Assembly: GCA_025455885.1 (NCBI GenBank)
Contig: JALOLR010000003.1
Coordinates: 186,001-250,000 of the forward strand
DNA length: 64,000 bases
Origin: Acidimicrobiales bacterium
GTDB lineage: Bacteria > Actinomycetota > Acidimicrobiia > Acidimicrobiales > Acidimicrobilacustridaceae
Direction of reading: 5' to 3'
Shown: positions 1-64,000 of the stretch, piece by piece
How positions within the stretch are numbered: the first letter of the stretch is position 1
Layout of the letters: the number at the start of each line of letters is the position of its first letter
Notes under the pieces: model-generated
Database searches by the model: none
Told to the model about the DNA's origin: nothing
Seen by the model: only the letters and a program-made list of their open reading frames with translations
Position numbers and translations under genes: made by a program

Positions 1-56
1 TCTTCGCGGGCCTGGCCGCCCGGGCCGGACGTCCCTGGCCGGGGGCGGGCCGGTGA
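1..56 (+). CDS. C-terminal tail of an upstream gene (partial)
   Basis: The first 17 codons in this frame end at a TGA that overlaps the GTG start of the next gene (GTGA overlap). Tight overlap of this kind is the rule for operons in this window, so an upstream member of the same operon probably ends here. The visible tail is Ala/Gly/Arg-rich and tells nothing about function. Confidence 0.45.
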   Translation, partial: FAGLAARAGRPWPGAGR

Positions 57-1543
57 CCCTCGATCCGTCGACCCCCGTGGTGGTCGCCGCGGCGGCGGTG
101 ACCCGACACCCCGGCGACGGCTTCGAGGCCTCGTCGGCCACGGCGCTGATGCTCGACGCCACCCGGGCCGCTCTGGCCGGCACGGGCGCGGCCCGTGAGT
201 TGGGGGCGGCGATCGGCGAGGTACTGGTCCCTCACGGCACCTGGCCCGAGTCCGACCCTGGGCGGGCGGTGGCCGCGGCGGTCGGGGCGCCGCAGGCGCG
301 GTCGGTGATGGGGGAGCTGGGGGTGTTGCAGCACTCGCTGATGGCTCGCGCCGCCCGTGCGGTGGCCGAGGGCTCGGTGCAGGCGGCCCTGGTGACGGGT
401 GGCGAGAACCGCTGGTCGGGCGTGGTGGCCGCGAAGTCGGCGACGCCGGTACCGGAGCCTCCGCCGCTCGCCCTGGCGACGGACCCCGACGACGTGCTGC
501 GCCCGACCGACATGGTCGTCAACGCCGTCGAGGTCGAACGCGACCTCACCACCGCCGCCCACCAGTACGCGATCATCGAGAGCTGTCTGCGCCACCACGC
601 CGACCACGGGGCGGACGAGCACCAGGCGTTCCTCGGTCGGCTGTGGGAGCGCTTCGCGGCGATCGCCGCCGCCACCCCCTCGGCCTGGGACCGTCGCGGG
701 TTGTCCGCCGCGGAGATCACCGAGGTGTCCGACACCAATCGGCTGATCGCCGCGCCCTACCCGAAGTGGATGGTCTCGCAGTGGAACGTCGACCAGGCGG
801 CGGCGCTGGTGTTCACCACCGTCGCCGTCGCCGAGCGCCTCGGCGTACCACGGGAGCAGTGGGTCTTCCCCCTGGCGATGGTCGAGTCCAACCTGGTCGT
901 CCCGCTCTCCGAGCGCGCCGAGCCGCACCGGTGGCCGGCCATGGGCATCTGCGGCGAACGGGCCCTCGGGCTCGCCGGCCGGTCCCTCGCCGACGTCGGG
1001 CCGGTCGACCTCTACTCGTGCTTCCCGGCCGCCGTGCAGGTCACCGCCGCCGAGCTCGGCCTCGACCTCGATCGCGACCTCACCCTCACCGGCGGCATGA
1101 CCTTCGGCGGCGGTCCCTACGACAACTACGTGCTCCAGGGGGCCGTGGCCATGGTCGAGCGCCTCCGCTCCGATCCCGTCGGCACCGTCGGCCTCACCAC
1201 GGCCGTGAGCGGGCTGTTGACCAAGCCCGGAGTGACGGTCTGGTCCTCCGCGGACCCCGTCACCCCGTTCGTGGCCCACGACGTGTCCGAGGCGGCGGCC
1301 GAGGTGTCGCCGAGACGCCCGGTCGACCCCGACGCCACGGGCCCGGCCACCGTGGTGGGCTACACCGTCGTGCCCGGCCGGCCGGACGGTCTCACCGCCA
1401 TCGCCGTCGTCGAGACCGACGACGGCCGGCGCAGCGTCGCCCGGTGCGCCGATCAGGCCGTCGCCACGCTCCTGCTGCGCGGCGACCACGTCGGCCACGC
1501 GGTGCGCCTCGTGGCCCCGGGGGAGTTCGTCCCCGGGCGTTGA
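53..1543 (+). CDS. Thiolase-like protein (non-canonical acetyl-CoA acetyltransferase family)
   Basis: A 496-residue protein with a thiolase-like fold: an N-terminal half containing ALVTGGENRWSG and a C-terminal half with DLYSCFPAAVQ and GGMTFGGGPYDNYVLQG, the block typical of the actinobacterial SCP-x/Rv0914c-like branch. The last ~90 residues look like an added OB-fold-type domain (VVGYTVV then AIAVVETDDGRR). The canonical thiolase nucleophile cysteine near residue 90 is not visible: the corresponding stretch reads GVLQHSLMAR. It may therefore act as a lipid or acyl-CoA carrier/lyase partner rather than a classic thiolase. The GTG start overlaps the upstream stop. Family placement is good, exact reaction unknown. 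Confidence 0.85.
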   Translation: MTLDPSTPVVVAAAAVTRHPGDGFEASSATALMLDATRAALAGTGAARELGAAIGEVLVPHGTWPESDPGRAVAAAVGAPQARSVMGELGVLQHSLMARAARAVAEGSVQAALVTGGENRWSGVVAAKSATPVPEPPPLALATDPDDVLRPTDMVVNAVEVERDLTTAAHQYAIIESCLRHHADHGADEHQAFLGRLWERFAAIAAATPSAWDRRGLSAAEITEVSDTNRLIAAPYPKWMVSQWNVDQAAALVFTTVAVAERLGVPREQWVFPLAMVESNLVVPLSERAEPHRWPAMGICGERALGLAGRSLADVGPVDLYSCFPAAVQVTAAELGLDLDRDLTLTGGMTFGGGPYDNYVLQGAVAMVERLRSDPVGTVGLTTAVSGLLTKPGVTVWSSADPVTPFVAHDVSEAAAEVSPRRPVDPDATGPATVVGYTVVPGRPDGLTAIAVVETDDGRRSVARCADQAVATLLLRGDHVGHAVRLVAPGEFVPGR

Positions 1544-1622
1544 CGCCCCCTCGTCGGCGACCTTCGCCGGGGGAGGGGCTTTCCGGGCGCCGACGTCGCC
1601 TCGGCCGGCGAGGGGTGCCAAA

Positions 1623-1637
1623 CTGACGGTCCGTCAG
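1623..1637. promoter_or_regulatory. Perfect palindromic operator (CTGACGG-T-CCGTCAG)
   Basis: A 15-bp perfect palindrome lies 36 bp upstream of the amidohydrolase start. The same CTGACG-N3-CGTCAG pattern recurs at 54034-54048 and 55944-55958, each time just upstream of a transcription unit. The size and symmetry suit a TetR-type dimer. Which regulator binds is not shown by the sequence. Confidence 0.7.
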
Positions 1638-1673
1638 ATCCCGGGGCCGCCGGGTGTGGACACGGAGGACGAC

Positions 1674-2882
1674 ATGGACATCCCTCGGATCATCTCGGTC
1701 GACGACCACGTCGTGGAGCCCCCGAACCTCTGGCAGGACCGTTTACCGGCGAAGTACCTTGACCGGGCCCCCCGGGTGGTGCGCGAGAAGGTGCGCATGA
1801 GCCTCGTCGGCGGCTACTCCTTCGAGACCGGCGTCGAGGACGGCGTCGAGTGCGACGTCTGGTACTACGACGACCTCAAGTACCCGTTCACCCGACTGTC
1901 GGCCGCCGTGGGCGCCGAGGTCGTGAAGAACGAGCCCACCACCTTCGACCAGATCCGCCTCGGTTGCTACGACCAGACCGCGCGGCTCGCCGACATGGAC
2001 GCCAACCACGTCGAGGCCTCCATCTGCTTCCCCAACGTCCTCCCGCGCTTCTGCGGCCAGACCTTCCTCGAGCGCGACGACAAGGAGCTCGCCCTGCTCT
2101 GCGTGCAGGCCTACAACGACTGGATGATCGAGGAGTGGTGCGCCGGGGCGGGCAAGGACCGCCTCATCCCCCTCACCATGATCCCGCTGTGGGACGTCGA
2201 CCTCGCCGTGGCCGAGGTGCTGCGCTGCGCGGAGCGGGGCAGCCACAACATCACGTTCTCCGAGAACCCCGTCCCCCTCGGCCTCCCGTCGGTGCACTCG
2301 GGCCACTGGGATCCGCTCTTCCGGGTGTGCGAGGAGACCGACACGGTCGTCAACATGCACATCGGCTCGTCGTCGAAGATGCCGTCGACCGCTCCCGACG
2401 CCCCCTTCATCATCAGCTCGACGCTGACCTTCCAGAACGCCATGGGGTCGGTGCTCGACTACACGTTCGCCGGCGTGTTCGACCGGTTCCCCGACCTGCG
2501 GGTGGCGTACAGCGAGGGCCAGGCCGGCTGGCTGCCCTACGTGCTCGAGCGGGCCGACAAGATCTGGGAGGAGCGGTTGCTCGACGACACCGGGTTCGGG
2601 TCGAAGCTCCCCAACCCGCCGTCGACCTACATGAAGAGCAACGTCTGGTACTGCATCTTCGACGACGAGACGGCCATGGCCAACCGCGACGTCATCGGCA
2701 TCGACCGGCTCACCTTCGAGGTGGACTACCCCCACGCCGACTCGACCTTCCCGCACTCCAAGGACGTGGCCGAGCGCATCGCCGCCAAGGCCGGCCTCAA
2801 CGACCACGAGATCCAGCGTTTCTTCCGCGCCAACGCCATCGACCTGTACCACCTCGACCGCTACCACGGCATCACCGAGTAG
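1674..2882 (+). CDS. Amidohydrolase family protein (COG2159 type)
   Basis: A 402-residue metal-dependent hydrolase of the amidohydrolase-2 family (ACMSD/OHCU-decarboxylase relatives). Near the N terminus ISVDDHVVEP supplies the first metal-ligand motif; NMHIGSSS gives the mid-protein histidine and FEVDYPHADSTFPHS the late Asp/His pair of the TIM barrel. An ATG with GGAGG five bases upstream is preferred over an in-frame GTG 18 bases earlier. Relatives decarboxylate or hydrolyse ring-cleavage products, but no substrate can be named. A perfect 15-bp operator precedes it, so it is probably induced by a pathway intermediate. Two full-length relatives and one partial one lie elsewhere in the window. 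Confidence 0.88.
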   Translation: MDIPRIISVDDHVVEPPNLWQDRLPAKYLDRAPRVVREKVRMSLVGGYSFETGVEDGVECDVWYYDDLKYPFTRLSAAVGAEVVKNEPTTFDQIRLGCYDQTARLADMDANHVEASICFPNVLPRFCGQTFLERDDKELALLCVQAYNDWMIEEWCAGAGKDRLIPLTMIPLWDVDLAVAEVLRCAERGSHNITFSENPVPLGLPSVHSGHWDPLFRVCEETDTVVNMHIGSSSKMPSTAPDAPFIISSTLTFQNAMGSVLDYTFAGVFDRFPDLRVAYSEGQAGWLPYVLERADKIWEERLLDDTGFGSKLPNPPSTYMKSNVWYCIFDDETAMANRDVIGIDRLTFEVDYPHADSTFPHSKDVAERIAAKAGLNDHEIQRFFRANAIDLYHLDRYHGITE

Positions 2883-2991
2883 CGCCGGGCCCGGCCGGCC
2901 CGCCGTCGGGTGCACCCGAACGCGACCCGGGTTGCACCCTCCCCGGCGCGGCCCACCCGGGACACTCCTCCTCTGCGAGGAGGGAGGACGG

Positions 2992-3663
2992 ATGCGCACC
3001 AAGTGGTCGACGAGCAGGACCGAGGCCTTCAGCGACGGCGTGCTGGCCATCGCCATCACCCTGCTCGTCCTCGAGCTGTCGGTCCCGGCCGAGGACTTCT
3101 CCAACCTCTGGCGGGGCATCGCCGCGCAGTGGCCCTCCTACCTCGCCTATGTCACCAGCTTCCTGACCATCGGGGGGATCTGGCTCGCCCACCACGGGAT
3201 CTTCGCCCGGCTGGCCTTCGTCAATCGGCGTCTGGTCCAGTTGAACCTGCTGCTGTTGATGACCGTCAGCTTCCTGCCGTTCCCGACGAAGTTGGTGGCC
3301 GAATCGATCGTCGAACCCGATGCCGAGCGGGCCGCCGTCGTGTTCTACGGGCTCGTGCTGCTCGTGATCTCGGTGATCTCCGCGGCGATGTGGCGCGTCG
3401 TCGCCGCCGACCCGGAGCTCCTCGAGCCGGAGGTCGAACCCGAGGAGGTGAAGCTGCTCGCCCGCAACGCCGCGCCTCGTCTCGGGTTCTACGTCGTGGT
3501 GATCCTGCTGGCTGTCCTCGCACCCCAGGTGGCGGCGTTCGGCTACCTGGCCATCGCGTTGAGCGTGGTGTTGACCGCCCGGGGCGGTGACCCGGAGGCT
3601 GGCCTGCGACGCGAGTCCCCTCGTCGCCGCTGGCGGCGCGGCGGCGAGACACCGGCGGACTGA
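2992..3663 (+). CDS. TMEM175-family (DUF1211) membrane protein, putative potassium channel
   Basis: A 223-residue integral membrane protein. The N terminus carries the family signature FSDGVLAIAITLLVLEL (FSxxxD and following helix), the pore-lining first helix of bacterial TMEM175 channels. Further hydrophobic helices lie around residues 45-70, 80-105, 115-140 and 160-190. The tail is basic (RRESPRRRWRRGGE). The chosen ATG has a strong GAGGGAGG ribosome site; an upstream in-frame ATG would only add a low-complexity leader. Bacterial homologues are potassium-permeable tetramers; conduction is inferred from family only. It stands alone between the amidohydrolase and a secreted protein. Confidence 0.82.
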   Translation: MRTKWSTSRTEAFSDGVLAIAITLLVLELSVPAEDFSNLWRGIAAQWPSYLAYVTSFLTIGGIWLAHHGIFARLAFVNRRLVQLNLLLLMTVSFLPFPTKLVAESIVEPDAERAAVVFYGLVLLVISVISAAMWRVVAADPELLEPEVEPEEVKLLARNAAPRLGFYVVVILLAVLAPQVAAFGYLAIALSVVLTARGGDPEAGLRRESPRRRWRRGGETPAD

Positions 3664-3753
3664 CCTCCCCGTCGGACCTGCGCGGGAGAACGGTCGTCAG
3701 AGGGTCGATGCAGCGCCCCCGAGGAATCACCGCGCCGCTCGTTCCCTGGCCAC

Positions 3754-3759
3754 TAGCCT
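3754..3759 (+). promoter_or_regulatory. Putative -10 element (TAGCCT)
   Basis: TAGCCT fits the actinobacterial TANNNT -10 pattern and lies 45 bp before the ATG of the secreted glycine-rich protein, leaving a short leader with a purine-rich ribosome site (AGAGAGG). No clear -35 is seen. Confidence 0.4.
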
Positions 3760-3804
3760 TTCCCGCGTTCCACTGCAGTCGTCGCGCCTGAGAGAGGTCG
3801 TCAC

Positions 3805-4791
3805 ATGAGAGCGAAGAAGATCTGGTCGACAGGAGCTGCGTTGACGTTGGGGGTGAGCGGGCTCGTCCTCGCCGCCCCGGGCGTTGCCGGTGCCGAACCC
3901 GTCTCGGTGGACTTCGCCTTCACCGGCGTTGCAGAGGAGTGGGTGGTCCCCGACGGCATCTGCTCGGTCACCGTCGTCGCCGAGGGCGCGCAGGGCGGCG
4001 GCCCCGCGGAGTCCTCTGCGGTGACGGGTGGCCTCGGCGGCCGTACGACCGCGATCCTGACGGTCAGTCCGGGCGAGTCGTTGCTCGTCACCGTCGGCGG
4101 TGAGGGCGGCGAGTCCGACCTGAACACCGGGCCCGGGGCAGGAGGCTTCAACGGCGGGGCCGACGGCGGATTCCCCGCCCTCGACGGGAACGACGGTGGA
4201 GGGGGCGGTGGGGGCGCCACCGACGTCCGCCAGGGCGGTGACGGGCTCGACGCCCGGGTGGTGGTCGCCGGCGGCGGTGGCGGCGCCGGGGGTGACTTCG
4301 ACGACGGAGCCGGCTCGGGTGGTGGTGGCGGCGGTCTCGAAGGTGTGGCCGGCTCCGACGGCACGAGCGGTGACAACGACGGCCAGGGCGGCGGCGGCGG
4401 GACCCAGGGCGCCGGCGGCGCCGGCGGCGTCCTTCCCCCTGGCTTCGGCCCCGGTGGTGACGGCACCTTCGGCATCGGCGGCGAGGGCGGCGGCGACGAC
4501 GTCGAGAGCGCCAACGACGGTGGCGGCGGTGGGGGCGGCGGCTGGTACGGCGGTGGCGGTGGCGCCGGCGACGGCGACGAGGAAGGCGCGGCCGGTGGTG
4601 GTGGCGGCGGCTCCGGCTTCGGCCCGAGCGACGCCACGTTCGAGACCGCCGTGGTGAGCGGCGACGGCGCCCTGAGCATCACGTACGATCCCCAGGCCGG
4701 GGGCTGTGAGGACCCCGCCCCTCCGGCGCCCCCGACGACGCCGGCCCCGGCGGCACAGGCGACGGTGGCGACGCCCCGCTTCACCGGCTGA
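3805..4791 (+). CDS. Secreted glycine-rich repeat protein
   Basis: A 328-residue exported protein. Residues 1-30 form a classic signal peptide (MRAKK, hydrophobic core, cleavage near AGA-EP). The mature N terminus (VDFAFTGVAEEWVVPDGICSVTV) resembles the start of the bacterial glycine-rich (ALK-type Gly-rich) domain, followed by ~200 residues of GG/GGG blocks. The C terminus is Pro/Thr/Ala-rich and ends ATPRFTG with no hydrophobic anchor or basic tail, so it lacks a standard sortase signal. Likely role is an extracellular surface or matrix protein (inference). A long perfect terminator hairpin follows directly, so it is transcribed alone. Confidence 0.85.
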   Translation: MRAKKIWSTGAALTLGVSGLVLAAPGVAGAEPVSVDFAFTGVAEEWVVPDGICSVTVVAEGAQGGGPAESSAVTGGLGGRTTAILTVSPGESLLVTVGGEGGESDLNTGPGAGGFNGGADGGFPALDGNDGGGGGGGATDVRQGGDGLDARVVVAGGGGGAGGDFDDGAGSGGGGGGLEGVAGSDGTSGDNDGQGGGGGTQGAGGAGGVLPPGFGPGGDGTFGIGGEGGGDDVESANDGGGGGGGGWYGGGGGAGDGDEEGAAGGGGGGSGFGPSDATFETAVVSGDGALSITYDPQAGGCEDPAPPAPPTTPAPAAQATVATPRFTG

Positions 4792-4825
4792 GCCCCGCAG
4801 CGTTCCGAACGAGAGCCCGACGAGT

Positions 4826-4852
4826 CGGAGGCCCGCTCAGAGCGGGCCTCCG
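4826..4852 (+). terminator. Strong hairpin terminator
   Basis: A perfect 13-bp inverted repeat (CGGAGGCCCGCTC and its complement around a single central base, so the real loop is a few bases) starts 35 bp after the stop of the secreted protein. There is no T-run, as usual in this G+C range. Confidence 0.8.
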
Positions 4853-4872
4853 GCGCGTCCCGGGCCGATGTC

Positions 4873-4893
4873 GTTGACCCGCTCAACTACTCT
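4873..4893 (+). promoter_or_regulatory. Operator GTTGA-N5-TCAAC overlapping a -10 box (TACTCT)
   Basis: The inverted repeat GTTGA-CCCGC-TCAAC is followed at once by TACTCT, a TANNNT -10 candidate, 45 bp before the SDR start. The same half-sites with the same 5-bp spacer occur at 63764-63780. A repressor bound here would cover the promoter. Confidence 0.5.
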
Positions 4894-4938
4894 GCGGGAA
4901 CCCGGGCCGTGGGGACCCGGACACGCGAGGGGGATCCC

Positions 4939-5736
4939 ATGGGACGGTTGCAGGACAGGGTGGCGGTCATCACCGGCGCCGGGGACGGCATCGGCCACGG
5001 CATCGCCCGGCGCTTCGCCCGGGAGGGCGCCCGGGTCGTGGTCGCCGAGATCGACGACGTGAAGGGTGCGGCCGTCGCCGACGAGCTGACCGCCGAGTTC
5101 GGCGTCGACGCCGAGTTCCTGCACACCGACGCCACCCTCAAGCCGGACAACGAGGCCATGGTGGCCCTCGCCGTGGAACGGTGGGGCGCGATCGACATCC
5201 TCGTCAACAACGCCTGGGGTGGCGACCGTGCCGGCCTCAAGCGGGTCGACCAGATGCCCGACGACGCCATGGACCACGCCTGGCACATGAACGCCATGGG
5301 CCCGCTCTGGGCCATGCAGTCGGCGTTCCCGCACATGCGTGCCGCGGGCTACGGCCGGGTGATCAACATCTGCTCCCTGAACGGCGTGAACGCCCACATG
5401 GGATCGGTGCACTACAACGCCACCAAGGAGGCGCTGCGCACCATCACCCGCACTGCGGCGCGGGAGTGGGCGGCGTTCGGGATCACCGCCAACGTGATCT
5501 GCCCCGGGGCCAAGACCGCGGCGTTCAAGATGTTCGAGGAGATGGCGCCGGACGTGGCCCGCGAGTCGGAGGCCGCCAACCCCATGGGCCGCCTCGGCGA
5601 CCCCGAGGACGACATCGCGCCGGTGGCCTTCTTCCTCGCCGGCGAGGACAGCCGGTACATCACCGGCAACACCCTCTTCGCCGACGGCGGCAGCCACATC
5701 AACGGCGCTGTCTGGGTGCCCGACCTGGGCGACTGA
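4939..5736 (+). CDS. Short-chain dehydrogenase/reductase (SDR)
   Basis: A 265-residue classical SDR. It shows the NAD(P)-binding TGAGDGIGHGIA motif near residue 14, NNAWGG (NNAG equivalent), the catalytic Ser in INICSLNG and the YNATK pair. VVVAEIDD places an acidic residue at the end of the second strand, which favours NAD(H). The C terminus ITGNTLFADGGSHIN is standard. The ATG follows a GGGGG tract; an in-frame ATG 30 bases upstream is less likely. It sits behind its own operator and promoter. Substrate is unknown; an alcohol or hydroxyacyl-CoA of the surrounding degradative pathways is plausible. Confidence 0.87.
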   Translation: MGRLQDRVAVITGAGDGIGHGIARRFAREGARVVVAEIDDVKGAAVADELTAEFGVDAEFLHTDATLKPDNEAMVALAVERWGAIDILVNNAWGGDRAGLKRVDQMPDDAMDHAWHMNAMGPLWAMQSAFPHMRAAGYGRVINICSLNGVNAHMGSVHYNATKEALRTITRTAAREWAAFGITANVICPGAKTAAFKMFEEMAPDVARESEAANPMGRLGDPEDDIAPVAFFLAGEDSRYITGNTLFADGGSHINGAVWVPDLGD

Positions 5737-5808
5737 CCCCGCTCGTCCGCACGACGTCCGGAGCGGATCGTGGGAAGGTCTCCGGGCCGACGAGCCCGAG
5801 GGGGGCCA

Positions 5809-6957
5809 GTGGGGGAGTTCGCCGTACGACGGGTGGTGACCGCGCTCGATGCGGACGGTCGATCGACGTTCGTCGCCGACGGACCGCCCCCGGGGCTGGT
5901 GACCGCGCCCGACGGCACCGGGGTGGCCAACCTCTGGGCCCTCACCGGATCGCCGGCCACGGTGCACGACGGTGCCGACGCCCTGGACGACGCCTTCACC
6001 CTCGAACCGCCCCCCGGCGGGGCGACCTGGAGGATCATCCGCCTCCCGGCCCCTGATCCGGCCCTGCCGGTCGAGGCCCAGTTCCTCGGCGTGGCCGGTG
6101 ACGAAGCGGCGTCGGGTGGGCGGCGGGGCATGCACACCACTGACACCCTCGACCTGATGACCGTGCTCGACGGTCGGGTGGAGCTCGAGCTCGACGAGGG
6201 TCGGGTGCACCTGGGGCCCGGCGACGTCGTGGTGCAGCGGGGCACCGCCCACCGCTGGCGGGTCCTCGACGGACGTCCCACGACGTACTCGGTCGTGATG
6301 CTGCGGCCGTCACCGGGCACGTGGCCGGCCGCCGATCTGGCGCCGAGAGGCACGGTCGCACCAGCCGGCGTCGGACCCCGCCGGGTCGTGACCGGCCTCG
6401 ACGCCGCGGGACACAGCGTCGTGGTCGTCGACGGCGAAGCGCCAGGCACCTTCGCCTTCGCAGGCGGAGCGATGGGCTACGGGGCGCTCTGGTCCACCGG
6501 CGGCCCGCTGCGATCCCCGCTCCAGGGAGGTGACCCCGTCAGGCCCTGGATCCAGCTCCGACCGCTCGGCGACGGGGTGTCGTTCGTCCACGTCGTCCTG
6601 CCCGGTGGCGCAGCCCGCGACGCGCTCGGGGAACGCCACCCCGACCTCGGTGCCCGCATGGCGGTCCTCGCGCCCGGCATGCGCACCACCGGCCACCACG
6701 ATCCCGACGACCCGTCGCTGCACCGCACGGACACCATCGACCTCGGCGTGATCGTCGAGGGTCGGGTCGAGCTCGAGCTGCCGGACGGCGGGGCCGTGCT
6801 CCTCGGCCCGGGCGACACGGTGGTGCAGCGGGGCACCTGGCACCGGTGGCGCGCCGTCGGGGACGCTCCGGCCCGCTTCGTGTCGGTGATGATCGGCGTG
6901 CCGCCGGCACCCGGGGTGCCCAGGGCGGACACCTCGCCCGCACCCTCCCGGAACTGA
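5809..6957 (+). CDS. Tandem two-cupin protein
   Basis: A 382-residue protein made of two similar ~190-residue halves. Each half starts with RRVVT(A/G)LDA, runs through a divergent strand region and ends in a cupin core: TDTLDLMTVLDGRVELELDEG...LGPGDVVVQRGTAHRWRV in the first, TDTIDLGVIVEGRVELELPDG...LGPGDTVVQRGTWHRWRA in the second. Each core keeps a terminal His but has few other metal ligands, so metal binding is uncertain. The GTG start after GAGGGGGGCC fits best. Such tandem cupins occur in actinobacterial degradative loci; function is unassigned. An F420-type oxidoreductase gene follows about 100 bp later. Confidence 0.82.
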   Translation: MGEFAVRRVVTALDADGRSTFVADGPPPGLVTAPDGTGVANLWALTGSPATVHDGADALDDAFTLEPPPGGATWRIIRLPAPDPALPVEAQFLGVAGDEAASGGRRGMHTTDTLDLMTVLDGRVELELDEGRVHLGPGDVVVQRGTAHRWRVLDGRPTTYSVVMLRPSPGTWPAADLAPRGTVAPAGVGPRRVVTGLDAAGHSVVVVDGEAPGTFAFAGGAMGYGALWSTGGPLRSPLQGGDPVRPWIQLRPLGDGVSFVHVVLPGGAARDALGERHPDLGARMAVLAPGMRTTGHHDPDDPSLHRTDTIDLGVIVEGRVELELPDGGAVLLGPGDTVVQRGTWHRWRAVGDAPARFVSVMIGVPPAPGVPRADTSPAPSRN

Positions 6958-7064
6958 GGGACGGGCCGATCTCGGGGAGGCACCGCTTGCCGACCGGTTG
7001 GTGCAGCGGCGAGGATCGGACACAGCATCGTGAGCGCCGCACCGGGCGCAGATGGGGAGTGGAC

Positions 7065-8075
7065 ATGAAGTTGGGACTGGTGTGGGGCTACTGGACGGCG
7101 CAGCCGCCCGACAACATCGTCGAGCTCACCCGCGAGGCCGAAGCGGTGGGCTTCGACTCGGTGTGGACCGCCGAGTCGTGGGGGTCCGACGCCTTCACCC
7201 CGCTGGCCTGGATCGCCGCCCACACCGAGCGAATCAAGCTCGGCACCGGGGTCGTGCAGCTCTCGGCCCGCACGCCGGTCGCGACGGCCATGGCCGCCAT
7301 GACCCTCGACCACCTCTCCAACGGGCGCATGATGCTCGGCCTCGGCGTCTCGGGCCCCCAGGTCGTCGAGGGCTGGTACGGCCGCCCCGCCAACAAGCCG
7401 TTGGCCCGCACCCGTGAGTACGTCGAGATCATCCGCAAGGCGTTCCTGCGCGAGGGCCCACTCACCAACGACGGCGAGTTCTACCCGATGCCCTACAACG
7501 GACCCGAGTCCACCGGGCTCGGCAAGCCGCTCAAGATCATGACCCACCCGCTGCGCTCGCAGATCCCGATCTTCATCGGGGCCGAGGGCCCGAAGAACGT
7601 CACCCAGACCGCCCAGATCGCCGACGGGTGGCTGCCGCTCTACTACTCGCCGTACCGCCAGGAGGTCTACGCCGACCAGCTCGTCGACGCGGGCGACGAC
7701 TTCCAGATCAACGCCCTCGTCACCTTCAACGTCACCGACGACGTGGCCACCGGGCTGTGGCCGGTCAAGGCGGCGCTCGGCTTCTACATCGGCGGCATGG
7801 GCGCCAAGGGCCAGAACTACCACACCAAGCTGATGGCCCGGATGGGCTACGAGGAGGAGGCGTACCGCATCCAGGACCTCTTCTTCGAGGGCAAGCGCGA
7901 CGAGGCCATCGCCGCCGTGCCCGACGCCTTCGCCGACGAGATCTCCCTGGTGGGCCCGGCCGGTCGCATCAAGGAGCGCCTCGAGGCGTGGCGCGACAGC
8001 CCGGTGACCACCCTGATGATCGCCCCTCGCGGCCCGGACGCGCTGCGCCAGGCCGCCGAGCTCGTGAACGGCTGA
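7065..8075 (+). CDS. LLM-class F420-dependent oxidoreductase
   Basis: A 336-residue luciferase-like (beta/alpha)8 protein. The N terminus MKLGLVWGYW, then AEAVGFDSVWTAESWGSDAFTPLAWIA and TERIKLGTGVVQLSARTP, are the hallmarks of F420-dependent reductases and dehydrogenases of this class in actinobacteria. Later IPIFIGAEGPKNVTQTAQIADGWLP is the typical cofactor-proximal block. The ATG follows GGGGAGTGG. It is followed after 13 bp by an enoyl-CoA hydratase gene, suggesting reduction or oxidation of an acyl-CoA or a cyclic intermediate in the same operon. F420 rather than FMN use is inferred from family. Confidence 0.85.
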   Translation: MKLGLVWGYWTAQPPDNIVELTREAEAVGFDSVWTAESWGSDAFTPLAWIAAHTERIKLGTGVVQLSARTPVATAMAAMTLDHLSNGRMMLGLGVSGPQVVEGWYGRPANKPLARTREYVEIIRKAFLREGPLTNDGEFYPMPYNGPESTGLGKPLKIMTHPLRSQIPIFIGAEGPKNVTQTAQIADGWLPLYYSPYRQEVYADQLVDAGDDFQINALVTFNVTDDVATGLWPVKAALGFYIGGMGAKGQNYHTKLMARMGYEEEAYRIQDLFFEGKRDEAIAAVPDAFADEISLVGPAGRIKERLEAWRDSPVTTLMIAPRGPDALRQAAELVNG

Positions 8076-8088
8076 GGGGCCGGTCGCC

Positions 8089-8868
8089 GTGCTGCAGATC
8101 CACGACACCGACCGGGTGCGGGTCCTCACCCTCGACCGCCCCGAGGCCCGCAACGCCTTCAACGAGGCGCTCTACGACGCCACCACCGACGCCCTCATCG
8201 ACGCCGCCGCTGATCGCACCGTGGCGGTCGTGGTGATCACCGGCTCCGAAGGCGCCTTCTCGGCCGGCACCGACCTGTTGGAGATGGCGGCGCGGATGGG
8301 TGACGGCTTCGTCCCCGGCCGTCACGGCTTCCCGGGCATGATCGACCGGCTCGCCGAGTTCCCGAAGCCGCTGCTCCTCGCCGTCAACGGCCTCGGCCTC
8401 GGCATCGGCGCCACCATCGTGGGCTTCGCCGACCTGGTGTTCATGTCGACCGAGGCCCGCCTCAAGTGCCCGTTCACCAGCTTGGCGGTGGCGCCGGAGG
8501 CGGCCAGCAGCTTCACGTTCCCGCGCCTGCTCGGACGCCAGGCAGCCACCTGGGCGCTGCTCAGCTCCGAGTGGCTGTCCGCCGAGGAGTGCCACGAGAT
8601 GGGCCTGGCCTGGAAGCTGTGCGAGCCCGACGAGCTGATGGAGGTCACCCTCCGCCACGCCCGCGTGCTGGCCGCCAAGCCCATCGACTCCCTGGTCATC
8701 TCGAAGGCGGCGATCGTGGCGCCGTTCCGTGCCGAGATCGAGGCCGCCCGGGCACGTGAGGACGCGGCGTTCGGCGAGCTCATGGGCGCGCCGGCGAACC
8801 TCGAGGCGCTGGCGGCCTTCGCCGAGAAGCGCGAGCCCGACTTCGCGGCCATCGACGCCGCCGACTGA
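8089..8868 (+). CDS. Enoyl-CoA hydratase/isomerase family protein
   Basis: A 259-residue crotonase-fold protein. The first oxyanion-hole block is TGSEGAFSAGTDLLEM and the second FPKPLLLAVNGLGLGIGATIVGFADLVF; the C-terminal part (WLSAEECHEMGLAWKLCEPDEL) is characteristic. A Glu typical of hydratases at the second active-site position is not clear (AVAPEAASS), so isomerase or another crotonase activity is possible. GTG start 13 bp after the preceding stop. Likely co-transcribed with the F420-type gene before it and the acyl-CoA ligase after it. Confidence 0.86.
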   Translation: MLQIHDTDRVRVLTLDRPEARNAFNEALYDATTDALIDAAADRTVAVVVITGSEGAFSAGTDLLEMAARMGDGFVPGRHGFPGMIDRLAEFPKPLLLAVNGLGLGIGATIVGFADLVFMSTEARLKCPFTSLAVAPEAASSFTFPRLLGRQAATWALLSSEWLSAEECHEMGLAWKLCEPDELMEVTLRHARVLAAKPIDSLVISKAAIVAPFRAEIEAARAREDAAFGELMGAPANLEALAAFAEKREPDFAAIDAAD

Positions 8869-8946
8869 GCGCGCTCGGCGCGTGCCGTAGCCTCTCGATC
8901 CGACGATCAGCCGACGCCTTTGCGCACCACCCGGGGAGCACCACCG

Positions 8947-10548
8947 ATGTCCGACACCGCCGCACCGACGCGCACCTACAACCTGGGTGACCTGCTCGAG
9001 ATCGTCGCAGCCAGCGTGCCCGACCGCCTGGCGCTCGTGGCCGGCGACGTCCGCTACACCTTCGCCGAGTTCGACCGGCGCACCAACCAGGTGGCCCGGA
9101 TGCTGCTCGACCTCGGCCTCGAACCCGGGGCGAAGGTGGCGATCTACTCCTGGAACCGCGCCGAGTGGGCCGAGCTGTTCTTCGGGGCGGCCAAGGCGCG
9201 GGTCGTGCCGATCAACGTGAACTACCGCTACGTCGCACACGAGCTGGAGTACGTGCTGGAGAACTCCGACGCCGAGGTCGTCGTGTTCGAGCGGGGCTTC
9301 GCGCCGGTGATGGCCGAGGTGGCGCCGAAGCTCCCGAAGCTGACGACCACCCTCGTGCTCGAGGACGGCACCGATCACGACGCAGGGGCGGCCGGCAGCT
9401 ACGAGGACCTGGTCTCGGCCCAGTCGGGGGAGGCCCTCGGCAACCAGCGCTCGAACGACGACCTGTACTTCCTCTACACCGGCGGCACCACGGGGATGCC
9501 GAAGGGTGTGATGTGGCGCCACGAGGACCTGTTCTTCGCGGCCCTCTCGTCGGGCCTCGGCCCGGACCCGGTCTCGAGCCCCGAGGAGATCGTCGAGCGA
9601 TCCCTGCCCGAGGAGTTCGCCCGCCCCAGCCTCCTCATCGCCCCGCTCATGCACGGCGCCGCGCAGTGGGGCATGGGCAACATGATCTTCGCCGGCGCCG
9701 GTGTGGCCCTCTACACCGAGCACGGCCTCGACCCCCACGCCGTGTGGGAGCTCGCCGAGCGCGAGAAGTGCATGGGCATCACCCTCGTGGGCGACGCCAT
9801 GGCTCGCCCGCTCGCCGACGCCCTCGCCGACGGGACCCGCACCTACGACCTCTCCGGCATGTTCCGCATCGGCTCCGGCGGCGGCGTGTTCTCCCCGGCG
9901 GTCCAGGACCAGCTCAAGGCCCTGATCCCCCACGTCGCCATCATGGACAGCTACGGCGCTTCGGAGACGGGCGCCGGGGGCATGAGCGCCGAGGGCGGTC
10001 CGCGCCGCTTCGTCGTCGGACCCGAGCTCAACGTGCTCGACGACGCGCTCGAGCCCGTCGGCCCCGGCGTCGTCGGCCTGCTGGCCCGCACCGGCCACAT
10101 CCCCCTCGGGTACTACAAGGACGAGAAGAAGACCGCGGCGACCTTTCCCACCGATGCCGCCGGCAACCGCTGGTCGGTGCCCGGCGACTTCGCCACCATC
10201 GACGACGACGGGGTCGTGACCCTCCTCGGTCGGGGTTCGCAGTGCATCAACACCGGCGGCGAGAAGGTGTACCCCGAGGAGGTCGAGGAGGCGCTCAAGA
10301 GCCATCCCGGGGTGTTCGACGCGCTCGTCGTGGGGGTGCCGGACGAGCGCTGGGGGGAGCGCGTCGTGGCCGTGGTGGCGCCCAGGGGCGACGCGCGCCC
10401 GACGGTCGACGACCTGGCCGCTCATTGCGGTTCGACCATCGCCCGCTACAAGACCCCGAAGGCCGTCACCTTCGTCGAGGCCATCAAGCGCTCCCCGGCG
10501 GGCAAGGCCGACTACCGCTGGGCCAAGGAGACGGCGTCGGCGGGGTGA
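8947..10548 (+). CDS. Acyl-CoA synthetase (AMP-forming, FadD-like)
   Basis: A 533-residue ANL-superfamily ligase. The P-loop-like motif YTGGTTGMPKGVMW starts near residue 177; DSYGASETGAGG is the A5 motif, and the C-terminal lid has GGEKVYPEEVEEALKSHPGVFDALVVGVPDERWGERV and SPAGKADY with the adenylation lysine. It activates a carboxylic acid to its CoA thioester for beta-oxidation. A TAGCCT -10 candidate lies at 8887-8892. The stop overlaps the GTG start of the next gene. The substrate (fatty, steroid side-chain or other) cannot be told from sequence. Confidence 0.9.
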   Translation: MSDTAAPTRTYNLGDLLEIVAASVPDRLALVAGDVRYTFAEFDRRTNQVARMLLDLGLEPGAKVAIYSWNRAEWAELFFGAAKARVVPINVNYRYVAHELEYVLENSDAEVVVFERGFAPVMAEVAPKLPKLTTTLVLEDGTDHDAGAAGSYEDLVSAQSGEALGNQRSNDDLYFLYTGGTTGMPKGVMWRHEDLFFAALSSGLGPDPVSSPEEIVERSLPEEFARPSLLIAPLMHGAAQWGMGNMIFAGAGVALYTEHGLDPHAVWELAEREKCMGITLVGDAMARPLADALADGTRTYDLSGMFRIGSGGGVFSPAVQDQLKALIPHVAIMDSYGASETGAGGMSAEGGPRRFVVGPELNVLDDALEPVGPGVVGLLARTGHIPLGYYKDEKKTAATFPTDAAGNRWSVPGDFATIDDDGVVTLLGRGSQCINTGGEKVYPEEVEEALKSHPGVFDALVVGVPDERWGERVVAVVAPRGDARPTVDDLAAHCGSTIARYKTPKAVTFVEAIKRSPAGKADYRWAKETASAG

Positions 10549-12290
10549 CCGATCTCCCGCAGACCGCCGCCCGGTCCGCGCCCCAGGGCCCCGTCGAGGC
10601 GATCGCCGCGCCGCAGCGCTGGCGTGACGCCCTCCGGGCGCCGGTGGCCCCGGTCGCCTGCTGGCTGGGGCTGCTCGCCGGATGGGTGTCGGTGTTCCCC
10701 ACCCTCCTGCCCCGCGCCGGCTGGGCCCAGGGTGTCATCACCGCGGTCTCGGTCTCGGTCTGGCTCGTCGTCGGCGCGGTCCTGGCGTGGGTGGCGCGGG
10801 TCGGCTGGGGGCTGGCCGGCCGTCCGGTCCCGACGGTGCTCCCGTACGGACGGCGGATCTTCGCCGCCGTCGCCGGCATCGTCGTGGTCGTCGCCCTCGG
10901 GGCGTGGGCGACCTGGCAGAACGAGCAGCGCCGGGGGATCGGGATGTCCACCATCTCGCCCGCGCAGATCCTGGTGGTCGTGGTCGTCGCCGCCCTCGTC
11001 GGTGCGGTGCTGTTCGTCGTCGGTCGCACGCTGGCGTGGGCGGTGCGCCGGCTGGACCGTCGCATCACGCGGTACGTCCCTCGATGGGCGGCCGTGGCGA
11101 TCACCGTGGTGGTGGTCGTCGTCGGCGGGGTGGTCCTCACCCGCGACGTCGTCGCCCGCGAGCTGCTCGACCGGGTGAACGAGAGCTTCTCGACCTTCGA
11201 CGACGAGACCCCGCCGGGCATCGCCCAACCGACGTCCCCGCTCCGCTCGGGCGGCCCCGGGTCGGAGGCGGCGTGGGACACCCTCGGGTACGAGGGCCGC
11301 AACTTCACCGGCGGCGGCCCCACCGTGGCCGACCTCCAGGCCTTCGCGGCCCCCGGGGTGACCGCCCAGGAGCCGATCCGCGTCTATGCCGGCCTGCAGT
11401 CGGCCGACGGGTTCGAGGCGCAGGCCCAGCTGGCCGTCGAGGAACTCGAGCGCACCGGCGCCTTCGACCGATCCGTGCTCGTCGTTGCCACCGTCACCGG
11501 CACGGGGTGGGTCGACCCGGTGTCGGCCGCCGCGGTGGAGTACCTCAACGCCGGCGACACCGCGATCGTCGCCTCCCAGTACTCCTACCTCCCGAGCTGG
11601 ATCTCCTTCCTCGTCGACCTGGACAAGGCGGCCGAGTCGTCCGAGGCGCTCAATGACGCCGTCATCGCCCGGTGGTCGCAGCTCCCCGAGGACCAGCGGC
11701 CCCGGCTCGTCCAGTTCGGTCTGAGCCTCGGGTCCTACGGGTCGGAGGCGACGTTCGCCACCGGCGACGCCGAGTCGTCGATCGCCGCCGCCACGGCTGC
11801 CGTCGACGCCGTCCTCTGGGCGGGGCCGACGTTCGCCAACCCGATCTGGGGCAAGGTGCTCGACGAGCGCACCGGGGGGTCACCGGTGTGGGCCCCCGAG
11901 TTCGACTCGGTCACGCTCACCGGCACGCCCGGGGCGCCGCCGGCACCCGGTCGGCTGTCCGGCCGACCGGTCGTCTACGCCACCCACCCCACCGATCCGG
12001 TCACCTGGGCCAGCACGGCGAGCCTCACCGCCAAGCCGCCGTGGATGGACGCGCCCACCGGCATCGGTGTCCCGGAGCCGCTCCTGTGGGCGCCTGGGGT
12101 GACCCTGGTCCAGGAGGTCTTCGATCTCATGGCAGGTTTCAGCGCCGCCCCCGGTTACGGCCACAACTACGACCCGAACATGGCCGACGCATGGACGCTC
12201 GTGGCCGCCCCCGACGCGTGGTCGGCGGCTCGCACCGAGCAGCTCCGCACGGTCCTCTCGGCCTACGCCGAGGGCGCTTCCTCGAGCTGA
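10545..12290 (+). CDS. Membrane-anchored alpha/beta-hydrolase (Abhydrolase_9 type)
   Basis: A 581-residue protein with two parts. Residues ~30-200 hold four or five transmembrane helices, matching the N-terminal membrane domain of this family; the rest is an alpha/beta-hydrolase-like domain beginning RVYAGLQSADGFEAQAQLAVEELERTG, with the probable nucleophile in GLSLGSYGSEA (Ser near residue 394) and a C-terminal VYATHPTDPVTWASTASL block. The GTG start overlaps the TGA of the acyl-CoA ligase, so the two are translationally coupled. Homologues are widespread in actinobacteria as uncharacterised membrane esterases; a lipid substrate at the cytoplasmic membrane is inference. Confidence 0.85.
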   Translation: MTDLPQTAARSAPQGPVEAIAAPQRWRDALRAPVAPVACWLGLLAGWVSVFPTLLPRAGWAQGVITAVSVSVWLVVGAVLAWVARVGWGLAGRPVPTVLPYGRRIFAAVAGIVVVVALGAWATWQNEQRRGIGMSTISPAQILVVVVVAALVGAVLFVVGRTLAWAVRRLDRRITRYVPRWAAVAITVVVVVVGGVVLTRDVVARELLDRVNESFSTFDDETPPGIAQPTSPLRSGGPGSEAAWDTLGYEGRNFTGGGPTVADLQAFAAPGVTAQEPIRVYAGLQSADGFEAQAQLAVEELERTGAFDRSVLVVATVTGTGWVDPVSAAAVEYLNAGDTAIVASQYSYLPSWISFLVDLDKAAESSEALNDAVIARWSQLPEDQRPRLVQFGLSLGSYGSEATFATGDAESSIAAATAAVDAVLWAGPTFANPIWGKVLDERTGGSPVWAPEFDSVTLTGTPGAPPAPGRLSGRPVVYATHPTDPVTWASTASLTAKPPWMDAPTGIGVPEPLLWAPGVTLVQEVFDLMAGFSAAPGYGHNYDPNMADAWTLVAAPDAWSAARTEQLRTVLSAYAEGASSS

Positions 12291-12296
12291 GCCGGG

Positions 12297-13037
12297 GTGG
12301 CGGTCCGCGAACCGGTGGTAGGGCGGCGGGCGCGGGTCGCGGCCCGGGAGCGGCCCGTGGCGATCTTCGTGGTCACCGCCGTGGTCCTGGCGGTGTTCAA
12401 CATCACGCGGGGGCTCGGCGCCTTCGGGTCGTTCGACGACCTCGCCGCCGTCGGTCTCCTCGTCGTGTTGGCGGTCGGCGCGTGGTGGACCGGCGCCACC
12501 CGCGACCAGCTCGGGCTGCGTCGGAGCGACGCCCGCACCGGTCTGGCGTGGGGAGCAGGTGCGTTCCTCCTCGTCCTCGTCGCGGTGGTGCTGGCGGCGA
12601 TCGTGCCCGCCACGTCCGGCTTCCTCGACGACAGTCGGGCCGACGTCTCGCTGCCGACGATGGTGGTCGAGGTCGCGTTCGTCATCCTGGTGGCGACGGT
12701 GCTGCCCGAGGAGCTGGCCTTCCGGGGGATCCTCCTCGGCGTCGGCCGAGATGCCTGGGGGGCGTGGCGGGCGACGCTGGTCTCGTCGGCGCTGTTCGGG
12801 GTCTGGCACATCTCGCCGACGCTCGGCACGATGACCGCCAACGCTCAGCTCGCCGGGACCACCGAGTCCACCGGCGGTCAGGTGCTGGTCGTCGTCGGCT
12901 CGGTGGCCGTCACCTTCGTCGCCGGTCTGGTGTTCTGCTGGCTCCGGCTGCGGTCGCGAAGCCTGGTGGCGCCGGTGATCGCCCACCTGGCCACCAACGG
13001 TGTGGCATTCGTCGTTGCCTGGACCCTGCTGCGTTGA
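12297..13037 (+). CDS. CPBP-family intramembrane glutamic endopeptidase
   Basis: A 246-residue membrane protein with about six or seven helices and the complete CPBP/CAAX-protease (Abi) motif set: PEELAFRGIL with Glu138-Glu139 and Arg143, FGVWHISP with His171, and HLATN with His230 and Asn234. Family members are Rce1-like intramembrane proteases, some linked to bacteriocin immunity, many of unknown role. GTG start six bases after the preceding stop, so it is the last gene of this operon. Confidence 0.86.
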   Translation: MAVREPVVGRRARVAARERPVAIFVVTAVVLAVFNITRGLGAFGSFDDLAAVGLLVVLAVGAWWTGATRDQLGLRRSDARTGLAWGAGAFLLVLVAVVLAAIVPATSGFLDDSRADVSLPTMVVEVAFVILVATVLPEELAFRGILLGVGRDAWGAWRATLVSSALFGVWHISPTLGTMTANAQLAGTTESTGGQVLVVVGSVAVTFVAGLVFCWLRLRSRSLVAPVIAHLATNGVAFVVAWTLLR

Positions 13038-13151
13038 CCCGGCCCGTCGCTCGAGGTGCGCCGTCGATGTGGAGGCGACCTCGTGGGTCGGCGATGATGG
13101 GGGTCGGAGACGACGAGCCGGCGCGGCGCGTGAGCAGGAAGTGACCGATCG

Positions 13152-14186
13152 ATGAGCGTGGACCTCGGACTCACCGACGACCAGGAGTCGATCCGGGAGC
13201 TGTTCGACGGCTTCTTCACGAAAGAGGCGCCGCCGTCGGTGGCGCGGGCGGCCGAACCGCTGGGGTTCGATCCCGACCTGTGGTCGGCGGTCGTGGCCCT
13301 GGGTGCGGCCGGGATGGGTGTGGGCGCCGACGCGGGCGGTGGCGGTGCGGCCCTCGCCGACCTCGTCGTCGTCGCCGAGTGCGTGGGCCGGGCCATCGCG
13401 CCGGTTCCGCTCGTCGAGCACATGGTCGCCGCCCGGGCCTGGCCGGCCGACGACCTCGTCGCCGGCGAGGTGGTCGCCACCATCGCGTTGCACCCTGCCG
13501 ACGGCGAAGGCCGTTGGACGTTGGTTCCCGCCGGAGCGGTGGCCGACGTCGTGATCGGGGTCGAGGGCGACGAGCTCGTCGCCGTGCGGCAGTCCCCACC
13601 CGGTACCGGGCCGCGCAACCACGCCTCGGCACCGCTCGCCGACCGCTCCGCCCGAGATGGCGATCGCACCGTGCTGGGCCCCGCGTCGGGCTTCGCCGTG
13701 GTCCTCGACGAGTGGCGCATCCTGACTGCCGCCGCACTCGTGGGCCTGGCCGAGCAGGCCATGCGCATGGGGGTGCAGTACGTGATGGAGCGCGAGCAGT
13801 TCGGCGTCCCCGTCGGATCCTTCCAGGCCGTCCAGCACGGCTTGGCCGATCTGCCCGTCCTCGTCGACGGGGGCCGCATGCTCGCCCACAAGGCGGCCTG
13901 GGCTGCGGGCCTCGGTCCCGAGCGCGGTGTCGTCGACTTCGACGACAACGACTACAGCGACCGTGCCACGCTCGCCTCCATGGCGTTCGTGTTCGCGGGC
14001 GACGCCGCAGCGGTGGCCACCGACAGGAGCCTGCACTACCACGGCGGGTACGGCTTCGCGGAGGAGTACGACATCCAGCTCTACTACCGCCGGGCTCGGG
14101 GCTGGCGCCTCGTCGCCGGTTCCCCTGCCGCCGAGTGCCTCCATCTCGCCGACCAGCTCTTCGGAGCCGTCGACTCCGGGTCGTGA
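13152..14186 (+). CDS. Acyl-CoA dehydrogenase family protein, small subunit-like
   Basis: A 344-residue acyl-CoA dehydrogenase relative with a short, divergent N-terminal domain and a recognisable C-terminal helical domain (MEREQFGVPVGSFQAVQHGLADL, then HYHGGYGFAEEYDIQLYYRRARGWRLVAGS). The middle beta domain is reduced. It resembles the partner subunits of actinobacterial heteromeric dehydrogenases such as the ChsE/FadE26-29 type, where two different subunits build one flavin site. The gene right after it (51 bp gap) is a full-length dehydrogenase, supporting an alpha2beta2 enzyme. A role in CoA-ester oxidation of a bulky side chain is inferred. Confidence 0.85.
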   Translation: MSVDLGLTDDQESIRELFDGFFTKEAPPSVARAAEPLGFDPDLWSAVVALGAAGMGVGADAGGGGAALADLVVVAECVGRAIAPVPLVEHMVAARAWPADDLVAGEVVATIALHPADGEGRWTLVPAGAVADVVIGVEGDELVAVRQSPPGTGPRNHASAPLADRSARDGDRTVLGPASGFAVVLDEWRILTAAALVGLAEQAMRMGVQYVMEREQFGVPVGSFQAVQHGLADLPVLVDGGRMLAHKAAWAAGLGPERGVVDFDDNDYSDRATLASMAFVFAGDAAAVATDRSLHYHGGYGFAEEYDIQLYYRRARGWRLVAGSPAAECLHLADQLFGAVDSGS

Positions 14187-14237
14187 CCCGATCATGAACC
14201 GACTCACTGGCTTGACCACCACCCTCCTGGAGCACTG

Positions 14238-15383
14238 ATGGACTTCTCCCTGCCACCCGAGGTCGAGGACTACCGCCGCACGATCCGCAAGATCGTCGCC
14301 GAGTCGTTCACGGCGGCAGACGTCGATCGGATGCACGCCACGGGCACCTTCGACGCACCGCGGCTCAACCTCGCGCTGGCCGAGCGGGGATTCCTGGAAC
14401 GGGCCGTACCCGGTCTCGGCAAGGGTGACCCGATCGAGTTGTGGGTGTTGTTCAACGAGCTCGAGAAGGCCAGCGCACCGATCGACGGACTCGCAGTGGC
14501 GCTCATGATCGCCGGCGTCGTGAACGCCGTCGGCACCGACGAGCAGAAGGCCCGCATCATCCCGTCGATCGTCTCCGGCGAGGCCCTGGTGTGCATGGGC
14601 TACAGCGAGCCCGACCACGGCTCCGACGTGGCCGGCATCACCACCAGGGCCGTCCGTGACGGTGACGAGTGGGTGATCAACGGCGCCAAGATGTGGACGA
14701 CCATGGCCCACGAGGCCACCTGGCTGATCCTGCTCACCCGCACCGACACCGAGTTGCCCAAGCACAAGGGCCTGACCATGTTCATCCTGCCGATGGACAC
14801 GCCCGGGATCACCGTCGAGGCCGTGCACACCATGGCCACCGAGCGCACCAACGCCACCTGGTACGACGACGTGCGGGTGGGCGACGACGCGGTGCTTGGC
14901 GAGGTGAACGGCGGGTGGCGCACCATGACCGTCGCTCTCGCCTTCGAGCGGGGGGTGATGGGTGGCACCAACGCCGCAGTGCCGCTGCTGCGTCACTTCC
15001 GGCACTGGGCCGCCGAGGTGGGCCTCGACCGCGATCCGGCCGTGCGCGAGCAGATGGCGCGCAGCGCCATCGACATGCAGGTCGCCACCCTGCTCACGCA
15101 GCGCTCTGCGTGGATCGCCGCCACCGGCGGCATGCCCGGTCTCGAGGGTTCCATGACCAAGGTCTTCGCCAGCGAGGCCTACCAACGGGCGAGCAAGGCG
15201 TTCCAGGAGATCGCCGGGCCGGCCGGGCTCCTGCAGTTCCACGAGCCAGGCGCGGCGGCGCACGGGTTCATCGAGTACGACGCCCGCCACGCCCCGGTCA
15301 CGACGATCTACGGCGGCACCACCGAGATCAACCGCAACAACATCGCGGAGCGCCACCTCGGTTTGCCGAAGGCGCGCCGGTAG
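14238..15383 (+). CDS. Acyl-CoA dehydrogenase, large subunit-like
   Basis: A 381-residue acyl-CoA dehydrogenase with the standard blocks: CMGYSEPDHGSDVAGITTRAV (flavin and substrate contact), INGAKMWTTMAHEATWLILLTRT, ALAFERGVMGGT and the C-terminal YGGTTEINRNNIAERHLGLP. The YGGTTEI motif binds FAD at a subunit interface. It should pair with the smaller protein encoded just before it. ATG follows GGAGCACTG. Ends about 100 bp before an amidohydrolase gene in the same direction. Confidence 0.9.
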   Translation: MDFSLPPEVEDYRRTIRKIVAESFTAADVDRMHATGTFDAPRLNLALAERGFLERAVPGLGKGDPIELWVLFNELEKASAPIDGLAVALMIAGVVNAVGTDEQKARIIPSIVSGEALVCMGYSEPDHGSDVAGITTRAVRDGDEWVINGAKMWTTMAHEATWLILLTRTDTELPKHKGLTMFILPMDTPGITVEAVHTMATERTNATWYDDVRVGDDAVLGEVNGGWRTMTVALAFERGVMGGTNAAVPLLRHFRHWAAEVGLDRDPAVREQMARSAIDMQVATLLTQRSAWIAATGGMPGLEGSMTKVFASEAYQRASKAFQEIAGPAGLLQFHEPGAAAHGFIEYDARHAPVTTIYGGTTEINRNNIAERHLGLPKARR

Positions 15384-15487
15384 GAACCCGCGGCCCGACT
15401 GGGCGACCCCTCTGTAACAGCGCTACGGTGACCGGTGTCACGACGGCGCCGATGGGGTCGCCGCACGGTCTGCGAGAGGTGCCCACC

Positions 15488-16732
15488 ATGTCCGACGCCG
15501 ACGAGCGCTACGTCGTCATCTCCGCCGACGGCCACTGCGGGGCCTTCATGGAGGGCTACAAGCCCTACCTCGAGTCGAGGTGGCACGACGAGTTCGACGC
15601 GTGGGCGGCCGACTACGAGGTGACCTACGAGGACCTGCTCGGCCCCGACGGCGAGCGCAACTGGAACAGCGACCGCCGCGCTTCCGAGCTCGAGGCCGAC
15701 GGCCAGGTGGCCGAGGTGCTCTTCCCGAACACCATCCCGCCGTTCTTCCCGAAGGGCTCGCTCACCGCGCAGCCCCCCGCCGTCACCGCCGAGGACAACA
15801 CCCGCCGCTGGGCGGGCCTGCAGGCCCACAACCGCTGGCTGGCCGACTTCTGCGCCGACAAGCCCGGCCGGCGCGCCGGGGTCGTACAGATCACCCTCCA
15901 CGACATCGAGGCCTCCGTCGCCGAGATTCGCTGGGCCCGCGAGGTGGGGCTCCACGGGGGCGTGCTCCTGCCGGGCACACCCCCCGGTCTCGGGCTGCCC
16001 CAGCTCTACGACCCCTACTACGAGCCGCTCTGGCAGGTGTGCGAGGAGCTCGGGATGCCGGTCAACCACCACACCGGCAGCGCCGCCCCGCCGATGGGCC
16101 CGACACCGCAGGACGCGGTGGTGTTCCTGCTCGAGGTGTCCTGGTGGGCCCACCGGGCCCTCACCCACCTGCTCGTCGGCGGCGTCTTCGAGCGCCACCC
16201 GGACATGCAGCTCGTCTTCACCGAGCAGGGCTCGGCGTGGGTGCCCGAGGAGCTCCTGCGCCTCGACTACTTCTGGGGGCGGATGGGCGCCGCCGGCGGC
16301 TCCCAGGAGCAGGTCTGGGGTCGCGAGGTCGTCGGGTCGATGTCGCTGAAGCCCAGTGAGTACTGGGCCCGCCAGTGCCACCTCGGGGCCAGCTTCATCC
16401 GTCCCCAGGAGGTCGGCCTGCGCCACTCCGTCGGTGTCGACCGCATCATGTGGGGCAGCGACTACCCGCACAAGGAAGCCAGCTACCCGTTCTCGCTCGA
16501 GGCCATCCGGGGCTCGTTCGCCGGCGTGCCCCACGACGAGGTCGCGATGATGCTCGGCGGCAACGCGGCAGCCCTGTACGGCTTCGACCTCGAGGCGCTC
16601 CGTCCGCTCGCCCAGCAGGTGGGGCCGCGCGTCGCCGACGTCGATCGTCCGCTGGTGCCCGGCGAGGTGCCGATCGAGGCCGACAAGTGCCCGGCCTTCA
16701 TCGGGTACGACTTCGCCACCGCCGCCGAGTAG
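15488..16732 (+). CDS. Amidohydrolase family protein (COG2159 type)
   Basis: A 414-residue amidohydrolase-2 family protein, related to but not a copy of the one at 1674. VVISADGHCGAFMEGYKPYLE opens the barrel; PVNHHTGSAAPP gives the mid histidines; IMWGSDYPHKEASYP carries the late Asp and His. The N-terminal DGH replaces the commoner DxHxH. The ATG with AGAGGTGCCC upstream is used; an in-frame ATG 36 bases earlier is possible. It heads a block of amidohydrolase, acetoacetate-decarboxylase-like protein and second amidohydrolase. Likely acts on a cyclic or beta-keto intermediate (inference). Confidence 0.87.
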   Translation: MSDADERYVVISADGHCGAFMEGYKPYLESRWHDEFDAWAADYEVTYEDLLGPDGERNWNSDRRASELEADGQVAEVLFPNTIPPFFPKGSLTAQPPAVTAEDNTRRWAGLQAHNRWLADFCADKPGRRAGVVQITLHDIEASVAEIRWAREVGLHGGVLLPGTPPGLGLPQLYDPYYEPLWQVCEELGMPVNHHTGSAAPPMGPTPQDAVVFLLEVSWWAHRALTHLLVGGVFERHPDMQLVFTEQGSAWVPEELLRLDYFWGRMGAAGGSQEQVWGREVVGSMSLKPSEYWARQCHLGASFIRPQEVGLRHSVGVDRIMWGSDYPHKEASYPFSLEAIRGSFAGVPHDEVAMMLGGNAAALYGFDLEALRPLAQQVGPRVADVDRPLVPGEVPIEADKCPAFIGYDFATAAE

Positions 16733-16746
16733 TCACGCCGCAGTCC

Positions 16747-16769
16747 CCGGCGGCGATCGGCGCCGCCGG
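16747..16769 (+). terminator. Intercistronic hairpin
   Basis: A perfect 9-bp stem (CCGGCGGCG / CGCCGCCGG) with loop ATCGG lies between two codirectional genes. It may be a partial terminator or an mRNA-processing or stability element; no T-run follows. Confidence 0.5.
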
Positions 16770-16815
16770 CGCACACGTCCGCCGCCACGGGTGGCGCAGG
16801 AAGGGGAGGACATCG

Positions 16816-17598
16816 ATGGGACGGATCCGCTACGGGGCCAAGCGACCCGAGGAGATGCGCAACCGCGAGCTCGAGGCCACCACCACGCCCACGTGGGCCA
16901 CGGTGCTCACCGCGGTGTTCGAGACCGACGCCGAGGCCGTCGCCCAGGTGCTCCCGCCACCGCTGGTGCCCGCCGACGAGGCGCTGGCCAAGGTCACCCT
17001 GGCCACGGTCGACATGGGTCGGGGCATCCCGCCGTTCGGGGCGGGCACGTTCGCGGTGTCGGCCCGTCACGAGGACCAGGTCGGGTACTACCCGCTGGTC
17101 ATGCCCATGGCCACCGAGCAGGCCGTCGTGGGCGGTCGTGAGACCTACGGGGAGCCGAAGAAGCTGGGTTCGATCACCCTCGAACGCCACGGCGACGCCG
17201 TGAAGGGCGTGTTCGCCCGCATGGGTGTCGAGTTCGTCGAGGTGAGCGGCACCGTCGGCCCCGACGAGCCCCTGCCGCCCGACGACCACCGGGTGGACTT
17301 CTACTTCAAGTTCCTGCTCGACCCGTCAGGCAAGGGCTTCGACGCGCCGCCTTCGCTCGTGTACTGCTACCGCGACGAGCAGACGCGGGCGCTCAACAAG
17401 GTCGACGGCACCGTGACCCTGCGCGAGTCGAAGTTCGACCCCGTCGCCGACTTCCCGGTCGGACGGATCGTGTCGATCGAGCTCGGCGAGCGGGCGACGG
17501 TCCAGCGCGGCGAGATCGTCGGCACCGTCGACGGCGACGCCCTCATGCCCTTTGTCCACCAGCGCTACGACGACCTCTCCGTCACCGGCGGCGAGTAA
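16816..17598 (+). CDS. Acetoacetate decarboxylase-family protein
   Basis: A 260-residue protein of the acetoacetate decarboxylase family. Residues 108-117 read GGRETYGEPKKLG around Lys115-Lys116, the same numbering and pair as the Schiff-base lysine of the clostridial enzyme. LPPPLVPADEALAKV and the C-terminal VGRIVSIELGERATV strands fit the fold. Relatives include decarboxylases and aldolase-dehydratases acting on beta-keto acids. The ATG follows GGGGAGGACATCG. It lies between two amidohydrolase genes, 15 bp from the second, so the three probably process one ring-derived acid in sequence. Confidence 0.88.
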   Translation: MGRIRYGAKRPEEMRNRELEATTTPTWATVLTAVFETDAEAVAQVLPPPLVPADEALAKVTLATVDMGRGIPPFGAGTFAVSARHEDQVGYYPLVMPMATEQAVVGGRETYGEPKKLGSITLERHGDAVKGVFARMGVEFVEVSGTVGPDEPLPPDDHRVDFYFKFLLDPSGKGFDAPPSLVYCYRDEQTRALNKVDGTVTLRESKFDPVADFPVGRIVSIELGERATVQRGEIVGTVDGDALMPFVHQRYDDLSVTGGE

Positions 17599-17613
17599 GG
17601 CCAGGAGGCCCCC

Positions 17614-18966
17614 ATGTCGACCAGCCCCACCACCCCCGCACCGAGCAGCACCCAGGCCTTCGCCGACGACGATCCCTACCTGATCATCGCCGCCGACTCC
17701 CACGCCGGACTGCCCACCGAGGAGTACCGGGAGTACCTCGAATCGAGGTACCACCCGCAGTTCGACCAGTTCCTCGCCGAGCGCCACGAACAGGTCGAGG
17801 CGGCCACCAGGATGGGCGTGCGCAACGACGACTACGCCAAGAAGTGGTTCGAGGACCACGACGAGGAGCTCGCCGGCGGGTGGGACGCCATCAAGCGCGA
17901 CCAGGCCCTCGACAACGACGGGGTGTCCGCCGAGGTCGTGTACCCCGACGCCGACGCGGTGGAGAGCCGCACCTGCGTGCCCTTCGGCGCCGGCCTGGGC
18001 CTCTCCGGCGACCTCGACCCCGAGCTGGGCATGGCCGGGGCCAAGGCCCACAACCGCTGGCTCGCCGAGCTGTGCTCGCACAGCCCCGAGCGCCGCAAGG
18101 GCGTGGCCCTCGTCCCGATCACCGTCGAGGTCGACAAGGTGCTCGCCGAGATCCGTTGGGCCAAGGAGCACGGCCTCGGCGCAGTGATGATCCCGGCCAT
18201 GTGGGTGAACCAGACGCCCTACCACGACACGAAGTACGACCCGGTGTGGGCGCTGTGCGAGGAGCTCCAGATGCCGATCGTCACCCACTCGGGGTCGGCG
18301 TCGCGCGACGAGTACGGCGACCACCTCGGCATCTACGTCACCGAGGTCACGTGGTGGCCGGCGCGCCCGTTGTGGTTCATGTTGTGGTCGGGGGCCTTCC
18401 ACCGCTTCCCGGGCCTGCGCTTCGGGGTGACCGAGGGCGGGTGCTGGTGGCTCCCCGGGCTGCTGTGGTCCTGGGACCGTCTCCTGCTCGGCTCGCGCGG
18501 AGCCTCCAAGCTCAGCCAGAGCCCGTTCAAGGCGGCCCTGGGCGATCTGCTCCCCAGCGAGATGGTCGACCGGAACTGCTTCACCGGGCTGGCCAACGTG
18601 AAGCGCCGCGAGCTCGGTCAGCGCTACGAGATCGGCATCGACAACATGTTGTGGGGCACGGACTTCCCGCACCCCGAGGGCACCTGGCCGAACACGAACG
18701 AGTGGCTGAAGAAGACCTTCTTCGACATCCCGATCGACGAGTCCCGTCGCATGCTCGGCATGGCCGCCGCCGACACGTTCGGCTTCGATCTCGCCGCACT
18801 GCGGCCCATCGCCGACAAGGTCGGGCCCACCCCGACCGACCTCGGGCAGCTGGGCGAGGGTCGGACCGCCGCCGACCTCACGGAGAGGTGGGCACCGGTG
18901 AAGGAGGTCGGCCGCCACTGGCTGACCGGTCACGACTTCCCGCTGCTGCCCGGGATGCAGAGCTGA
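17614..18966 (+). CDS. Amidohydrolase family protein (COG2159 type)
   Basis: A 450-residue amidohydrolase-2 protein. YLIIAADSHAGLP is the N-terminal motif; IVTHSGSASRDEYGDHLG carries the mid histidine; LWGTDFPHPEGTWPNTNEW the late Asp/His. Like the protein at 15488 it has an N-terminal region with EEYREYLESRYHPQFD, so these two are closer to each other than to the one at 1674. It is the third gene of its block and is followed after five bases by a TetR-family regulator, which may control the block. Confidence 0.88.
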   Translation: MSTSPTTPAPSSTQAFADDDPYLIIAADSHAGLPTEEYREYLESRYHPQFDQFLAERHEQVEAATRMGVRNDDYAKKWFEDHDEELAGGWDAIKRDQALDNDGVSAEVVYPDADAVESRTCVPFGAGLGLSGDLDPELGMAGAKAHNRWLAELCSHSPERRKGVALVPITVEVDKVLAEIRWAKEHGLGAVMIPAMWVNQTPYHDTKYDPVWALCEELQMPIVTHSGSASRDEYGDHLGIYVTEVTWWPARPLWFMLWSGAFHRFPGLRFGVTEGGCWWLPGLLWSWDRLLLGSRGASKLSQSPFKAALGDLLPSEMVDRNCFTGLANVKRRELGQRYEIGIDNMLWGTDFPHPEGTWPNTNEWLKKTFFDIPIDESRRMLGMAAADTFGFDLAALRPIADKVGPTPTDLGQLGEGRTAADLTERWAPVKEVGRHWLTGHDFPLLPGMQS

Positions 18967-18970
18967 CGGG

Positions 18971-19669
18971 GTGAGCGCCGCCCGTCGCCGACCCGGTCCG
19001 CCGCCGACGACCGGGACGGCTCCCGCGCGCGCCGACGCGTCGTCGGCGTCGCGGCCGCCGGTCACCCGCGACGCCGTGGTGCACACGGCCATGGGGCTCG
19101 TCGAGGACCATGGCATCGACGCGCTCACCATGCGTCGGTTGAGCGACGAGCTGGGCGTGGCCGTCACCGCCATCTACTGGCACGTCGGCAACCGCGACGC
19201 CCTCCTCGACGCCCTGGTGGACCGCCTGGTGGTCGACATGGGCACGTTGCGGCCGAGCGGCGCCACGGCCCGGGAGCGGATCACCTCCCTGGCCGAGAGC
19301 CTGCGCGCCCGCCTCCGCGATCGACCGCACCTCATCGGCCTGGCCCACGACCGGGGGCGCACCCCGGCGATGTTCCTGCCCGTCGAGCAGGTGATGGCCG
19401 CCGAGCTGGCCACGGTCGGTGTGCGCGGCAAGGACGCCGCGCTGGCGCTGCGGGCCATCTCCACCCACGTCGTGGGCTCGGTCCTGTTGGAGCGGGCCGC
19501 CGACCGCAGCCCGGCGGCCGTGAACGCCGGGGACCTCTGGCCGCCCGACGCCGACGACCCCGAGCTGGTCGAGGCCCTCGCCGCGCCCACCGACTTCGAT
19601 CGGCTGTTCGCGGTGGCGCTCAACGCCCTCGTCGACGCCCTCGTCCCGCGGGAGCCGACCGCGGACTGA
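18971..19669 (+). CDS. TetR-family transcriptional regulator
   Basis: A 232-residue TetR-family protein with a disordered N-terminal ~35 residues (Pro/Ala/Thr-rich). The helix-turn-helix reads DAVVHTAMGLVEDHGIDALTMRRLSDELGVAVTAIYWHVGNRDALLDAL, the three-helix DNA-binding domain, followed by a ligand domain resembling TetR_C. GTG start immediately after the amidohydrolase gene. It may sense an acyl-CoA or ring intermediate and repress this block. It is one candidate for the palindromes at 1623, 54034 and 55944, but no copy of that motif stands before its own operon. Confidence 0.87.
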   Translation: MSAARRRPGPPPTTGTAPARADASSASRPPVTRDAVVHTAMGLVEDHGIDALTMRRLSDELGVAVTAIYWHVGNRDALLDALVDRLVVDMGTLRPSGATARERITSLAESLRARLRDRPHLIGLAHDRGRTPAMFLPVEQVMAAELATVGVRGKDAALALRAISTHVVGSVLLERAADRSPAAVNAGDLWPPDADDPELVEALAAPTDFDRLFAVALNALVDALVPREPTAD

Positions 19670-19701
19670 GGGCGCAGAGCGACGACCGGGGCCGGCCGGG
19701 G

Positions 19702-19716
19702 GTTGACTAACGTCAC
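19702..19716 (+). promoter_or_regulatory. Candidate promoter/operator before the APH-like gene
   Basis: GTTGACTAACGTCAC is an imperfect inverted repeat (one mismatch between five-base arms) containing TAACGT, a TANNNT -10 candidate. It resembles the GTTGA-N5-TCAAC sites but with a degenerate right arm, so it is only tentatively a member. Confidence 0.3.
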
Positions 19717-19721
19717 ACGCC

Positions 19722-20825
19722 ATGGCCGACGAGAACGCACCAATGGAGATCGACACCCCGTGGCGCCGTGACGCCGAGGAGGTGGGGGTCAGCCTGGAGA
19801 AGTGGGCGCAGTCCGAGATCGCCCCCGACGCCACCTTGGTGTCGGTGTCGGCCCCCGACAACGGGATGTCGAGCGAGAGCGTGCTCTTCGACATCGCCCA
19901 CGGTGGCACCGTCGACCGGCTCGTGGCCCGCCTCGCCCCCCTGCCGTCGCTGGTGCCGGTCTTCCAGCACTACGACATCGAGCTCCAGGCCAAGGCGATG
20001 CGCCTCGTCGGCGAACGCACCGACGTGCCCGTCCCCGAGGTCCCGTACCTGGTGCTCGACGAGAGCGTCCTCGAGTCCCAGTTCCTCGTCATGCGCCGCG
20101 TGGAGGGCCGGGCGCCCTCCGACGTGCCGCCCTATCCCTTCGGCGGGTGGGTGTTCGACATGACCGATGACGAGCGCGCCGTGATGCAGCGCAACGCCGT
20201 CAGCGTGCTCGTGCGACTCCACGACCTGCGCCCGGACAACGCCGACCTCTCGTTCCTCGAGCGTCCCGACGAGGGCGACAGCCACCTCGACCAGCACCTC
20301 GGCCACGAACGCAACTACTACGAGTGGGCCCGCGACGGGGTGACCTACCCGCTCATCGAGGCGACCTTCGACTGGCTCGATGCCCACCGCCCGACGCTCG
20401 AGAACCCGAGCGTCCTCAACTGGGGCGACGCCCGCATCGGCAACATGCTGTGGGACGGCACCGAGCCCACCGCGGTGCTCGACTGGGAGATGGCCTCGGT
20501 CGGTCCGGCCGAGGTCGACCTCGCCTGGATGATCTTCCTGCACAAGTTCTTCCAGGACATGGCGGAGACCTACGGCTTCCCGGGCCTGCCCGACTTCATG
20601 CGCCGCGAGGACATGGCCGCCCTCTACACCAAGCTCAGCGGTCGACCGGTCGAGGCGCTGGAGTGGTTCGAGGTCTTCGCCGCCCTGCGCTTCGCCATCG
20701 TCTCGGTGCGCACCGGCACCCGTGGGGTGGTCTACGGCCAGTCCGAGGCCCCGGCCGACCCCGACGACCACATCATGTTCCGCAAGCTCCTCCAGCAGAT
20801 GGTCGACGGCACCTACTGGGACTGA
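19722..20825 (+). CDS. Aminoglycoside phosphotransferase-family kinase
   Basis: A 367-residue APH/choline-kinase fold protein. The catalytic loop is LNWGDARIGNMLW (Asp and Asn in the HxDxxxxN position, with W for the usual H) and the metal Asp is in AVLDWEMASVGPAEVDLAWM. The N-terminal lobe contains ESQFLVMRRVEGRAP, the hinge. Close relatives in actinobacteria neighbour acyl-CoA metabolism genes and are not resistance enzymes; the substrate is unknown. A possible promoter (TAACGT, with TTGACT upstream) ends eight bases before the ATG, so the mRNA may be nearly leaderless. Confidence 0.87.
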   Translation: MADENAPMEIDTPWRRDAEEVGVSLEKWAQSEIAPDATLVSVSAPDNGMSSESVLFDIAHGGTVDRLVARLAPLPSLVPVFQHYDIELQAKAMRLVGERTDVPVPEVPYLVLDESVLESQFLVMRRVEGRAPSDVPPYPFGGWVFDMTDDERAVMQRNAVSVLVRLHDLRPDNADLSFLERPDEGDSHLDQHLGHERNYYEWARDGVTYPLIEATFDWLDAHRPTLENPSVLNWGDARIGNMLWDGTEPTAVLDWEMASVGPAEVDLAWMIFLHKFFQDMAETYGFPGLPDFMRREDMAALYTKLSGRPVEALEWFEVFAALRFAIVSVRTGTRGVVYGQSEAPADPDDHIMFRKLLQQMVDGTYWD

Positions 20826-20837
20826 CATCCGTGTCAG
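20822..20837. terminator. Small inverted repeat at the stop of the APH-like gene
   Basis: CTGACA-TCCG-TGTCAG overlaps the stop codon. A 6-bp stem is short for a terminator at this G+C, so a protein-binding site remains possible. Confidence 0.35.
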
Positions 20838-20898
20838 CCACGCTCTCGGCGCGGCCCCGTGACGAGGCCGTGGCGGGGTGTTCTCGCAGGTCACAGCC

Positions 20899-20917
20899 GT
20901 GACGTGTCATCCGTCAC
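20899..20917 (+). promoter_or_regulatory. Inverted repeat GTGACG-N7-CGTCAC, candidate MarR operator
   Basis: Perfect 6-bp arms sit 21 bp before the TAGGTT -10 box, i.e. over the -35 region of the MarR gene. Autoregulation is usual for this family, so this is a plausible self-operator. Confidence 0.5.
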
Positions 20918-20937
20918 ATCACGGGGGCGACCGCTGC

Positions 20938-20950
20938 TAGGTTCGCCGGC
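20938..20950 (+). promoter_or_regulatory. Leaderless promoter (TAGGTT) of the MarR gene
   Basis: TAGGTT ends eight bases before the ATG, so the transcript should begin at or next to the start codon. The 13 bases starting at TAGGTT are identical to those before the acyl-CoA ligase at 21511. Confidence 0.6.
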
Positions 20951-20951
20951 G

Positions 20952-21434
20952 ATGAGCAGACTCGATGACCTTCGGCGGGTGGAGGAGGCGATCACCCGGA
21001 TCGGGCGCATCAGCACGGGGCGGGAGGCGGCGAGGATCCGGGCCGAGCGGGCCGGGCTGTCGCTCTCCCGACCGGCCATCTCCATCCTCTCGGCGCTGCG
21101 CAAGTCCGGCCCGGTCCGCCTGTCGTCGCTCGCCCGTCTCACCGACCTCGAGGCGCCGCTCATCAGCCGCGAGATCCGTGAACTCGTCGAGAGCGGCTAC
21201 GTCGACCGGGCCGCCGACCCCACCGACGGACGCGCCGGCATCGTGGCCCTCACCTCCCGCGGCACCGAGGCCTACGAGTCCTACCGTGACGCGACGGACC
21301 AGATCATCGCCGAGACGTTCTCCGACTGGGGTGGGAGCGACCTGCGGGCCCTGAGGGTGCAGCTCGAGCGACTCGCCGCCGACTTCGCGCGGCCGCCCCG
21401 CGTCAACGGTCGACGTCCGGCCCGGGCGAGCTGA
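20952..21434 (+). CDS. MarR-family transcriptional regulator
   Basis: A 160-residue winged-helix regulator. LSRPAISILSALRKSGPVRLSSLARLTDLEAPLISREIRELVESGYVDRAADPTDGRAGIVALTSRG spans the recognition helix and the wing with its DxRDxR-like DPTDGRAG motif. The chosen ATG lies eight bases after a TAGGTT -10 box and has no Shine-Dalgarno sequence, as expected for a leaderless mRNA. It directly precedes an acyl-CoA ligase gene with the same promoter sequence, suggesting it regulates that gene and itself. Confidence 0.87.
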   Translation: MSRLDDLRRVEEAITRIGRISTGREAARIRAERAGLSLSRPAISILSALRKSGPVRLSSLARLTDLEAPLISREIRELVESGYVDRAADPTDGRAGIVALTSRGTEAYESYRDATDQIIAETFSDWGGSDLRALRVQLERLAADFARPPRVNGRRPARAS

Positions 21435-21497
21435 GCGTCTCGACGCCACGCACGCGGGCCCGGCGACGCACTCGGGCGACGCCGGCGGATCGCGCTG

Positions 21498-21510
21498 TAG
21501 GTTCGCCGGC
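21498..21510 (+). promoter_or_regulatory. Leaderless promoter (TAGGTT) of the acyl-CoA ligase gene
   Basis: TAGGTT ends seven bases before the ATG. This 13-base block is identical to the one before the MarR gene. Confidence 0.6.
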
Positions 21511-23094
21511 ATGACCGACGTCACCGACCCCTCGATGCTCTACCGCCCCGTGTTCGGCGCCGACCTGATGGTCCACGCCCTCGCCAAGAACCCCGACGCC
21601 CCGGCCGTGGTGATCGGCGAGCGCACCATGACCGCCGCCGAGATGGCGGCCTCGGTCAGCTGCTACGCCCAGGCGCTGCAGGCCAAGGGCCTGGGCATCG
21701 GGTCCCAGGCGTCGATGCTGTCGCTCAACCGCCCCGAGGTGCTCTTCACCATGGGCGCCAACCAGATGAACGCCACCCGGAGCACGCCCCTGCACCCCAT
21801 GGGCTCGGTCGAGGACCAGGCCTACGTGCTCACCGACTGCGGCGCCGAGGCGCTGATCTTCGACCCGGACACCTTCACCGACCGGGCCCGCGAGCTCGCC
21901 GGGCTCGTCCCCGGCATCCGCCACTTCCTCGCCCTCGGCCCTACCGAGTTCGGTGAGGACCTCACCGCCCTGGCCGCGGCCTGCGAACCGAAGCCCCTCG
22001 TCGCCCCCGTCGTCGACCCCGAGGACCTCGCCGGCATCGCCTACTCCGGTGGCACCACCGGCAAGCCGAAGGGGATCATGAGCACGTTCCGCAGCGGTGC
22101 GGCCATGACGACCATCCAGATGGCCGAGTGGGAGTGGCCCACCGAGACCCGCTTCCTCATCTGCACCCCGCTCTCCCACGCCGGCGCGGCGTTCTTCACC
22201 CCCACCCTGCTGCGGGGCGGCTCGCTCACCGTGCTGCCCGGCTTCGACCCCGAGACCTTCATGCGGACCGTCGAGGAGCAGCGCATCACCGCCACGATGC
22301 TCGTCCCGACGATGCTCTACGTCCTGCTCGACCATCCCCGGTTCGACGACTACGACCTGTCGAGCCTGGAGACCGTCTTCTACGGCGCGGCGGCCATGTC
22401 GCCCACCCGCTTGAAGGAGGCCGTCGAGCGCATGGGACGGATCTTCTTCCAGTTCTACGGTCAGGCCGAGTGCCCGATGACGATCACCGTGCTGCGCAAG
22501 GAGGACCACGATCCCGAGGACCTCGGCCGCCTCGCCAGCTGCGGCCGGCCCGTGCCGTGGGTCCACGTCGCCCTGCTCGACGACGAGGGCAACGAGGTGC
22601 CCCCCGGTGAGCCCGGCGAGATCTGCGTGCGCGGGCCGCTCGTGATGAAGGGGTACCTCGGGAAGCCCGAGCAGACCGCCGAGGCCTTCGCCCACGGGTG
22701 GCTGCACACCGGCGACGTGGCCCGCGCCGACGACGAAGGCTTCCTGTACATCGTCGACCGCAAGAAGGACATGATCGTCACCGGCGGGTTCAACGTGTAC
22801 CCCCGCGAGGTCGAGGACGTCATCTCCACGCACCCTGCGGTGTCCGCCGTCGCCGTCATCGGGGTGCCCGACGACAAGTGGGGGGAGGCGGTCAAGGCCG
22901 TGGTCGTGGTGCGTCCCGGCGCCGACCTCGACCCGGCCGAGCTCATGGAGCTCGTCAAGGAGCACAAGGGCGCCGTCCAGGCACCGAAGTCGGTCGACGT
23001 CGTCGACGCCATCCCGCTGAGCGCCCTCGGCAAGCCCGACAAGAAGGTGCTGCGGGCGCGCTACTGGGGAGAATCGGGACGCATGGTGAACTGA
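21511..23094 (+). CDS. Acyl-CoA synthetase (AMP-forming)
   Basis: A 527-residue ANL-superfamily ligase. YSGGTTGKPKGIM near residue 178 is the ATP-binding motif; FYGQAECPMTITVL is A5; the lid shows DRKKDMIVTGGFNVYPREVEDVISTHPAVSAVAVIGVPDDKWGEAVKAVV and SALGKPDKKVLR with the adenylation lysine. It is unlike the ligase at 8947 in detail, so a different substrate is likely. Probably leaderless. It lies between the MarR gene and the ABC transporter operon, which may import its substrate (inference). Confidence 0.9.
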   Translation: MTDVTDPSMLYRPVFGADLMVHALAKNPDAPAVVIGERTMTAAEMAASVSCYAQALQAKGLGIGSQASMLSLNRPEVLFTMGANQMNATRSTPLHPMGSVEDQAYVLTDCGAEALIFDPDTFTDRARELAGLVPGIRHFLALGPTEFGEDLTALAAACEPKPLVAPVVDPEDLAGIAYSGGTTGKPKGIMSTFRSGAAMTTIQMAEWEWPTETRFLICTPLSHAGAAFFTPTLLRGGSLTVLPGFDPETFMRTVEEQRITATMLVPTMLYVLLDHPRFDDYDLSSLETVFYGAAAMSPTRLKEAVERMGRIFFQFYGQAECPMTITVLRKEDHDPEDLGRLASCGRPVPWVHVALLDDEGNEVPPGEPGEICVRGPLVMKGYLGKPEQTAEAFAHGWLHTGDVARADDEGFLYIVDRKKDMIVTGGFNVYPREVEDVISTHPAVSAVAVIGVPDDKWGEAVKAVVVVRPGADLDPAELMELVKEHKGAVQAPKSVDVVDAIPLSALGKPDKKVLRARYWGESGRMVN

Positions 23095-23150
23095 TCCGGG
23101 CCCGCCACCGGTGGGCGTCGCCTGCGCCGCCGACGCTGAACCCGGTGAAC

Positions 23151-23180
23151 TTGTTGGGTTTCCGGGCCGGCCGGTAGGGT
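23151..23180 (+). promoter_or_regulatory. Putative promoter of the liv-type operon
   Basis: TTGTTG (23151-23156) and TAGGGT (23175-23180) are separated by 18 bp, an acceptable sigma-70-type spacing. Transcription would begin about 60 bp before the permease start. Confidence 0.5.
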
Positions 23181-23246
23181 CCCTGCGCTGTGACCGTCGC
23201 CACCGGTGCATCGGTCCTGACCGCGAGTTGAGCAAGGGGCATCGGG

Positions 23247-25511
23247 GTGCAGCAGTTCCTGCAGTTCACCATCCTGGGTCTGGTCATCGGCAGCGTGTAC
23301 GGCATCGCCGCCTCCGGCCTGGTGGTCACCTACACGACCTCGGGCATCTTCAACTTCGCGCACGGCGCCATCGCCATGCTCGGAGCATTCACCTACTGGC
23401 AACTGCGGTTCGGCTGGGGGTGGTCGGCGCCGCTGGCGCTGCTCGTCGTGCTCGGCGTGTTCGCCCCGCTCATGGGCGCCGTCCTCTACCAGGTGATCAT
23501 GAAGAACCTCCGGGGCACCTCGGAGGTCACCAAGATCATCGTGCCCGTGGGCGTGATGCTCGGTCTGCTGGCCCTGGCCACCTGGATCTGGAACCCCACG
23601 CCCCGGGTGCCCCGCCTGTTCCCCAAGTTCTTCGGGCCCGACGCCCAGGTCTCGCTGTTCGGGGTCAACGTGACCTGGCACGAGATCATCGCCCTCGTCG
23701 TGGCCGTCGCCATCGCCGTCAGCATCCGGTTCCTGTTCCAGAAGACCCGCTCGGGCGTGGCCATGCGCGCCGTCGTCGACGACCCCGACCTGTTGCAGCT
23801 CAACGGGGGCCGACCCGAGCGCCTCGCCACCATCTCGTGGGCCGGCGGAGCCTTCCTCGCGGCGCTCGCCGGCATCCTCATCACCCCGATCCAGGGCACC
23901 GCCATGAGTGCCAACGCCCTCACCCTCCTGGTCATCGACGCGTTCGCGGCCGCCATGTTCGGTCGGCTGCGCAGCCTGCCGCGCACCTTCGTGGGCGGCA
24001 TCGTGCTCGGCCTGATCGGCAGCTACGTGATCGCCTACTTCCCGGCCGCCGAGTGGACCTGGACCGGCTCGTTCCGCACCGCCATCCCGATGATCCTGTT
24101 GTTCATCGTCCTCCTGTTGCTGCCCCAGGACCGCCTCCGGGGAGCCACGGTGCTGCGCACCCGTGAGCGGTTCCGCATGCCGACGATGCGCACCGCCTGG
24201 ATCGGCGCCCTCGTCCTCGTCGTCGTGGTGTTCGCGCTGCGGGTCGTGATGGAGGCCACGGCCATCAACACGCTCGCCTTCGGCGTGACCTTCGCCCTCG
24301 TGGCGCTCTCGCTGGTGCTGCTCACCGGGTACGCCGGTGAGATCAACCTCGCGGCGCTCTCCTTCGGTGCCATCGGCACGATCATCGTGTACCACTTCGG
24401 GGTCTCCGGCTCGGGGCCCTCGGCGCGCACCACGCTGCTCGGCTTCGTCCTGGCGGGCGTCGTGTGCGCGGTGGTCGGTGCGCTCGTCGCCCTCCCGGCG
24501 CTGCGCCTCCGCGGCCTCTACCTGGCCTTGGCCACCATGGCCTTCGGGGTGTTCGTCAGCCGCATGGTCCTCACCGAGATCGGCGAGCGGGAGCTGTTCG
24601 GCGTGCGCTTCTCGATCTTCGAGGGCGGCTCGCTGACCATCCCCCGACCCGAGATCGGCCCCCTCGACTTCACCGACAACGGCGACTTCCTGATGCTCGT
24701 CACGGTGCTGTTCGCCCTCCTCGGGGTGGCCCTCGTGGCCCTGCGCCACAGCGGCTACGGGCGGCGGCTGTCGGCCATGAAGGACAGCCCCGCGGCGTGC
24801 GCCACCCTCGGGATGAGCGTGGTGCGCCTGAAGCTGTCGGTCTTCATGATGTCGGCCGCGATCGCCGGCATCGGCGGGGCGCTCATGTCGAGCCAGCTCG
24901 GATCGGTGAACCTCGACCGCTTCGACATCTTCCTCAGCCTGGCGCTGCTGTTGCTCACCGTCGTCGGCGGCATCGGCTACGTGGCCGCGGCCCTCTTCAG
25001 CGGCATCCTGAACGGCGCGGCCTTCCTCGCCATGCAGAACACGCTGACCAAGTTGGGCAACGACTACGTGACCCTCGAGCCCATCTTCGGGTTCTTCGTG
25101 AGCGTGGTGACGGTGCTCCCCGCCACGATCGGCGTCACCATGGGCAAGAACCCGAGCGGGGCGATCAGCGACATCGTCGAGGGCCTCGACCAGATCAAAC
25201 GGGCCAAGCCCGTCGTCGTCACGGTGATCGCCCTCCAGGTGCTCATCTGGGTCGGCACCTGGCAGGACCTCTACAACGGGTGGTGGTTCACCATCCTGAC
25301 CGCGTTGAACCTGCTGGTCGTGCCGCGGGTGGTCGGCCTCGGGATGGCGGCGCGGGCGCGACGCACCCACGACCTGCCGGCGCCCGTCGCCCCCGAGCTC
25401 GTGGGCATCGACCGGCCCTTCACCGACGCCGACCTGGCCGAGATGGACCTGGTGCTCGGACTCGACGGGGTGCCCCTCGCACGGGAGGATCGTGCCCATG
25501 CCCCTGCTTGA
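23247..25511 (+). CDS. Fused LivH-LivM branched-chain amino-acid type ABC permease
   Basis: A 754-residue polytopic membrane protein that joins two permeases normally made separately. Residues ~1-300 are LivH-like (LGLVIGSVYGIAASGLVVTYTTSGIFNFAHGAIAMLGAF), residues ~320-690 LivM-like (LLTGYAGEINLAALSFGAIG, then RGLYLALATMAFGV and the EAA-type loop around RRLSAMKDSPAACATLGMS). A ~60-residue hydrophilic tail (RPFTDADLAEMDLVLGLDG) follows. It would form the complete membrane channel with LivG and LivF encoded next. Substrates of this class include amino acids, amides, urea and aromatic acids, so leucine transport should not be assumed. GTG start. Confidence 0.9.
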   Translation: MQQFLQFTILGLVIGSVYGIAASGLVVTYTTSGIFNFAHGAIAMLGAFTYWQLRFGWGWSAPLALLVVLGVFAPLMGAVLYQVIMKNLRGTSEVTKIIVPVGVMLGLLALATWIWNPTPRVPRLFPKFFGPDAQVSLFGVNVTWHEIIALVVAVAIAVSIRFLFQKTRSGVAMRAVVDDPDLLQLNGGRPERLATISWAGGAFLAALAGILITPIQGTAMSANALTLLVIDAFAAAMFGRLRSLPRTFVGGIVLGLIGSYVIAYFPAAEWTWTGSFRTAIPMILLFIVLLLLPQDRLRGATVLRTRERFRMPTMRTAWIGALVLVVVVFALRVVMEATAINTLAFGVTFALVALSLVLLTGYAGEINLAALSFGAIGTIIVYHFGVSGSGPSARTTLLGFVLAGVVCAVVGALVALPALRLRGLYLALATMAFGVFVSRMVLTEIGERELFGVRFSIFEGGSLTIPRPEIGPLDFTDNGDFLMLVTVLFALLGVALVALRHSGYGRRLSAMKDSPAACATLGMSVVRLKLSVFMMSAAIAGIGGALMSSQLGSVNLDRFDIFLSLALLLLTVVGGIGYVAAALFSGILNGAAFLAMQNTLTKLGNDYVTLEPIFGFFVSVVTVLPATIGVTMGKNPSGAISDIVEGLDQIKRAKPVVVTVIALQVLIWVGTWQDLYNGWWFTILTALNLLVVPRVVGLGMAARARRTHDLPAPVAPELVGIDRPFTDADLAEMDLVLGLDGVPLAREDRAHAPA

Positions 25512-26241
25512 GACCGTCGGCGTCAAGGTCCGCTTCGGCGGCAACGTGGCGCTCGACGACGTGTCCCTGGCCGTCGAGCCGGCGGCGGTGACCGGGCTGA
25601 TCGGCCCCAACGGCGCCGGCAAGACGACCCTGTTCAACGTGATCACCGGTCTCCAGCCGCTCTCGGAGGGCAAGGTCGTGCTGAACGGCACCGACGTCAC
25701 GAAGCTCGCTCCCCACAAGCGGGCCCGCCAGGGCCTCGCCCGCACGTTCCAGCGCCTCGAGCTCTTCACGTCGCTGTCGGTGCGCGACAACGTCCTGGTG
25801 GCCGGGGAGATCCGCAACCGCTGGGGCCGGGGCGCCAAGCGCCTCGATGCGACCGCCGAGGCGTCGCGGATCATCGAGCTCGTCGGGTTGGCCGATGTCG
25901 CCGATCGCGAGGTCGGCGAGATCCCCACCGGCAAGGCCCGGGTCGTCGAGCTGGCCCGGGCGCTCATGCTGCACCCCACGCTGCTCCTGCTCGACGAGCC
26001 GGCCTCGGGCCAGACCGAGGAGGAGACCGAGGCGTTCGGCGCCCTGCTGCTCCAGCTCGCCCGGGAGGACGGCCTCGGCATCTGCCTCGTCGAGCACGAC
26101 ATGGCGCTCGTCATGGACGTCTGCGAGACCATCCACGTGCTCGAGTTCGGTCGGATGATCGCCAGCGGCACCGCCGACGAGGTACGCAACGACCCGGCCG
26201 TCATCGACGCCTACCTGGGTGCCCCGGAGTCGATCGCATGA
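25498..26241 (+). CDS. livG: ABC transporter ATP-binding protein, LivG-like
   Basis: A 247-residue ATPase. Walker A is GPNGAGKT at residues 36-43, Walker B LLLLDEPASG, switch His in VEHDM. The signature loop reads IPTGKARVVELARAL instead of the classic LSGGQ, a change seen in some actinobacterial LivG proteins. The Q-loop region RTFQRLELF is normal. ATG with GGGAGG nine bases upstream is preferred to the GTG two codons earlier. The start lies inside the end of the permease gene and the end overlaps the next ATG. Subunit of the transporter encoded here. Confidence 0.9.
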   Translation: MPLLETVGVKVRFGGNVALDDVSLAVEPAAVTGLIGPNGAGKTTLFNVITGLQPLSEGKVVLNGTDVTKLAPHKRARQGLARTFQRLELFTSLSVRDNVLVAGEIRNRWGRGAKRLDATAEASRIIELVGLADVADREVGEIPTGKARVVELARALMLHPTLLLLDEPASGQTEEETEAFGALLLQLAREDGLGICLVEHDMALVMDVCETIHVLEFGRMIASGTADEVRNDPAVIDAYLGAPESIA

Positions 26242-27002
26242 CCGGGCCCGAACCGCTCACCGGCGAGCACGTGGTCGGGCTGCCGACCGGCGCACCCGAG
26301 CAGACCGTGCCCATCCTGGAGCTCGTCGGCGTCAAGGCGGCCTACGGTGCGATCGAAGTCCTTCACGGCGTCGACCTCGCGGTTCCCGAAGGGTCGGTCG
26401 TGGCCCTGCTCGGCCCGAACGGCGCCGGCAAGTCCACCATCTTGAAGGTCTGCTCCGGCCAGCTCGGCGTCACCGCCGGGGAGGTTCGACTGGCCGGCCG
26501 GGTCGTCAACGGGGCCGAACCCGACGAGTTGGCCCGGCTCGGCATGTGCACGGTGCCGGAGGGCCGGGGCGTGTTCCCCAACCTCACGGTGCGCGAGAAC
26601 CTGTGGATGAACACCTTCGCCGGCGTGTCGCTGGCCGACGTCGAGGCGGCCGCCTACGAGCGGTTCCCCCGCCTCGGCGAACGGCGCAAGCAGCTCGCCG
26701 GCACGATGTCGGGCGGCGAGCAGCAGATGCTCGCCATGGCCCGCGCCCTCGGCACCAACCCGGCCATGCTCCTCCTCGACGAGTTGTCGATGGGGCTCGC
26801 GCCGCTGGTGGTCGCCGACCTCTACGAGATCGTGGCTCAGGTCTCGGAGGAAGGAGTCTCGATCCTGGTGTCCGAGCAGTTCGCTCGCACCGTGCTGGGC
26901 ATCGCCCAGGTCGCCGCGATCGTCCTCCACGGCCGGGTGACCCGCGTGGGCGCCCCCGATGAGCTCGCAGATGAACTGTCCGCCGCCTACCTGGGCTCGT
27001 GA
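26238..27002 (+). CDS. livF: ABC transporter ATP-binding protein, LivF-like
   Basis: A 254-residue ATPase with Walker A GPNGAGKS, signature MSGGEQQMLAMARAL, Walker B AMLLLDELSMGLAPL and a C-terminal SEQFARTVLGIA block with Glu-Gln in place of the usual EQN. An N-terminal extension of ~25 residues precedes the nucleotide-binding domain. ATGA overlap with livG. With the fused permease and LivG it completes the importer; the solute-binding protein is not in this window. Confidence 0.9.
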   Translation: MTGPEPLTGEHVVGLPTGAPEQTVPILELVGVKAAYGAIEVLHGVDLAVPEGSVVALLGPNGAGKSTILKVCSGQLGVTAGEVRLAGRVVNGAEPDELARLGMCTVPEGRGVFPNLTVRENLWMNTFAGVSLADVEAAAYERFPRLGERRKQLAGTMSGGEQQMLAMARALGTNPAMLLLDELSMGLAPLVVADLYEIVAQVSEEGVSILVSEQFARTVLGIAQVAAIVLHGRVTRVGAPDELADELSAAYLGS

Positions 27003-27013
27003 GGTCTCAACCA

Positions 27014-27400
27014 ATGGCAACCACCACCCCTTCGTCCGCCGACCCCGCCAGCGACGCCAACCGCGTCGAGCAGTTCAAGAGCGAGGTGGCCGAGATGAAG
27101 CTCAAGACCGGCAACGCCACCCGTGAGCGGGTGTACGCCGCCATCGGTCTGCTCCTGATGATCGTGGGCGTCGCCGGGGCGTTCTCGGCCTATGTGTCGG
27201 CCACCAACCTGATCAACGCCCTCGACGTCCAGGAGACCCAGGTGCTGGCGGTGGCGTTCGCCTCGCTCACCCTGCTCGGTCTCGGTCTCTTCCTGCGCTA
27301 CGCCATCGCCAACTTCCTGCGGATGTGGCTGCTGCGCCAGCTCTACGAGGGCCAGGCCAACACCCAGCGCATGATCGACGCCGTCCGAGAGGGTCGCTGA
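27014..27400 (+). CDS. Small two-helix membrane protein in the liv operon
   Basis: A 128-residue protein: a polar N terminus (Thr/Ser/Ala, then VEQFKSEVAEMKLKTGNATRERVYAAIG), two transmembrane helices (~45-68 and ~80-105) and a basic or amphipathic end (MWLLRQLYEGQANTQRMIDAVREGR). I do not recognise a family. It sits 11 bp after livF and two bases before an SDR gene, so it is co-transcribed and may be an accessory membrane subunit (inference). ATG chosen; a GTG at 26999 is possible. Confidence 0.75.
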   Translation: MATTTPSSADPASDANRVEQFKSEVAEMKLKTGNATRERVYAAIGLLLMIVGVAGAFSAYVSATNLINALDVQETQVLAVAFASLTLLGLGLFLRYAIANFLRMWLLRQLYEGQANTQRMIDAVREGR

Positions 27401-27402
27401 CC

Positions 27403-28203
27403 ATGGGCACCGTCGCGGTCACCGGATCGGGTTCGGGCATCGGTGCGGCCACCGCCGCCCGCCTCACCGCCGACGGCCACCGTGTCATCGGCGTCGACCT
27501 CCGCGGGGCGGCCCTCGAGGCCGACCTGGGGACCCCCGATGGGCGTGCCGCGGCCGTCGCTGCGGTCGGCGAGGCCTGTGACGGCGTGCTCGACGGACTG
27601 ATCACCTGCGCCGGCGTCGCCGGGTTCCCCGGCCGGCCGGCGCGGTTGCTGGCGGCGGTCAACTACTTCGGCACCGTGGAGGTCATGGAGGGGCTCCGGC
27701 CGCTGCTGGCCGCCGGTACGAACCCGTCGGCGGTGGCCATCAGCTCCAACTCCACCACGACCGCGCCGGGCTACGACCTCGCCCTCGTCGAGGCCCTGCT
27801 GGCGGGCGACGAGCCGACGGCCCTCGAGGTCGCCGATCGGAGCGACTCGATCATCGCCTACGCCGCCACCAAGCTCGCCGTGGCCCGGTGGGTGCGCCGC
27901 TCGGCCGTCTCGGCCGACTGGGCGGGGGCCGGCATCCGCCTCAACGCCATCGCGCCCGGCATGATCGCCACCCCCATGATCGATGAGGGCCGTTCCGACG
28001 AGTTCCTCAACACCCAGCTCGACACCTTCGAGCAGACCATCGCCCTCGGGCGCCCCGGACGGCCCGAGGAGATCGCCGCGTTGCTGTCCTTCCTGGTCGG
28101 ACCCGAGTCGAGCTTCTTCTGCGGGTCCATCGTGTTCTGCGACGGCGGGACCGACGCCGCGCTGCGCACGAACGACTGGCCGGCCCGCTGGGAGATCGGC
28201 TGA
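27403..28203 (+). CDS. SDR family protein, 3-alpha-hydroxysteroid dehydrogenase-like
   Basis: A 266-residue SDR: TGSGSGIGAATAARL cofactor motif, GVDLRGAALEADL (acidic, NAD-type), ITCAGVAG in place of NNAG, Ser in AISSNSTT and a YAATK pair separated by an inserted loop before the Tyr. This layout is like bacterial 3-alpha-HSD/carbonyl reductase. C terminus GSIVFCDGGTDAALR. The start is two bases after the small membrane protein gene, so transport and oxidation may be coupled. Steroid activity is only suggested by resemblance. Confidence 0.85.
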   Translation: MGTVAVTGSGSGIGAATAARLTADGHRVIGVDLRGAALEADLGTPDGRAAAVAAVGEACDGVLDGLITCAGVAGFPGRPARLLAAVNYFGTVEVMEGLRPLLAAGTNPSAVAISSNSTTTAPGYDLALVEALLAGDEPTALEVADRSDSIIAYAATKLAVARWVRRSAVSADWAGAGIRLNAIAPGMIATPMIDEGRSDEFLNTQLDTFEQTIALGRPGRPEEIAALLSFLVGPESSFFCGSIVFCDGGTDAALRTNDWPARWEIG

Positions 28204-28339
28204 TCGAGCTGCCCGGGACCGTGGGGGTGGTGACCACGGCGCTCCGCCGAGAGCGAGGGCGTCGACCGCGCCGGCGGTGACGGTCTCGAACCGGTGGTGG
28301 CACGAGGGGTGAAGCCCTTCGGGGGCGGACCGGCACAGC

Positions 28340-28957
28340 TCACATGCGGTTGCGGTCATGGCTGCCGTGACCGAGCGACGCCACCAGCTCGTGCGCCGCC
28401 CAGCGGGCCATCAGGCCCTCCAACAGGTCGAGGAGGGCGGCCTCGTCCGGCGAGCCCGGCGACGAGACGGTCTCGGCGTAGGCGAGGCTGACGCCGGTCC
28501 CGCGATCGGGGCGCACGCCGAGGGCGGCGACGTCGACGGAGCGCAGCCCCTCGGCGACGACGGGGCGGCCGAGGTCGAAGGCGGTGTCGGGGTCGAGGGT
28601 GGTGGCGAAGGCCCACAGCCAACGGTCCTCGAGGGGGACCCTGTACAGGCCGCCGGGCCGGGCCGTTCCCCCGGGGGGTGTGCCGATGTCGATGCCCGGG
28701 TCGACGTCCGGGTCGAGGTCGAGCAGCGACGCCGGGCGCCCCTGCCGACGGGCCTGGTGGGCGTCGACCACCGCTCGACGGAAGGCGCACGGCGAGACGA
28801 CGGGTTCGGAGGGGTGCGGGGGCGGCTGGTCGGGGGCCGTCGCCCGGACGTCGAGCACGACGGTGGAGCCGACCCGGATCCGCGTGCGGAGGCGGGGCAG
28901 GGAGTGGGTGAGCGTCGCCGCCACCCGGAGCGCGGCGAGGGCCCCGGCGGAGATCAC
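28340..28957 (-). CDS. Hypothetical protein, N terminus likely disrupted by a frame change
   Basis: Strong third-position G+C marks this 205-codon frame as coding (for example RLRTRIRVGSTVVLDVRATAP and LLDLLEGLMARWAAHELVASLG). No family is recognised. The only in-frame start is GTG at 28957, which lacks a ribosome site. A well placed AGGAGG-TCGCC-GTG at 29034 opens another frame of 26 codons that stops in a GTGA overlap at 28957. Coding bias in the long frame continues upstream to about 29010, so one missing base near the C-rich stretch there, or a real frameshift mutation, would explain both. A DtxR-like box lies just upstream. A pseudogene is possible. Confidence 0.6.
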   Translation of the reverse strand: MISAGALAALRVAATLTHSLPRLRTRIRVGSTVVLDVRATAPDQPPPHPSEPVVSPCAFRRAVVDAHQARRQGRPASLLDLDPDVDPGIDIGTPPGGTARPGGLYRVPLEDRWLWAFATTLDPDTAFDLGRPVVAEGLRSVDVAALGVRPDRGTGVSLAYAETVSSPGSPDEAALLDLLEGLMARWAAHELVASLGHGSHDRNRM

Positions 28958-29050
28958 GCCGGCCCCGATGGACGACGACTCGACGGTGACGAGCGGCGCA
29001 GCGGTGAGGCGGGTGGGCGGTGGACTGCGGGCACGGCGACCTCCTCGGTG

Positions 29051-29070
29051 GTGTTAGGTAACCCTAACAC
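29051..29070 (-). promoter_or_regulatory. DtxR/IdeR/MntR-like metal box
   Basis: GTGTTAGG-TAAC-CCTAACAC has perfect 8-bp arms. Its core TTAGG-N4-CCTAA matches the central half-sites and spacing of the DtxR/IdeR consensus (12 of 14 core bases). It sits 17 bp upstream of the Shine-Dalgarno GTG at 29034 on the minus strand, where a repressor would block transcription. Confidence 0.6.
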
Positions 29071-29147
29071 TCCTCAAGAGGCATGCCTAAGCAGATGGGG
29101 GCGGCGCAGGGCGACGCCCGCCGGACCACCACCCGCGGGGAGGCGAC

Positions 29148-29951
29148 CTACGGGGCGGTCATCGACGCGAACACCGGGCGGAGCTGGGCCAGGAAGGCGT
29201 CGGGGTCGGCGTGCTTCGACGTCGCAGTGGCGCGGTCGCGCTCGGTGGCATAGGTGATCAGCCGATCGTCGCCGAGGGCCGCGACGAGGGCGACGGCCAC
29301 CTCGTCGGCGGAGGCGGCGGTGGCCGGATCGACGGGGAAGGGAGGGTCGTTGCCCTCCTTCGGCGTGGAGAACTCCGTCGTCGTGGTGCCGGGCACGAAC
29401 AGGTGAGCCCGCACGGCGGTGTGGGCCAGCTCCACGTGCAGCGACTCGGTGAACATCTCGAGGGCGGCCTTCGACGCCGAGTAGGCCCCCACCTTGAACG
29501 CCGCCATGTGCACGCCCATCGATGACACGTTGAGCACGTGGCCCGTGCCCCGCTCGACCATCGCCGGCAGCACGGCGAGCGTGAGGCGAACGGGCGAGAA
29601 GTAGTTCATGGCCATCACGCCCTCGACGTCCTCCGGGGTCATCGTGACCACGCTGCGCCGCTTGGGCGCCCCGGCGTTGTTGACCAGCACGTCGACGCGG
29701 CCGCCGAGCAGCTCGGTCGCCGCCGCCGCAACGGCGTCGAGGGCGTCGAGGTCGGAGAGGTCGGCGGTCAGCATCTGCGAGCCGGGGGAGTGGCGGCGCA
29801 CCTCGTCGAGCACCTCGGCCAGGCGGTCCTCGCGCCGCGCCACGAGGCACACGGTGGCCCCTGCCCTGGCCAGCTCGACGGCGGCGGCGGCCCCGATGCC
29901 CGACGACGCCCCGGTGAGCAGCACTGTCTGGTCGGTGCCGTCCCAGCTCAC
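29148..29951 (-). CDS. SDR family oxidoreductase
   Basis: A 267-residue classical SDR: TGASSGIGAAAAVELA, LVARREDRL, NNAGAPKRRS, catalytic Ser in VLNVSSMGVH and YSASKAALEMF. The Arg residues after the second strand suggest NADP. The C-terminal portion (HLFVPGTTTTEFSTPKEG) is unusual in sequence but normal in length. Its GTG start overlaps the stop of the upstream epimerase gene (GTGA), making it the last gene of a four-gene operon. Confidence 0.88.
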   Translation of the reverse strand: MSWDGTDQTVLLTGASSGIGAAAAVELARAGATVCLVARREDRLAEVLDEVRRHSPGSQMLTADLSDLDALDAVAAAATELLGGRVDVLVNNAGAPKRRSVVTMTPEDVEGVMAMNYFSPVRLTLAVLPAMVERGTGHVLNVSSMGVHMAAFKVGAYSASKAALEMFTESLHVELAHTAVRAHLFVPGTTTTEFSTPKEGNDPPFPVDPATAASADEVAVALVAALGDDRLITYATERDRATATSKHADPDAFLAQLRPVFASMTAP

Positions 29952-30874
29952 GACGGCTTCCCCGTGCGGTTCTCGTAGACGCGCCGCAGACCGTCGCGCC
30001 ACGTCACCCGGCACGGCCCCGTCAACGACAGCCGGCGGGTGTTGTCCGTCACCGAGCCTCGCAACGTGCCGGGCTGCTCGACGGCGTGCACCACCGGCTC
30101 GAACCCGCCGAGCTCGCCGATGTACGCGCAGTACTCCTGCACGCTCACCGGCTCATCGCCGGCCCAGTTCACGATGGTCGCCGGCACCGAGGCCGCGTCG
30201 AGGAGCGCCGCGGTCTGGCTGTTGATGTCGTCCTGGTGGATCGGCATGTACATGCACGGGTCCCAACGGGTGGTGACCGGCCCGCCGGCCAGCAGCGCGT
30301 CGAGGTGCTGGGTCGGCAGACCGCCGTTGGTGCCGTACGAGGCGTTCATGCGGGCGATGGTGATGGGCAGGTCGAAGAGCTTGGCGCAGGTGCGGGCGAC
30401 CGCCTCCTGGGCGATCTTGGACATCGAGTAGGTCGGGGCGTGCTTGGCGTTCACCTCGCCGAGGGGGTCGGTTTCGTGGAACACGTGGTGGGGGTCACCG
30501 TCGAAGGGTGGCCGGTACACGGAGTGGGTGGACATCACCAGCGCCGCCTTGGCCGATCGGCAGTGCTGGAGCAGCAGTCCGGTGCCCTCGGCGTTGACGG
30601 CGAAGGCGTGGTCGTAGTCCCAACCCCCGCCTTGGAACGCGGCCAGGTGCAGCACGTAGTCGAAGTCGGTCGGCAGCGCGGACAGGTCCCCGTCGCCGAG
30701 GTCGAGTTTCAGGGTGGTGATGCCGGCGTCACGGCAGCGCTGCTCGGAGCCCTCCTCGGAGAACCGGGCGATGCCCCACACCTCGTTGTCGGCGGCCAGG
30801 TACTCGGCCAAGGGGAAGGCGATCTGCCCGGCCGGGCCGGTGACGAGGATCTTCTGGCCGGAGAGCGAGGCCAC
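29948..30874 (-). CDS. NAD-dependent epimerase/dehydratase family protein
   Basis: A 308-residue extended SDR. VTGPAGQIAFPLAEYLA is the GxxGxxG region, VLHLAAFQGG follows the fourth strand, and YSMSKIAQE supplies YxxxK. DDINSQTAALL and the C-terminal VTWRDGLRRVYENR resemble the neighbouring paralogue encoded directly upstream. No sugar-nucleotide enzyme surrounds it, so the substrate may be a steroid-like or other non-sugar alcohol. GTG start three bases after the upstream stop. Confidence 0.87.
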   Translation of the reverse strand: MASLSGQKILVTGPAGQIAFPLAEYLAADNEVWGIARFSEEGSEQRCRDAGITTLKLDLGDGDLSALPTDFDYVLHLAAFQGGGWDYDHAFAVNAEGTGLLLQHCRSAKAALVMSTHSVYRPPFDGDPHHVFHETDPLGEVNAKHAPTYSMSKIAQEAVARTCAKLFDLPITIARMNASYGTNGGLPTQHLDALLAGGPVTTRWDPCMYMPIHQDDINSQTAALLDAASVPATIVNWAGDEPVSVQEYCAYIGELGGFEPVVHAVEQPGTLRGSVTDNTRRLSLTGPCRVTWRDGLRRVYENRTGKPS

Positions 30875-30877
30875 GGG

Positions 30878-31807
30878 TCAGACCTTCAGCAGATCGGGGT
30901 AGGTGGTCTCGACGAGCCGTCGGATGCCGTCGCGCCAGCTCACCTCGGGCTGCCAACCGAGGCCCAGCAGCTTGGAGGAGTCGACCGGGTTCGGCGGGAT
31001 GGTTGCCGTGGTCTCCTCGAGCTCGAAGTCGACGCCGGTGAGCCGGTGCAGCTCGTCGCACCACTCCTCGATGCTCACGATTTCCGGGTTGCACCAGTTG
31101 TAGATCGTGGCGGGCACGTCAGCGGCGGCGAGCAGGTAGGGCAGCGACGAGAGCAGGTCGTCGTCGTGGAGCAGGCAGTGGGTGTTGGGCCGGTCGGCGC
31201 TCACCCCGATCTTCATGCCGTGCTGGGCCATCTGCAGCTGGAAGGACATCCACCCGTGGGTGGGCCCGTAGGGCACGTCGAGGCGGGCGATGACGGTGGG
31301 CACGCCGAAGCGCTTGGCCGCGTACTTGGCCGACGACTCCGCGGCGATCTTCGAGATCGAGTAGGTGGGCAGGAAGCCCATGGCCCGGTGGTTGTCGCCG
31401 AGCGGGTCGGTCTCCTTGTGAGCGACGTGCCCGTTGGGCTCGTAGACCGCGCACGACGAGCAGTGCAGGAACGCCCTGACGCCGGCGACCTTCTCGATGA
31501 GGTGGGCCACGCCCTCGGCGTTGGCGGCCAGGGCGCGGTCGAAGTCCTGGTCCTTGGACACGGCCATGTGCAGGACGTAGTCGAGGTCGTCGGGGATCTC
31601 GTCGAGGTCCGCGGTCTCGAGGTCGACGGCGACCGGGATGACGCCGTCGGCGGCGACCTTGTCCTTGGTCGCCGGATCGGCGAACCGGGAGGTGCCGTAG
31701 ACGGTGTTGCCGGCGGCGACGAGGTTGCGCGACAGCGGGCCGGCGACCTGGCCGGTCACGCCCGTGACGAGGATGCGCTTGCCGGTGAGCGGCTCGGGGG
31801 CGGTCAT
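30878..31807 (-). CDS. NAD-dependent epimerase/dehydratase family protein (paralogue)
   Basis: A 309-residue extended SDR, homologous along its length to the next gene: VTGVTGQVAGPLSRNL, VLHMAVSKDQDFDRALAANAEG, YSISKIAAES, then HDDDLLSSLPYLLAAADVPATIYNWCNPE and VSWRDGIRRLVET. The conserved Tyr and Lys are present in both copies. Its ATG overlaps the stop of the upstream gene (ATGA). Two adjacent, diverged copies suggest successive oxidations, or a heterodimer (inference). Confidence 0.87.
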   Translation of the reverse strand: MTAPEPLTGKRILVTGVTGQVAGPLSRNLVAAGNTVYGTSRFADPATKDKVAADGVIPVAVDLETADLDEIPDDLDYVLHMAVSKDQDFDRALAANAEGVAHLIEKVAGVRAFLHCSSCAVYEPNGHVAHKETDPLGDNHRAMGFLPTYSISKIAAESSAKYAAKRFGVPTVIARLDVPYGPTHGWMSFQLQMAQHGMKIGVSADRPNTHCLLHDDDLLSSLPYLLAAADVPATIYNWCNPEIVSIEEWCDELHRLTGVDFELEETTATIPPNPVDSSKLLGLGWQPEVSWRDGIRRLVETTYPDLLKV

Positions 31808-32613
31808 CGCAGGTCTCCTGTGAAGTCGTCGGTGCCGAAGTTGGTCTGTTGCCAGGGGGCGGTCCACACGTGGTGGGCGAGCCCGCTGGCCTCGATCTGC
31901 TCGCCGAGGCGGGCGTAGCCCTCGTCCCACCCCTCGGCGGCGTCGTGGTCGAGGAAGTGCAGCTGCAGGAAGCGGTTCGGGCCCGCCTTCGGGCGCACCA
32001 CGTCGGCCGGGGCGTCGTCGGCGAGCGGGATGACGGTGCCCGAGCCCACGAGCTCGGGACCCCAGGGCTGTGCCATCGCGTCGGGGATCCAGGTGTCGCG
32101 GAACCAGGCGTCCACCTCGTCGTGGGTGTGGCCCTCCGCGACGTCGCCGGCCACGACGACGAGACCCGGGTAGCCGTGGTCGAGCGCCAAATCGATCGTG
32201 CATCCGGTGGGGTCCTTCTGCACGTTCCAGCGCATCGCGTAGAGCAGCGTGTGGATGTGGTCGCGCTCGGCGTACATGCGGCCCTGGGTGTGCAGCCAGT
32301 TCACGTTGTCGACGTTCCAGCGGTTCGTCTCGTCGTCGGTGTCCTTCAACCACCAGTACACCGCGAGGTACGACCCGGTGAGCGGGTCGGGCGTCATGTC
32401 GTTCTCGGCGGTCGAACGAAGATCCTTCAACCGCCGGGTGGCCACGAAGCGGTCCCCCGCGAACACGTTCGGGCCGACCAGGCATCCCGAGTAGAAGTGG
32501 TCGTGCTCGTACCACCGGTTGTAGGCGACCTCGTGGCCCGGGTGGGGCTCGACCATGGTGAACAGGAAGGTCCCGACCTTGATCGGGTAGTCCTTCTCCG
32601 GCGCTTCCGACAC
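31804..32613 (-). CDS. Conserved hypothetical protein, possible dimeric alpha/beta-barrel
   Basis: A 269-residue soluble protein rich in Trp, His and Tyr (YNRWYEHDHFYSGC; TWIPDAMAQPWGPEL; HHVWTAPWQQTNFG). Two regions (residues ~15-60 and ~150-190) have the strand-helix pattern of EthD/dimeric-barrel domains, which suggests a duplicated barrel; this is a fold guess only. GTG start with GAGGGG upstream chosen over an ATG 36 bases earlier. First gene of the operon with two epimerases and an SDR, so perhaps a cyclase, decarboxylase or binding protein of the same pathway. Confidence 0.75.
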   Translation of the reverse strand: MSEAPEKDYPIKVGTFLFTMVEPHPGHEVAYNRWYEHDHFYSGCLVGPNVFAGDRFVATRRLKDLRSTAENDMTPDPLTGSYLAVYWWLKDTDDETNRWNVDNVNWLHTQGRMYAERDHIHTLLYAMRWNVQKDPTGCTIDLALDHGYPGLVVVAGDVAEGHTHDEVDAWFRDTWIPDAMAQPWGPELVGSGTVIPLADDAPADVVRPKAGPNRFLQLHFLDHDAAEGWDEGYARLGEQIEASGLAHHVWTAPWQQTNFGTDDFTGDLR

Positions 32614-32811
32614 GTGCGTCCCCCTCGTCTGGCCTGTGAGCCGCGTCACGTTAGACCGCTCGGCGGCGGGTCCTGTCCGACGTGGCGCGCCCCGTGCTCG
32701 CTCGCCTCCGGGGCGTCCGTGCGTCGATGAGGGCGGGTTCGAGGGTTCCGTCGGCTCGCGGCGCGCGGGGCTCTCCCCGCACCGGCCAACCCCCGCCTCG
32801 CGCGGTGGGGA

Positions 32812-33723
32812 CTACTGGACCGCGAGCAGGGGGGCGACGGTCTCGCCGAAGGCGCTGATCTGGTCGGCCATGTGCCGGGCCGAGGTGGCCCGGAAGCGGA
32901 CCTGGAGCTGGTTGACGCCGGCCGGCGTGTTGGCGGCGATGGCCTCGGCGATCTGCGTGGGCGATCCGCTGATGTCGCCCTCGCGGACCTCGGCGCCCTC
33001 CACGACGTGGAGGAACGGGAGGAGCACGTGGCCGAAGGCGAACGGCTCACCAGCCCTGCCCGCGGCGTCGCGCTGCTCGCGGATGTAGGCGATGCTCTCG
33101 TCGGTGGCGGGGCCCTGCGGGAGCCAACCCTCGTAGCGCGCCGCGCGGCGCAGGGCCGGCTTGCCGGAGCCGCCGATCCAGATGGGCGGACGGGGGGTCT
33201 GGACGGGGCGGGGGCATGCGCCCATGTCGCCGACGTAGGTGTTCTCGAGGGCTTCGGCGAGCCGGGGGAGGAGCTCGTCGGTGATCCGCCCGCGCTCCGC
33301 GAAGGGCACGCCGAGCGTGTCGAACTCAGCCTCGACGTGACCGGCGCCGATGCCGGCGATGGCCCGCCCGCCCGAGAGGAAGTCGAGCGTCTCGTAGCCC
33401 TTGGCGGCCACCAGCGCGTGGCGGTAGGCCAGCACGTACACGTGGCTGAGCAGCGCGCAGCGCTCGGTCTGGGCGGCGAGGAAGCCGAGCGTGGTGAACG
33501 TGTCCTGCCACCACAGGCCCATGGCGTCGGCCTTGTCGCGCGGGATGGCGATGTGGTCGCACACCGCGACGTAGAAGAAGCCGGCGGCGTCGGCGGCCCG
33601 GGCGATGAGAGCCAGGTCGTCGGGGCCGGCCTCACGTTCCCAGTCCGCGACGTAGAGCGAGCTCTGGGACTGGATGGCGAGCTGGGTGCCGTAGGCGAGC
33701 GTGCCGTCGGGAATCATGAGCAT
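32812..33723 (-). CDS. LLM-class F420-dependent oxidoreductase
   Basis: A 303-residue luciferase-like protein: ARAADAAGFFYVAVCDHIAIPRD, TERCALLSHVYVLAYRH, FLSGGRAIAGIGAGHVEAEFDTLGV and PPIWIGGSGKPALRRAARYEGWLP are the family blocks (TIGR03619-like organisation). ATG at 33723 lies six bases after a TAGGTT -10 box, so the mRNA is probably leaderless; a second ATG two codons in is less likely. It stands alone. The ~200 bp between it and the upstream operon hold nothing recognisable. Confidence 0.87.
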   Translation of the reverse strand: MLMIPDGTLAYGTQLAIQSQSSLYVADWEREAGPDDLALIARAADAAGFFYVAVCDHIAIPRDKADAMGLWWQDTFTTLGFLAAQTERCALLSHVYVLAYRHALVAAKGYETLDFLSGGRAIAGIGAGHVEAEFDTLGVPFAERGRITDELLPRLAEALENTYVGDMGACPRPVQTPRPPIWIGGSGKPALRRAARYEGWLPQGPATDESIAYIREQRDAAGRAGEPFAFGHVLLPFLHVVEGAEVREGDISGSPTQIAEAIAANTPAGVNQLQVRFRATSARHMADQISAFGETVAPLLAVQ

Positions 33724-33729
33724 TGTCGG

Positions 33730-33735
33730 AACCTA
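33730..33735 (-). promoter_or_regulatory. Leaderless promoter (TAGGTT) of the F420-type gene
   Basis: On the minus strand TAGGTT is followed by six bases and the ATG. This is the same -10 sequence as before the MarR and acyl-CoA ligase genes. Confidence 0.55.
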
Positions 33736-33869
33736 CAGCGTCGAGCCGCGTCCCTCCCGCAGGCCCGGCCCGGCGAGAGCCACGCCCCGAGCGGCTCCCC
33801 GGGGCGCGGAGTGGTGGTCCTCTCGAGTCCTCGTCCCACGACGGGAGCCGGCTCGGCCCCGGGGAGGTC

Positions 33870-34427
33870 TCAGTGGGCGAGGATCGACGTGCGGTCCGGG
33901 TCGTACCGGGTGGCCCCGGCCACGATGGCGAGCTCCTCGATCGCGGCGATCTCGGCCAGCGCGGCGACCGCGCCGAGTGCCACGATCGGCATCCGCCCCC
34001 GCACCAGTGCGACCCCGACGACGACCGCGAGCCCGAGGCCCGTCCCCCTGTTGAGGTGCGAGTGCATCACCGACCAGGTCCCGAAGCGCCGGTGCGTGAC
34101 GAGCAGAGCGGCGATCCTCGTCGCGGCGACCACCAGCGCGACCCGACCGACCAGCGGTCTCGCCGGAGCCTCGACCGTCGCCGTGGCGGTGAACGCCGAG
34201 GCAGCCACGAACGCGGCGTCCGCCGCGCTGTCGAGGCGGGCGCCGCGGGCCGAGGCCGTCCCGAGTCGGCGGGCGAGCGGTCCGCCGACGAGGTCGGTGG
34301 CCACGCCCAGCAGGAAGAGCCCTGCCACCAGGTTGCGGCGTCGCCGCGCCGGCACCATCGACAGTGCGATCGGCACCCTCGACAGGGTGACCGCATCGGT
34401 CAGCCGACGTCGGCCCGCACCGTCCAT
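33870..34427 (-). CDS. CDP-alcohol phosphatidyltransferase-like membrane protein, altered active site
   Basis: A 185-residue membrane protein with about five or six helices. Residues 45-70 follow the CDP-alcohol phosphotransferase motif DxxDGxxARx8GxxxDxxxD: Asp45, Gly49, Ala52-Arg53, Gly62, Asp66 and Asp70 are in place, but the second Asp is Gly48 (DLVGGPLAR). That Asp is a metal ligand in characterised members, so activity may be lost or changed. No neighbour belongs to phospholipid synthesis; the gene lies between an F420-type gene and a toxin-antitoxin pair. Confidence 0.75.
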   Translation of the reverse strand: MDGAGRRRLTDAVTLSRVPIALSMVPARRRRNLVAGLFLLGVATDLVGGPLARRLGTASARGARLDSAADAAFVAASAFTATATVEAPARPLVGRVALVVAATRIAALLVTHRRFGTWSVMHSHLNRGTGLGLAVVVGVALVRGRMPIVALGAVAALAEIAAIEELAIVAGATRYDPDRTSILAH

Positions 34428-34488
34428 CGGCGGAGCCTACGGGGTCGATCCGGCCCGTCTCCGGTGACCCGAGGAGGGGCGGGCAGGA

Positions 34489-34528
34489 TGGCGCCAGATC
34501 GCATGTAGTGGCGCCAGAACGGCGGTAG
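34489..34528 (+). repeat. Two back-to-back 20-bp direct repeats at the antitoxin promoter
   Basis: Two 20-bp units (34489-34508 and 34509-34528) match at 16 of 20 positions; each starts TGGCGCCAGA and ends GTAG, and each contains the palindrome GGCGCC. They end in the -10 box of the antitoxin gene, so they are the likely binding sites of the antitoxin or toxin-antitoxin complex. Confidence 0.65.
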
Positions 34529-34531
34529 TGT
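34526..34531 (+). promoter_or_regulatory. Leaderless promoter (TAGTGT) of the vapBC-type pair
   Basis: TAGTGT lies six bases before the antitoxin ATG, and its first three bases are the end of the second direct repeat. No ribosome site is present. Confidence 0.5.
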
Positions 34532-34537
34532 CGACGG

Positions 34538-34768
34538 ATGGCGACCATCCAGGTGAAGCACGTGCCCGAAGAGGTGCACGCCGAGTTGCGTCGGCGCGCC
34601 GCACAGGCCGGCATGTCGCTGCAGGAGTACCTGCTGGCCCGCCTCGAAGCCGATGCGAGGACGCCGACGCTCGACGAGGTGCTCGACCGAGCCGGCGGTC
34701 GCGCCGGCGGGAAGGCCCCGCTCACCTCCGCGGTGTCGGCCGTGCGTGCTGACCGCGACGCACGGTGA
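34538..34768 (+). CDS. Antitoxin, FitA/VapB-like ribbon-helix-helix protein
   Basis: A 76-residue protein. The N terminus ATIQVKHVPEEVHAELRRRAAQAGMSLQEYLLARLEADA is a FitA-type ribbon-helix-helix DNA-binding domain; the C-terminal half is the flexible toxin-binding tail. ATGG start near a leaderless promoter; the stop overlaps the toxin's GTG (GTGA). As in known pairs it should bind its own promoter repeats and neutralise the toxin. Confidence 0.88.
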   Translation: MATIQVKHVPEEVHAELRRRAAQAGMSLQEYLLARLEADARTPTLDEVLDRAGGRAGGKAPLTSAVSAVRADRDAR

Positions 34769-35154
34769 TCGTCGTCGACGCCAGCGTCATCGTGACCGGG
34801 CTCGCCGACGACGGGCCCGACGGGGACCTCGTGCGCAGCCGGCTCCGAGGAGAACAGCTGGTCGCTCCCCATCTGATCGACCTCGAGGTGGTCTCCGCCT
34901 GGCGGCGTCTCGTCGCCGCCGGCCACATCGACGAACGAAGGGCAACCCTCGCGATGGAGGACCTCCGGTCGTTGCGACTCGAGCGCTCGCCGCACGGGCC
35001 GCTCCTGGATCGCTGTTGGGAGCTGCGCCACAGCCTCACCACCTACGACGCGGCCTATGTCGCCCTCGCCGAGCTCACCGAGCTCGATCTGGTCACCGGG
35101 GATCGCCGCCTCGCCGGCACCCCCGGTCTTCGTTGCGCCGTCGAGGTGCTCTGA
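34765..35154 (+). CDS. vapC: Toxin, VapC-like PIN-domain ribonuclease
   Basis: A 129-residue PIN-domain protein with the acidic metal site intact: Asp5 (VVDASV), Glu41 (IDLEVVSAW), Asp95 (TTYDAAYVALAE) and Asp113 (LVTGDRRLA). VapC toxins cleave tRNA or rRNA when free of antitoxin. GTG start overlapping the antitoxin gene. The pair sits beside a triple tandem repeat, a common sort of location for horizontally acquired modules, though base composition is like the surroundings. Confidence 0.88.
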   Translation: MIVVDASVIVTGLADDGPDGDLVRSRLRGEQLVAPHLIDLEVVSAWRRLVAAGHIDERRATLAMEDLRSLRLERSPHGPLLDRCWELRHSLTTYDAAYVALAELTELDLVTGDRRLAGTPGLRCAVEVL

Positions 35155-35162
35155 GCGCGGGG

Positions 35163-35424
35163 CGACGCTCAGGGGCGGGCGGCGAGGGGAAGCGCCGGCG
35201 ACCGAGCCGCACCGTGTCCCGACGAGGCGTCAGCCGAGGGGGTGGTGGGTGGGTCGACGCTCAGGGGCGGGCGGCGAGGGGAAGCGCCGGCGACCGAGGC
35301 GCATCGCGTCCCGACGAGGCGTCAGCCGAGGGGGTGGTGTGGGTGGGTCGACGCTCAGGGGCGGGCGGCGAGGGGAAGCGCCAGCGACCGAGGCGCATCG
35401 CGTCCCGACGAGGCGTCAGCCGAG
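35163..35424. repeat. Three tandem copies of a ~92-94-bp repeat
   Basis: Copies begin at 35163, 35255 and 35349, each opening CGACGCTCAGGGGCGGGC and closing GGCGTCAGCCGAG. Copies 1 and 2 are 92 and 94 bp; copy 3 ends after ~76 bp. Differences between copies are few. Units have internal complementary segments (GCGCC with GGCGC; GACGC with GCGTC), so each could fold as RNA. They fill the space between the convergent toxin and SDR genes. There are no spacers, so this is not CRISPR. Confidence 0.9.
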
Positions 35425-35437
35425 GAGGGCGCCATCA

Positions 35438-36199
35438 TCAGAGCCCGAGGAAGCTGCCGCCGTCGCAGACGATGGTCTGGCCGGACACGTAGGCGGCGTC
35501 GTCGCTGCACAGGAACACGGCGACGCCGCCGATGTCGGCCTCCGGATCCCCGATGCGGCCGAGGGGGGTGCGGGCCTCGATGGAGCCCTTCAGCGTGGGG
35601 ACCTGTTCGAAGATGTCGGTGAGGGCGGGGGTCTCGGCCACCGGGGCGATGCAGTTGACGGTGATGCCGTCGGGGCCCCACTCCCGGGCCAGGCTCTTGG
35701 CGAGCGCCCGCTGGGCACCCTTGACCGGGGCGTAGAGGGGCAGGTTGGCGCTGCCCTCGATGCCGGCCGGCGACGTGAGCATCACGTAGCGACCGTGGGG
35801 GCTGGCGGCCAGGTGCGGGTGGGCGGCGCGGGCACACCAGAAGCTGGCCCACGCGGTGGTGTAGGAGAGCTGGAACCACACGTCGTCGGGGGTCGACTCG
35901 AGGCGGGTCGCCACGCCGCCCGAGAACGCGTTGTGCACCACCACGTCGAGATGGCCGAACCGCCCCACCGTCTCGTCGACGCAGGCGCCGATCGACACGG
36001 GGTCGGTGACGTCGGTGACGACGCACGTGGCGTCGCCCCCGAGCGCCCGGATGGCCTCGGCGACTGGCTCGCCCGTGGCGGCGCGACGGGCGGCGACCAC
36101 GACGGTCGCCCCCTCGGCGGCGAGGCGACGGGCGATCCCCTCGCCGACGCCCTGCCCGGCGCCCGTGACGATCGCGACCCGATCGCGGAGGCGGCTCAC
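35438..36199 (-). CDS. SDR family oxidoreductase, catalytic partner of an SDR pair
   Basis: A 253-residue classical SDR: TGAGQGVGEGIARRLA, VHNAFSGG for NNAG, Ser in VMLTSPAGIEG and YAPVK, so the Ser-Tyr-Lys set is complete. VVVAARRAAT suggests NADP. C terminus SGQTIVCDGGSFLGL. Its GTG start overlaps the stop of a degenerate SDR gene immediately upstream (GTGA), suggesting equal, coupled synthesis and possibly a heteromeric enzyme. Substrate unknown. Confidence 0.87.
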   Translation of the reverse strand: MSRLRDRVAIVTGAGQGVGEGIARRLAAEGATVVVAARRAATGEPVAEAIRALGGDATCVVTDVTDPVSIGACVDETVGRFGHLDVVVHNAFSGGVATRLESTPDDVWFQLSYTTAWASFWCARAAHPHLAASPHGRYVMLTSPAGIEGSANLPLYAPVKGAQRALAKSLAREWGPDGITVNCIAPVAETPALTDIFEQVPTLKGSIEARTPLGRIGDPEADIGGVAVFLCSDDAAYVSGQTIVCDGGSFLGL

Positions 36200-36825
36200 A
36201 TCCACAGCCCTCCGTCGACGACCAGCGTCTGCCCGCCCAGGGCTGCAGCGGCGGGGCTGCACAGGAAGGCCAGCACCTCGCCGGGATCGGCGTCGGGCCG
36301 CGCCGGAGCGGCGATCGACACCGGGCCGGCAGCCTCGGGATCGGCGAGCACGCCCGCGGGCCCGACGGCGAGCACGTTGGCGGTGATCCCCTCCGGTCCC
36401 CACTGGCGGGCGGCGGACTTCGCGAGCAGGCGCACGCCCTCGGCGGCCATCGCCCAGTGGGCGTAACCGGCGCCGCCGGCGAGGGCGATCGTCGGCACCA
36501 CCATCACGAGGCGGCCTCCTGCGGCCCCGAAGCGCTCCCGGGCCCGTGTGCACATGTCCACGGCGTCGTCGAGCGTGGTCTGCCAGGCGGCCCCGAACCC
36601 GTCGTCGTCGAGGTCCGCGAACGGTCGGGGGACGACCACGGCCGGATCCCAGGTCGCGAACACCGCGGCGCCGAGCGGTCCGTCGCCCCGGAGGTCGTCG
36701 GTGACCGTGCAGCCTGTCGCGGTCAAGGCGGAGCGCAGCCGGCCGGCGAGCGGCCCGCCGCCGAGCACGGCGACCGCGAGCGGGGTGCCGGTCGTCGGTG
36801 GGTCGTCGCTCGCGATCGTGGTCAT
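36196..36825 (-). CDS. Degenerate SDR-fold protein, probable non-catalytic subunit
   Basis: A 209-residue SDR-fold protein that has lost the usual catalytic residues. The dinucleotide motif is reduced to VLGGGPLAGRL; in the active-site helix GYAHWAMAAEGVRLLAKSAARQWGPEGITANV, Trp124 and Ala128 stand where Tyr and Lys belong, and the Ser strand reads VMVVPTIAL. The C terminus LGGQTLVVDGGLWM is still SDR-like, so the fold is kept. It overlaps the catalytic SDR gene. A pseudo-subunit role like that of BbsC in the BbsCD dehydrogenase is inference. ATG at 36825 preferred to TTG at 36840. Confidence 0.8.
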   Translation of the reverse strand: MTTIASDDPPTTGTPLAVAVLGGGPLAGRLRSALTATGCTVTDDLRGDGPLGAAVFATWDPAVVVPRPFADLDDDGFGAAWQTTLDDAVDMCTRARERFGAAGGRLVMVVPTIALAGGAGYAHWAMAAEGVRLLAKSAARQWGPEGITANVLAVGPAGVLADPEAAGPVSIAAPARPDADPGEVLAFLCSPAAAALGGQTLVVDGGLWM

Positions 36826-36879
36826 CGGCCGGTCAGTCAACCACGTCGCCGGGCGGACCGGGCCCGGGTCGAGGGCGGC

Positions 36880-37896
36880 TCAGCGTCGGCTCGGGTGGGC
36901 CAGGAGGAAGGCGACGATCTCGGTGCTGGCGTCGTAGCCCGCGTATGGCTGACCGACGACGGCGTCGGCTGCGGTGCCAGGTTCGCTCCCCGGCCATGCG
37001 TGACCCGCCCCCTCGAGCATCACGAGCTCCACCGTGGTCTCGTCGAGGCACGGCGCCCATCGTGTGGTCGTGATCTCCGGGTTCGTCGCTGACGCCGTCA
37101 CGGTCGGGTCGACCGCGCACCCGCTCTGGGCGGCGAGACGGACGAGCCCCTCCATGGCCGGGGTGTGGTCGATCCCGAAGGGGCTCTCGGGGCCCACCCC
37201 GCCCTCGAACGGGAGGTTCCGGTCCGCGGCCCCGTGGATGTGCAGCAGCGAGACGGGCTCCACCGGCCGGCAGTCCTCGACCGAGAGGGTGCCGGCGAAG
37301 ACGGCCACCGCTGCGACGCGATCGGCGGCCTCGCAGGCCAGGCGATAGGACATGATCGCCCCGTTGGAGTGACCGGTGGCGTACACGCGGTCGGGATCCA
37401 CGGGGTAGGTGCGCTCCACCTCGTCGATCACCTGCTCGATGAACGCGACGTCGTCGACGTCGGCCCGGGCGGCGGGTCCACAGCAGGTGCCCCCGTTCCA
37501 ACTGCGCGTCGCCGGTCCGAACGTCACATCGGGATCGATGCCGAATCCCTCGGGGTAGACGACGATGACGCCGTTGGCCTCGGCCACGGCGTCGAAGCCG
37601 CTGCTCCTCTGGAACTGCCCAGCGTGACCCGTTCCCCCGTGGAGGGCGACGAGCAGCGGTGCCGGCTCCCCGGGCACCAGGCTGGCGGGCACGTAGGTGA
37701 GATAGCCCCGCGTGCGGCCGTCGGGCGTCGAGACGGTGTCGGTCCTGGTCTCCCCGGTGGGATCCACCGCGGCCCGCACCGCCGGCTCCGTCGTTCCGGT
37801 CGATTCGGCCCCGTCGCGGTCTGCGGTGTCCGCCGTGCACGAGGCCAGGACCATCACGGCGAGCACGACGATGACGGCGGTGCGGCGTGTGACCAC
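36880..37896 (-). CDS. Esterase lipoprotein, PHB-depolymerase/feruloyl-esterase-like (LpqC type)
   Basis: A 338-residue exported lipoprotein. TRRTAVIVVLAVMVLASC is a lipoprotein signal with lipobox LASC (Cys20). The catalytic domain shows LLVALHGGTGHAGQF (oxyanion hole), GHSNGAIMSY (nucleophile Ser177), HIHGAADRNLPFEGG and GAGHAWPG (His). Family members cleave polyhydroxybutyrate, feruloyl or acetyl esters at the cell surface. The start is a GTG with AGGAGA upstream. It is divergent from an acyl-CoA dehydrogenase pair with ~125 bp between. Confidence 0.85.
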   Translation of the reverse strand: MVTRRTAVIVVLAVMVLASCTADTADRDGAESTGTTEPAVRAAVDPTGETRTDTVSTPDGRTRGYLTYVPASLVPGEPAPLLVALHGGTGHAGQFQRSSGFDAVAEANGVIVVYPEGFGIDPDVTFGPATRSWNGGTCCGPAARADVDDVAFIEQVIDEVERTYPVDPDRVYATGHSNGAIMSYRLACEAADRVAAVAVFAGTLSVEDCRPVEPVSLLHIHGAADRNLPFEGGVGPESPFGIDHTPAMEGLVRLAAQSGCAVDPTVTASATNPEITTTRWAPCLDETTVELVMLEGAGHAWPGSEPGTAADAVVGQPYAGYDASTEIVAFLLAHPSRR

Positions 37897-37985
37897 CGAG
37901 CAAGTCTCCTGGCTCACCCTGACGGTCGCCTGAACCGGCCCGACCCGGCCGGTCGGATGCCGGGCGCGGGATCGTCCCCCGGATG

Positions 37986-38001
37986 TGTGACCGTGTTCAC
38001 C
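37986..38001. promoter_or_regulatory. CRP-like site TGTGA-N6-TCACC
   Basis: TGTGACCGTGTTCACC differs from the CRP consensus TGTGA-N6-TCACA at one base. It lies just upstream of the -10 candidate TACTGT (38008-38013), which ends eight bases before the ATG of the acyl-CoA dehydrogenase. Bound protein would overlap the promoter and so may repress. A Crp/Fnr gene lies at 55045. Confidence 0.45.
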
Positions 38002-38021
38002 TTTGGCTACTGTCTCGCCCC

Positions 38022-39197
38022 ATGGAGATCGGGTACACACCGGAACAGGAAGCCTTCCGCGGCGAGCTGCGGGCCTACTACGACCAGCTGCTCGACGACG
38101 AGACGGTCGAGGAGCTCTCCCACAGCCACGGCATCGGGGACGCCACCAAGCGAGTGTGGAAGCAGATGTGCGCGGACGGTTGGGCGGGCGTCGGGTGGCC
38201 GAAGGAGTGGGGTGGTCAGGGGCGCAAGGCCATCGACCAGTTCGTCTTCTTCGACGAGTCGATGCGGGCCGGGGCTCCGGTGCCGATGCTCACGATCAAC
38301 ACGGTCGGCCCGACGATCATGAACTACGGCACCGACTGGCAGAAGGAGTTCTTCGTCCCGAAGATCCTCGCCGGCGACATCCACTTCTGCATCGGGTACT
38401 CCGAGCCCCAGGCCGGCACCGACCTCGCTGCGCTGCAGACCCGGGCGGTGCGTGACGGCGACGAGTACGTCATCAACGGCCAGAAGATGTGGACCTCCCT
38501 CGCCGGTGGGGCCGACTACTGCTGGTTGGCGGTCCGCACCGATCCCGAGGCCAAGAAGCACAAGGGCATCTCGGTGATCATCGTTCCGATGGACACGCCC
38601 GGCATCACCATCCAGCCCCTCACCCTCATGGGCGAGCACGACATCAACGCCACGTTCTTCGACGACGTGCGGGTGCCGGCCAAGTACCTGGTCGGCGAGG
38701 AGAACGGCGGTTGGGGGCTCATCACCAACCAGCTGAACCACGAGCGGGTCACCCTGTGCTCGAGCGGCATGCCCGAGGGCATCCTGAACGACGTGCGCAA
38801 GTGGGCCCAGGAGACGACCCTGCCCGACGGGCGCCGGGTGATCGACCAGGAGTGGGTGCAGCTCAACCTGGCTCGCGTCCACGCCCGACTCGAGTACCTC
38901 CGCCTCGCCAACTGGAAGGTGGCGTGGTCGGCCGAGGAGCACGCCCTGCACCCGGCCGACGCCTCGAGCGTCAAGGTGTTCGGCACCGAGTTCTACCTCG
39001 AGGCCTACCGGCTCCTGATGGAGGTCCTCGGGCCGCGCAGCTACCTGAAGGCCGATGCCCCGGAGTCGATCCTGCGCAGTCGCCTGGAGGGCGGCATCCG
39101 GGGATCGATCATCCTCACCTTCGGCGGTGGCACCAACGAGTTGCAGCGCGACCTCATCGCCATGTTCGGCCTCGGCTTCCCGCGCTCGGCGCGCTGA
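38022..39197 (+). CDS. Acyl-CoA dehydrogenase, FadE26/ChsE4-like subunit
   Basis: A 391-residue acyl-CoA dehydrogenase with FCIGYSEPQAGTDLAALQTRAV, INGQKMWTSLAGGADYCWLAVRT, NQLNHERVTL and FGGGTNELQRDLIAMFGLGFPR. The GWPKEWGGQGRK block and length resemble the larger subunit of actinobacterial heterotetrameric dehydrogenases of steroid side-chain degradation (FadE26/27 type). Probably leaderless: TACTGT ends eight bases before the ATG. The partner gene follows 39 bp later. Steroid specificity is inference. Confidence 0.9.
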   Translation: MEIGYTPEQEAFRGELRAYYDQLLDDETVEELSHSHGIGDATKRVWKQMCADGWAGVGWPKEWGGQGRKAIDQFVFFDESMRAGAPVPMLTINTVGPTIMNYGTDWQKEFFVPKILAGDIHFCIGYSEPQAGTDLAALQTRAVRDGDEYVINGQKMWTSLAGGADYCWLAVRTDPEAKKHKGISVIIVPMDTPGITIQPLTLMGEHDINATFFDDVRVPAKYLVGEENGGWGLITNQLNHERVTLCSSGMPEGILNDVRKWAQETTLPDGRRVIDQEWVQLNLARVHARLEYLRLANWKVAWSAEEHALHPADASSVKVFGTEFYLEAYRLLMEVLGPRSYLKADAPESILRSRLEGGIRGSIILTFGGGTNELQRDLIAMFGLGFPRSAR

Positions 39198-39236
39198 GCC
39201 GTCCAACCATCCACGAACGCACGGACGAAAGCACCC

Positions 39237-40298
39237 ATGGACTTCTCCTTCACCTCCGATCAGGACGAGCTGCGCGGCCTCACCAACCGGCTCCTCAGCG
39301 ACAAGGCCGGTCCCGAGCACCTCACCGCCGTCCGTGAGAGCGACACCGGTGTCGACCTGGCGCTGTGGCGCGAGATGGCCGAGCTGGGCCTGGTGGGCAT
39401 CGGCCTGCCCGAGTCGGTCGGCGGCGGCGGCCTCGGCTTCACCGAGGCGGCCATCGTGCTCGAGGAGGTCGGCCGGTTCGTGGCCCCGGTTCCGGCGCTG
39501 CCCGTCATGGCCATGGTCGGCCCGCTCCTCGCCGAGCACGGCACCGCCGAGCAGTGGGCGGGTCTCGCCTCCGGCGAGCGCGTCGTCACCGTGGCCCTCC
39601 ACGAGATGGTCGGCGACGTCATGGAGCCTGCGCTGACCGCCGACGGCGGACGCCTCACTGGGGTCAAGGTGTGCGCACCCTTCGGTCACGTCGCCGACGC
39701 CTTCGTGGTGTCGGCCGCCGACGGCCTCTACTACGTGCCCGCCGACGCCGACGGCGTGACCGTCACCCGCCAGGACACCGTCGACGACATCCCCGACGCC
39801 ATGGTCGAGCTCGCCGGTGCGCCCGGCCAGAAGCTCACCGGGCCCGAGGGCCTCCGGTCCCTCGTCGAGCGGGGGCTCGCCGGCCAGTGCGTGATGATGG
39901 CCGGGATCACGGCGCAGGCCATCGAGCTGACCTCCGCCTACGTGAAGGAGCGGGTCCAGTTCGACCGGGTGATCGCCACGTTCCAGGCCGTCGCCCAGCG
40001 GGCCGCCGACGCCCGGATCGACAGCGAGGCCATCTGGCTCACGGCCTGGCAGGCCGTGGCGCTCATCGACGAGGGCGAGCCGGCCGCCGAGCAGGTCGCC
40101 TCCGCCAAGTACTGGGCGGCCGAGGGCGGGCAGCGCGTCGTGCACGCCGCGGTGCACCTCCACGGCGGCGTGGGTGTCGACCGCGACTACCCGCTGCACC
40201 GCTACTACCTCTGGACCAAGTACCACGAGCTCTTCCTCGGCGGCACGACTCCCAGCCTGCTCAGGCTCGGCCGGTTGCTCGCCGACACGCCGGTCTAG
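39237..40298 (+). CDS. Acyl-CoA dehydrogenase, FadE27/ChsE5-like partner subunit
   Basis: A 353-residue acyl-CoA dehydrogenase relative: MAELGLVGIGLPESVGGGGLGFTEAAIVLEEVGRFVAPVPALP, VKERVQFDRVIATFQAVAQRAADA and HLHGGVGVDRDYPLHRYYLWTKYHELFLGGTTPSLLRLG. This is the pattern of the smaller partner in heteromeric dehydrogenases. The organisation (large gene, then small) is the reverse of the pair at 13152-15383. Two hairpins follow, marking the operon end. Confidence 0.9.
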   Translation: MDFSFTSDQDELRGLTNRLLSDKAGPEHLTAVRESDTGVDLALWREMAELGLVGIGLPESVGGGGLGFTEAAIVLEEVGRFVAPVPALPVMAMVGPLLAEHGTAEQWAGLASGERVVTVALHEMVGDVMEPALTADGGRLTGVKVCAPFGHVADAFVVSAADGLYYVPADADGVTVTRQDTVDDIPDAMVELAGAPGQKLTGPEGLRSLVERGLAGQCVMMAGITAQAIELTSAYVKERVQFDRVIATFQAVAQRAADARIDSEAIWLTAWQAVALIDEGEPAAEQVASAKYWAAEGGQRVVHAAVHLHGGVGVDRDYPLHRYYLWTKYHELFLGGTTPSLLRLGRLLADTPV

Positions 40299-40310
40299 CG
40301 CCGGCGCCGG

Positions 40311-40344
40311 CCGGGTCCCACCGTCGGGGGGTGGTGGGACCCGG
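40311..40344 (+). terminator. Hairpin terminator after the acyl-CoA dehydrogenase pair
   Basis: A perfect 12-bp stem (CCGGGTCCCACC / GGTGGGACCCGG) with a 10-base G-rich loop starts 13 bp after the stop codon. Confidence 0.75.
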
Positions 40345-40368
40345 TCCGAGGTCAACGGAGGGGGAATC

Positions 40369-40402
40369 CAGATCGGTCCCGGCCCCGGCCGGGACCGATC
40401 TG
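40369..40402. terminator. Second, bidirectional hairpin terminator
   Basis: A perfect 16-bp inverted repeat (CAGATCGGTCCCGGCC and its complement) with only two bases between the arms lies between convergent genes and can serve both strands. Confidence 0.75.
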
Positions 40403-40423
40403 CGTCCGGGCCCCGTCGACGGA

Positions 40424-41200
40424 TCAGCGCACCAGGTAGACCATGGCCACGACGATGCCGATGGCGACGACGATCCACCGGAACACCGCCGGGTGGAGCC
40501 GACCGGCGAGCCGGCCGCCGAGGTTGCCGCCCACCAGGGCCCCGACGGCCATCACCGCGGCAGCTCCCCACCACACCCGTCCCGAGAAGACGAAGAAGAG
40601 GCTGGCGGTCACGTTCACGACCACCGACATCGCCTGCTTGAGGGCGTTCACGTCGGTGAGGTCGTCGGGGAGGAACACGCCGAGCACGGCGAGGAACACG
40701 ATGCCGAGTCCGGCGCCGAAGTAGCCGCCGTAGATCGACGCGAGGAAGACCATCGCCACGGCCGCGGTCGTCAGGCCGTGATCGGCGACGGACCGGTCCG
40801 CCCCGGATCGGGTCCGGCGGCGTTCGATGACGGAACGAACCCGGTCCTGTCCGGCGAGGAGGGCGCAGGCGAAGAGGATGAGGAAGGGGATGAGCCGCTC
40901 GAGCAGGTCGTCGCCGGTGGCCAGCAGCAGCAGCCCGCCGAGGAGCCCGCCGAAGGCCCCGGCCGGGGCCAGGACCCGCAGCCGGTCCCGCTGGGCGCGC
41001 ACGGAGCCTCGCTGCGCGTAGGCGCCGCCGACGTAGCCGGGGGAGAGCGACACGGTCGACGTGACGTTGGCCGACACGATGGGCAGGCCGACCGCGGTGA
41101 GCGCCGGGAAGGAGATGAGGGTCCCGCCGCCCGCGACCGCGTTGACGAACCCGGCGGCTGCACCGGCGGCGGCGACGAGGAGCAGTTCGATCGGGCTCAC
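40424..41200 (-). CDS. TSUP-family (TauE/SafE-like) membrane permease
   Basis: A 258-residue membrane protein of about eight helices in two related halves: AAGFVNAVAGGGTLISFPALTAVGLP (first signature) and IYGGYFGAGLGIVFLAVLGVFLPDDLTDVNALKQ (second). TSUP proteins move sulfite, sulfoacetate, taurine-derived anions or other small organic anions; many in actinobacteria are uncharacterised. GTG start. Convergent with the acyl-CoA dehydrogenase pair across two terminators and divergent from a pirin gene. Confidence 0.87.
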   Translation of the reverse strand: MSPIELLLVAAAGAAAGFVNAVAGGGTLISFPALTAVGLPIVSANVTSTVSLSPGYVGGAYAQRGSVRAQRDRLRVLAPAGAFGGLLGGLLLLATGDDLLERLIPFLILFACALLAGQDRVRSVIERRRTRSGADRSVADHGLTTAAVAMVFLASIYGGYFGAGLGIVFLAVLGVFLPDDLTDVNALKQAMSVVVNVTASLFFVFSGRVWWGAAAVMAVGALVGGNLGGRLAGRLHPAVFRWIVVAIGIVVAMVYLVR

Positions 41201-41297
41201 GCCTCATCCTCGCCCAGCCGCGTCGACCGTCGGGGCGATGTCGTCCGGGAATGCCCCGATGTTGAGGAGTGTGAACGACACGCGAGGAGACACCGTC

Positions 41298-42008
41298 ATG
41301 GACGCTGCGATCGATGTCCGTCGAGCGGACACCCGGCCCCACACCCGCATCGGGTGGCTCGACAGCCGCCACAGCTTCAGCTTCGGGCGCCACTACGACC
41401 CCACCAACACCGGCCACGGGCTGTTGTTGGTCTCCAACGACGACCGGGTCGCCGCCGGCACCGGGTTCAGCACCCACCCCCACCAGGACATGGAGATCGT
41501 GACGTGGGTGCTGTCGGGCCGGCTCGAGCACAAGGACTCCGAGGGCAATCACGGCGAGCTGTACCCCGGGTTGGCCCAGCGGATGAGCGCCGGGACCGGT
41601 ATCTGGCACTCGGAGATGAACCCGTCGCGGGGCGAGGACGTGCACTTCGTGCAGATGTGGGTGCCGCCCGACACCGAGCGCGTCGACCCGTCCTACGAGC
41701 AACGCGACATCAACTCGGAGCTCGACCGGGGTGGGCTCCAGCCGATCGCCTCGGGGCAGGGTCATGACGCCGCGATCACCATCCGCCAACGAGATGCCGT
41801 CCTCTGGGGCGGCCGGTTGAAGGCGGGGGAGACCGTCGCGGTGCCTGACGCCCGGCACGTCCACCTCTTCGTGGCCCTCGGCGAGGCCGGGCTCGAAGGG
41901 GCCGGGCCCTTGGCCGAGGGGGACGCCGTACGACTCACCGCCGCCGGCTCGCCGTCGCTCACCGCCGGGCCGAGCGGCGCCGAGGTGCTCGTCTGGGCCA
42001 CTGCCTGA
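41298..42008 (+). CDS. Pirin family protein
   Basis: A 236-residue bicupin of the pirin family. RHSFSFGRHYDPTNTGHGLLLVSNDDRV, HPHQDMEIVTWVLSGRLEHKDS and GIWHSEMNPS hold the three His and one Glu of the metal site. Bacterial pirins include quercetinases and redox-linked regulators. The ATG follows GAGGAGA; longer upstream frames are not supported. It lies between a permease and a cation exchanger with no operon partners. Confidence 0.9.
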   Translation: MDAAIDVRRADTRPHTRIGWLDSRHSFSFGRHYDPTNTGHGLLLVSNDDRVAAGTGFSTHPHQDMEIVTWVLSGRLEHKDSEGNHGELYPGLAQRMSAGTGIWHSEMNPSRGEDVHFVQMWVPPDTERVDPSYEQRDINSELDRGGLQPIASGQGHDAAITIRQRDAVLWGGRLKAGETVAVPDARHVHLFVALGEAGLEGAGPLAEGDAVRLTAAGSPSLTAGPSGAEVLVWATA

Positions 42009-42016
42009 GGGCGTGG

Positions 42017-42943
42017 TCAGGGCCCGCCGGCCACGACCAGGACGGTGAAGAGCACATAGGTGCCGACGAGGACGCCGCCTCGCCAGCGGTCGAGGGTGAG
42101 GCGGCGGTTCGGGACCAGCAACAGGATGCTCACCGCCCCCATCACGAGGCTGAGCGCGACCTCGCCGAGGGCGACGTCGAAGGGACGCAGGATCGTGAGC
42201 ACCGACACGATCCAGAGCCCGTTGAAGATGTTCGACCCGACGATGGCGCCGAGCCCGATCTCCTCGTGGCCCCGGAGCCCGGCGGCTAGGACGGTGGCCA
42301 ACTCGGGCATCGAGGTGCCGAAGGCGACGAACGTGGCGCCGACCACGAACGGGTCGAGACCGAGGCTGTCGCCGATCGCCTCGGCGGCGACGACGATCAG
42401 CCGCCCGGCGACGACGAGGAGCCCGAGGCCGACCAGCGTGACCACCACCGCCCGCCCTCGCTTCCGTTCGCCGAGCACCTCGACGGAGTCGGCGCGGGCG
42501 CGACGGGCGTGGCGCACCGTGACGCCGAGCCAGATCGCGAACACGGTGAGCAGCACGGCGCCGTCGAGGCGGGACATGGTGCCGTCGGCGACGAGCGCGA
42601 GGATCAGGAAGGGCACGGCGACCGCCACCGGGAGGTCGCGGCGGACGGTGGCCCGTTCGGCGGTCAGCGGCCGGATCAACAGTGCGAGCCCGAGGATGAG
42701 GCCGACGTTGGCGACGTTGGAGCCGAGGGCGTCGCCGAAGGCGATGGCCGACGTGTCGTCGGCGGCCGCGCTCAGGGCCACGAAGAACTCCGGGCTCGAG
42801 GTCGCGAACGCGGCGACCGTGACGGCGATGATGGCCGCCGGCACGCGGGCCCATGCGGCGATCCCGACCGCGCCGCGGACGAAGAGCTCCCCTCCGGCGG
42901 CTGCGGCGGCGATGCCGGCGAGCAGGGTGACGGCGGTGGTCAT
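42017..42943 (-). CDS. Sodium/calcium exchanger family (CaCA) protein
   Basis: A 308-residue membrane antiporter with both alpha-repeats: ATSSPEFFVALSAAADDTSAIAFGDALGSNVANVGLILGLA and GTSMPELATVLAAGLRGHEEIGLGAIVGSNIFNGLWIVS. Each repeat has the Glu and Ser/Asn residues of the ion site, with TSSPE and TSMPE cores. About ten helices, YrbG-like size. ATG with GGAGGA upstream is used. Convergent with the pirin gene, with only eight bases between the stops. Confidence 0.88.
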   Translation of the reverse strand: MTTAVTLLAGIAAAAAGGELFVRGAVGIAAWARVPAAIIAVTVAAFATSSPEFFVALSAAADDTSAIAFGDALGSNVANVGLILGLALLIRPLTAERATVRRDLPVAVAVPFLILALVADGTMSRLDGAVLLTVFAIWLGVTVRHARRARADSVEVLGERKRGRAVVVTLVGLGLLVVAGRLIVVAAEAIGDSLGLDPFVVGATFVAFGTSMPELATVLAAGLRGHEEIGLGAIVGSNIFNGLWIVSVLTILRPFDVALGEVALSLVMGAVSILLLVPNRRLTLDRWRGGVLVGTYVLFTVLVVAGGP

Positions 42944-43064
42944 GATCCTCCGGGCGTGGTTCGGCGTGTGCCGACCAGGCTTCCCGGCGCTCCGGAGCCC
43001 GAGGATAGCGAGCCTCCGGGAGGGCAACGGGCGTGGAGCGGAGCCTCCGTGGTCCAATGGGGCA

Positions 43065-43706
43065 GTGGTGACCGTTCGAGCGGCCGTCGAGGGCGACGTC
43101 GAGTGGGCGCGGGTGATCGAGGTCGATGCCGGTCGACGGTTCCACGAGGTCGGTCTCGGCCCGGTCGCCGAGGACGACCCGCCATCGGCGGACGAGCTCG
43201 CCGGTCACGTCCGCGCCGGCACGATGTGGGTGGCGGAGCTCGACGGAGAGGTGATCGGGTACGCGGTCGCGTCGATCGTCGACGACCACGGACACCTCGA
43301 CCAGGTCAGTGTCACGCGGATGGCATCGGGGAGGGGAGTGGGGACGGCGTTGCTCGACCGGGTGTGCGCGTGGGCGAGCGGCGTGGGCTCGGAGTGGGTG
43401 ACCCTGACGACCTTCCGGGATGTCCCGTGGAACGCCCCGTACTACTCGCGGCGAGGGTTCTCGATCCTCGACGAGGCGGAGCTCGGTCCCGAGTTGGCGG
43501 CGGTCCGCGAGATGGAGCGCATCGGCGGCCTCGAGGTGTCGCCGAGGGTGGCCATGCGCCGCCGGCTGGCGTCGGCTGACCGGGCGCCGACGGACGAGCC
43601 GAGCGATCGGTCGCCCGGCGGCAGGACTGCCGCAGGGTCGGGCCCACGACAGCTCCGGCGCCGTGGGGCGGGAGAGGGGGGAGGTGACGTCACCGAAGCG
43701 TCGTGA
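43065..43706 (+). CDS. GNAT-family N-acetyltransferase
   Basis: A 213-residue protein with a GNAT domain in residues ~1-160: TVRAAVEGDVEWARVIEV, MWVAELDGEVIGYAVASIVDDHGHLDQVSV and the acetyl-CoA motif RGVGTALLDRVCAWA, then YYSRRGF. The last ~50 residues are a basic, low-complexity tail (RRRLASADRAPTDEPSDRSPGG). Two consecutive GTG codons can start it; no ribosome site is seen, so leaderless expression is possible. Substrate unknown. Confidence 0.82.
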   Translation: MVTVRAAVEGDVEWARVIEVDAGRRFHEVGLGPVAEDDPPSADELAGHVRAGTMWVAELDGEVIGYAVASIVDDHGHLDQVSVTRMASGRGVGTALLDRVCAWASGVGSEWVTLTTFRDVPWNAPYYSRRGFSILDEAELGPELAAVREMERIGGLEVSPRVAMRRRLASADRAPTDEPSDRSPGGRTAAGSGPRQLRRRGAGEGGGDVTEAS

Positions 43707-43749
43707 CCGCACAACGGGTCCCGCCGTGTCGACGGGTTCCCGGTCCCGC

Positions 43750-44658
43750 TCAGCGTGTCGACGGCCCCGACGCTGTGGCCCCCTGTTCGGCGTGGTGCGG
43801 GAGCAGCGAGAGCCCGAGGGCGGCGAGCACGGCGCAGTGGACGGCCCGGGAGCCGAGTCCGATCACCAGCGTGTCCGGGGCGGCCCGGTACGTGAACAAC
43901 AGCACGGCCGCGAGCGCGATGGTCCCCCCGCCCACCGCTCGTCGCGCTGCGGCGCCGGCACCGGCCAGCAGCCAGGTGCCGATGCCCACCGCGATGAAGA
44001 CGAGCCCGAGGGCGACGGAGCCGGGGAACACCGAGACGCCGAACTCGTCGGGGATGTCGTTGCGCCCCGTGAACAGCGTCCGGGTGATGTTGTCGTCACC
44101 GGTGAACCCGGCCGCGAGGTTGGTGACGGCGACGGCCGCGCCGTAGACGGCGGCGACGACGCCCATCGAACGGGCGGAGTGCGGGTGGGAGCGACCGGCT
44201 TGGACGAGCACGGCGATGCTCAACCCGAACATCAGCAGGTACGACCAGTACCACTCCTCGGGGGCGTTGGCCACGGCCAGGCCGATGCCCAGCGCCTGGA
44301 GCCCGCTCACCACCGCGGCGGTGCGCAGCGCCCGTCCGCTGAGCAGCGCGGCGGCCACGAAGACCTCGACGAACAGCGTCATCCACCCGAACGCCGAGAT
44401 CTGGGTCAGCACCACGTTCTCGAACACCCACGCCGACCCGGGGACCACCGGGTGGTCGACACCGGCCTGCACGAAGTTGCGCAGGCCCCCGAACTCCGTC
44501 GGCACCTTCCAGTTCACGTTCGACAGCCACATCAGGCCGAGCAGCCATCGCACGACGATCGGCCCGACGTCGCGCACGGCGTGGTCGACCGTGGCCGCCA
44601 CCCGGTCTCGGCGGGCCCACCAGCTGTCGTCCTCGACTCCCACGTCCGATCCAGCCAT
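43750..44658 (-). CDS. DoxX/DoxD-like membrane protein (TQO small-subunit type)
   Basis: A 302-residue membrane protein with about seven or eight helices. The N-terminal domain (VRWLLGLMWLSNVNWKVP, then GVDHPVVPGSAWVFENVVL, FGWMTLFVEVFVAAALLSG and VANAPEEWYWSYLLM) strongly resembles DoxD, the small subunit of thiosulfate:quinone oxidoreductase. The C-terminal half is a further set of helices. ATG at 44658 preferred; a GTG at 44682 would overlap the upstream gene. It ends the radical SAM cluster, giving it a membrane redox component (inference). Confidence 0.8.
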   Translation of the reverse strand: MAGSDVGVEDDSWWARRDRVAATVDHAVRDVGPIVVRWLLGLMWLSNVNWKVPTEFGGLRNFVQAGVDHPVVPGSAWVFENVVLTQISAFGWMTLFVEVFVAAALLSGRALRTAAVVSGLQALGIGLAVANAPEEWYWSYLLMFGLSIAVLVQAGRSHPHSARSMGVVAAVYGAAVAVTNLAAGFTGDDNITRTLFTGRNDIPDEFGVSVFPGSVALGLVFIAVGIGTWLLAGAGAAARRAVGGGTIALAAVLLFTYRAAPDTLVIGLGSRAVHCAVLAALGLSLLPHHAEQGATASGPSTR

Positions 44659-44672
44659 GTGGTCCCGTCCGG

Positions 44673-45665
44673 TCAGGCGCACGGGAACGTGCTGGCCAGC
44701 ACGTCCCCCCGCAGTCGGTGCTCGCGTAGCTCGTCGGTGACCGCCTCGATCACCGCGCCCAGCGGGCGCCAGTCGTCACCGACGCGCATGGCGGGATCGG
44801 TGGCCGCCACCGGGTGCCACCACACACCCTCGGCCGTGACGCACACCTCGGGCAGCAGCGACGCCCGGGACACCGTGAGCCCCGCGTTGGCGGCGCCCTG
44901 TCGGGCGATTCGGCGCACGACCCGTTGGCGATCGGTGAGCCCGAGCTCGTCGAAGAAGGCGTCGAGCTTGTCCGCCTCCGGGCCGGCGTCTGCGCCGAGC
45001 GTCGCCGCCACCCGGACGTCGAAGCCGAGCTCCAGGGCGAGGTGGATCCCGGCGACGGCCCGGGCGTGGCTCCCTGCGCCGCGGTGGCGGTCGTGGAGGT
45101 GGGCGTCGACCGAGTCGAGGCTGATCTGGAGGGTGAGTCCGTCGCGGGGCAGCGCCTCCAGGCGGCGTCGGCGCTCGCCGGTCCAGACCATGGCGTTGGT
45201 CAGCACCGTGGTGGGGATCCGGCCCACGGCGTGCCCGAGGCGGTCGTCGAGGTCGAGCAGGAGGAAGGGCTCCCCGCCGGTCACGTAGAGCTCGGCGACA
45301 CCGTGGTCGAGCGCGGCGTCGACGAGCGCTGCGAAGTCCCCCACACCGACGGTCCGGGGCGCGGCCCGCGGGGACGAGGCCACGCAGCAGTAGTCGCAGG
45401 CCAGGTTGCAGTGGAAGTTCGTGTACACCCAGAGGCGGTGCCCGGGCCGGCGCTCCGGTGGCAGCGCGGCGATCGGATCGTCGATGGGCCCGCGGTGGAC
45501 CTCGACGCCCTCGGCGTGCACGGCCAGCACGGTGTTCGAGGTCGCCCGGCACCACTCGGCCACGACGTCGACCTCGGCGGGTCCGTCGACGGCCACGATG
45601 CACGTCGACCCGGCGGCGGTCGCACCGACCTCCTCGACGAGCCGGCTGACGAGCTCGAAGCTCAT
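44673..45665 (-). CDS. Radical SAM protein with N-terminal TusA-like domain
   Basis: A 330-residue fusion. Residues ~1-60 (GSTCIVAVDGPAEVDVVAEWC, then TVLAVHAEGVEVHRG) align well with the C-terminal two-thirds of TusA sulfur carriers, but the CPxP cysteine is missing. Residues ~76-250 are a radical SAM core: NFHCNLACDYCC with Cys86, Cys90 and Cys93 for the 4Fe-4S cluster, VTGGEPFLL for SAM binding and LQISLDSVD later. No SPASM-type cysteine set is seen at the C terminus (only Cys275 and Cys329). Likely a cofactor or small-molecule modifying enzyme; the partner genes are a PhnD-like and a DoxD-like gene. Confidence 0.85.
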   Translation of the reverse strand: MSFELVSRLVEEVGATAAGSTCIVAVDGPAEVDVVAEWCRATSNTVLAVHAEGVEVHRGPIDDPIAALPPERRPGHRLWVYTNFHCNLACDYCCVASSPRAAPRTVGVGDFAALVDAALDHGVAELYVTGGEPFLLLDLDDRLGHAVGRIPTTVLTNAMVWTGERRRRLEALPRDGLTLQISLDSVDAHLHDRHRGAGSHARAVAGIHLALELGFDVRVAATLGADAGPEADKLDAFFDELGLTDRQRVVRRIARQGAANAGLTVSRASLLPEVCVTAEGVWWHPVAATDPAMRVGDDWRPLGAVIEAVTDELREHRLRGDVLASTFPCA

Positions 45666-45708
45666 CGCGGTGGCGGCGCGTCGGCGCGTGGGTCGGGGCG
45701 CGGTGCCA

Positions 45709-46530
45709 TCACCAGTGGTCGGCGATCCCTTGGGCGGTCATCGCCTCGTCCAGCGAGGCATAGCCGTCGAGCTCGGCGCGCTTCCACTCCCGCAGCCCTT
45801 CGAGCTCGAGCACCCGCCGGTGGTCCGGGTCGTCCCAGGACATGGCGAGGAGGTGTCGAACCCAGGCCTCGGCACGACCGTCGTCGAGGCTGTCGAGTGC
45901 CGTGAAGTTGCAGTGGTTGTAGGGCTCGGACTCCCAGATCACCTCGAAGTCGGCGATGCCCGCATCACCCGCTGCAGAGAGGGCCTGCCAGGTGTTGACG
46001 CCCACGGCCGCGACGTCGGCCTCGTCCTCGGCGACCGCCCTGAGCGCATCGAGGTCCGAGCGGCCGGTGTCGCCGTGCTTGCCGACGTCGCTGTCGAAGA
46101 GGATCAACTCGACCTCGTCGGTCCCGATGCCCTCCCGTTCGAGGAACCACAGCGGGAGGATGCGCGCCTGGCCGGAGTCACGCGACCCCAACGCCACCCG
46201 GGCGCCCCGCACCCCGGTGAGACCGTCGCGACCTCCGCCCTTGCGCCCGATCATCAGGGTCGTGAACACCAGGTCGGTGTCGCGCATGGCCAGGGCCCGG
46301 GCCGATCCGCCCGTGCGGCGCAGCGTGCGGATCCAGGCCACGTTGGTGTTCCAGGCGAGGTCGACGTGGCCGGCGAGCAGTGCGTCGACCTGACGCTCGT
46401 AGTTCGAGTAGAGGACGTAGTCCATGGGGACGGGGGCGTCGCGGAAGTAGTCGCGCATCCCCTCCCAGATCGGCACCACGTTCGGGGAGTAGGCCACGGC
46501 GCCCACCACCATCGGTTCGGGTTCGGTCAT
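45709..46530 (-). CDS. PhnD-like substrate-binding-fold protein without signal peptide
   Basis: A 273-residue protein of the PhnD/SsuA substrate-binding family. VGAVAYSPNVVPIWEGMRDYF, DALLAGHVDLAWNTNVAWI and VALGSRDSGQARILPLWFLEREGI are the ligand-cleft blocks; NHCNFTALDSLDD is near the C terminus. The N terminus (MTEPEPMVVGAVAYSP) has no signal or lipobox, so the protein should stay in the cytoplasm, unlike transporter components. No permease or ATPase gene is nearby. It may bind or hand over a small anion or serve as an enzyme. ATG with GAGGATC upstream. Confidence 0.82.
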   Translation of the reverse strand: MTEPEPMVVGAVAYSPNVVPIWEGMRDYFRDAPVPMDYVLYSNYERQVDALLAGHVDLAWNTNVAWIRTLRRTGGSARALAMRDTDLVFTTLMIGRKGGGRDGLTGVRGARVALGSRDSGQARILPLWFLEREGIGTDEVELILFDSDVGKHGDTGRSDLDALRAVAEDEADVAAVGVNTWQALSAAGDAGIADFEVIWESEPYNHCNFTALDSLDDGRAEAWVRHLLAMSWDDPDHRRVLELEGLREWKRAELDGYASLDEAMTAQGIADHW

Positions 46531-46570
46531 CGGGGGATCCTCGTCGGGTCGGTCGGGTCGGTCGGGGACG

Positions 46571-47704
46571 TCAGAACAGGTCCATGCCGCACAGGGCCCG
46601 CCCGGCGAAGTCGAACAACGCATCGGAGGTGGGCGCCATCACGAACCCCGCCCGGGCGTCACGGTAGGGCCGATCGATGCCCACCTGCTTGGAGAACGCC
46701 GCGCCCCCCGCGACCCTCAGGGCGGTCTCGGTGACCGACAACGCCATCTCGTTGCAGCCCGCCTTGGTGGCCAGCACGGCGAGCACCGTCCCCTCGTCGG
46801 GTTCGGCCACCCGCCGGGCGGTGTCGGCGAGGAGAGTCTCGTGGGCTCGCAGCGAAGTCCACGCCTTGGCCACGTAGGCCCGCACGGTGGGCAGGTCGGC
46901 GATCGCGGTGTCGAGGTGGTCGAAGCGGGACCCGCTGACGTGGGCCACCGCCCGGTCGAGGGCCGCCCGGGCCAACCCGACCGACACCGCCGAGTTGCCG
47001 AGCGCGAACCACGGCAGGACGATCTGCATCATCTGCCCGAAGCCGCTCGCCGCCGGCCCGAGGCGGTCGGCCTCGGTGACGGTCGCCGAGAGGTTCGCCG
47101 GGGCGGAGTCGTTGCCCCGCAGGCCGAGCCCGTCGAAGCGCCCGTCCACCGAGACGCCCGGTTGGGTGCGGCGCACGAGGTACAGCTCGGACTCCATCGG
47201 CCCACCGACGTCGGCGGGCCGGACCGACGACACCCACACGTCGGCTTCCCGGGCCGAGGTCACCCAGCTCTTCCTGGCCTCGAGCAGCCATCCGCCGTCG
47301 GTGGGCTGGAGCTGCGACACCGGAGCCCAGAAGTGGCTGCGCGATCCGGCCTCGGAGAAGGCCAGGGTCGCCAGTGCCGAACCCTCGGCGAGCTCTCGCC
47401 GCAGGTCCTCACGCCCGCCGTCCGCGGTGGCGTCGATGACCGCGCTCGACACGAGGTGCATGAGCAGCACCATCGACGTCGATCCGCAGGCGTGGGCGAC
47501 CGACGACATCGTCGTCACGAACTGCGCAGGCGTCGCCCCGAGCCCGCCGACGTCCTCGGGCAGCAGGAGCCCGAGCAGGCCCTCCTCGGTCAGTGCGTCG
47601 ATCGACGCCCGGGGGAACACCGCATCGGCGTCGACCCTGTCGGCTTCGGTCACCAGCACGGGCAGCGCCCGGTCGAGGCGGTCGCGGAGGGCAACGTCGT
47701 CCAT
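46571..47704 (-). CDS. Acyl-CoA dehydrogenase-like flavoprotein, possible monooxygenase
   Basis: A 377-residue acyl-CoA dehydrogenase-fold protein. LLLPEDVGGLGATPAQF, TLAFSEAGSRSHFW and the ending YRDARAGFVMAPTSDALFDFAGRALCGMDLF mark the branch related to flavin monooxygenases (DszC/SfnC-like) rather than beta-oxidation enzymes: the YGGTTEI block and the usual catalytic Glu are absent. First gene of the radical SAM cluster. ATG with AAGGA upstream. It shares an A+T-richer divergent promoter region (47705-47868) with the glycosylation cluster. Confidence 0.82.
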   Translation of the reverse strand: MDDVALRDRLDRALPVLVTEADRVDADAVFPRASIDALTEEGLLGLLLPEDVGGLGATPAQFVTTMSSVAHACGSTSMVLLMHLVSSAVIDATADGGREDLRRELAEGSALATLAFSEAGSRSHFWAPVSQLQPTDGGWLLEARKSWVTSAREADVWVSSVRPADVGGPMESELYLVRRTQPGVSVDGRFDGLGLRGNDSAPANLSATVTEADRLGPAASGFGQMMQIVLPWFALGNSAVSVGLARAALDRAVAHVSGSRFDHLDTAIADLPTVRAYVAKAWTSLRAHETLLADTARRVAEPDEGTVLAVLATKAGCNEMALSVTETALRVAGGAAFSKQVGIDRPYRDARAGFVMAPTSDALFDFAGRALCGMDLF

Positions 47705-47868
47705 GGCGGTCGTTCCTTCGTCGTCGGTGGGGCCCGTCGAAGCGGGTCGGGCGATGGCCGCCGAACGTAGTGAGGGCCCCGGCTTCGCGGAAGGGGACAG
47801 GAACCGGATTTCGGGATTGTTGTGATCTGTTCGGCCACGGCTCGCAGGCGTGCATGGTGGAATGAGGC

Positions 47869-49239
47869 GTGCTCGCCTCGCCCGCCCCGGCCGGGACCGG
47901 ACCCCGCGATCGGCCCGCAGCCCGCGACGTCGCGCCGGTCGTCGGGGCGCCCGGGATCGGGTTGGTCGTGCCCACGGTCGCCGCACTCGCGGTGTGGGTC
48001 CTGTTCGTCGTCGTCGCCCGGGCGTGGGGCCTGCACCTGGAGGCGACGGGCACGAAGCTGGTGCTGTTCACCCCCCCGGTCCTCGGGGGCTACCGGCAGC
48101 AGGTCCCCGTGGCGCTGGTCCCGATCGTCGCGCTCGGGATCGGATTGGCGGTGGTGCTCCCGCGCGCCGCCGGTGCGGCGCGCTGGGCCGCCGTCGTGGC
48201 GTCGGCCACGGCCGGCGCCGTCGCGTGGTGGGTCGGGTTGGCGCTGGTCGACGGACCGTCGGGGCTGACCCGCGGGTTGTACTTCGACGCCGACTACGCG
48301 GCGGCGGTGCAGCGGGTCGCCTCCGGTCCGGGCGCGTTCCTGGCCGACTACGTGCCCACCCTCGCCGGCGAGCCGATCGCCCTGCGCGGGCACCCCCCGG
48401 GGTTCGCGTTGCTCTTCGGCGCCCTCGAGGCGATCGGCCTCGGCGGCGAGCGGTGGGCGGCGGTCGTCGTCATCGTCGTCTCCTTGTCCGCCGTGCCGGC
48501 CGTGCTCGTCGCCGTCCGGACGATCGCCGGGGAGGACTGGGCCCGCCGCAGCGCTCCCTTCGTGGCCCTCACCCCGGCGGCGACCTGGATCGTGACGTCC
48601 ACCGACGGGGTGACCATGGCGACGGTGGCGTGGGCGGTGGCCCTCCTGGCGCTGGCCGGCCGGAGTGCTCGCACCCACCGGGCGGACCTCCTCGCCGTCG
48701 GGGCGGGGGTGCTGTCGGCGGCGGCGGTGCTGCAGTCCTACGGCATGGCCCTCGCCGCGGTCCCCGTCCTGGCGGTGGCGTGGCACCAGCGTCGGTGGCG
48801 ACCGTTGCTGGTGGCCGGCACCGCAGCGGCAGGAGTGGTGCTGGCCGTCGCCGGGTGGGGGTTCTGGCTGCTCGACGGGCTCGACGCCACGTTGCGCGAG
48901 TACCACACGCTCGACGTGGAGCGCCCCTACGGGTACTTCCTGTTCGCCAACTTCGGGGCCTGGGCGCTGGCCCTCGGTCCTGCCACCGCGGCCGGGTTGG
49001 CGCTGCTGCGCGACCGGCGCATGTGGGTGATCGTCGGTGGAGGCCTGGCGGCGGCCGTGCTGGCCGGCGTGAGCGGGCTCTCCGAGGGCGAGGTCGAGCG
49101 GATCTGGCTCCCGTTCACCCTGCTCGTCCTCCCGGCGGCGGCGTGCCTCTGGCGGAGCCGACGCCAGGCCACCGGGTGGTTGCTCGTCCAGGTCGGCTCC
49201 GCCGTCGTGTTCACCGGTGTCATCGGGGCCAACTGGTGA
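47869..49239 (+). CDS. Integral membrane glycosyltransferase-like protein (GT-C type)
   Basis: A 456-residue membrane protein with 11-13 helices. FDADYAAAVQRVASGPGAFLADYVPTL after the third or fourth helix is the Asp-containing periplasmic loop, and RGHPPGFALLFGALEAIG follows, as in polyprenol-sugar-dependent GT-C enzymes and mycobacterial relatives. It would transfer a sugar from a polyprenyl phosphate at the outer face of the membrane. GTG start shortly after GAGG. It heads a run of epimerase, DUF2064 and GT2 genes, a coherent glycan-building set. Confidence 0.78.
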   Translation: MLASPAPAGTGPRDRPAARDVAPVVGAPGIGLVVPTVAALAVWVLFVVVARAWGLHLEATGTKLVLFTPPVLGGYRQQVPVALVPIVALGIGLAVVLPRAAGAARWAAVVASATAGAVAWWVGLALVDGPSGLTRGLYFDADYAAAVQRVASGPGAFLADYVPTLAGEPIALRGHPPGFALLFGALEAIGLGGERWAAVVVIVVSLSAVPAVLVAVRTIAGEDWARRSAPFVALTPAATWIVTSTDGVTMATVAWAVALLALAGRSARTHRADLLAVGAGVLSAAAVLQSYGMALAAVPVLAVAWHQRRWRPLLVAGTAAAGVVLAVAGWGFWLLDGLDATLREYHTLDVERPYGYFLFANFGAWALALGPATAAGLALLRDRRMWVIVGGGLAAAVLAGVSGLSEGEVERIWLPFTLLVLPAAACLWRSRRQATGWLLVQVGSAVVFTGVIGANW

Positions 49240-49279
49240 AGCCGGGCGCAGGCCGGGCCCGGGTAGCGGAGCGAGTCGG

Positions 49280-50347
49280 ATGAGCCGCGTCCTGGTGACC
49301 GGTGGGGCGGGCTTCATCGGGTCGACGGTCGTCGATCTCCTCGTCGAACGGGGTCACGAGGTGACGGTGATCGACAACCTCCATCCCCTCGCCCACCACC
49401 GCCACCCCGACCACCTCGCGCCCGGGGTGCGCTACCACTGGGTCGACCTCCGTGAGGGCGACGCGCTCGACGGTCTCGTGCGGGGCATCGACGTCGTGTG
49501 CCACCAGGCGTCGATGGTCGGCCTCGGGGTCGACTTCGACGACGTCGCCGACTACGTGGCCGACAACGATCTGGGGACCGCCAACCTCCTGCGGGCGCTG
49601 CACCGCGACCGGTTCGCGGGGCGCATCGTGCTGGCCAGCTCGATGGTCGTCTACGGCGAGGGTCGCTACCGGTGCCCGGCCCACGGTGTGGTGCGGCCCG
49701 GCCGTCGTCGGGCCGAGGACCTGGCGGCCGGCGTCTACGAACCACCGTGCCCGGCGTGCGCCGGGCCCCTCGAGTCGGTCGACGTGCCCGAGGACGCCCC
49801 CCTCGAGCCGCGCAACGTGTACGCCGCCACCAAGCTCCACCAGGAGCACCTCTGCCAGAGCTACGCCGCCGACCACGACGGCACGCTCGTGGCGCTGCGC
49901 TACCACAACGTCTACGGCCCACGGATGCCGAGGAACACCCCCTACGCGGGGGTGGCGAGCATCTTCCGGTCGGCGGCCGAACGCGGTGAGGCCCCGCTGG
50001 TCTTCGAAGACGGCGGTCAGCGGCGCGACTTCGTGCACGTGCGCGACGTGGCGCGGGCCAACGTCGTCGCCGTCGAGGCCCCTCCCGACGTGGCCGGCGC
50101 CTTCAACGTGGCCTCGGGCGAGCCGCACACCGTGCTCGACATGGCGGAGGCCCTCGTGTCGGCGATCGCCGCCCGCGACGACGGTCCGCTCCCGCCCCCG
50201 CCCCGGGTGGTGGGCGGCCATCGACCCGGCGACGTCCGCCACATCGTGGCTTCCCCGGTGCGGGCCGCCGAGGTGCTCGGCTTCCGGGCCGGGATCGGCT
50301 TCGCCGAGGGGATGGCCGAGTTCGCCCATGCGCCGCTGAGGGACTGA
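49280..50347 (+). CDS. NAD-dependent nucleotide-sugar epimerase/dehydratase with Cys/His insertion
   Basis: A 355-residue extended SDR: VTGGAGFIGSTVVDLLVERG at the N terminus, VCHQASMVGLGVD, Ser in LASSMVVYGEG and YAATK (NVYAATKLHQEHL). Between the Ser strand and the Tyr lies an insertion RYRCPAHGVVRPG...PPCPACAGPL with three Cys and a His, which looks like a zinc-ribbon loop. The rest (RYHNVYGPRMPRNTPYAGV) is typical of UDP-glucose epimerase and dTDP-sugar enzymes. ATG at 49280. It should supply a sugar nucleotide to the glycosyltransferases alongside. Confidence 0.88.
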   Translation: MSRVLVTGGAGFIGSTVVDLLVERGHEVTVIDNLHPLAHHRHPDHLAPGVRYHWVDLREGDALDGLVRGIDVVCHQASMVGLGVDFDDVADYVADNDLGTANLLRALHRDRFAGRIVLASSMVVYGEGRYRCPAHGVVRPGRRRAEDLAAGVYEPPCPACAGPLESVDVPEDAPLEPRNVYAATKLHQEHLCQSYAADHDGTLVALRYHNVYGPRMPRNTPYAGVASIFRSAAERGEAPLVFEDGGQRRDFVHVRDVARANVVAVEAPPDVAGAFNVASGEPHTVLDMAEALVSAIAARDDGPLPPPPRVVGGHRPGDVRHIVASPVRAAEVLGFRAGIGFAEGMAEFAHAPLRD

Positions 50348-50352
50348 CCGGG

Positions 50353-51018
50353 GTGATCGTCTGCGTGCTCGCCAAGGAGCCTCGACCGGGCTTCGTCAAG
50401 ACCCGCCTGTGCCCCCCGTTCACCCCTGACCAGGCCGCCGAGCTCGCCGAGGCCTGCCTGCACGACACCATGGACGCGGTGTCCGCGACGCCCGACTCGG
50501 TGCCGCTCGTCGTGCTCGACGGGCGCCCCGGGTCATGGCTGCGCAGCGGGACCGGCTGCGTCCCCCAGGTCGACGGCGCCTTCGGTGACCGCCTCCAAGC
50601 GGCCGTGGACGAGGGGTTCCGGCGTCTCCCCGGAGGCCCGGTCGTGGTCATCGGGATGGACACCCCCCAGGTCACCCCCACGCTGCTCGTCCGGGCGCGG
50701 CGGGCGCTGGATCCGGGCGACGGCTCGACCGGCGACGAGAGCGGTTCGACCCGAGCGGTGCTCGGTCCGGCGACCGACGGCGGGTACTGGCTGATCGGCT
50801 TCTCCCGTCCGGTGGCGGGCGCGTTCGCGGGGGTCCTGATGAGCGCGTCGACGACCGGTGCCGCCCAGCTCGCCCGACTGGAGGAGTTGGGCTGTCGGAC
50901 GGTGCTGATCGACGAGCTGACCGACGTCGACGACGCGGTCTCCGCCCGTCGTGTGGCCGACGCCGCCCCCGGCACCGGCTTCGCCCGTGCGCTGGCGAGG
51001 CTCGGACCGGCGCGGTGA
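50353..51018 (+). CDS. DUF2064-family nucleotidyl/glycosyltransferase-like protein
   Basis: A 221-residue protein of the DUF2064 (TIGR04282) family: VCVLAKEPRPGFVKTRLCP is the N-terminal nucleotide-binding signature, VVVIGMDTPQVTP the metal-binding SDxP equivalent, and GPATDGGYWLIGFSR the third block. The fold is a GT-A/nucleotidyltransferase. GTG start five bases after the epimerase stop and GTGA overlap with the next gene. Presumably helps make an activated sugar or polyol for the cluster. Confidence 0.86.
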   Translation: MIVCVLAKEPRPGFVKTRLCPPFTPDQAAELAEACLHDTMDAVSATPDSVPLVVLDGRPGSWLRSGTGCVPQVDGAFGDRLQAAVDEGFRRLPGGPVVVIGMDTPQVTPTLLVRARRALDPGDGSTGDESGSTRAVLGPATDGGYWLIGFSRPVAGAFAGVLMSASTTGAAQLARLEELGCRTVLIDELTDVDDAVSARRVADAAPGTGFARALARLGPAR

Positions 51019-51677
51019 CCGCTCCGGCGGAGGTCGACGTGGTGCTGCCGGTGCTCGACGAGCGCGACGCCCTCCCGTGGGTGCTCGAGCGGATGCCCCC
51101 CGGGTTCCGGCCCCTCGTGGTCGACAACGGCTCGACCGACGGCTCGGCCGACGTCGCCCGAGGCCTGGGCGCCCGGGTCGTCGAGGAGCCCCGCCGGGGC
51201 TTCGGGTCAGCGTGCTACGCCGGACTCTGCGCCGCCGAGGCCCCCTGGGTGGCCTTCATGGACTGCGACGCGTCCCTCGATCCCGGCGATCTCACGGCGG
51301 TGGCCGGAGGCGTCCTCGACGGCTCGTTCGACCTGGTCCTGGGGGCCCGCGACGCGGCTCCGGGCGCGTGGCCGGTCCATGCCCGCCTGGCCAACCGGTA
51401 CCTGGCTCGGCGGCTGCGGCGCCGGTTCGGCTTCGGGATCACCGATCTGGGCCCGATGCGGGTCGCCGACCGGGAGAGGCTGCTGTCGCTCGGACTCCGG
51501 GACCGCCGCTCGGGGTGGCCCCTCGAGATGCTGGTGCGGGCCGGCCAGGAGCAGTGGTCGGTCGGGGAGGTGGTGGTGCCCTACGCCCCCCGGCAGGGCC
51601 GGTCGAAGGTGACCGGGACGGTCCGGGGGACCGTCCAGGCGGTGCGGGACATGCGGCGCCAGATCCGCCGCGCCTGA
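51015..51677 (+). CDS. Family 2 glycosyltransferase
   Basis: A 220-residue GT2 enzyme: VVLPVLDERDALPWVLERMP, VVDNGSTDGSADVARGLGARVVEEPRRGFGSACYAGL, and FMDCDASLDPGDL holding the metal-binding DxD-like acid. The C terminus PYAPRQGRSKVTGTVRGTVQAV is typical of polyprenyl-phosphate sugar synthases. It has no membrane helices, so it is a soluble or peripheral DPM/GtrB-like enzyme. It could make the polyprenyl-phosphate sugar used by the GT-C protein encoded at the head of the cluster. Confidence 0.88.
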   Translation: MTAPAEVDVVLPVLDERDALPWVLERMPPGFRPLVVDNGSTDGSADVARGLGARVVEEPRRGFGSACYAGLCAAEAPWVAFMDCDASLDPGDLTAVAGGVLDGSFDLVLGARDAAPGAWPVHARLANRYLARRLRRRFGFGITDLGPMRVADRERLLSLGLRDRRSGWPLEMLVRAGQEQWSVGEVVVPYAPRQGRSKVTGTVRGTVQAVRDMRRQIRRA

Positions 51678-51791
51678 CGCGTCGGCCCTCCGTGGGAGCA
51701 TGCGGGGCGGGGCGCAGGCGACCGATGGATTCGGGCCGCTCGCGTCGTCATGATCGACGACGACCGACACACCCCGACCCCAGGAGGCCCC

Positions 51792-52211
51792 ATGTCGCTG
51801 CACCCGTACCTGTTCTTCTCCGGCACCGCCCGCGAGGCCATGACCCGCTACCAGCAGGTGCTCGGCGGCGAGCTCGAGATCATGGCGTTCTCGGAGATCC
51901 CCGACGGTGAGGATCCCGGCATGGAGATGGCGCCGGACGCCGTGATGCACGCCGCCCTCACCCTGGACGAGGCCACGATGATCATGGGGTCCGACGACCC
52001 GACCGGCGACGGCGGCGGGGTGAAGGGCGTGGCCCTGCACCTCGGCTTCACGGACCTCGACGAGGTGCGTCGCGTGTTCGACGCCCTCGCCGACGGCGGC
52101 GAGGTGCAGATGCCGCTCGCGCCGGTCTTCTGGTCGCCGCTGTTCGGGGCGTGCGTGGACCGCTTCGGCGTGTCCTGGATGCTGAGCGGCGAGGTCGAGG
52201 ACGCCGGCTGA
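51792..52211 (+). CDS. VOC-family (PhnB/glyoxalase-like) protein
   Basis: A 139-residue protein: MSLHPYLFFSGTAREAMTRYQQVLGGELEIMAFSE and MPLAPVFWSPLFGACVDRFGVSWMLSGEVED match the PhnB-like VOC branch (3-demethylubiquinone methyltransferase-like). Metal ligands of true glyoxalases are not conserved here. ATG with AGGAGG upstream chosen over a start 42 bases earlier. Single gene. Confidence 0.87.
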   Translation: MSLHPYLFFSGTAREAMTRYQQVLGGELEIMAFSEIPDGEDPGMEMAPDAVMHAALTLDEATMIMGSDDPTGDGGGVKGVALHLGFTDLDEVRRVFDALADGGEVQMPLAPVFWSPLFGACVDRFGVSWMLSGEVEDAG

Positions 52212-52268
52212 CGCGGCGGGTCGACGCCGCTGCTGCGGTGTGGTCGATCCCCTTCGGCGTCGGGTGGG

Positions 52269-53990
52269 TCAGACCTCGACGGTGTAGGTGTCGCGCCCGG
52301 CCTTCAGCAGGGTGCCGGGCACGGCGCCGGTGGCCTCACCGTCGACGATGACGGTCGTGCCGTTGACCAGCACCCGTTCCACGCCGAAGGAGCCGGCGGT
52401 GAGGCGCTCGCACCCCCCCGGGAGGTCGGCCACCATGTGGGCGTTCTCGCTGCCCACCGTCTCGGGGTCGATCACCGCGATGTCGGCGGCCTTGCCGACC
52501 TCGAGGGTGCCGCGGTCGCGCAGGCCGAACAGCTCGGCGGGCACCTGGGTGATGAGCTGCACGGCCCGCTCGAGCGGCACCAGCTTGCGACCCCGGATCA
52601 TGTCGCCGAGGAAGCGGGTGGGGTAGGTGGCGCCGCACATGCGGTCGAGGTGGGCGCCGGCGTCGGACCCGCCGATCATCGCCCGGGGGTCGTCCCACGC
52701 CTCGGCCCGCATCTTCCAGGTGGCGTCGTCCTTGTCCTTGGGTGCCGGCCACAGGATGGTGCGCAGCTCGTCGGCGGTCACGATGTCGAGCAGGGTGTCG
52801 AAGGGCTCGGTGCCCCGCTCGGCGCTGATGTCGGCGACCGTGCGGTTGGAGACGCCTTCGTTCTCCGGCGAGAACGTGTCCCCGATGACGTACTCGTCCC
52901 AGTCGGCCAGTCGTCGGTACACGCCTGCTTCCTGGGAGTGCGAGGCCTCGAGCATCCGGGCCCGGACCTCGGGATCGCGGAGGCGGGTGATCCGCTCCTC
53001 GACGTCGACCTGGAGGATGTCCTGCCAGCCGGGCAGCAGCCAGATGCCGCAGAACGTGAGGAAGTTCATGTTCATCGGCACGAGTACCGGCATGGTGAGC
53101 GCCACGACCCGTCCGCCCAACTCGGCGGCGCGGTCGCCGGCGGACAGCTGGCGGGGTACCCGATCGGCCTCCCGGCTGTCGATGGTGAGCACGTTCCAGT
53201 TGAGTGGTCGCTTGGCGGCGGCGCTCATCTCGGCCAGCAGCTCGATCTCGTGGTCCTCGAAGCGGTCGAGGCACCCCGGGACGATGCCCTCGAGGGTGGT
53301 GCCCTCGTGCCGGCCGGTCTCGGTGCACAGCGCCATGAGCTCCTCGGTGGTCGACCAGCGGCTCGGCACCGGCTGGCCGTCGCCGTCGCTGTGCGAGCCC
53401 GACAGCGTGGTCGAGAACCCCAGCCCGCCGGCCTCGATGGCCGTGCGCAGCTCGGCGACCATCGCCTCGATCTGTTCGGGGCTGGCCTCGTTGCCGACGG
53501 CGTCGGCGCCCATCACGTAGCGGCGCAGCGCGCAGTGCCCGACGAGGAACCCGGCGTTGACGGCGATCTTGCCCTCGAACTTCGAAAGGTAGTCGGCGAA
53601 GGTCTCCCAGTCCCAGTCGATCTGGCGCAGGGCCGGGAGCGGCATGCCCTCGACCCTCGACATCATCTCCTGGAGGTACTCGGTCTCGGCGGGATCGGGG
53701 CGCAGAGGGGCGAGGGTGAAGCCGCAGTTGCCGGCGATCACCGTCGTGACGCCGTGGTTGGCCGAGGGCGACGCGCCCGGGTCCCACATGAGCTGGGCGT
53801 CGTAGTGGGTGTGGGGGTCGACCACGCCCGGCATCACGATGCGGCCGGTGGCGTCGGTGACGGTGGTGGCGTCCTCGGCGATGTCGCCGATGGCGACGAT
53901 GCGCCCGTCGCGGATGCCGACGTCGGCGACCCGGGCCGGGGCCCCGGTGCCGTCGACGACCGTGCCGCCCCTGATGATCTCGTCGAGCAT
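52269..53990 (-). CDS. N-acyl-D-amino-acid deacylase-like amidohydrolase (COG3653)
   Basis: A 573-residue metal-dependent hydrolase. IIRGGTVVDGTGAPARVADVGIRDGRI opens the small beta domain, GVVDPHTHYDAQLMWDP has the HxH metal site, and IGGSDAGAHLDRMCGATYPTRFL carries the late Asp. The protein is longer than typical D-aminoacylases (~480 residues). Such proteins occur in actinobacterial degradation loci where the amide substrate is unknown. ATG with AAGGGG upstream. Divergent from an F420-type gene across a perfect palindromic operator, so both are probably controlled together. Confidence 0.87.
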   Translation of the reverse strand: MLDEIIRGGTVVDGTGAPARVADVGIRDGRIVAIGDIAEDATTVTDATGRIVMPGVVDPHTHYDAQLMWDPGASPSANHGVTTVIAGNCGFTLAPLRPDPAETEYLQEMMSRVEGMPLPALRQIDWDWETFADYLSKFEGKIAVNAGFLVGHCALRRYVMGADAVGNEASPEQIEAMVAELRTAIEAGGLGFSTTLSGSHSDGDGQPVPSRWSTTEELMALCTETGRHEGTTLEGIVPGCLDRFEDHEIELLAEMSAAAKRPLNWNVLTIDSREADRVPRQLSAGDRAAELGGRVVALTMPVLVPMNMNFLTFCGIWLLPGWQDILQVDVEERITRLRDPEVRARMLEASHSQEAGVYRRLADWDEYVIGDTFSPENEGVSNRTVADISAERGTEPFDTLLDIVTADELRTILWPAPKDKDDATWKMRAEAWDDPRAMIGGSDAGAHLDRMCGATYPTRFLGDMIRGRKLVPLERAVQLITQVPAELFGLRDRGTLEVGKAADIAVIDPETVGSENAHMVADLPGGCERLTAGSFGVERVLVNGTTVIVDGEATGAVPGTLLKAGRDTYTVEV

Positions 53991-54033
53991 GGCGAACCCC
54001 TTCGTTGACGCCGGCGTGCGTCGGCGCACGTTT

Positions 54034-54048
54034 CTGACGAATCGTCAG
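54034..54048. promoter_or_regulatory. Perfect palindromic operator (CTGACGA-A-TCGTCAG)
   Basis: Lies in the 127-bp gap between two divergent genes (44 bp from one start, 69 bp from the other) and can control both. Same arms as the sites at 1623 and 55944. Confidence 0.75.
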
Positions 54049-54117
54049 ATTACACTGCGGCGGTCATCACGCCACCTCGCGCGGCCGACCCGCCGAGGCA
54101 CCACAGGGGGACAGCTC

Positions 54118-55008
54118 ATGGAGTTCTGGCACAGCACGGCCTTCATCGACCCGACCGAGCTGCCGGCGCTCGCCGTGGCCTGCGAGGACGCCGGCTTCGG
54201 CGGCCTGCTCGTCTCGGACCACCTGCTCTATCCCGAGACCATCGCGTCGGCGTACCCCTACCAGGACGACGGCCAGGCGTTCTGGACCGCCGACACCCCG
54301 TGGATCGACTCGTGGGTGGCCATCGCCGCCATGGCCGCGGTCACCGAACGGGTGCGGTTCAGCCACGGCATCTACGTCTTCCCGCTGCGCAACCCCGTGG
54401 AGGTGGCCAAGCTGGCCGGATCGGCGGCGGTGATGTCCGGGGGCCGCGTCGCCCTCGGCGCGGGGGTGGGCTGGATGGCCGAGGAGTTCGAGATCCTCGG
54501 GGAGGACTACACCACCCGGGGACGGCGCACCGACGAGGGCTTCGAGGTGTGCCGCAAGCTGTGGACCGGCGAGAAGGTCAGCCACGACGGCGAGTTCTAC
54601 TCGTTCCCGCCGGTCACCATGTCCCCCGCCCCTCCGGGGGGGTCGATGCCGATCTGGATCGGCGGGCACTCGGAGCCGGCGCTGCGCCGCTCGGCCCGCA
54701 ACGACGGATGGGTGGGCAACGCCTACCCCCTCGACGAGGCCGACGCCGTCCTCGACCGACTCGACGCCCATCTGCGCGCCAACGGCCGGCACCTCGGCGA
54801 CGGCTACGAGTGCATCCTCGGCATCTACTCGCTCGACCCCGACGACTTCCGCCGCTTCGCCGAGCGGGGGGTCACGGGATTCCTGGCCGCCCCGGCGATG
54901 TTGGCCGGCTACGACGCCGAGGCCAAGGGCGAGGCCGTCACCCTCGAGGCCCGACTGGCGGCGGTCGCCCGCTTCGGCCAGGACGTCATCGCTCCGCTCG
55001 CCGGCTGA
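54118..55008 (+). CDS. LLM-class F420-dependent oxidoreductase
   Basis: A 296-residue luciferase-like protein: MEFWHSTAFIDPTELPALAVACEDAGFGGLLVSDHLLYP, TERVRFSHGIYVFPLRNPVEVAKLAGSAAVMSGGRVALGAGVGWMAEEFEILG and MPIWIGGHSEPALRRSARNDGWVG. Its organisation is close to the gene at 32812. ATG follows GGGGGACAGCTC. Convergent with the Crp/Fnr gene; the two stop codons are part of one hairpin. Operator control with the D-aminoacylase-like gene is likely. Confidence 0.88.
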   Translation: MEFWHSTAFIDPTELPALAVACEDAGFGGLLVSDHLLYPETIASAYPYQDDGQAFWTADTPWIDSWVAIAAMAAVTERVRFSHGIYVFPLRNPVEVAKLAGSAAVMSGGRVALGAGVGWMAEEFEILGEDYTTRGRRTDEGFEVCRKLWTGEKVSHDGEFYSFPPVTMSPAPPGGSMPIWIGGHSEPALRRSARNDGWVGNAYPLDEADAVLDRLDAHLRANGRHLGDGYECILGIYSLDPDDFRRFAERGVTGFLAAPAMLAGYDAEAKGEAVTLEARLAAVARFGQDVIAPLAG

Positions 55009-55047
55009 GGCGACCCGGCGCGCCCGGCTTCGGCGCGCCCCGCCTCA
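55006..55047. terminator. Bidirectional terminator built on two stop codons
   Basis: TGAGGC (55006-55011, including the stop of the F420-type gene) pairs with GCCTCA (55042-55047, whose TCA is the stop of the Crp/Fnr gene), and an inner GGCGCGCC pair extends the stem. It lies exactly between convergent genes. Confidence 0.7.
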
Positions 55048-55707
55048 GCGGGCCCGGGCGGCGAGCGCCGGACGGTCGAGGACCTCGACGCAGCCCCTCG
55101 ACAGCCGGATGAGGCCCCTCGCCTCGGCGGCGCGCAGGGCGCGGTTGGCGGTGGGCCGCGTGGTGCCGGCCATCGCCGCGATGTCGTCCTGGCGGACCCG
55201 GATCTCGATGACGTGCCCCTGGACGCGGCCGAGGATGTCGCACAGCTCGTCGACGCGGCGCAGCACCCGCACCTCGACGGGGACGTAGAGCGACTCGAGG
55301 ACGTAGCCCATCAGGCGACGCATCTGCATGGCCAGCACGTGCGACATGAAGCGCTCCACGCGGGGGTCGCTGCGGCGGAGCTCCTCGAACTGGCTCCAGG
55401 CCAGGGAGCGGCTCTCCACGGGGGTGAGGGCGATGGCCGATCCGATGCGGTGGTGATCGGGCATGAGCATGCCGCCCAGCCCGAACACGTCACCGGGCTG
55501 CTGCACGTTGAGGATCACCTGGTCGCCGAGCGGGGAGGCGACCTGGAAGCTCACGAAGCCCTTCTCGATGACGTGGACGGCGTCGCCGGGGTCGCCCTGG
55601 TGGAAGATCACCTCGCCGCGGGCGAACCGCCGCCGCCGCATGATCTTCAACAGGGCCGTGCGCTCCTCGTCGCCGACCACCTCGAACAGCGAGCCCGCGT
55701 CGCTCAT
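55045..55707 (-). CDS. Crp/Fnr-family transcriptional regulator
   Basis: A 220-residue regulator with an N-terminal cNMP-binding-fold domain (GEVIFHQGDPGDAVHVIEKGFVSFQVASPLGDQVILNVQQPGDVFGLGGML) and a C-terminal winged helix (VRQDDIAAMAGTTRPTANRALRAAEARGLIRLSRG). The usual cAMP-binding RxA pair (phosphate cassette) is not clear: residues read VESRSLAWSQFEEL instead. No Fe-S cysteine cluster is seen. Divergent from the aldehyde dehydrogenase operon with 255 bp between, and a candidate regulator of the CRP-like site at 37986. Confidence 0.88.
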   Translation of the reverse strand: MSDAGSLFEVVGDEERTALLKIMRRRRFARGEVIFHQGDPGDAVHVIEKGFVSFQVASPLGDQVILNVQQPGDVFGLGGMLMPDHHRIGSAIALTPVESRSLAWSQFEELRRSDPRVERFMSHVLAMQMRRLMGYVLESLYVPVEVRVLRRVDELCDILGRVQGHVIEIRVRQDDIAAMAGTTRPTANRALRAAEARGLIRLSRGCVEVLDRPALAARAR

Positions 55708-55871
55708 GAGCCGCGCAACCTAGCGGCCCGGCCCTGCCGGCGTGGCGTCGATGCCGACCGGCACGTCCGGCGCGTGTCGGCGGGCACAGATGCCGGCGCC
55801 CTTCGCCACGAGGCTGGAGGACGTTCCCGGAGCGCCCCCGGACCGGGACCCGACCTGGCGGGAACCAGGGA

Positions 55872-55904
55872 TCGACGGCCCCGGTGGCGGACCGGGGCCG
55901 TCGA
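55872..55904. terminator. Strong hairpin in the divergent gap
   Basis: A perfect 14-bp stem (TCGACGGCCCCGGT / its complement) with loop GGCGG lies 40 bp upstream of the operator before the aldehyde dehydrogenase gene. Since both flanking genes point away, it would insulate the operon or act as a structural DNA or RNA element. Confidence 0.55.
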
Positions 55905-55943
55905 CGCGCCCCGGTCCGCGTCGTTGTGACGGGCGCCGCAGCT

Positions 55944-55958
55944 CTGACGTATCGTCAG
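55944..55958 (+). promoter_or_regulatory. Operator CTGACGT-A-TCGTCAG (one mismatch)
   Basis: Ends four bases before the ATG of the aldehyde dehydrogenase gene, so transcription start and operator must overlap and the mRNA is likely leaderless or uses an upstream promoter. Third member of the CTGACG-N3-CGTCAG set. Confidence 0.7.
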
Positions 55959-55962
55959 ATCC

Positions 55963-57432
55963 ATGGCAACGACGACGACCGACGCGTACCGACAGCTCAT
56001 CGGAGGGGAGTGGTCCCCCGGCGGCAACGGCACCTACGAGATCGTCAACCCGGCCACTGAAGGCGTCGTGGCCGAGGCGCCCGAGGCGTCCGCGGACGAC
56101 GTCCGAGCGGCCGCCGCCGCCGCCGCCGAGGCGTTCCCGGCGTGGAGCCGCACCGCCCCCGAGGAGCGCGCTGCGCTGCTGCGGGCCGCGGGCGCCCGTC
56201 TGGCCGAGCGCACCCCGGAGCTGATCCCGCTGGTCATCGCCGAGGCCGGCGCCACGTCCTCGGTGGGGTCGCTCATGCAGATCCCCGTGGCCATCAGCCG
56301 CTTCGAGCGCTACGCCCGTGGCGCCATGACCGATCTGACCAAGGGCGTGCCGCCCCAGCCCATCGCCTCCACGCCCCTCGCCCCCGGAGCGCTCATGGGC
56401 GGTGTCGTCAACCGGGTGCCTGTCGGCGTCGTGGCCTGCATCTCGCCTTACAACTTCCCCACCACAAACATGGTCGGCAAGATCGCGCCGGCCCTCGCCG
56501 TCGGGTGCACGGTCGTCATGAAGCCGGCGCCGCAAGACCCGCTCTGCGTCATCGAGCTCGCCAAGATCCTCGACGAGGTCGGCTTCCCGCCCGGCGTGGT
56601 CAACATCGTCACCGGCTCGGCACCCGACGTGGGCGCGGTGCTCGTCGACGACGACAACGTCGACATGGTGAGCTTCACCGGCTCCACGCCCATCGGCATC
56701 AAGATCATGGAGGCGGGCGCCCGCACCATGAAGCGCCAGCTCCAGGAGCTCGGCGGCAAGGGGGCCTGCATCGTCACCGAGGACGCGGACCTCGACAAGG
56801 CCGTCACCGGCATCGCCTCGGTGTGGGCGTTCCACTCCGGTCAGATCTGCACCGCCCCCACTCGGGTGATCGTGCACCGCAGCCGCTACGACGAGCTGGT
56901 GAGCCGCCTGGCGGAGGCGGCCAAGGCCCTCAAGGTCGGCGACCCCCTCGACGCCGACACCGTGGTCGGTCCGGTCATCTCCGCCGTGCAGCGTGACCGC
57001 ATCCTCGCCCACATCGAGAACGGCATCAGCGAGGGCGCCGAGCTGGTGGTCGACGGGCGCGACCCGGGCATGGACACCGGGTACTACGTCGCGCCGACGC
57101 TGCTCGCCGGCTGCAACAACGGCATGAGCCCCGTGCGCGAGGAGATCTTCGGCCCCGTCGTGGTGGTCGTCCCCTTCGACGACGAGGACGAGGCCGTCCG
57201 CATCGCCAACGACAGCGACTTCGGCCTGCTCTCCTACGTGTTCTGCGAGGACGGCCCCCGGGCCTACGAGCTGGCCAAGCAGATCCGCTCGGGCACCGTC
57301 GGCATCAACACCGTGCAGCGCCACCACGAGGTGCCCTTCGGCGGCTTCAAGCTGTCGGGCGTCGGCCGCGACGGGGGCGACTACGGCCTCGAGGCCTACA
57401 CCGAGCTCCAGTCGGTCATCTGGCCGGCCTGA
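55963..57432 (+). CDS. Aldehyde dehydrogenase
   Basis: A 489-residue NAD(P)-dependent aldehyde dehydrogenase: Asn in ISPYNFPTTNM, catalytic base Glu262 in LQELGGKGACIV, nucleophile Cys296 in HSGQICTAPTRV, and EEIFGPVVVVVPFDDEDEA. Full length. The ATG is only four bases after an operator. First gene of an apparent catabolic operon with alcohol dehydrogenase, SDR and cyclase genes (gaps of 70, 78 and 38 bp). Oxidises an aldehyde formed by the following alcohol dehydrogenase (inference). Confidence 0.92.
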   Translation: MATTTTDAYRQLIGGEWSPGGNGTYEIVNPATEGVVAEAPEASADDVRAAAAAAAEAFPAWSRTAPEERAALLRAAGARLAERTPELIPLVIAEAGATSSVGSLMQIPVAISRFERYARGAMTDLTKGVPPQPIASTPLAPGALMGGVVNRVPVGVVACISPYNFPTTNMVGKIAPALAVGCTVVMKPAPQDPLCVIELAKILDEVGFPPGVVNIVTGSAPDVGAVLVDDDNVDMVSFTGSTPIGIKIMEAGARTMKRQLQELGGKGACIVTEDADLDKAVTGIASVWAFHSGQICTAPTRVIVHRSRYDELVSRLAEAAKALKVGDPLDADTVVGPVISAVQRDRILAHIENGISEGAELVVDGRDPGMDTGYYVAPTLLAGCNNGMSPVREEIFGPVVVVVPFDDEDEAVRIANDSDFGLLSYVFCEDGPRAYELAKQIRSGTVGINTVQRHHEVPFGGFKLSGVGRDGGDYGLEAYTELQSVIWPA

Positions 57433-57502
57433 CGACCACGACGCACTCCACCACGAACCAACGCCGGGCGCACGAGCGCCGGGCCCACCCCCGGGGGGAT
57501 CC

Positions 57503-58612
57503 ATGAAGGGCATCGTCTACACCGGTGACAAGGGCGCAGAGGTCCTCGACGGCCTCGAGGTGCGCGACGCGGGCCCGGGCGAGGTGATCGTCAAGATCAT
57601 GGCCGCAGGGGTGTGCCACTCCGACATCACCGCCGCCTCGGGGGCCTTCGGTTGGCCGGCGCCGGCGGTGCTCGGCCACGAGGGCGCCGGCATCGTCGAG
57701 CAGGTGGGCACCGGGGTCACCAACGTCGAGGTCGGCGACCACGTCATCATCTCCACGCTCGCCGCCTGCGGGATGTGCAAGGCGTGCGGCGCCGGCAAGC
57801 CCACCCGCTGTCGTCAGACGCTCGGCAACATGGCCCAGCCCTTCACCCTCAACGGTGAGGCGTGCTGGAACTTCGCCGCCGCCTCGGTGTTCACCGAGCG
57901 GACCGTGATCCGGGCCATCCAGGCCGTCAAGATCCCCAAGGACGTGCCCTTCGAGTCGGCCTGCCTCGTCGGCTGCGGGGTCATGACCGGCGCCGGCGCC
58001 GTCATGTACCGCACCAACGTCGAGGTCGGCCAGACCGCCGTCGTGTACGGCTGCGGCGGGGTGGGCCTCAACGCCATCCAGGCCCTGCGGGTTCGCCGCG
58101 CCAGCCGCATCATCGCCATCGACGTCGATCCGCAGAAGGAGGACCTGGCCCGCCAGTTCGGCGCCACCGACTTCCTCGACGGCCGGGCCGGCGACATCGT
58201 CGACCAGGTGCGCACGCTGGTCCCCTACGAGGACGGGGTGCTGTCGGGCCCCTTCGGTGCCGGTGGGGTCGACTGGGTGTACGACGTGGTGGCCCGACCC
58301 GAGGTCACGCTCAACGCCCTGAACATGCTCGACTGGGGGGGCAACGTCGTCATCATCGGCACGCCCGGCGGTGACGCCAGGTTCGAGCTGCCGTACCAGC
58401 CGTTCACGCAGAACGAGCGCGGTGTCATCGGCGTGCGGGCCGGGTCCTACAGCCCTCACGTGCACATGCCGCAGATCGTCGAGCTGTACCGGCGGGGCGA
58501 GTTCATGCTCGACGAGCTCGTCACCAACACCTACCCCCTCGAGGGCTTCCACGACGCCGTGCACGACATGGAGAGCGGCGGCGTGGCCCGCGGCGTGCTC
58601 ACCTTCTCCTGA
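57503..58612 (+). CDS. Zinc-dependent alcohol dehydrogenase
   Basis: A 369-residue medium-chain dehydrogenase. Catalytic zinc ligands are in AAGVCHSDIT and LGHEGAG and in VGCGVMTGAG; structural zinc cysteines are in CGMCKACGAGKPTRC. The cofactor motif is YGCGGVGLNAIQALRVRRASRIIAIDVDPQKEDLARQFGATDFLD, with acidic residues favouring NAD. The length and the FPYQPFTQNERGVIGVRAGSYSPHVHMPQIVELYRRGEF end are like class III and mycothiol/NDMA-type relatives. Ribosome site CGGGGGG. Converts an alcohol to the aldehyde used by the enzyme encoded before it. Confidence 0.9.
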   Translation: MKGIVYTGDKGAEVLDGLEVRDAGPGEVIVKIMAAGVCHSDITAASGAFGWPAPAVLGHEGAGIVEQVGTGVTNVEVGDHVIISTLAACGMCKACGAGKPTRCRQTLGNMAQPFTLNGEACWNFAAASVFTERTVIRAIQAVKIPKDVPFESACLVGCGVMTGAGAVMYRTNVEVGQTAVVYGCGGVGLNAIQALRVRRASRIIAIDVDPQKEDLARQFGATDFLDGRAGDIVDQVRTLVPYEDGVLSGPFGAGGVDWVYDVVARPEVTLNALNMLDWGGNVVIIGTPGGDARFELPYQPFTQNERGVIGVRAGSYSPHVHMPQIVELYRRGEFMLDELVTNTYPLEGFHDAVHDMESGGVARGVLTFS

Positions 58613-58690
58613 CCGCCTCCTGACCGCCGGTTCTCCCCACCCACCCGCCGGGCGCCCCCCACCGACTCCGCCGCATCCGAGAGGACGACG

Positions 58691-59446
58691 ATGGACACCC
58701 GCTTCACCGACCAGTTCGCCGTCGTCACGGGCGCGGCGTCCGGCATCGGACGGGCCACCGCCCGGCGCCTCGCCGCCGAGGGGGCCACGGTGGCCTGCCT
58801 CGACGTGGTGGCCGATGCGGTCGCCGAGACCGCGGCGCTCATCGCCGACGACGGGGGGACCGCCGTCAGCGCCACCTGTGACGTGAGCTCGTGGACGGCG
58901 GTCGAGTCCTCGGTGGCCGGTGTGCTCGCCGAGTTCGGTCGCATCGACGTGCTGTGCAACGTCGCCGGCATCGGGGGCTTCCAGGAGACCCATCTCGCCG
59001 ACCCGGAGCACTTCGCCCGGATGGTCGCCATCAACCTCACCGGCACCTTCCACATGTGCCGGGCGGTCCTTCCCGACATGGTCGGCCGAGGCGAGGGGTC
59101 GATCGTCAACACCGCCTCGACCGCCGGCATCATGGGCCAGCCGTGGAGCGCCGCGTACTGCGCCTCCAAGGGCGGCGTCATCATGCTCACCAAGGCCCTC
59201 GCCACCGAGTACGACCTGCCGCTGCGCATCAACGCCGTCGCCCCGGGCGGGGTGGAGACGCCGTTGTACGGGCAGTTCCTGCCGCCCGAGGGCGTCGACT
59301 GGAAGCGCATGAAGAAGATGAGCCGGGACAACATCCCCCCGGCCAAGCCCGAGCAGCTGGCTGCCACCTTCGCCTTCGTCGCCAGCCCCGAAGCCTCCAA
59401 CATGACCGGCGCCGTCGTGGTCTGCGACAGCGGCATCTCGATCTAG
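58691..59446 (+). CDS. SDR family oxidoreductase
   Basis: A 251-residue classical SDR: TGAASGIGRATARRLA, CLDVVADAV (Asp, NAD-type), NVAGIGG for NNAG, Ser in VNTASTAGIMG and YCASK. The substrate region EGVDWKRMKKMSRDNIPPAKPEQ is unusual. C terminus TGAVVVCDSGISI. Third gene of the ALDH-ADH-SDR-cyclase run; ribosome site GAGAGGACG. Confidence 0.9.
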   Translation: MDTRFTDQFAVVTGAASGIGRATARRLAAEGATVACLDVVADAVAETAALIADDGGTAVSATCDVSSWTAVESSVAGVLAEFGRIDVLCNVAGIGGFQETHLADPEHFARMVAINLTGTFHMCRAVLPDMVGRGEGSIVNTASTAGIMGQPWSAAYCASKGGVIMLTKALATEYDLPLRINAVAPGGVETPLYGQFLPPEGVDWKRMKKMSRDNIPPAKPEQLAATFAFVASPEASNMTGAVVVCDSGISI

Positions 59447-59484
59447 TCCGTCACCGACCAACGCTCACCCCCGGGGGAACCGAC

Positions 59485-60408
59485 ATGCCGCTCAACGACC
59501 ACTTCCGTGAGCTCTCCGCCAAGGTCCGCAACTGGGGCCGGTGGGGCGACGACGACCGCCTCGGCACGCTCAACTTCATCGACGCCGAGGCCCGTCGCAA
59601 CGCCGCGGCCTCGGTGCGCAGCGGCAAGTCGTTCTCGCTCGCCATCCCGCTCGACTTCGACGGACCCCAGCTCGGGTTCATCGGCCGACGCCAGAACCCC
59701 CAGCACACGATGCTCGAGATCAACAGCCCCGGCGTGCTCGACCCGGTGTTCCGGTCGAGCGACGACATGATCGTCCTGTGCCTCCAGGCGGGCACCCACT
59801 GGGACGGCCTCAGCCACGTGAGCTACGAGGGCCACCTCTACAACGGCGTCCCCGCCGACTCGATCACCGTCGACGGGGCCACCGTGCTCGGCATCGAGCG
59901 GGTCGGCACGCTCACCGGGCGCGGCGTGCTGCTCGACATCGCCCGCCTGAAGGGCGTCGACAAGCTCGAGGGCGGCTACGCCGTGACCGGCGACGACCTC
60001 GACGCCGCCGCGGAGATGGCCAAGGTGGAGATCGCCTCCGGCGACATCGTGCTGCTGCGCACCGGGGCCATGCAGATGCTCAAGGCCGGCGACAAGATGA
60101 GCTACACGATGACCGCCGCGGGCCCGTCGCTGCAGAGCGCCGAGTGGTTCCACCGCAACGAGATCGCTGCGGTGGCCGTGGACAACGGGACCTTCGAGGT
60201 GTTCCCGAGCGAGTACGAGGACATGCCCCTGCCGGTGCACCTCATCCACCTCGTCGACATGGGCCTCACCCAGGGCCAGCACTTCGACCTCGAGGCGCTC
60301 GCCGCCGACTGCGCCGACGACGGCCAGTACAGCTTCTTCCTCTCTGCCCCGCCCCAGCCCATCACCAACGCCACGGGCTCCCCGGTCAACCCCGTCGCCG
60401 TCAAGTAG
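59485..60408 (+). CDS. Cyclase family protein (kynurenine-formamidase-like)
   Basis: A 307-residue metal-dependent hydrolase of the cyclase family. The zinc motif is LQAGTHWDGLSHVSYEG (the HxGTHxDxxxH pattern lacking its first His), with a later HLIHLVDMGLTQGQHFDLE block. It resembles the longer actinobacterial cyclases found with catabolic dehydrogenases, rather than the ~210-residue KynB. It could open a lactone or amide ring. ATG follows GGGGGAACCG. Last gene of the run; a repeat and a hairpin follow. Confidence 0.85.
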   Translation: MPLNDHFRELSAKVRNWGRWGDDDRLGTLNFIDAEARRNAAASVRSGKSFSLAIPLDFDGPQLGFIGRRQNPQHTMLEINSPGVLDPVFRSSDDMIVLCLQAGTHWDGLSHVSYEGHLYNGVPADSITVDGATVLGIERVGTLTGRGVLLDIARLKGVDKLEGGYAVTGDDLDAAAEMAKVEIASGDIVLLRTGAMQMLKAGDKMSYTMTAAGPSLQSAEWFHRNEIAAVAVDNGTFEVFPSEYEDMPLPVHLIHLVDMGLTQGQHFDLEALAADCADDGQYSFFLSAPPQPITNATGSPVNPVAVK

Positions 60409-60416
60409 CCCCTGGC

Positions 60417-60475
60417 GTGCCGGCGGTGCTGGTCGTTCGGCCGTGCCGGCGGTGCCGGTCGTTCGGCCGTGCCGG
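60417..60475. repeat. Two-and-a-quarter copies of a 26-bp tandem repeat
   Basis: Units at 60417-60442 and 60443-60468 differ at one base; seven further bases continue the pattern. The repeat lies in the gap between the cyclase and P450 genes, immediately before a hairpin. Role unknown. Confidence 0.75.
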
Positions 60476-60481
60476 ACCCGG

Positions 60482-60499
60482 CAGGGTCCTTCGACCCTG
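60482..60499 (+). terminator. Hairpin terminator after the cyclase gene
   Basis: A 7-bp perfect stem CAGGGTC / GACCCTG with loop CTTC, followed by a C-run. A near-identical GGTCnTTCGACCCTGG block occurs after the P450 gene at 61850-61865. Confidence 0.5.
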
Positions 60500-60520
60500 G
60501 CTCGCCCCCCAGTGCTTCTC

Positions 60521-60555
60521 TAGGTTCATGAGTCTGTGACTACAGGACCGTCACA
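60521..60555 (+). promoter_or_regulatory. P450 promoter (TAGGTT) and downstream operator TGTGAC-N9-GTCACA
   Basis: TAGGTT at 60521-60526 is a -10 candidate. Nine bases further on is the inverted repeat TGTGAC-N9-GTCACA (60535-60555), just past the expected start site, where a repressor would block elongation or initiation. A ~45-bp leader with GAGGGG precedes the P450 ATG. Confidence 0.45.
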
Positions 60556-60582
60556 CGACCACGGCTGAACGCGAGGGGACCC

Positions 60583-61839
60583 ATGACCGTCATCGACCCG
60601 GCCCACATCGACGTGCTCGACCCGGAGCTCTACCAGGGCGACCCGTACCCGGTGTACGCATGGCTCCGCGAGAACGACCCGGTCCACTGGGATCCGAAGA
60701 ACGAGCTCTGGGTCATCTCCCGGTTCGCCGACGTGATGCAGGTCTCCCTGCACAACGAGATCTTCTGCTCCGGGCAGGGCGTGCGCCCCAAGCAGGACTA
60801 CGACCTGTCGCTGATCGGGCTCGACGAGCCCCGTCACCTCCAGCAGCGCCGGCTCATCAACCGCGGCTTCACGCCGCGGGCCATCCGGGCTCTCGAGCCC
60901 CACCTCCGCGAGATCGTCACCGAGACCCTCGACGCCGTCGCCCACCGGGGCGAGTGCGACTTCGTCGCCGACATCGCGGTGCCGGTGCCCATCGTCATCA
61001 TCGCCGAGCTCATGGGCCTGCCCGTCGAGGACCGCCACCGCCTGTGGAAGTGGTCCGACGCGATGATGCTGGCCTCCGCCGTCGACGACCCGGCGGATCC
61101 GGCCATGGCCGCCGGGGCCCAGGCGTTCGTCGAGTACACGACCTACCTCACCGGCATGCTCGAGACCCGGCGGGCGCTCCTGGCCGAGCACCAGCGGGCC
61201 GTCGAGGCCGGCGCCGAAGCGGCGCCGCTGCCCGACGACCTGGTCATGAAGTTGGTGACGGCGTCCGCCGAGGGCGTGCTCGCCGAGGACCAGGACATCC
61301 ACCACGACGAGCTCCTCGGCTTCCTCGTGCTGTTGGTCGTGGCCGGCAACGAGACCACCCGCAACGCCATGAGCGGGGCCATGAAGGTGCTCTCGGACCA
61401 CCCCGACCAGTGGCGTCGCCTCGTCGAGGACCCGTCGCTGTTCGACACCGCGGTCGACGAGATGATCCGGTGGGTGTCGCCGGTCATGAACTTCACTCGG
61501 ACCGCCACCCGGGACACCGACATGCTCGGCCCCCTGATCCGAGAGGGCGAGAAGGTCCTCATGTTGTACCAGTCGGCCAACCGGGACCCCGAGCACTTCG
61601 ACCGTCCCGACGAGTTCCTCGTCGACCGCTCGCCCAACGACCACCTCGCCTTCGGGATCGGCAACCACTTCTGCCTGGGCATCCACCTCGCCCGGCTCGA
61701 GGTGCGCACCGTCTTCGAGGAGATCGCTCGCCGGTTCCCCGACATGCGGGTGCGCGAGGGCGCCGAGCCGGTGTACTCGCGGGCCAACTTCGTGCGGGGT
61801 GTCGAGTCGCTTCCCGTGGTGTTCACGCCCGAGAGCTGA
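60583..61839 (+). CDS. Cytochrome P450
   Basis: A 418-residue bacterial class I P450: I-helix VVAGNETTRNAMSG, K-helix EMIRW (ExxR), heme loop FGIGNHFCLGIHLARLEV with thiolate Cys364. ANRDPEHF is the usual meander. Sequence features (NPAHIDVLDPELYQ N terminus and RGVESLPVVF at the end) resemble actinobacterial CYP125/CYP142-type and related enzymes that hydroxylate steroid or terpenoid side chains. It has its own promoter and operator. Ferredoxin and reductase are not in the window. Confidence 0.92.
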   Translation: MTVIDPAHIDVLDPELYQGDPYPVYAWLRENDPVHWDPKNELWVISRFADVMQVSLHNEIFCSGQGVRPKQDYDLSLIGLDEPRHLQQRRLINRGFTPRAIRALEPHLREIVTETLDAVAHRGECDFVADIAVPVPIVIIAELMGLPVEDRHRLWKWSDAMMLASAVDDPADPAMAAGAQAFVEYTTYLTGMLETRRALLAEHQRAVEAGAEAAPLPDDLVMKLVTASAEGVLAEDQDIHHDELLGFLVLLVVAGNETTRNAMSGAMKVLSDHPDQWRRLVEDPSLFDTAVDEMIRWVSPVMNFTRTATRDTDMLGPLIREGEKVLMLYQSANRDPEHFDRPDEFLVDRSPNDHLAFGIGNHFCLGIHLARLEVRTVFEEIARRFPDMRVREGAEPVYSRANFVRGVESLPVVFTPES

Positions 61840-61849
61840 GCCGTCGCGA

Positions 61850-61865
61850 GGTCGTTCGACCCTGG
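61850..61865. repeat. Second copy of GGTCnTTCGACCCTGG
   Basis: Matches 60485-60500 at 15 of 16 positions. Together the two blocks flank the P450 gene. The self-complementary GGTCG-TT-CGACC part can form a small hairpin after the P450 stop. Confidence 0.5.
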
Positions 61866-61897
61866 TGTCCCCACCGCCGATCGCCGATGGTGGTCGC

Positions 61898-62080
61898 ATG
61901 GCCGGTAACGGTGGTGCGGCAGCGGGCGGCGGGGCGATCTACGGGTTGGGCGTCTTCGGGGCCTGGGTGTACTTCTGGCAGCAGGCCGACTCGTTCTGGG
62001 CGTTCGTGCTCGTGTTCTTCCAGGGTCTGCTCTGGCCGGCATGGATGGTCTACGAGGGATTCGCCGCGCTGGGTGCCTGA
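61898..62080 (+). CDS. Small membrane protein (60 residues)
   Basis: A 60-residue protein: short Gly/Ala-rich start, then GGGAIYGLGVFGAWVYFWQQADSFWAFVLVFFQGLLWPAWMVYEGFAALGA, i.e. one or two membrane helices. Small proteins with this GAIYGLGxxGAxVYF pattern are found in many bacteria without known function. The ATG at 61898 is preferred to a longer frame with an Arg/Ser/Pro-rich leader that overlaps the P450 gene. Confidence 0.75.
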   Translation: MAGNGGAAAGGGAIYGLGVFGAWVYFWQQADSFWAFVLVFFQGLLWPAWMVYEGFAALGA

Positions 62081-62206
62081 CCCCCCCGGCGGCTTGGGCG
62101 TCGTCCGGGGCGAGGTGGCGTGTCGCCGCTCGGGCTCTGACCGTCGTGGGAGGATGACGGCCCGAGAACACCGATCCGGTGGACGACCTGCGCCAGGAGG
62201 CACGAC

Positions 62207-63706
62207 GTGAGCGACCAGCCCAACATCCTCGTCATCTGGGGCGACGACATCGGGATCTCGAACCTCTCGTGCTACAGCGACGGGCTGATGGGCTACCGCA
62301 CGCCCAACATCGACCGGATCGCAGCCGAGGGGGTGCGCTTCACCGACTACTACGGCGAGCAGAGCTGCACCGCCGGTCGCGCCGCGTTCATCACCGGGCA
62401 GAACCCGTACCGGACGGGACTCACCAAGGTGGGCATGCCCGGCGCCGACATCGGCCTGCGTCCCGAGGACCCGACGATCGCCACCGCCCTCAAGGCCCAG
62501 GGCTACGCCACCGGGCAGTTCGGCAAGAACCACCTGGGCGACCGTGACGAGTTCCTCCCGACGATGCACGGGTTCGACGAGTTCTTCGGGAACCTCTACC
62601 ACCTCAACGCCGAGGAGGAGCCGGAGCTCGACGACTACCCGGACGCGGAGGACTTCCCGAACTTCCGGGAGCGTTACGGGCCGCGGGGGGTCATCCGCTC
62701 GTGGGCCAACGGCGACGGGACACAGCGCATCGAGGACACCGGGCCCCTCACCCGCAAGCGCATGGAGACCTGCGACGACGAGTTCCGTGACGCGGCCGTC
62801 GACTTCATGGAGCGCCAGCAGGCGGCCGAGACGCCGTGGTTCGTCTGGTTCAACTCGACCCACATGCACTTCCGCACCCACGTGAAGCCGGGGAGCAAGG
62901 GCCGGGCCGGACGCTGGCAGTCCGAGTACCACGACACGATGCTCGACCACGACGACATCGTGGGCGACCTGCTCGACGCCCTCGATCGCCTCGGCGTCGC
63001 CGAGAACACGATCGTCCTCTACTCGACCGACAACGGCCCGCACCTCAACACCTGGCCCGACTCGGGCATGACCCCGTTCCGCAACGAGAAGAACTCGAAC
63101 TGGGAGGGGGCGTACCGGGTGCCGGCGGTGGTGCGGTGGCCGGCCCGCATCCCGGCGGGACGGGTGCTGAACGGCATCTTCAGCCACAACGACTGGTTCG
63201 TCACCCTGCTCTCCGCGGTGGGTGCGACCGACATCGCCGACCGACTCAAGGCCGGCGCCGAGTTGAACGGCACCACCTACCGGGTGCACCTCGACGGTCA
63301 CGACCAGGTCCCCTACCTCACGGGAGAGGTCGACGAGAGCCCTCGGAAGCACTTCTTCTACGTCTCCGACGACGGTGACCTCACCGCGTTGCGCTTCGAC
63401 AACTGGAAGCTCGTGTTCCTGGAGCAACGGGCCACCGGCACGCTCGCGGTGTGGGCCGAGCCCTACACCGTGCTGCGTGTCCCGAAGATCTTCAACCTCC
63501 GCACCGACCCGTTCGAACGGGCCGACATCACGTCGAACACCTACTACGACTGGATGCTCGACCGGGCCTGGATCCTCATGCCGGCCCAGGCGTTCGTGGG
63601 GGAGATGCTGCTCACGCTGCTCGAGTTCCCGCCTCGCCAGGCGCCGGCCAGCTTCAGCCTCGAGAAGGTCAGGGCCAAGCTCGAGGCGGGGATCCCCAGC
63701 GCGTAG
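62207..63706 (+). CDS. Arylsulfatase-family sulfatase
   Basis: A 499-residue type I sulfatase. ILVIWGDDIGISNLSCYS supplies N-terminal metal-binding Asp residues; SCTAGRAAFITGQ holds Cys54-Thr-Ala-Gly-Arg58, the formylglycine motif (C-x-A-x-R variant of CxPxR); FGKNHLGD and YSTDNGPHLNTWPDSGMTPFRNEK follow. No signal peptide, so cytoplasmic, unlike many sulfatases. Needs a formylglycine-generating enzyme, not seen in the window. GTG with AGGAGG seven bases upstream. Possibly hydrolyses a sulfated steroid or aromatic (inference). Confidence 0.9.
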   Translation: MSDQPNILVIWGDDIGISNLSCYSDGLMGYRTPNIDRIAAEGVRFTDYYGEQSCTAGRAAFITGQNPYRTGLTKVGMPGADIGLRPEDPTIATALKAQGYATGQFGKNHLGDRDEFLPTMHGFDEFFGNLYHLNAEEEPELDDYPDAEDFPNFRERYGPRGVIRSWANGDGTQRIEDTGPLTRKRMETCDDEFRDAAVDFMERQQAAETPWFVWFNSTHMHFRTHVKPGSKGRAGRWQSEYHDTMLDHDDIVGDLLDALDRLGVAENTIVLYSTDNGPHLNTWPDSGMTPFRNEKNSNWEGAYRVPAVVRWPARIPAGRVLNGIFSHNDWFVTLLSAVGATDIADRLKAGAELNGTTYRVHLDGHDQVPYLTGEVDESPRKHFFYVSDDGDLTALRFDNWKLVFLEQRATGTLAVWAEPYTVLRVPKIFNLRTDPFERADITSNTYYDWMLDRAWILMPAQAFVGEMLLTLLEFPPRQAPASFSLEKVRAKLEAGIPSA

Positions 63707-63738
63707 CAGCCGTCGCCCCCGGTCGCCGCACCGCCCAA

Positions 63739-63754
63739 ACGCCCGCGCGGGCGT
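63739..63754 (+). terminator. Palindromic hairpin after the sulfatase gene
   Basis: ACGCCCGC-GCGGGCGT is a perfect 16-bp palindrome, able to form a stem with a small loop, 33 bp after the sulfatase stop. Confidence 0.5.
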
Positions 63755-63761
63755 GAGCGGC

Positions 63762-63780
63762 TAGGTTGACCAGGTCAACC
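63762..63780 (+). promoter_or_regulatory. Operator GGTTGACC-A-GGTCAACC over a TAGGTT -10 box
   Basis: A perfect 17-bp palindrome at 63764-63780 shares four bases with the TAGGTT -10 candidate (63762-63767). It contains the GTTGA-N5-TCAAC pattern also present at 4873. Confidence 0.6.
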
Positions 63781-63802
63781 ACGCTCCAGGGGGAAGTGCA
63801 CC

Positions 63803-64000
63803 ATGGCGATGCCCGAGGGCCTGCCCGTCATCGACACGATGATCGGGTTCCCGGCCAAGGACATGAAGGCGCAGTACGCCTTCATCACCCAGCAGACGAA
63901 GGACTCGGAGTCCAAGGAGGACTTCGAGTTCCCCGTCGAGTACATGTTCAAGGCGCCGCCCGACAAGGAGAAGGCGCTGAAGGAGACCGATGACCCGGTC
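63803..64000 (+). CDS. Amidohydrolase family protein (N-terminal part)
   Basis: The first 66 codons run off the window end. MPEGLPVIDTMIGFPAKDMK, QQTKDSESKEDFEFPVEYMFK and the acidic stretch ending DDPV are the N terminus of a COG2159 amidohydrolase, a branch that has IDTMIGFP instead of the DxHxH motif. ATG follows CAGGGGGA. Controlled by the operator immediately upstream. Confidence 0.75.
   Translation, partial: MAMPEGLPVIDTMIGFPAKDMKAQYAFITQQTKDSESKEDFEFPVEYMFKAPPDKEKALKETDDPV

What the first reader, a model, noticed from the sequence alone, without database searches (positions are those of the whole stretch)
43750..47704. Sulfur-flavoured four-gene set around a TusA-like/radical SAM fusion
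Four minus-strand genes in order: acyl-CoA-dehydrogenase-like flavoprotein, PhnD-like protein, radical SAM protein with TusA-like N terminus, and DoxD-like membrane protein. The gaps are 40, 43 and 14 bp. Each family has sulfur-related members (DszC/SfnC, SsuA, TusA, TQO). No known pathway with this exact content comes to mind, so this is the best candidate for an undescribed system, perhaps C-S bond chemistry or maturation of a sulfur compound.
Basis: partly seen in the sequence, partly recalled or inferred. Interest (0 to 1): 0.75.

Follow-up and report, generated by a model that had tools for sequence, protein, structure and literature searches.

The report
Add-on genes for a thiosugar pathway
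Four neighbouring bacterial genes of unknown function travel with genes like those that put an unusual sulfur-containing sugar on cell surfaces, so they probably modify such a sugar; no test of this was found.

Summary
The four genes are real, at the stated places and gaps. They are not orphans: NCBI models named after M. tuberculosis Rv1680 and Rv1681 match above cut-off; the flavoprotein is FadE16-like and the DoxD-like protein Rv1678-like, both short of their models. No paper on function was found. The TusA-like N terminus is genuine (97% profile-profile probability) but lacks the catalytic cysteine.

A divergent operon (47869-51677: membrane protein, epimerase, TIGR04282, GT2) matches the mycobacterial methylthioxylose (MTX) type cluster. 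TIGR04282 is in 15 of 15 rSAM genomes (119 of 396 overall) and in the flank of 32 of 80 named loci. A congener genome is collinear on both sides but lacks all eight genes.

Best reading: one eight-gene unit whose four genes tailor a lipid-linked 5-thiopentose; the step is inferred. Elsewhere an AurF-like diiron domain takes the radical SAM domain's place beside the same partners. New variant of a known kind.

The parts
43750..44658 (-). DoxD-like membrane protein, Rv1678-like (ORF open from GTG 44682; ATG 44658 gives the stated 14-bp gap)
   Evidence: homologue in Mycobacterium-like G150 at 4.6e-22, which matches NF049986 Rv1678_C
44673..45665 (-). radical SAM protein, Rv1681 type
   Evidence: NF049973 432 bits, cut-off 380; C86/C90/C93 plus C94 and C329 invariant in 40 sequences
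45495..45665 (-). TusA-like domain without strand 1 and without CPxP (residues 1-57)
45709..46530 (-). PhnD-like substrate-binding-protein fold, Rv1680 type, no signal peptide seen
   Evidence: NF049985 406 bits, cut-off 400; invariant K151-H-G-D154 and H206-C207 in 12 sequences
46571..47704 (-). acyl-CoA-dehydrogenase-fold flavoprotein, FadE16-like
   Evidence: NF049984 464 bits over 7-377 but under the 600 cut-off; canonical Glu position is Ala in 12 of 12
47705..47868 (.). 164-bp region between the two divergent operons
47869..49239 (+). membrane protein, 35-36% identical to the presumed GT-C protein in three mycobacterial MTX-type clusters
   Evidence: no Pfam or NCBIfam family
49280..50347 (+). 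NAD-dependent epimerase (GalE-like); scanned from 49283
   Evidence: Epimerase 2.6e-49; 53% identical to mycobacterial cluster homologues
50353..51018 (+). TIGR04282/DUF2064 CofC-like protein
   Evidence: TIGR04282 121.9 bits, cut-off 134; DUF2064 8e-24
51015..51677 (+). GT2, polyprenyl-phosphate glycosyltransferase-like
   Evidence: Glycos_transf_2 2.6e-16; 50-54% identical to mycobacterial cluster homologues

Best explanation
The four genes are an accessory module of a methylthioxylose-type pathway, and with the divergent operon they form one eight-gene unit here. SHOWN: conserved gene set, physical linkage to MTX-type genes, joint absence from two relatives, a TusA-fold domain without its cysteine, and exchange of the radical SAM part for a diiron-like part in other genomes. 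INFERRED, core: 5'-methylthioadenosine (or another 5'-substituted adenosine) is opened by an MTA phosphorylase (encoded elsewhere in this genome); the sugar 1-phosphate is activated by the TIGR04282 protein, moved to polyprenyl phosphate by the GT2, epimerised by the GalE-like protein, and transferred outside by the membrane protein. INFERRED, module: the radical SAM protein changes the furanose ring or the 5-thio substituent of that sugar (C3 inversion or heteroatom exchange are the closest precedents), using the inert TusA-like domain for docking or binding; the flavoprotein and the cytoplasmic SBP-like protein serve the same step, and the DoxD-like protein acts at the membrane. Pathway membership about 0.6; any single step under 0.25.
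For: (1) Same content as the mycobacterial cluster (membrane protein, TIGR04282, GT2, EPIM, MTAP in L147-L149; RR-HK in L149 only), at 35-54% identity for the four shared genes; the L147 MTAP is S-methyl-5'-thioadenosine phosphorylase, 329 bits, cut-off 306. (2) rSAM at E<=1e-50 in 15 of 396 genomes; all 15 have TIGR04282, against 119 of 396 (Fisher 8e-9, not corrected for kinship); 9 of the 15 within 20 kb. (3) TIGR04282, always with GT2, in the flank of 32 of 80 named loci, and TIGR04282 in 46 of the 47 genomes that hold the other 48 loci (two of these matches partial and weak); Actinomycetota, Acidobacteria and Bradyrhizobium. (4) Congener G284 and family member G618 are collinear on both flanks but lack the block, and G284 has neither rSAM (E<=1e-20) nor TIGR04282 (E<=1e-8). 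(5) Streptomyces ISL-43 has one EPIM/GT2/TIGR04282 cluster (L153) plus an extra TIGR04282-GT2 pair beside the module (L152). (6) Solved relatives of the rSAM include BlsE and AbmM, BlsE a nucleoside-sugar enzyme by its title; AbmM swaps O for S in a furanose and AbmJ is thought to turn ribo into xylo (passages of PMC12691670 and PMC9032320). (7) TIGR04282 is also in 5 of the 7 genomes with TusA-AurF at E<1e-80.
Against: The core works without the module: 104 of the 119 genomes with TIGR04282 lack the rSAM, and 7 of 8 in the genus of G150 do. TIGR04282 background differs by genus, so the Fisher value is too strong. MTAP is near the module in only 8 of 80 loci and is elsewhere here. EPIM (19) and the membrane protein (10) are in fewer flanks; the six Acidobacteria and Bradyrhizobium flanks listed show GT2 and TIGR04282 but neither of those. 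Second-tier rSAMs occur with DoxD and the sugar genes but without ACAD and SBP. The nearest solved rSAMs are largely peptide enzymes (SuiB, SkfB), and AbmM ranks only 13th by Foldseek and 45th by VIA. TusA-AurF modules lie on other contigs than TIGR04282 in the five genomes with both.
Confidence: 0.6

Rival explanations
1. The module makes an independent small molecule or cofactor; it sits beside MTX-type genes because both share the SAM/MTA/5'-deoxyadenosine economy (an MTA phosphorylase could clear 5'-deoxyadenosine).
For: Core genes without the module are common; the TusA-AurF modules are not adjacent to TIGR04282, yet an MTAP gene lies in 3 of 7 of those loci.
Against: Does not predict GT2 with TIGR04282 in the flank of 32 of 80 loci, an extra TIGR04282-GT2 pair beside the module (L152), or joint absence from G284 and G618.
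Confidence: 0.18
2. One reading: a sulfur relay in which the TusA-like domain carries sulfur to the radical SAM domain for C-S bond formation.
For: TusA-like fold; AbmM shows that a radical SAM enzyme can put sulfur into a furanose (passages).
Against: No CPxP in any of 25 N termini, nor in the first 80 residues of 40 proteins (some rows begin inside the domain), nor in the six longer Acidobacteria/Bradyrhizobium versions; no second invariant cysteine cluster; no sulfurtransferase partner recognised in the set.
Confidence: 0.08
3. S-oxidation: the flavoprotein and DoxD-like protein turn the methylthio group into a sulfoxide outside or at the membrane.
For: Weak DszC-like and SfnB-like scores; loss of the canonical dehydrogenase Glu; a sulfoxide form is suggested by the title of a cited paper on MsrA (reference list of PMC5911930).
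Against: Leaves the radical SAM and SBP-like proteins unexplained; no flavin reductase recognised in the unit; DoxD-like family has no invariant cysteine.
Confidence: 0.07
4. An arsenosugar-like pathway (organo-element sugar).
For: TIGR04282 is named for arsenosugar clusters; second-tier loci add an AhpD-like gene, one of two scanned being weakly like TIGR04169; AioX and ArrX are among the SBP's solved relatives.
Against: rSAM scores 29 bits against ArsS, cut-off 300; no arsenic gene recognised in the unit; gene set equals the MTX-type one.
Confidence: 0.05

Closest known systems
M. tuberculosis Rv1678-fadE16-Rv1680-Rv1681 (moeX) gene set
   Same: same four protein families; NF049973 and NF049985 over cut-off; side by side in Mycobacterium-like G150
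   Different: flavoprotein under the FadE16 cut-off, membrane protein not matched by NF049986; membrane gene last here, first in G150; M. tuberculosis gene order and the separate place of its MTX cluster are recalled
Methylthioxylose (MTX) five-gene cluster of mycobacteria (MtxS Rv0539, MtxT Rv0541c)
   Same: GT2, TIGR04282, epimerase and membrane protein homologues in one operon, MTAP in the genome; pathway from MTA and decaprenyl phosphate as summarised in PMC11127046 (passage)
   Different: acceptor unknown here; four further genes attached; MTAP not in the operon; compared with unnamed and non-tuberculous mycobacteria, not with Rv proteins themselves
Albomycin radical SAM enzymes AbmM and AbmJ
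   Same: radical SAM chemistry on a furanose of a thio-nucleoside; AbmM related at 7e-11
   Different: AbmM is not the nearest solved relative; partners differ; function here untested; AbmJ was not compared
TusA sulfurtransferase
   Same: fold, minus strand 1 in the window protein
   Different: no CPxP cysteine
Arsenosugar cluster (ArsS, TIGR04169, TIGR04282, TIGR04283)
   Same: rSAM with TIGR04282 and a glycosyltransferase
   Different: rSAM family different; no arsenic genes recognised

Membership tests
Rv1681-type radical SAM (NF049973) | curated score cut-off 380 bits, full length | tested here: met
   432 bits, 5-330 of 330
Rv1681-type radical SAM (NF049973) | CX3CX2C motif | tested here: met
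   C86, C90, C93 invariant in 40 sequences
Rv1680-type SBP-like (NF049985) | curated score cut-off 400 bits | tested here: met
   406.3 bits
Rv1679 FadE16 (NF049984) | curated score cut-off 600 bits | tested here: not met
   463.7 bits, full length
Rv1678 membrane protein (NF049986) | match to the C-terminal model | tested here: not met
   no match at E<=1; N-terminal half homologous to a protein that matches
Acyl-CoA dehydrogenase | catalytic Glu in the canonical C-terminal position | tested here: not met
   Ala in 12 of 12; where the Glu should be is recalled; the isovaleryl-type Glu was judged from recall only
TusA sulfurtransferase | TusA fold | tested here: met
   hhalign 97.4, control 0.1; model elements; strand 1 missing in the window protein; fold searches did not test this part
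TusA sulfurtransferase | catalytic CPxP cysteine | tested here: not met
   absent
Periplasmic substrate-binding protein | signal peptide | tested here: not met
   read directly, no predictor run: about eight residues precede the first conserved stretch
MTX-type cluster | GT2, TIGR04282-like, epimerase and membrane protein homologues together | tested here: met
MTX-type cluster | MTA phosphorylase | tested here: inconclusive
   one copy in the genome, C5:95810-96532, 258 bits, under the 275 cut-off, not in the operon
MTX-type cluster | product is 5-methylthio-xylofuranose | not testable with these tools
   needs chemistry
TIGR04282 | curated score cut-off 134 bits | tested here: not met
   121.9 bits; DUF2064 over its cut-off
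Arsenosugar ArsS (TIGR04167) | curated score cut-off 300 bits | tested here: not met
   29.4 bits
MoaA (moeX annotation) | curated score cut-off 284 bits | tested here: not met
   48.4 bits

The most novel reading that the evidence does not exclude
A cytoplasmic complex of a cysteine-less TusA-like domain, an acyl-CoA-dehydrogenase-fold flavoprotein and a PhnD-fold protein presents a lipid- or nucleoside-bound thiopentose to an exchangeable radical engine: radical SAM in one set of bacteria, an O2-using diiron AurF-like domain in another. It yields an undescribed thio-sugar on surface glycans of Actinomycetota, Acidobacteria and Bradyrhizobium, and gives Rv1678-Rv1681 their function.
Probability: 0.3. 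Interest if true: 0.87.

Novelty: new variant of a known kind. Interest (0 to 1): 0.68.

Why it matters
It offers a testable function for an orphan gene set whose homologues occur in M. tuberculosis, and it bears on a question left open in print: PMC11127046 calls it unclear whether MTX addition exists outside lipoarabinomannan assembly (passage). MTX-type genes (at least GT2 with TIGR04282) appear here in Acidimicrobiia, Streptomyces, Acidobacteria and Bradyrhizobium, most of which are not known for that lipoglycan (recalled). A radical SAM to diiron exchange beside the same partners would interest enzymologists.

Tried and rejected
Rejected: molybdopterin role (moeX): 48 bits against MoaA, cut-off 284. 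Selenium role: TIGR04553 similarity and selB-selA-selD beside one TusA-AurF module (L158), but seen at one locus only. Hydrogenase maturation: HypC/HypD-like genes read by eye beside L048 and a HypC-like gene beside L053; I did not look for them systematically elsewhere. Fold search with the radical SAM model tested residues 63-330 only and says nothing on the N terminus; TusA structures were not among the rows shown. PDB sequence search with the N terminus gave TusA-family structures first, third and fourth but weakly (1pav 0.007, TusA family by recall; 1dcj 0.66; 3lvj 0.68), with a deacylase second. The DoxD-like model (pLDDT 78) was not searched. My gene caller failed on L032 and split or missed genes elsewhere, so profile hits on stop-to-stop frames were used for counts. 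GT2, RR and HK counts may hold unrelated members; TIGR04282 is the specific marker. Of the 80 loci only 46 have full flanks, and the 80 are the best of 248; counts in the rest are lower bounds.

From recall, not from a call: Rv0535 and Rv0536 as further MTX genes and Rv0540 as TIGR04282; gene order Rv1676-Rv1681; the TusA order of elements; positions of the dehydrogenase Glu. Angala 2017 (PMC5357196) is not held and was not read. Of PMC5499769, PMC3229680, PMC8780516, PMC11127046, PMC5911930, PMC12691670, PMC9032320 and PMC6472883 I saw passages only.
Full report
OBSERVATION. The window carries four minus-strand genes with gaps of 40, 43 and 14 bp, as reported. Two match curated NCBI families named after M. 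tuberculosis genes above their cut-offs: the radical SAM protein (NF049973, 432 bits, cut-off 380) and the PhnD-like protein (NF049985, 406, cut-off 400). The flavoprotein matches Rv1679 FadE16 over its whole length but below cut-off (464 of 600). The DoxD-like protein matches no family itself, yet finds its counterpart in a Mycobacterium-like genome at 4.6e-22, and that counterpart matches the Rv1678 model.

THE TUSA-LIKE END. Twenty-five N termini aligned compare with fourteen actinobacterial TusA proteins at 97.4% probability, P 9.5e-12; one unrelated profile gives 0.1. The AlphaFold2 model (mean pLDDT 86) shows helix, strand, helix, strand, strand: TusA without its first strand. Six Acidobacteria and Bradyrhizobium versions have a longer N terminus that could supply strand 1, but still no CPxP; none of 40 proteins has CPxP in its first 80 residues as aligned. 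The domain is therefore TusA-like in fold and not a sulfurtransferase by motif.

CONSERVATION. A genome-collection scan with five members gave 80 named loci (248 candidates, best 80 kept). Within the fetched flank SBP is in 78 of 80, ACAD in 73, DoxD-like in 67. ACAD, SBP and rSAM follow in that order on one strand in 62 of 80, and SBP then ACAD lie behind the rSAM on the opposite strand in 11; the other seven are partial. Second-tier radical SAMs (13 matches in 12 genomes, E 1e-53 to 1e-83) match only from profile position 49-72 on. Seven of their loci (L039-L045) carry a CMD/AhpD-like and a DoxD-like gene; others are fused to a metallophosphoesterase-like part (Pfam for L036; like N termini in L033, L037 and L038).

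THE NEIGHBOURING OPERON. Divergent from the four genes, 164 bp away, are a membrane protein without a family, a GalE-like epimerase, a TIGR04282-like (DUF2064) protein and a GT2. The same four plus an S-methyl-5'-thioadenosine phosphorylase form one cluster in three mycobacterial genomes (L147-L149), with 35-54% identity to the window proteins. MtxS (Rv0539) and MtxT (Rv0541c) make and transfer methylthioxylose (figure legend in PMC8780516); a five-gene cluster is dedicated to it and M. smegmatis has it too (passage in PMC5911930); the donor starts from 5'-methylthioadenosine and uses a decaprenyl-phosphate carrier and a GT-C enzyme (passage in PMC11127046). Naming the remaining three of the five genes rests on recall and on the content of L147-L149.

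LINKAGE. In one sample of 396 genomes of the phylum the rSAM (E<=1e-50) is in 15, and all 15 have TIGR04282, which 119 of 396 have; Fisher 8e-9, uncorrected for kinship (nine families). Nine of the 15 have the two within 20 kb. In the 80 named loci TIGR04282 is in the flank of 32, each time with GT2; of the genomes holding the other 48 loci, 46 of 47 have it, two by partial matches, the miss being a 2.6-Mb assembly. In four mycobacteria (G150, M. simiae, M. gastri, M. ostraviense) the two lie 18-21 kb apart on one contig (positions).

ONE UNIT. A genome of the same genus (G284) matches the window piecewise at 36005-42945 and 52273-60000, with about 3.3 kb of other sequence in place of the block between; a family member (G618) matches at 36003-40313 and 52267-60000 with about 6.4 kb of other sequence between, and none of the eight proteins has a match in either stretch. 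G284 has neither rSAM nor TIGR04282 anywhere at the thresholds used. Between these genomes the eight genes are present or absent together. The block's GC content (72-75%) is like its surroundings (71-72%), and I recognised no integrase in it.

ACCESSORY, NOT CORE. 104 of the 119 genomes with TIGR04282 lack the rSAM. Streptomyces ISL-43 has one EPIM/RR/HK/GT2/TIGR04282 cluster and a second TIGR04282-GT2 pair beside the module (L153, L152). This suggests a variant sugar rather than the basic one.

THE EXCHANGE. A second tier of the SBP-like family (six of 395 genomes of the class, 6e-73 to 2e-64) is followed by a protein that joins a TusA-like domain (hhalign 82.9; PF01206 3e-4 and 0.05 in two of four scanned) to an AurF-like part (29-33 bits against a cut-off of 29.6, two of four over it) with conserved DEARH pairs. 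An ACAD-like gene was detected at five of the six. In the phylum sample this fusion scores E<1e-80 in seven of 396 genomes; an ACAD gene is at seven of seven of these loci and an SBP gene was called at four. Three of the seven loci carry an MTA-phosphorylase-like gene, confirmed by a curated model in L162, and five of the seven genomes have TIGR04282, on other contigs. So a radical SAM domain and an O2-using diiron-type domain occupy the same place in the same partnership.

MECHANISM. Best-supported: a tailoring module for a lipid-linked 5-thiopentose. Solved relatives of the radical SAM part include SkfB, SuiB, BlsE, MoaA and AbmM; peptide enzymes lead the list, AbmM is 13th by Foldseek and 45th by VIA. 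AbmM exchanges oxygen for sulfur in a furanose with its own cluster as donor (passage in PMC12691670), and AbmJ is thought to turn ribo into xylo (passage in PMC9032320). These are precedents, not evidence of the step here. The flavoprotein lacks the canonical dehydrogenase Glu (12 of 12). The SBP-like protein has invariant Lys-His-Gly-Asp and His-Cys (12 of 12), which may mean catalysis. The DoxD-like protein has invariant Arg, Trp and Glu and no invariant cysteine in 24 rows.

NOVELTY. Searches for the Rv names found no paper on function among those listed (6 papers; 61 papers, 40 listed; 5, 4 listed) and none linking them to methylthioxylose. One paper names both, but as separate diagnostic antigens (PMC6472883, passages). 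The library holds open-licence papers only. The families are known; the link, the eight-gene unit and the exchange appear new.

Noticed in passing
L048-L053, L156-L162: ACAD-SBP modules whose third gene is a TusA-like/AurF-like diiron fusion ending in HTRNFM in the six sequences read.
   Followed up: partly
L158:9487-17991: One such module is followed by selB, selA and selD.
   Followed up: partly
L048:8886-10303, L053:10535-10942: HypC-like and HypD-like hydrogenase maturation genes beside two TusA-AurF modules, read by eye.
   Followed up: no
L035, L036 (also L033, L037, L038): Rv1681-like radical SAM domain fused behind a metallophosphoesterase-like domain (Pfam for L036 only), with TIGR04282 and an MTAP-like gene nearby in L035 and L036.
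   Followed up: partly
L125, L129, L131, L132, L135: Bradyrhizobium: a second radical SAM gene, with SPASM in L131, between TIGR04282 and GT2.
   Followed up: partly
L125:19009-19758 and 10 further Acidobacteria/Bradyrhizobium loci: A conserved protein recurs beside the unit; its L125 member has no Pfam or NCBIfam match.
   Followed up: no
L040, L043, L061, L106, L120, L149: Response regulator and histidine kinase pairs beside the sugar genes.
   Followed up: no
window 52269-53996: Flanking amidohydrolase-like gene has 4-12 matches per genome in nine relatives.
   Followed up: no
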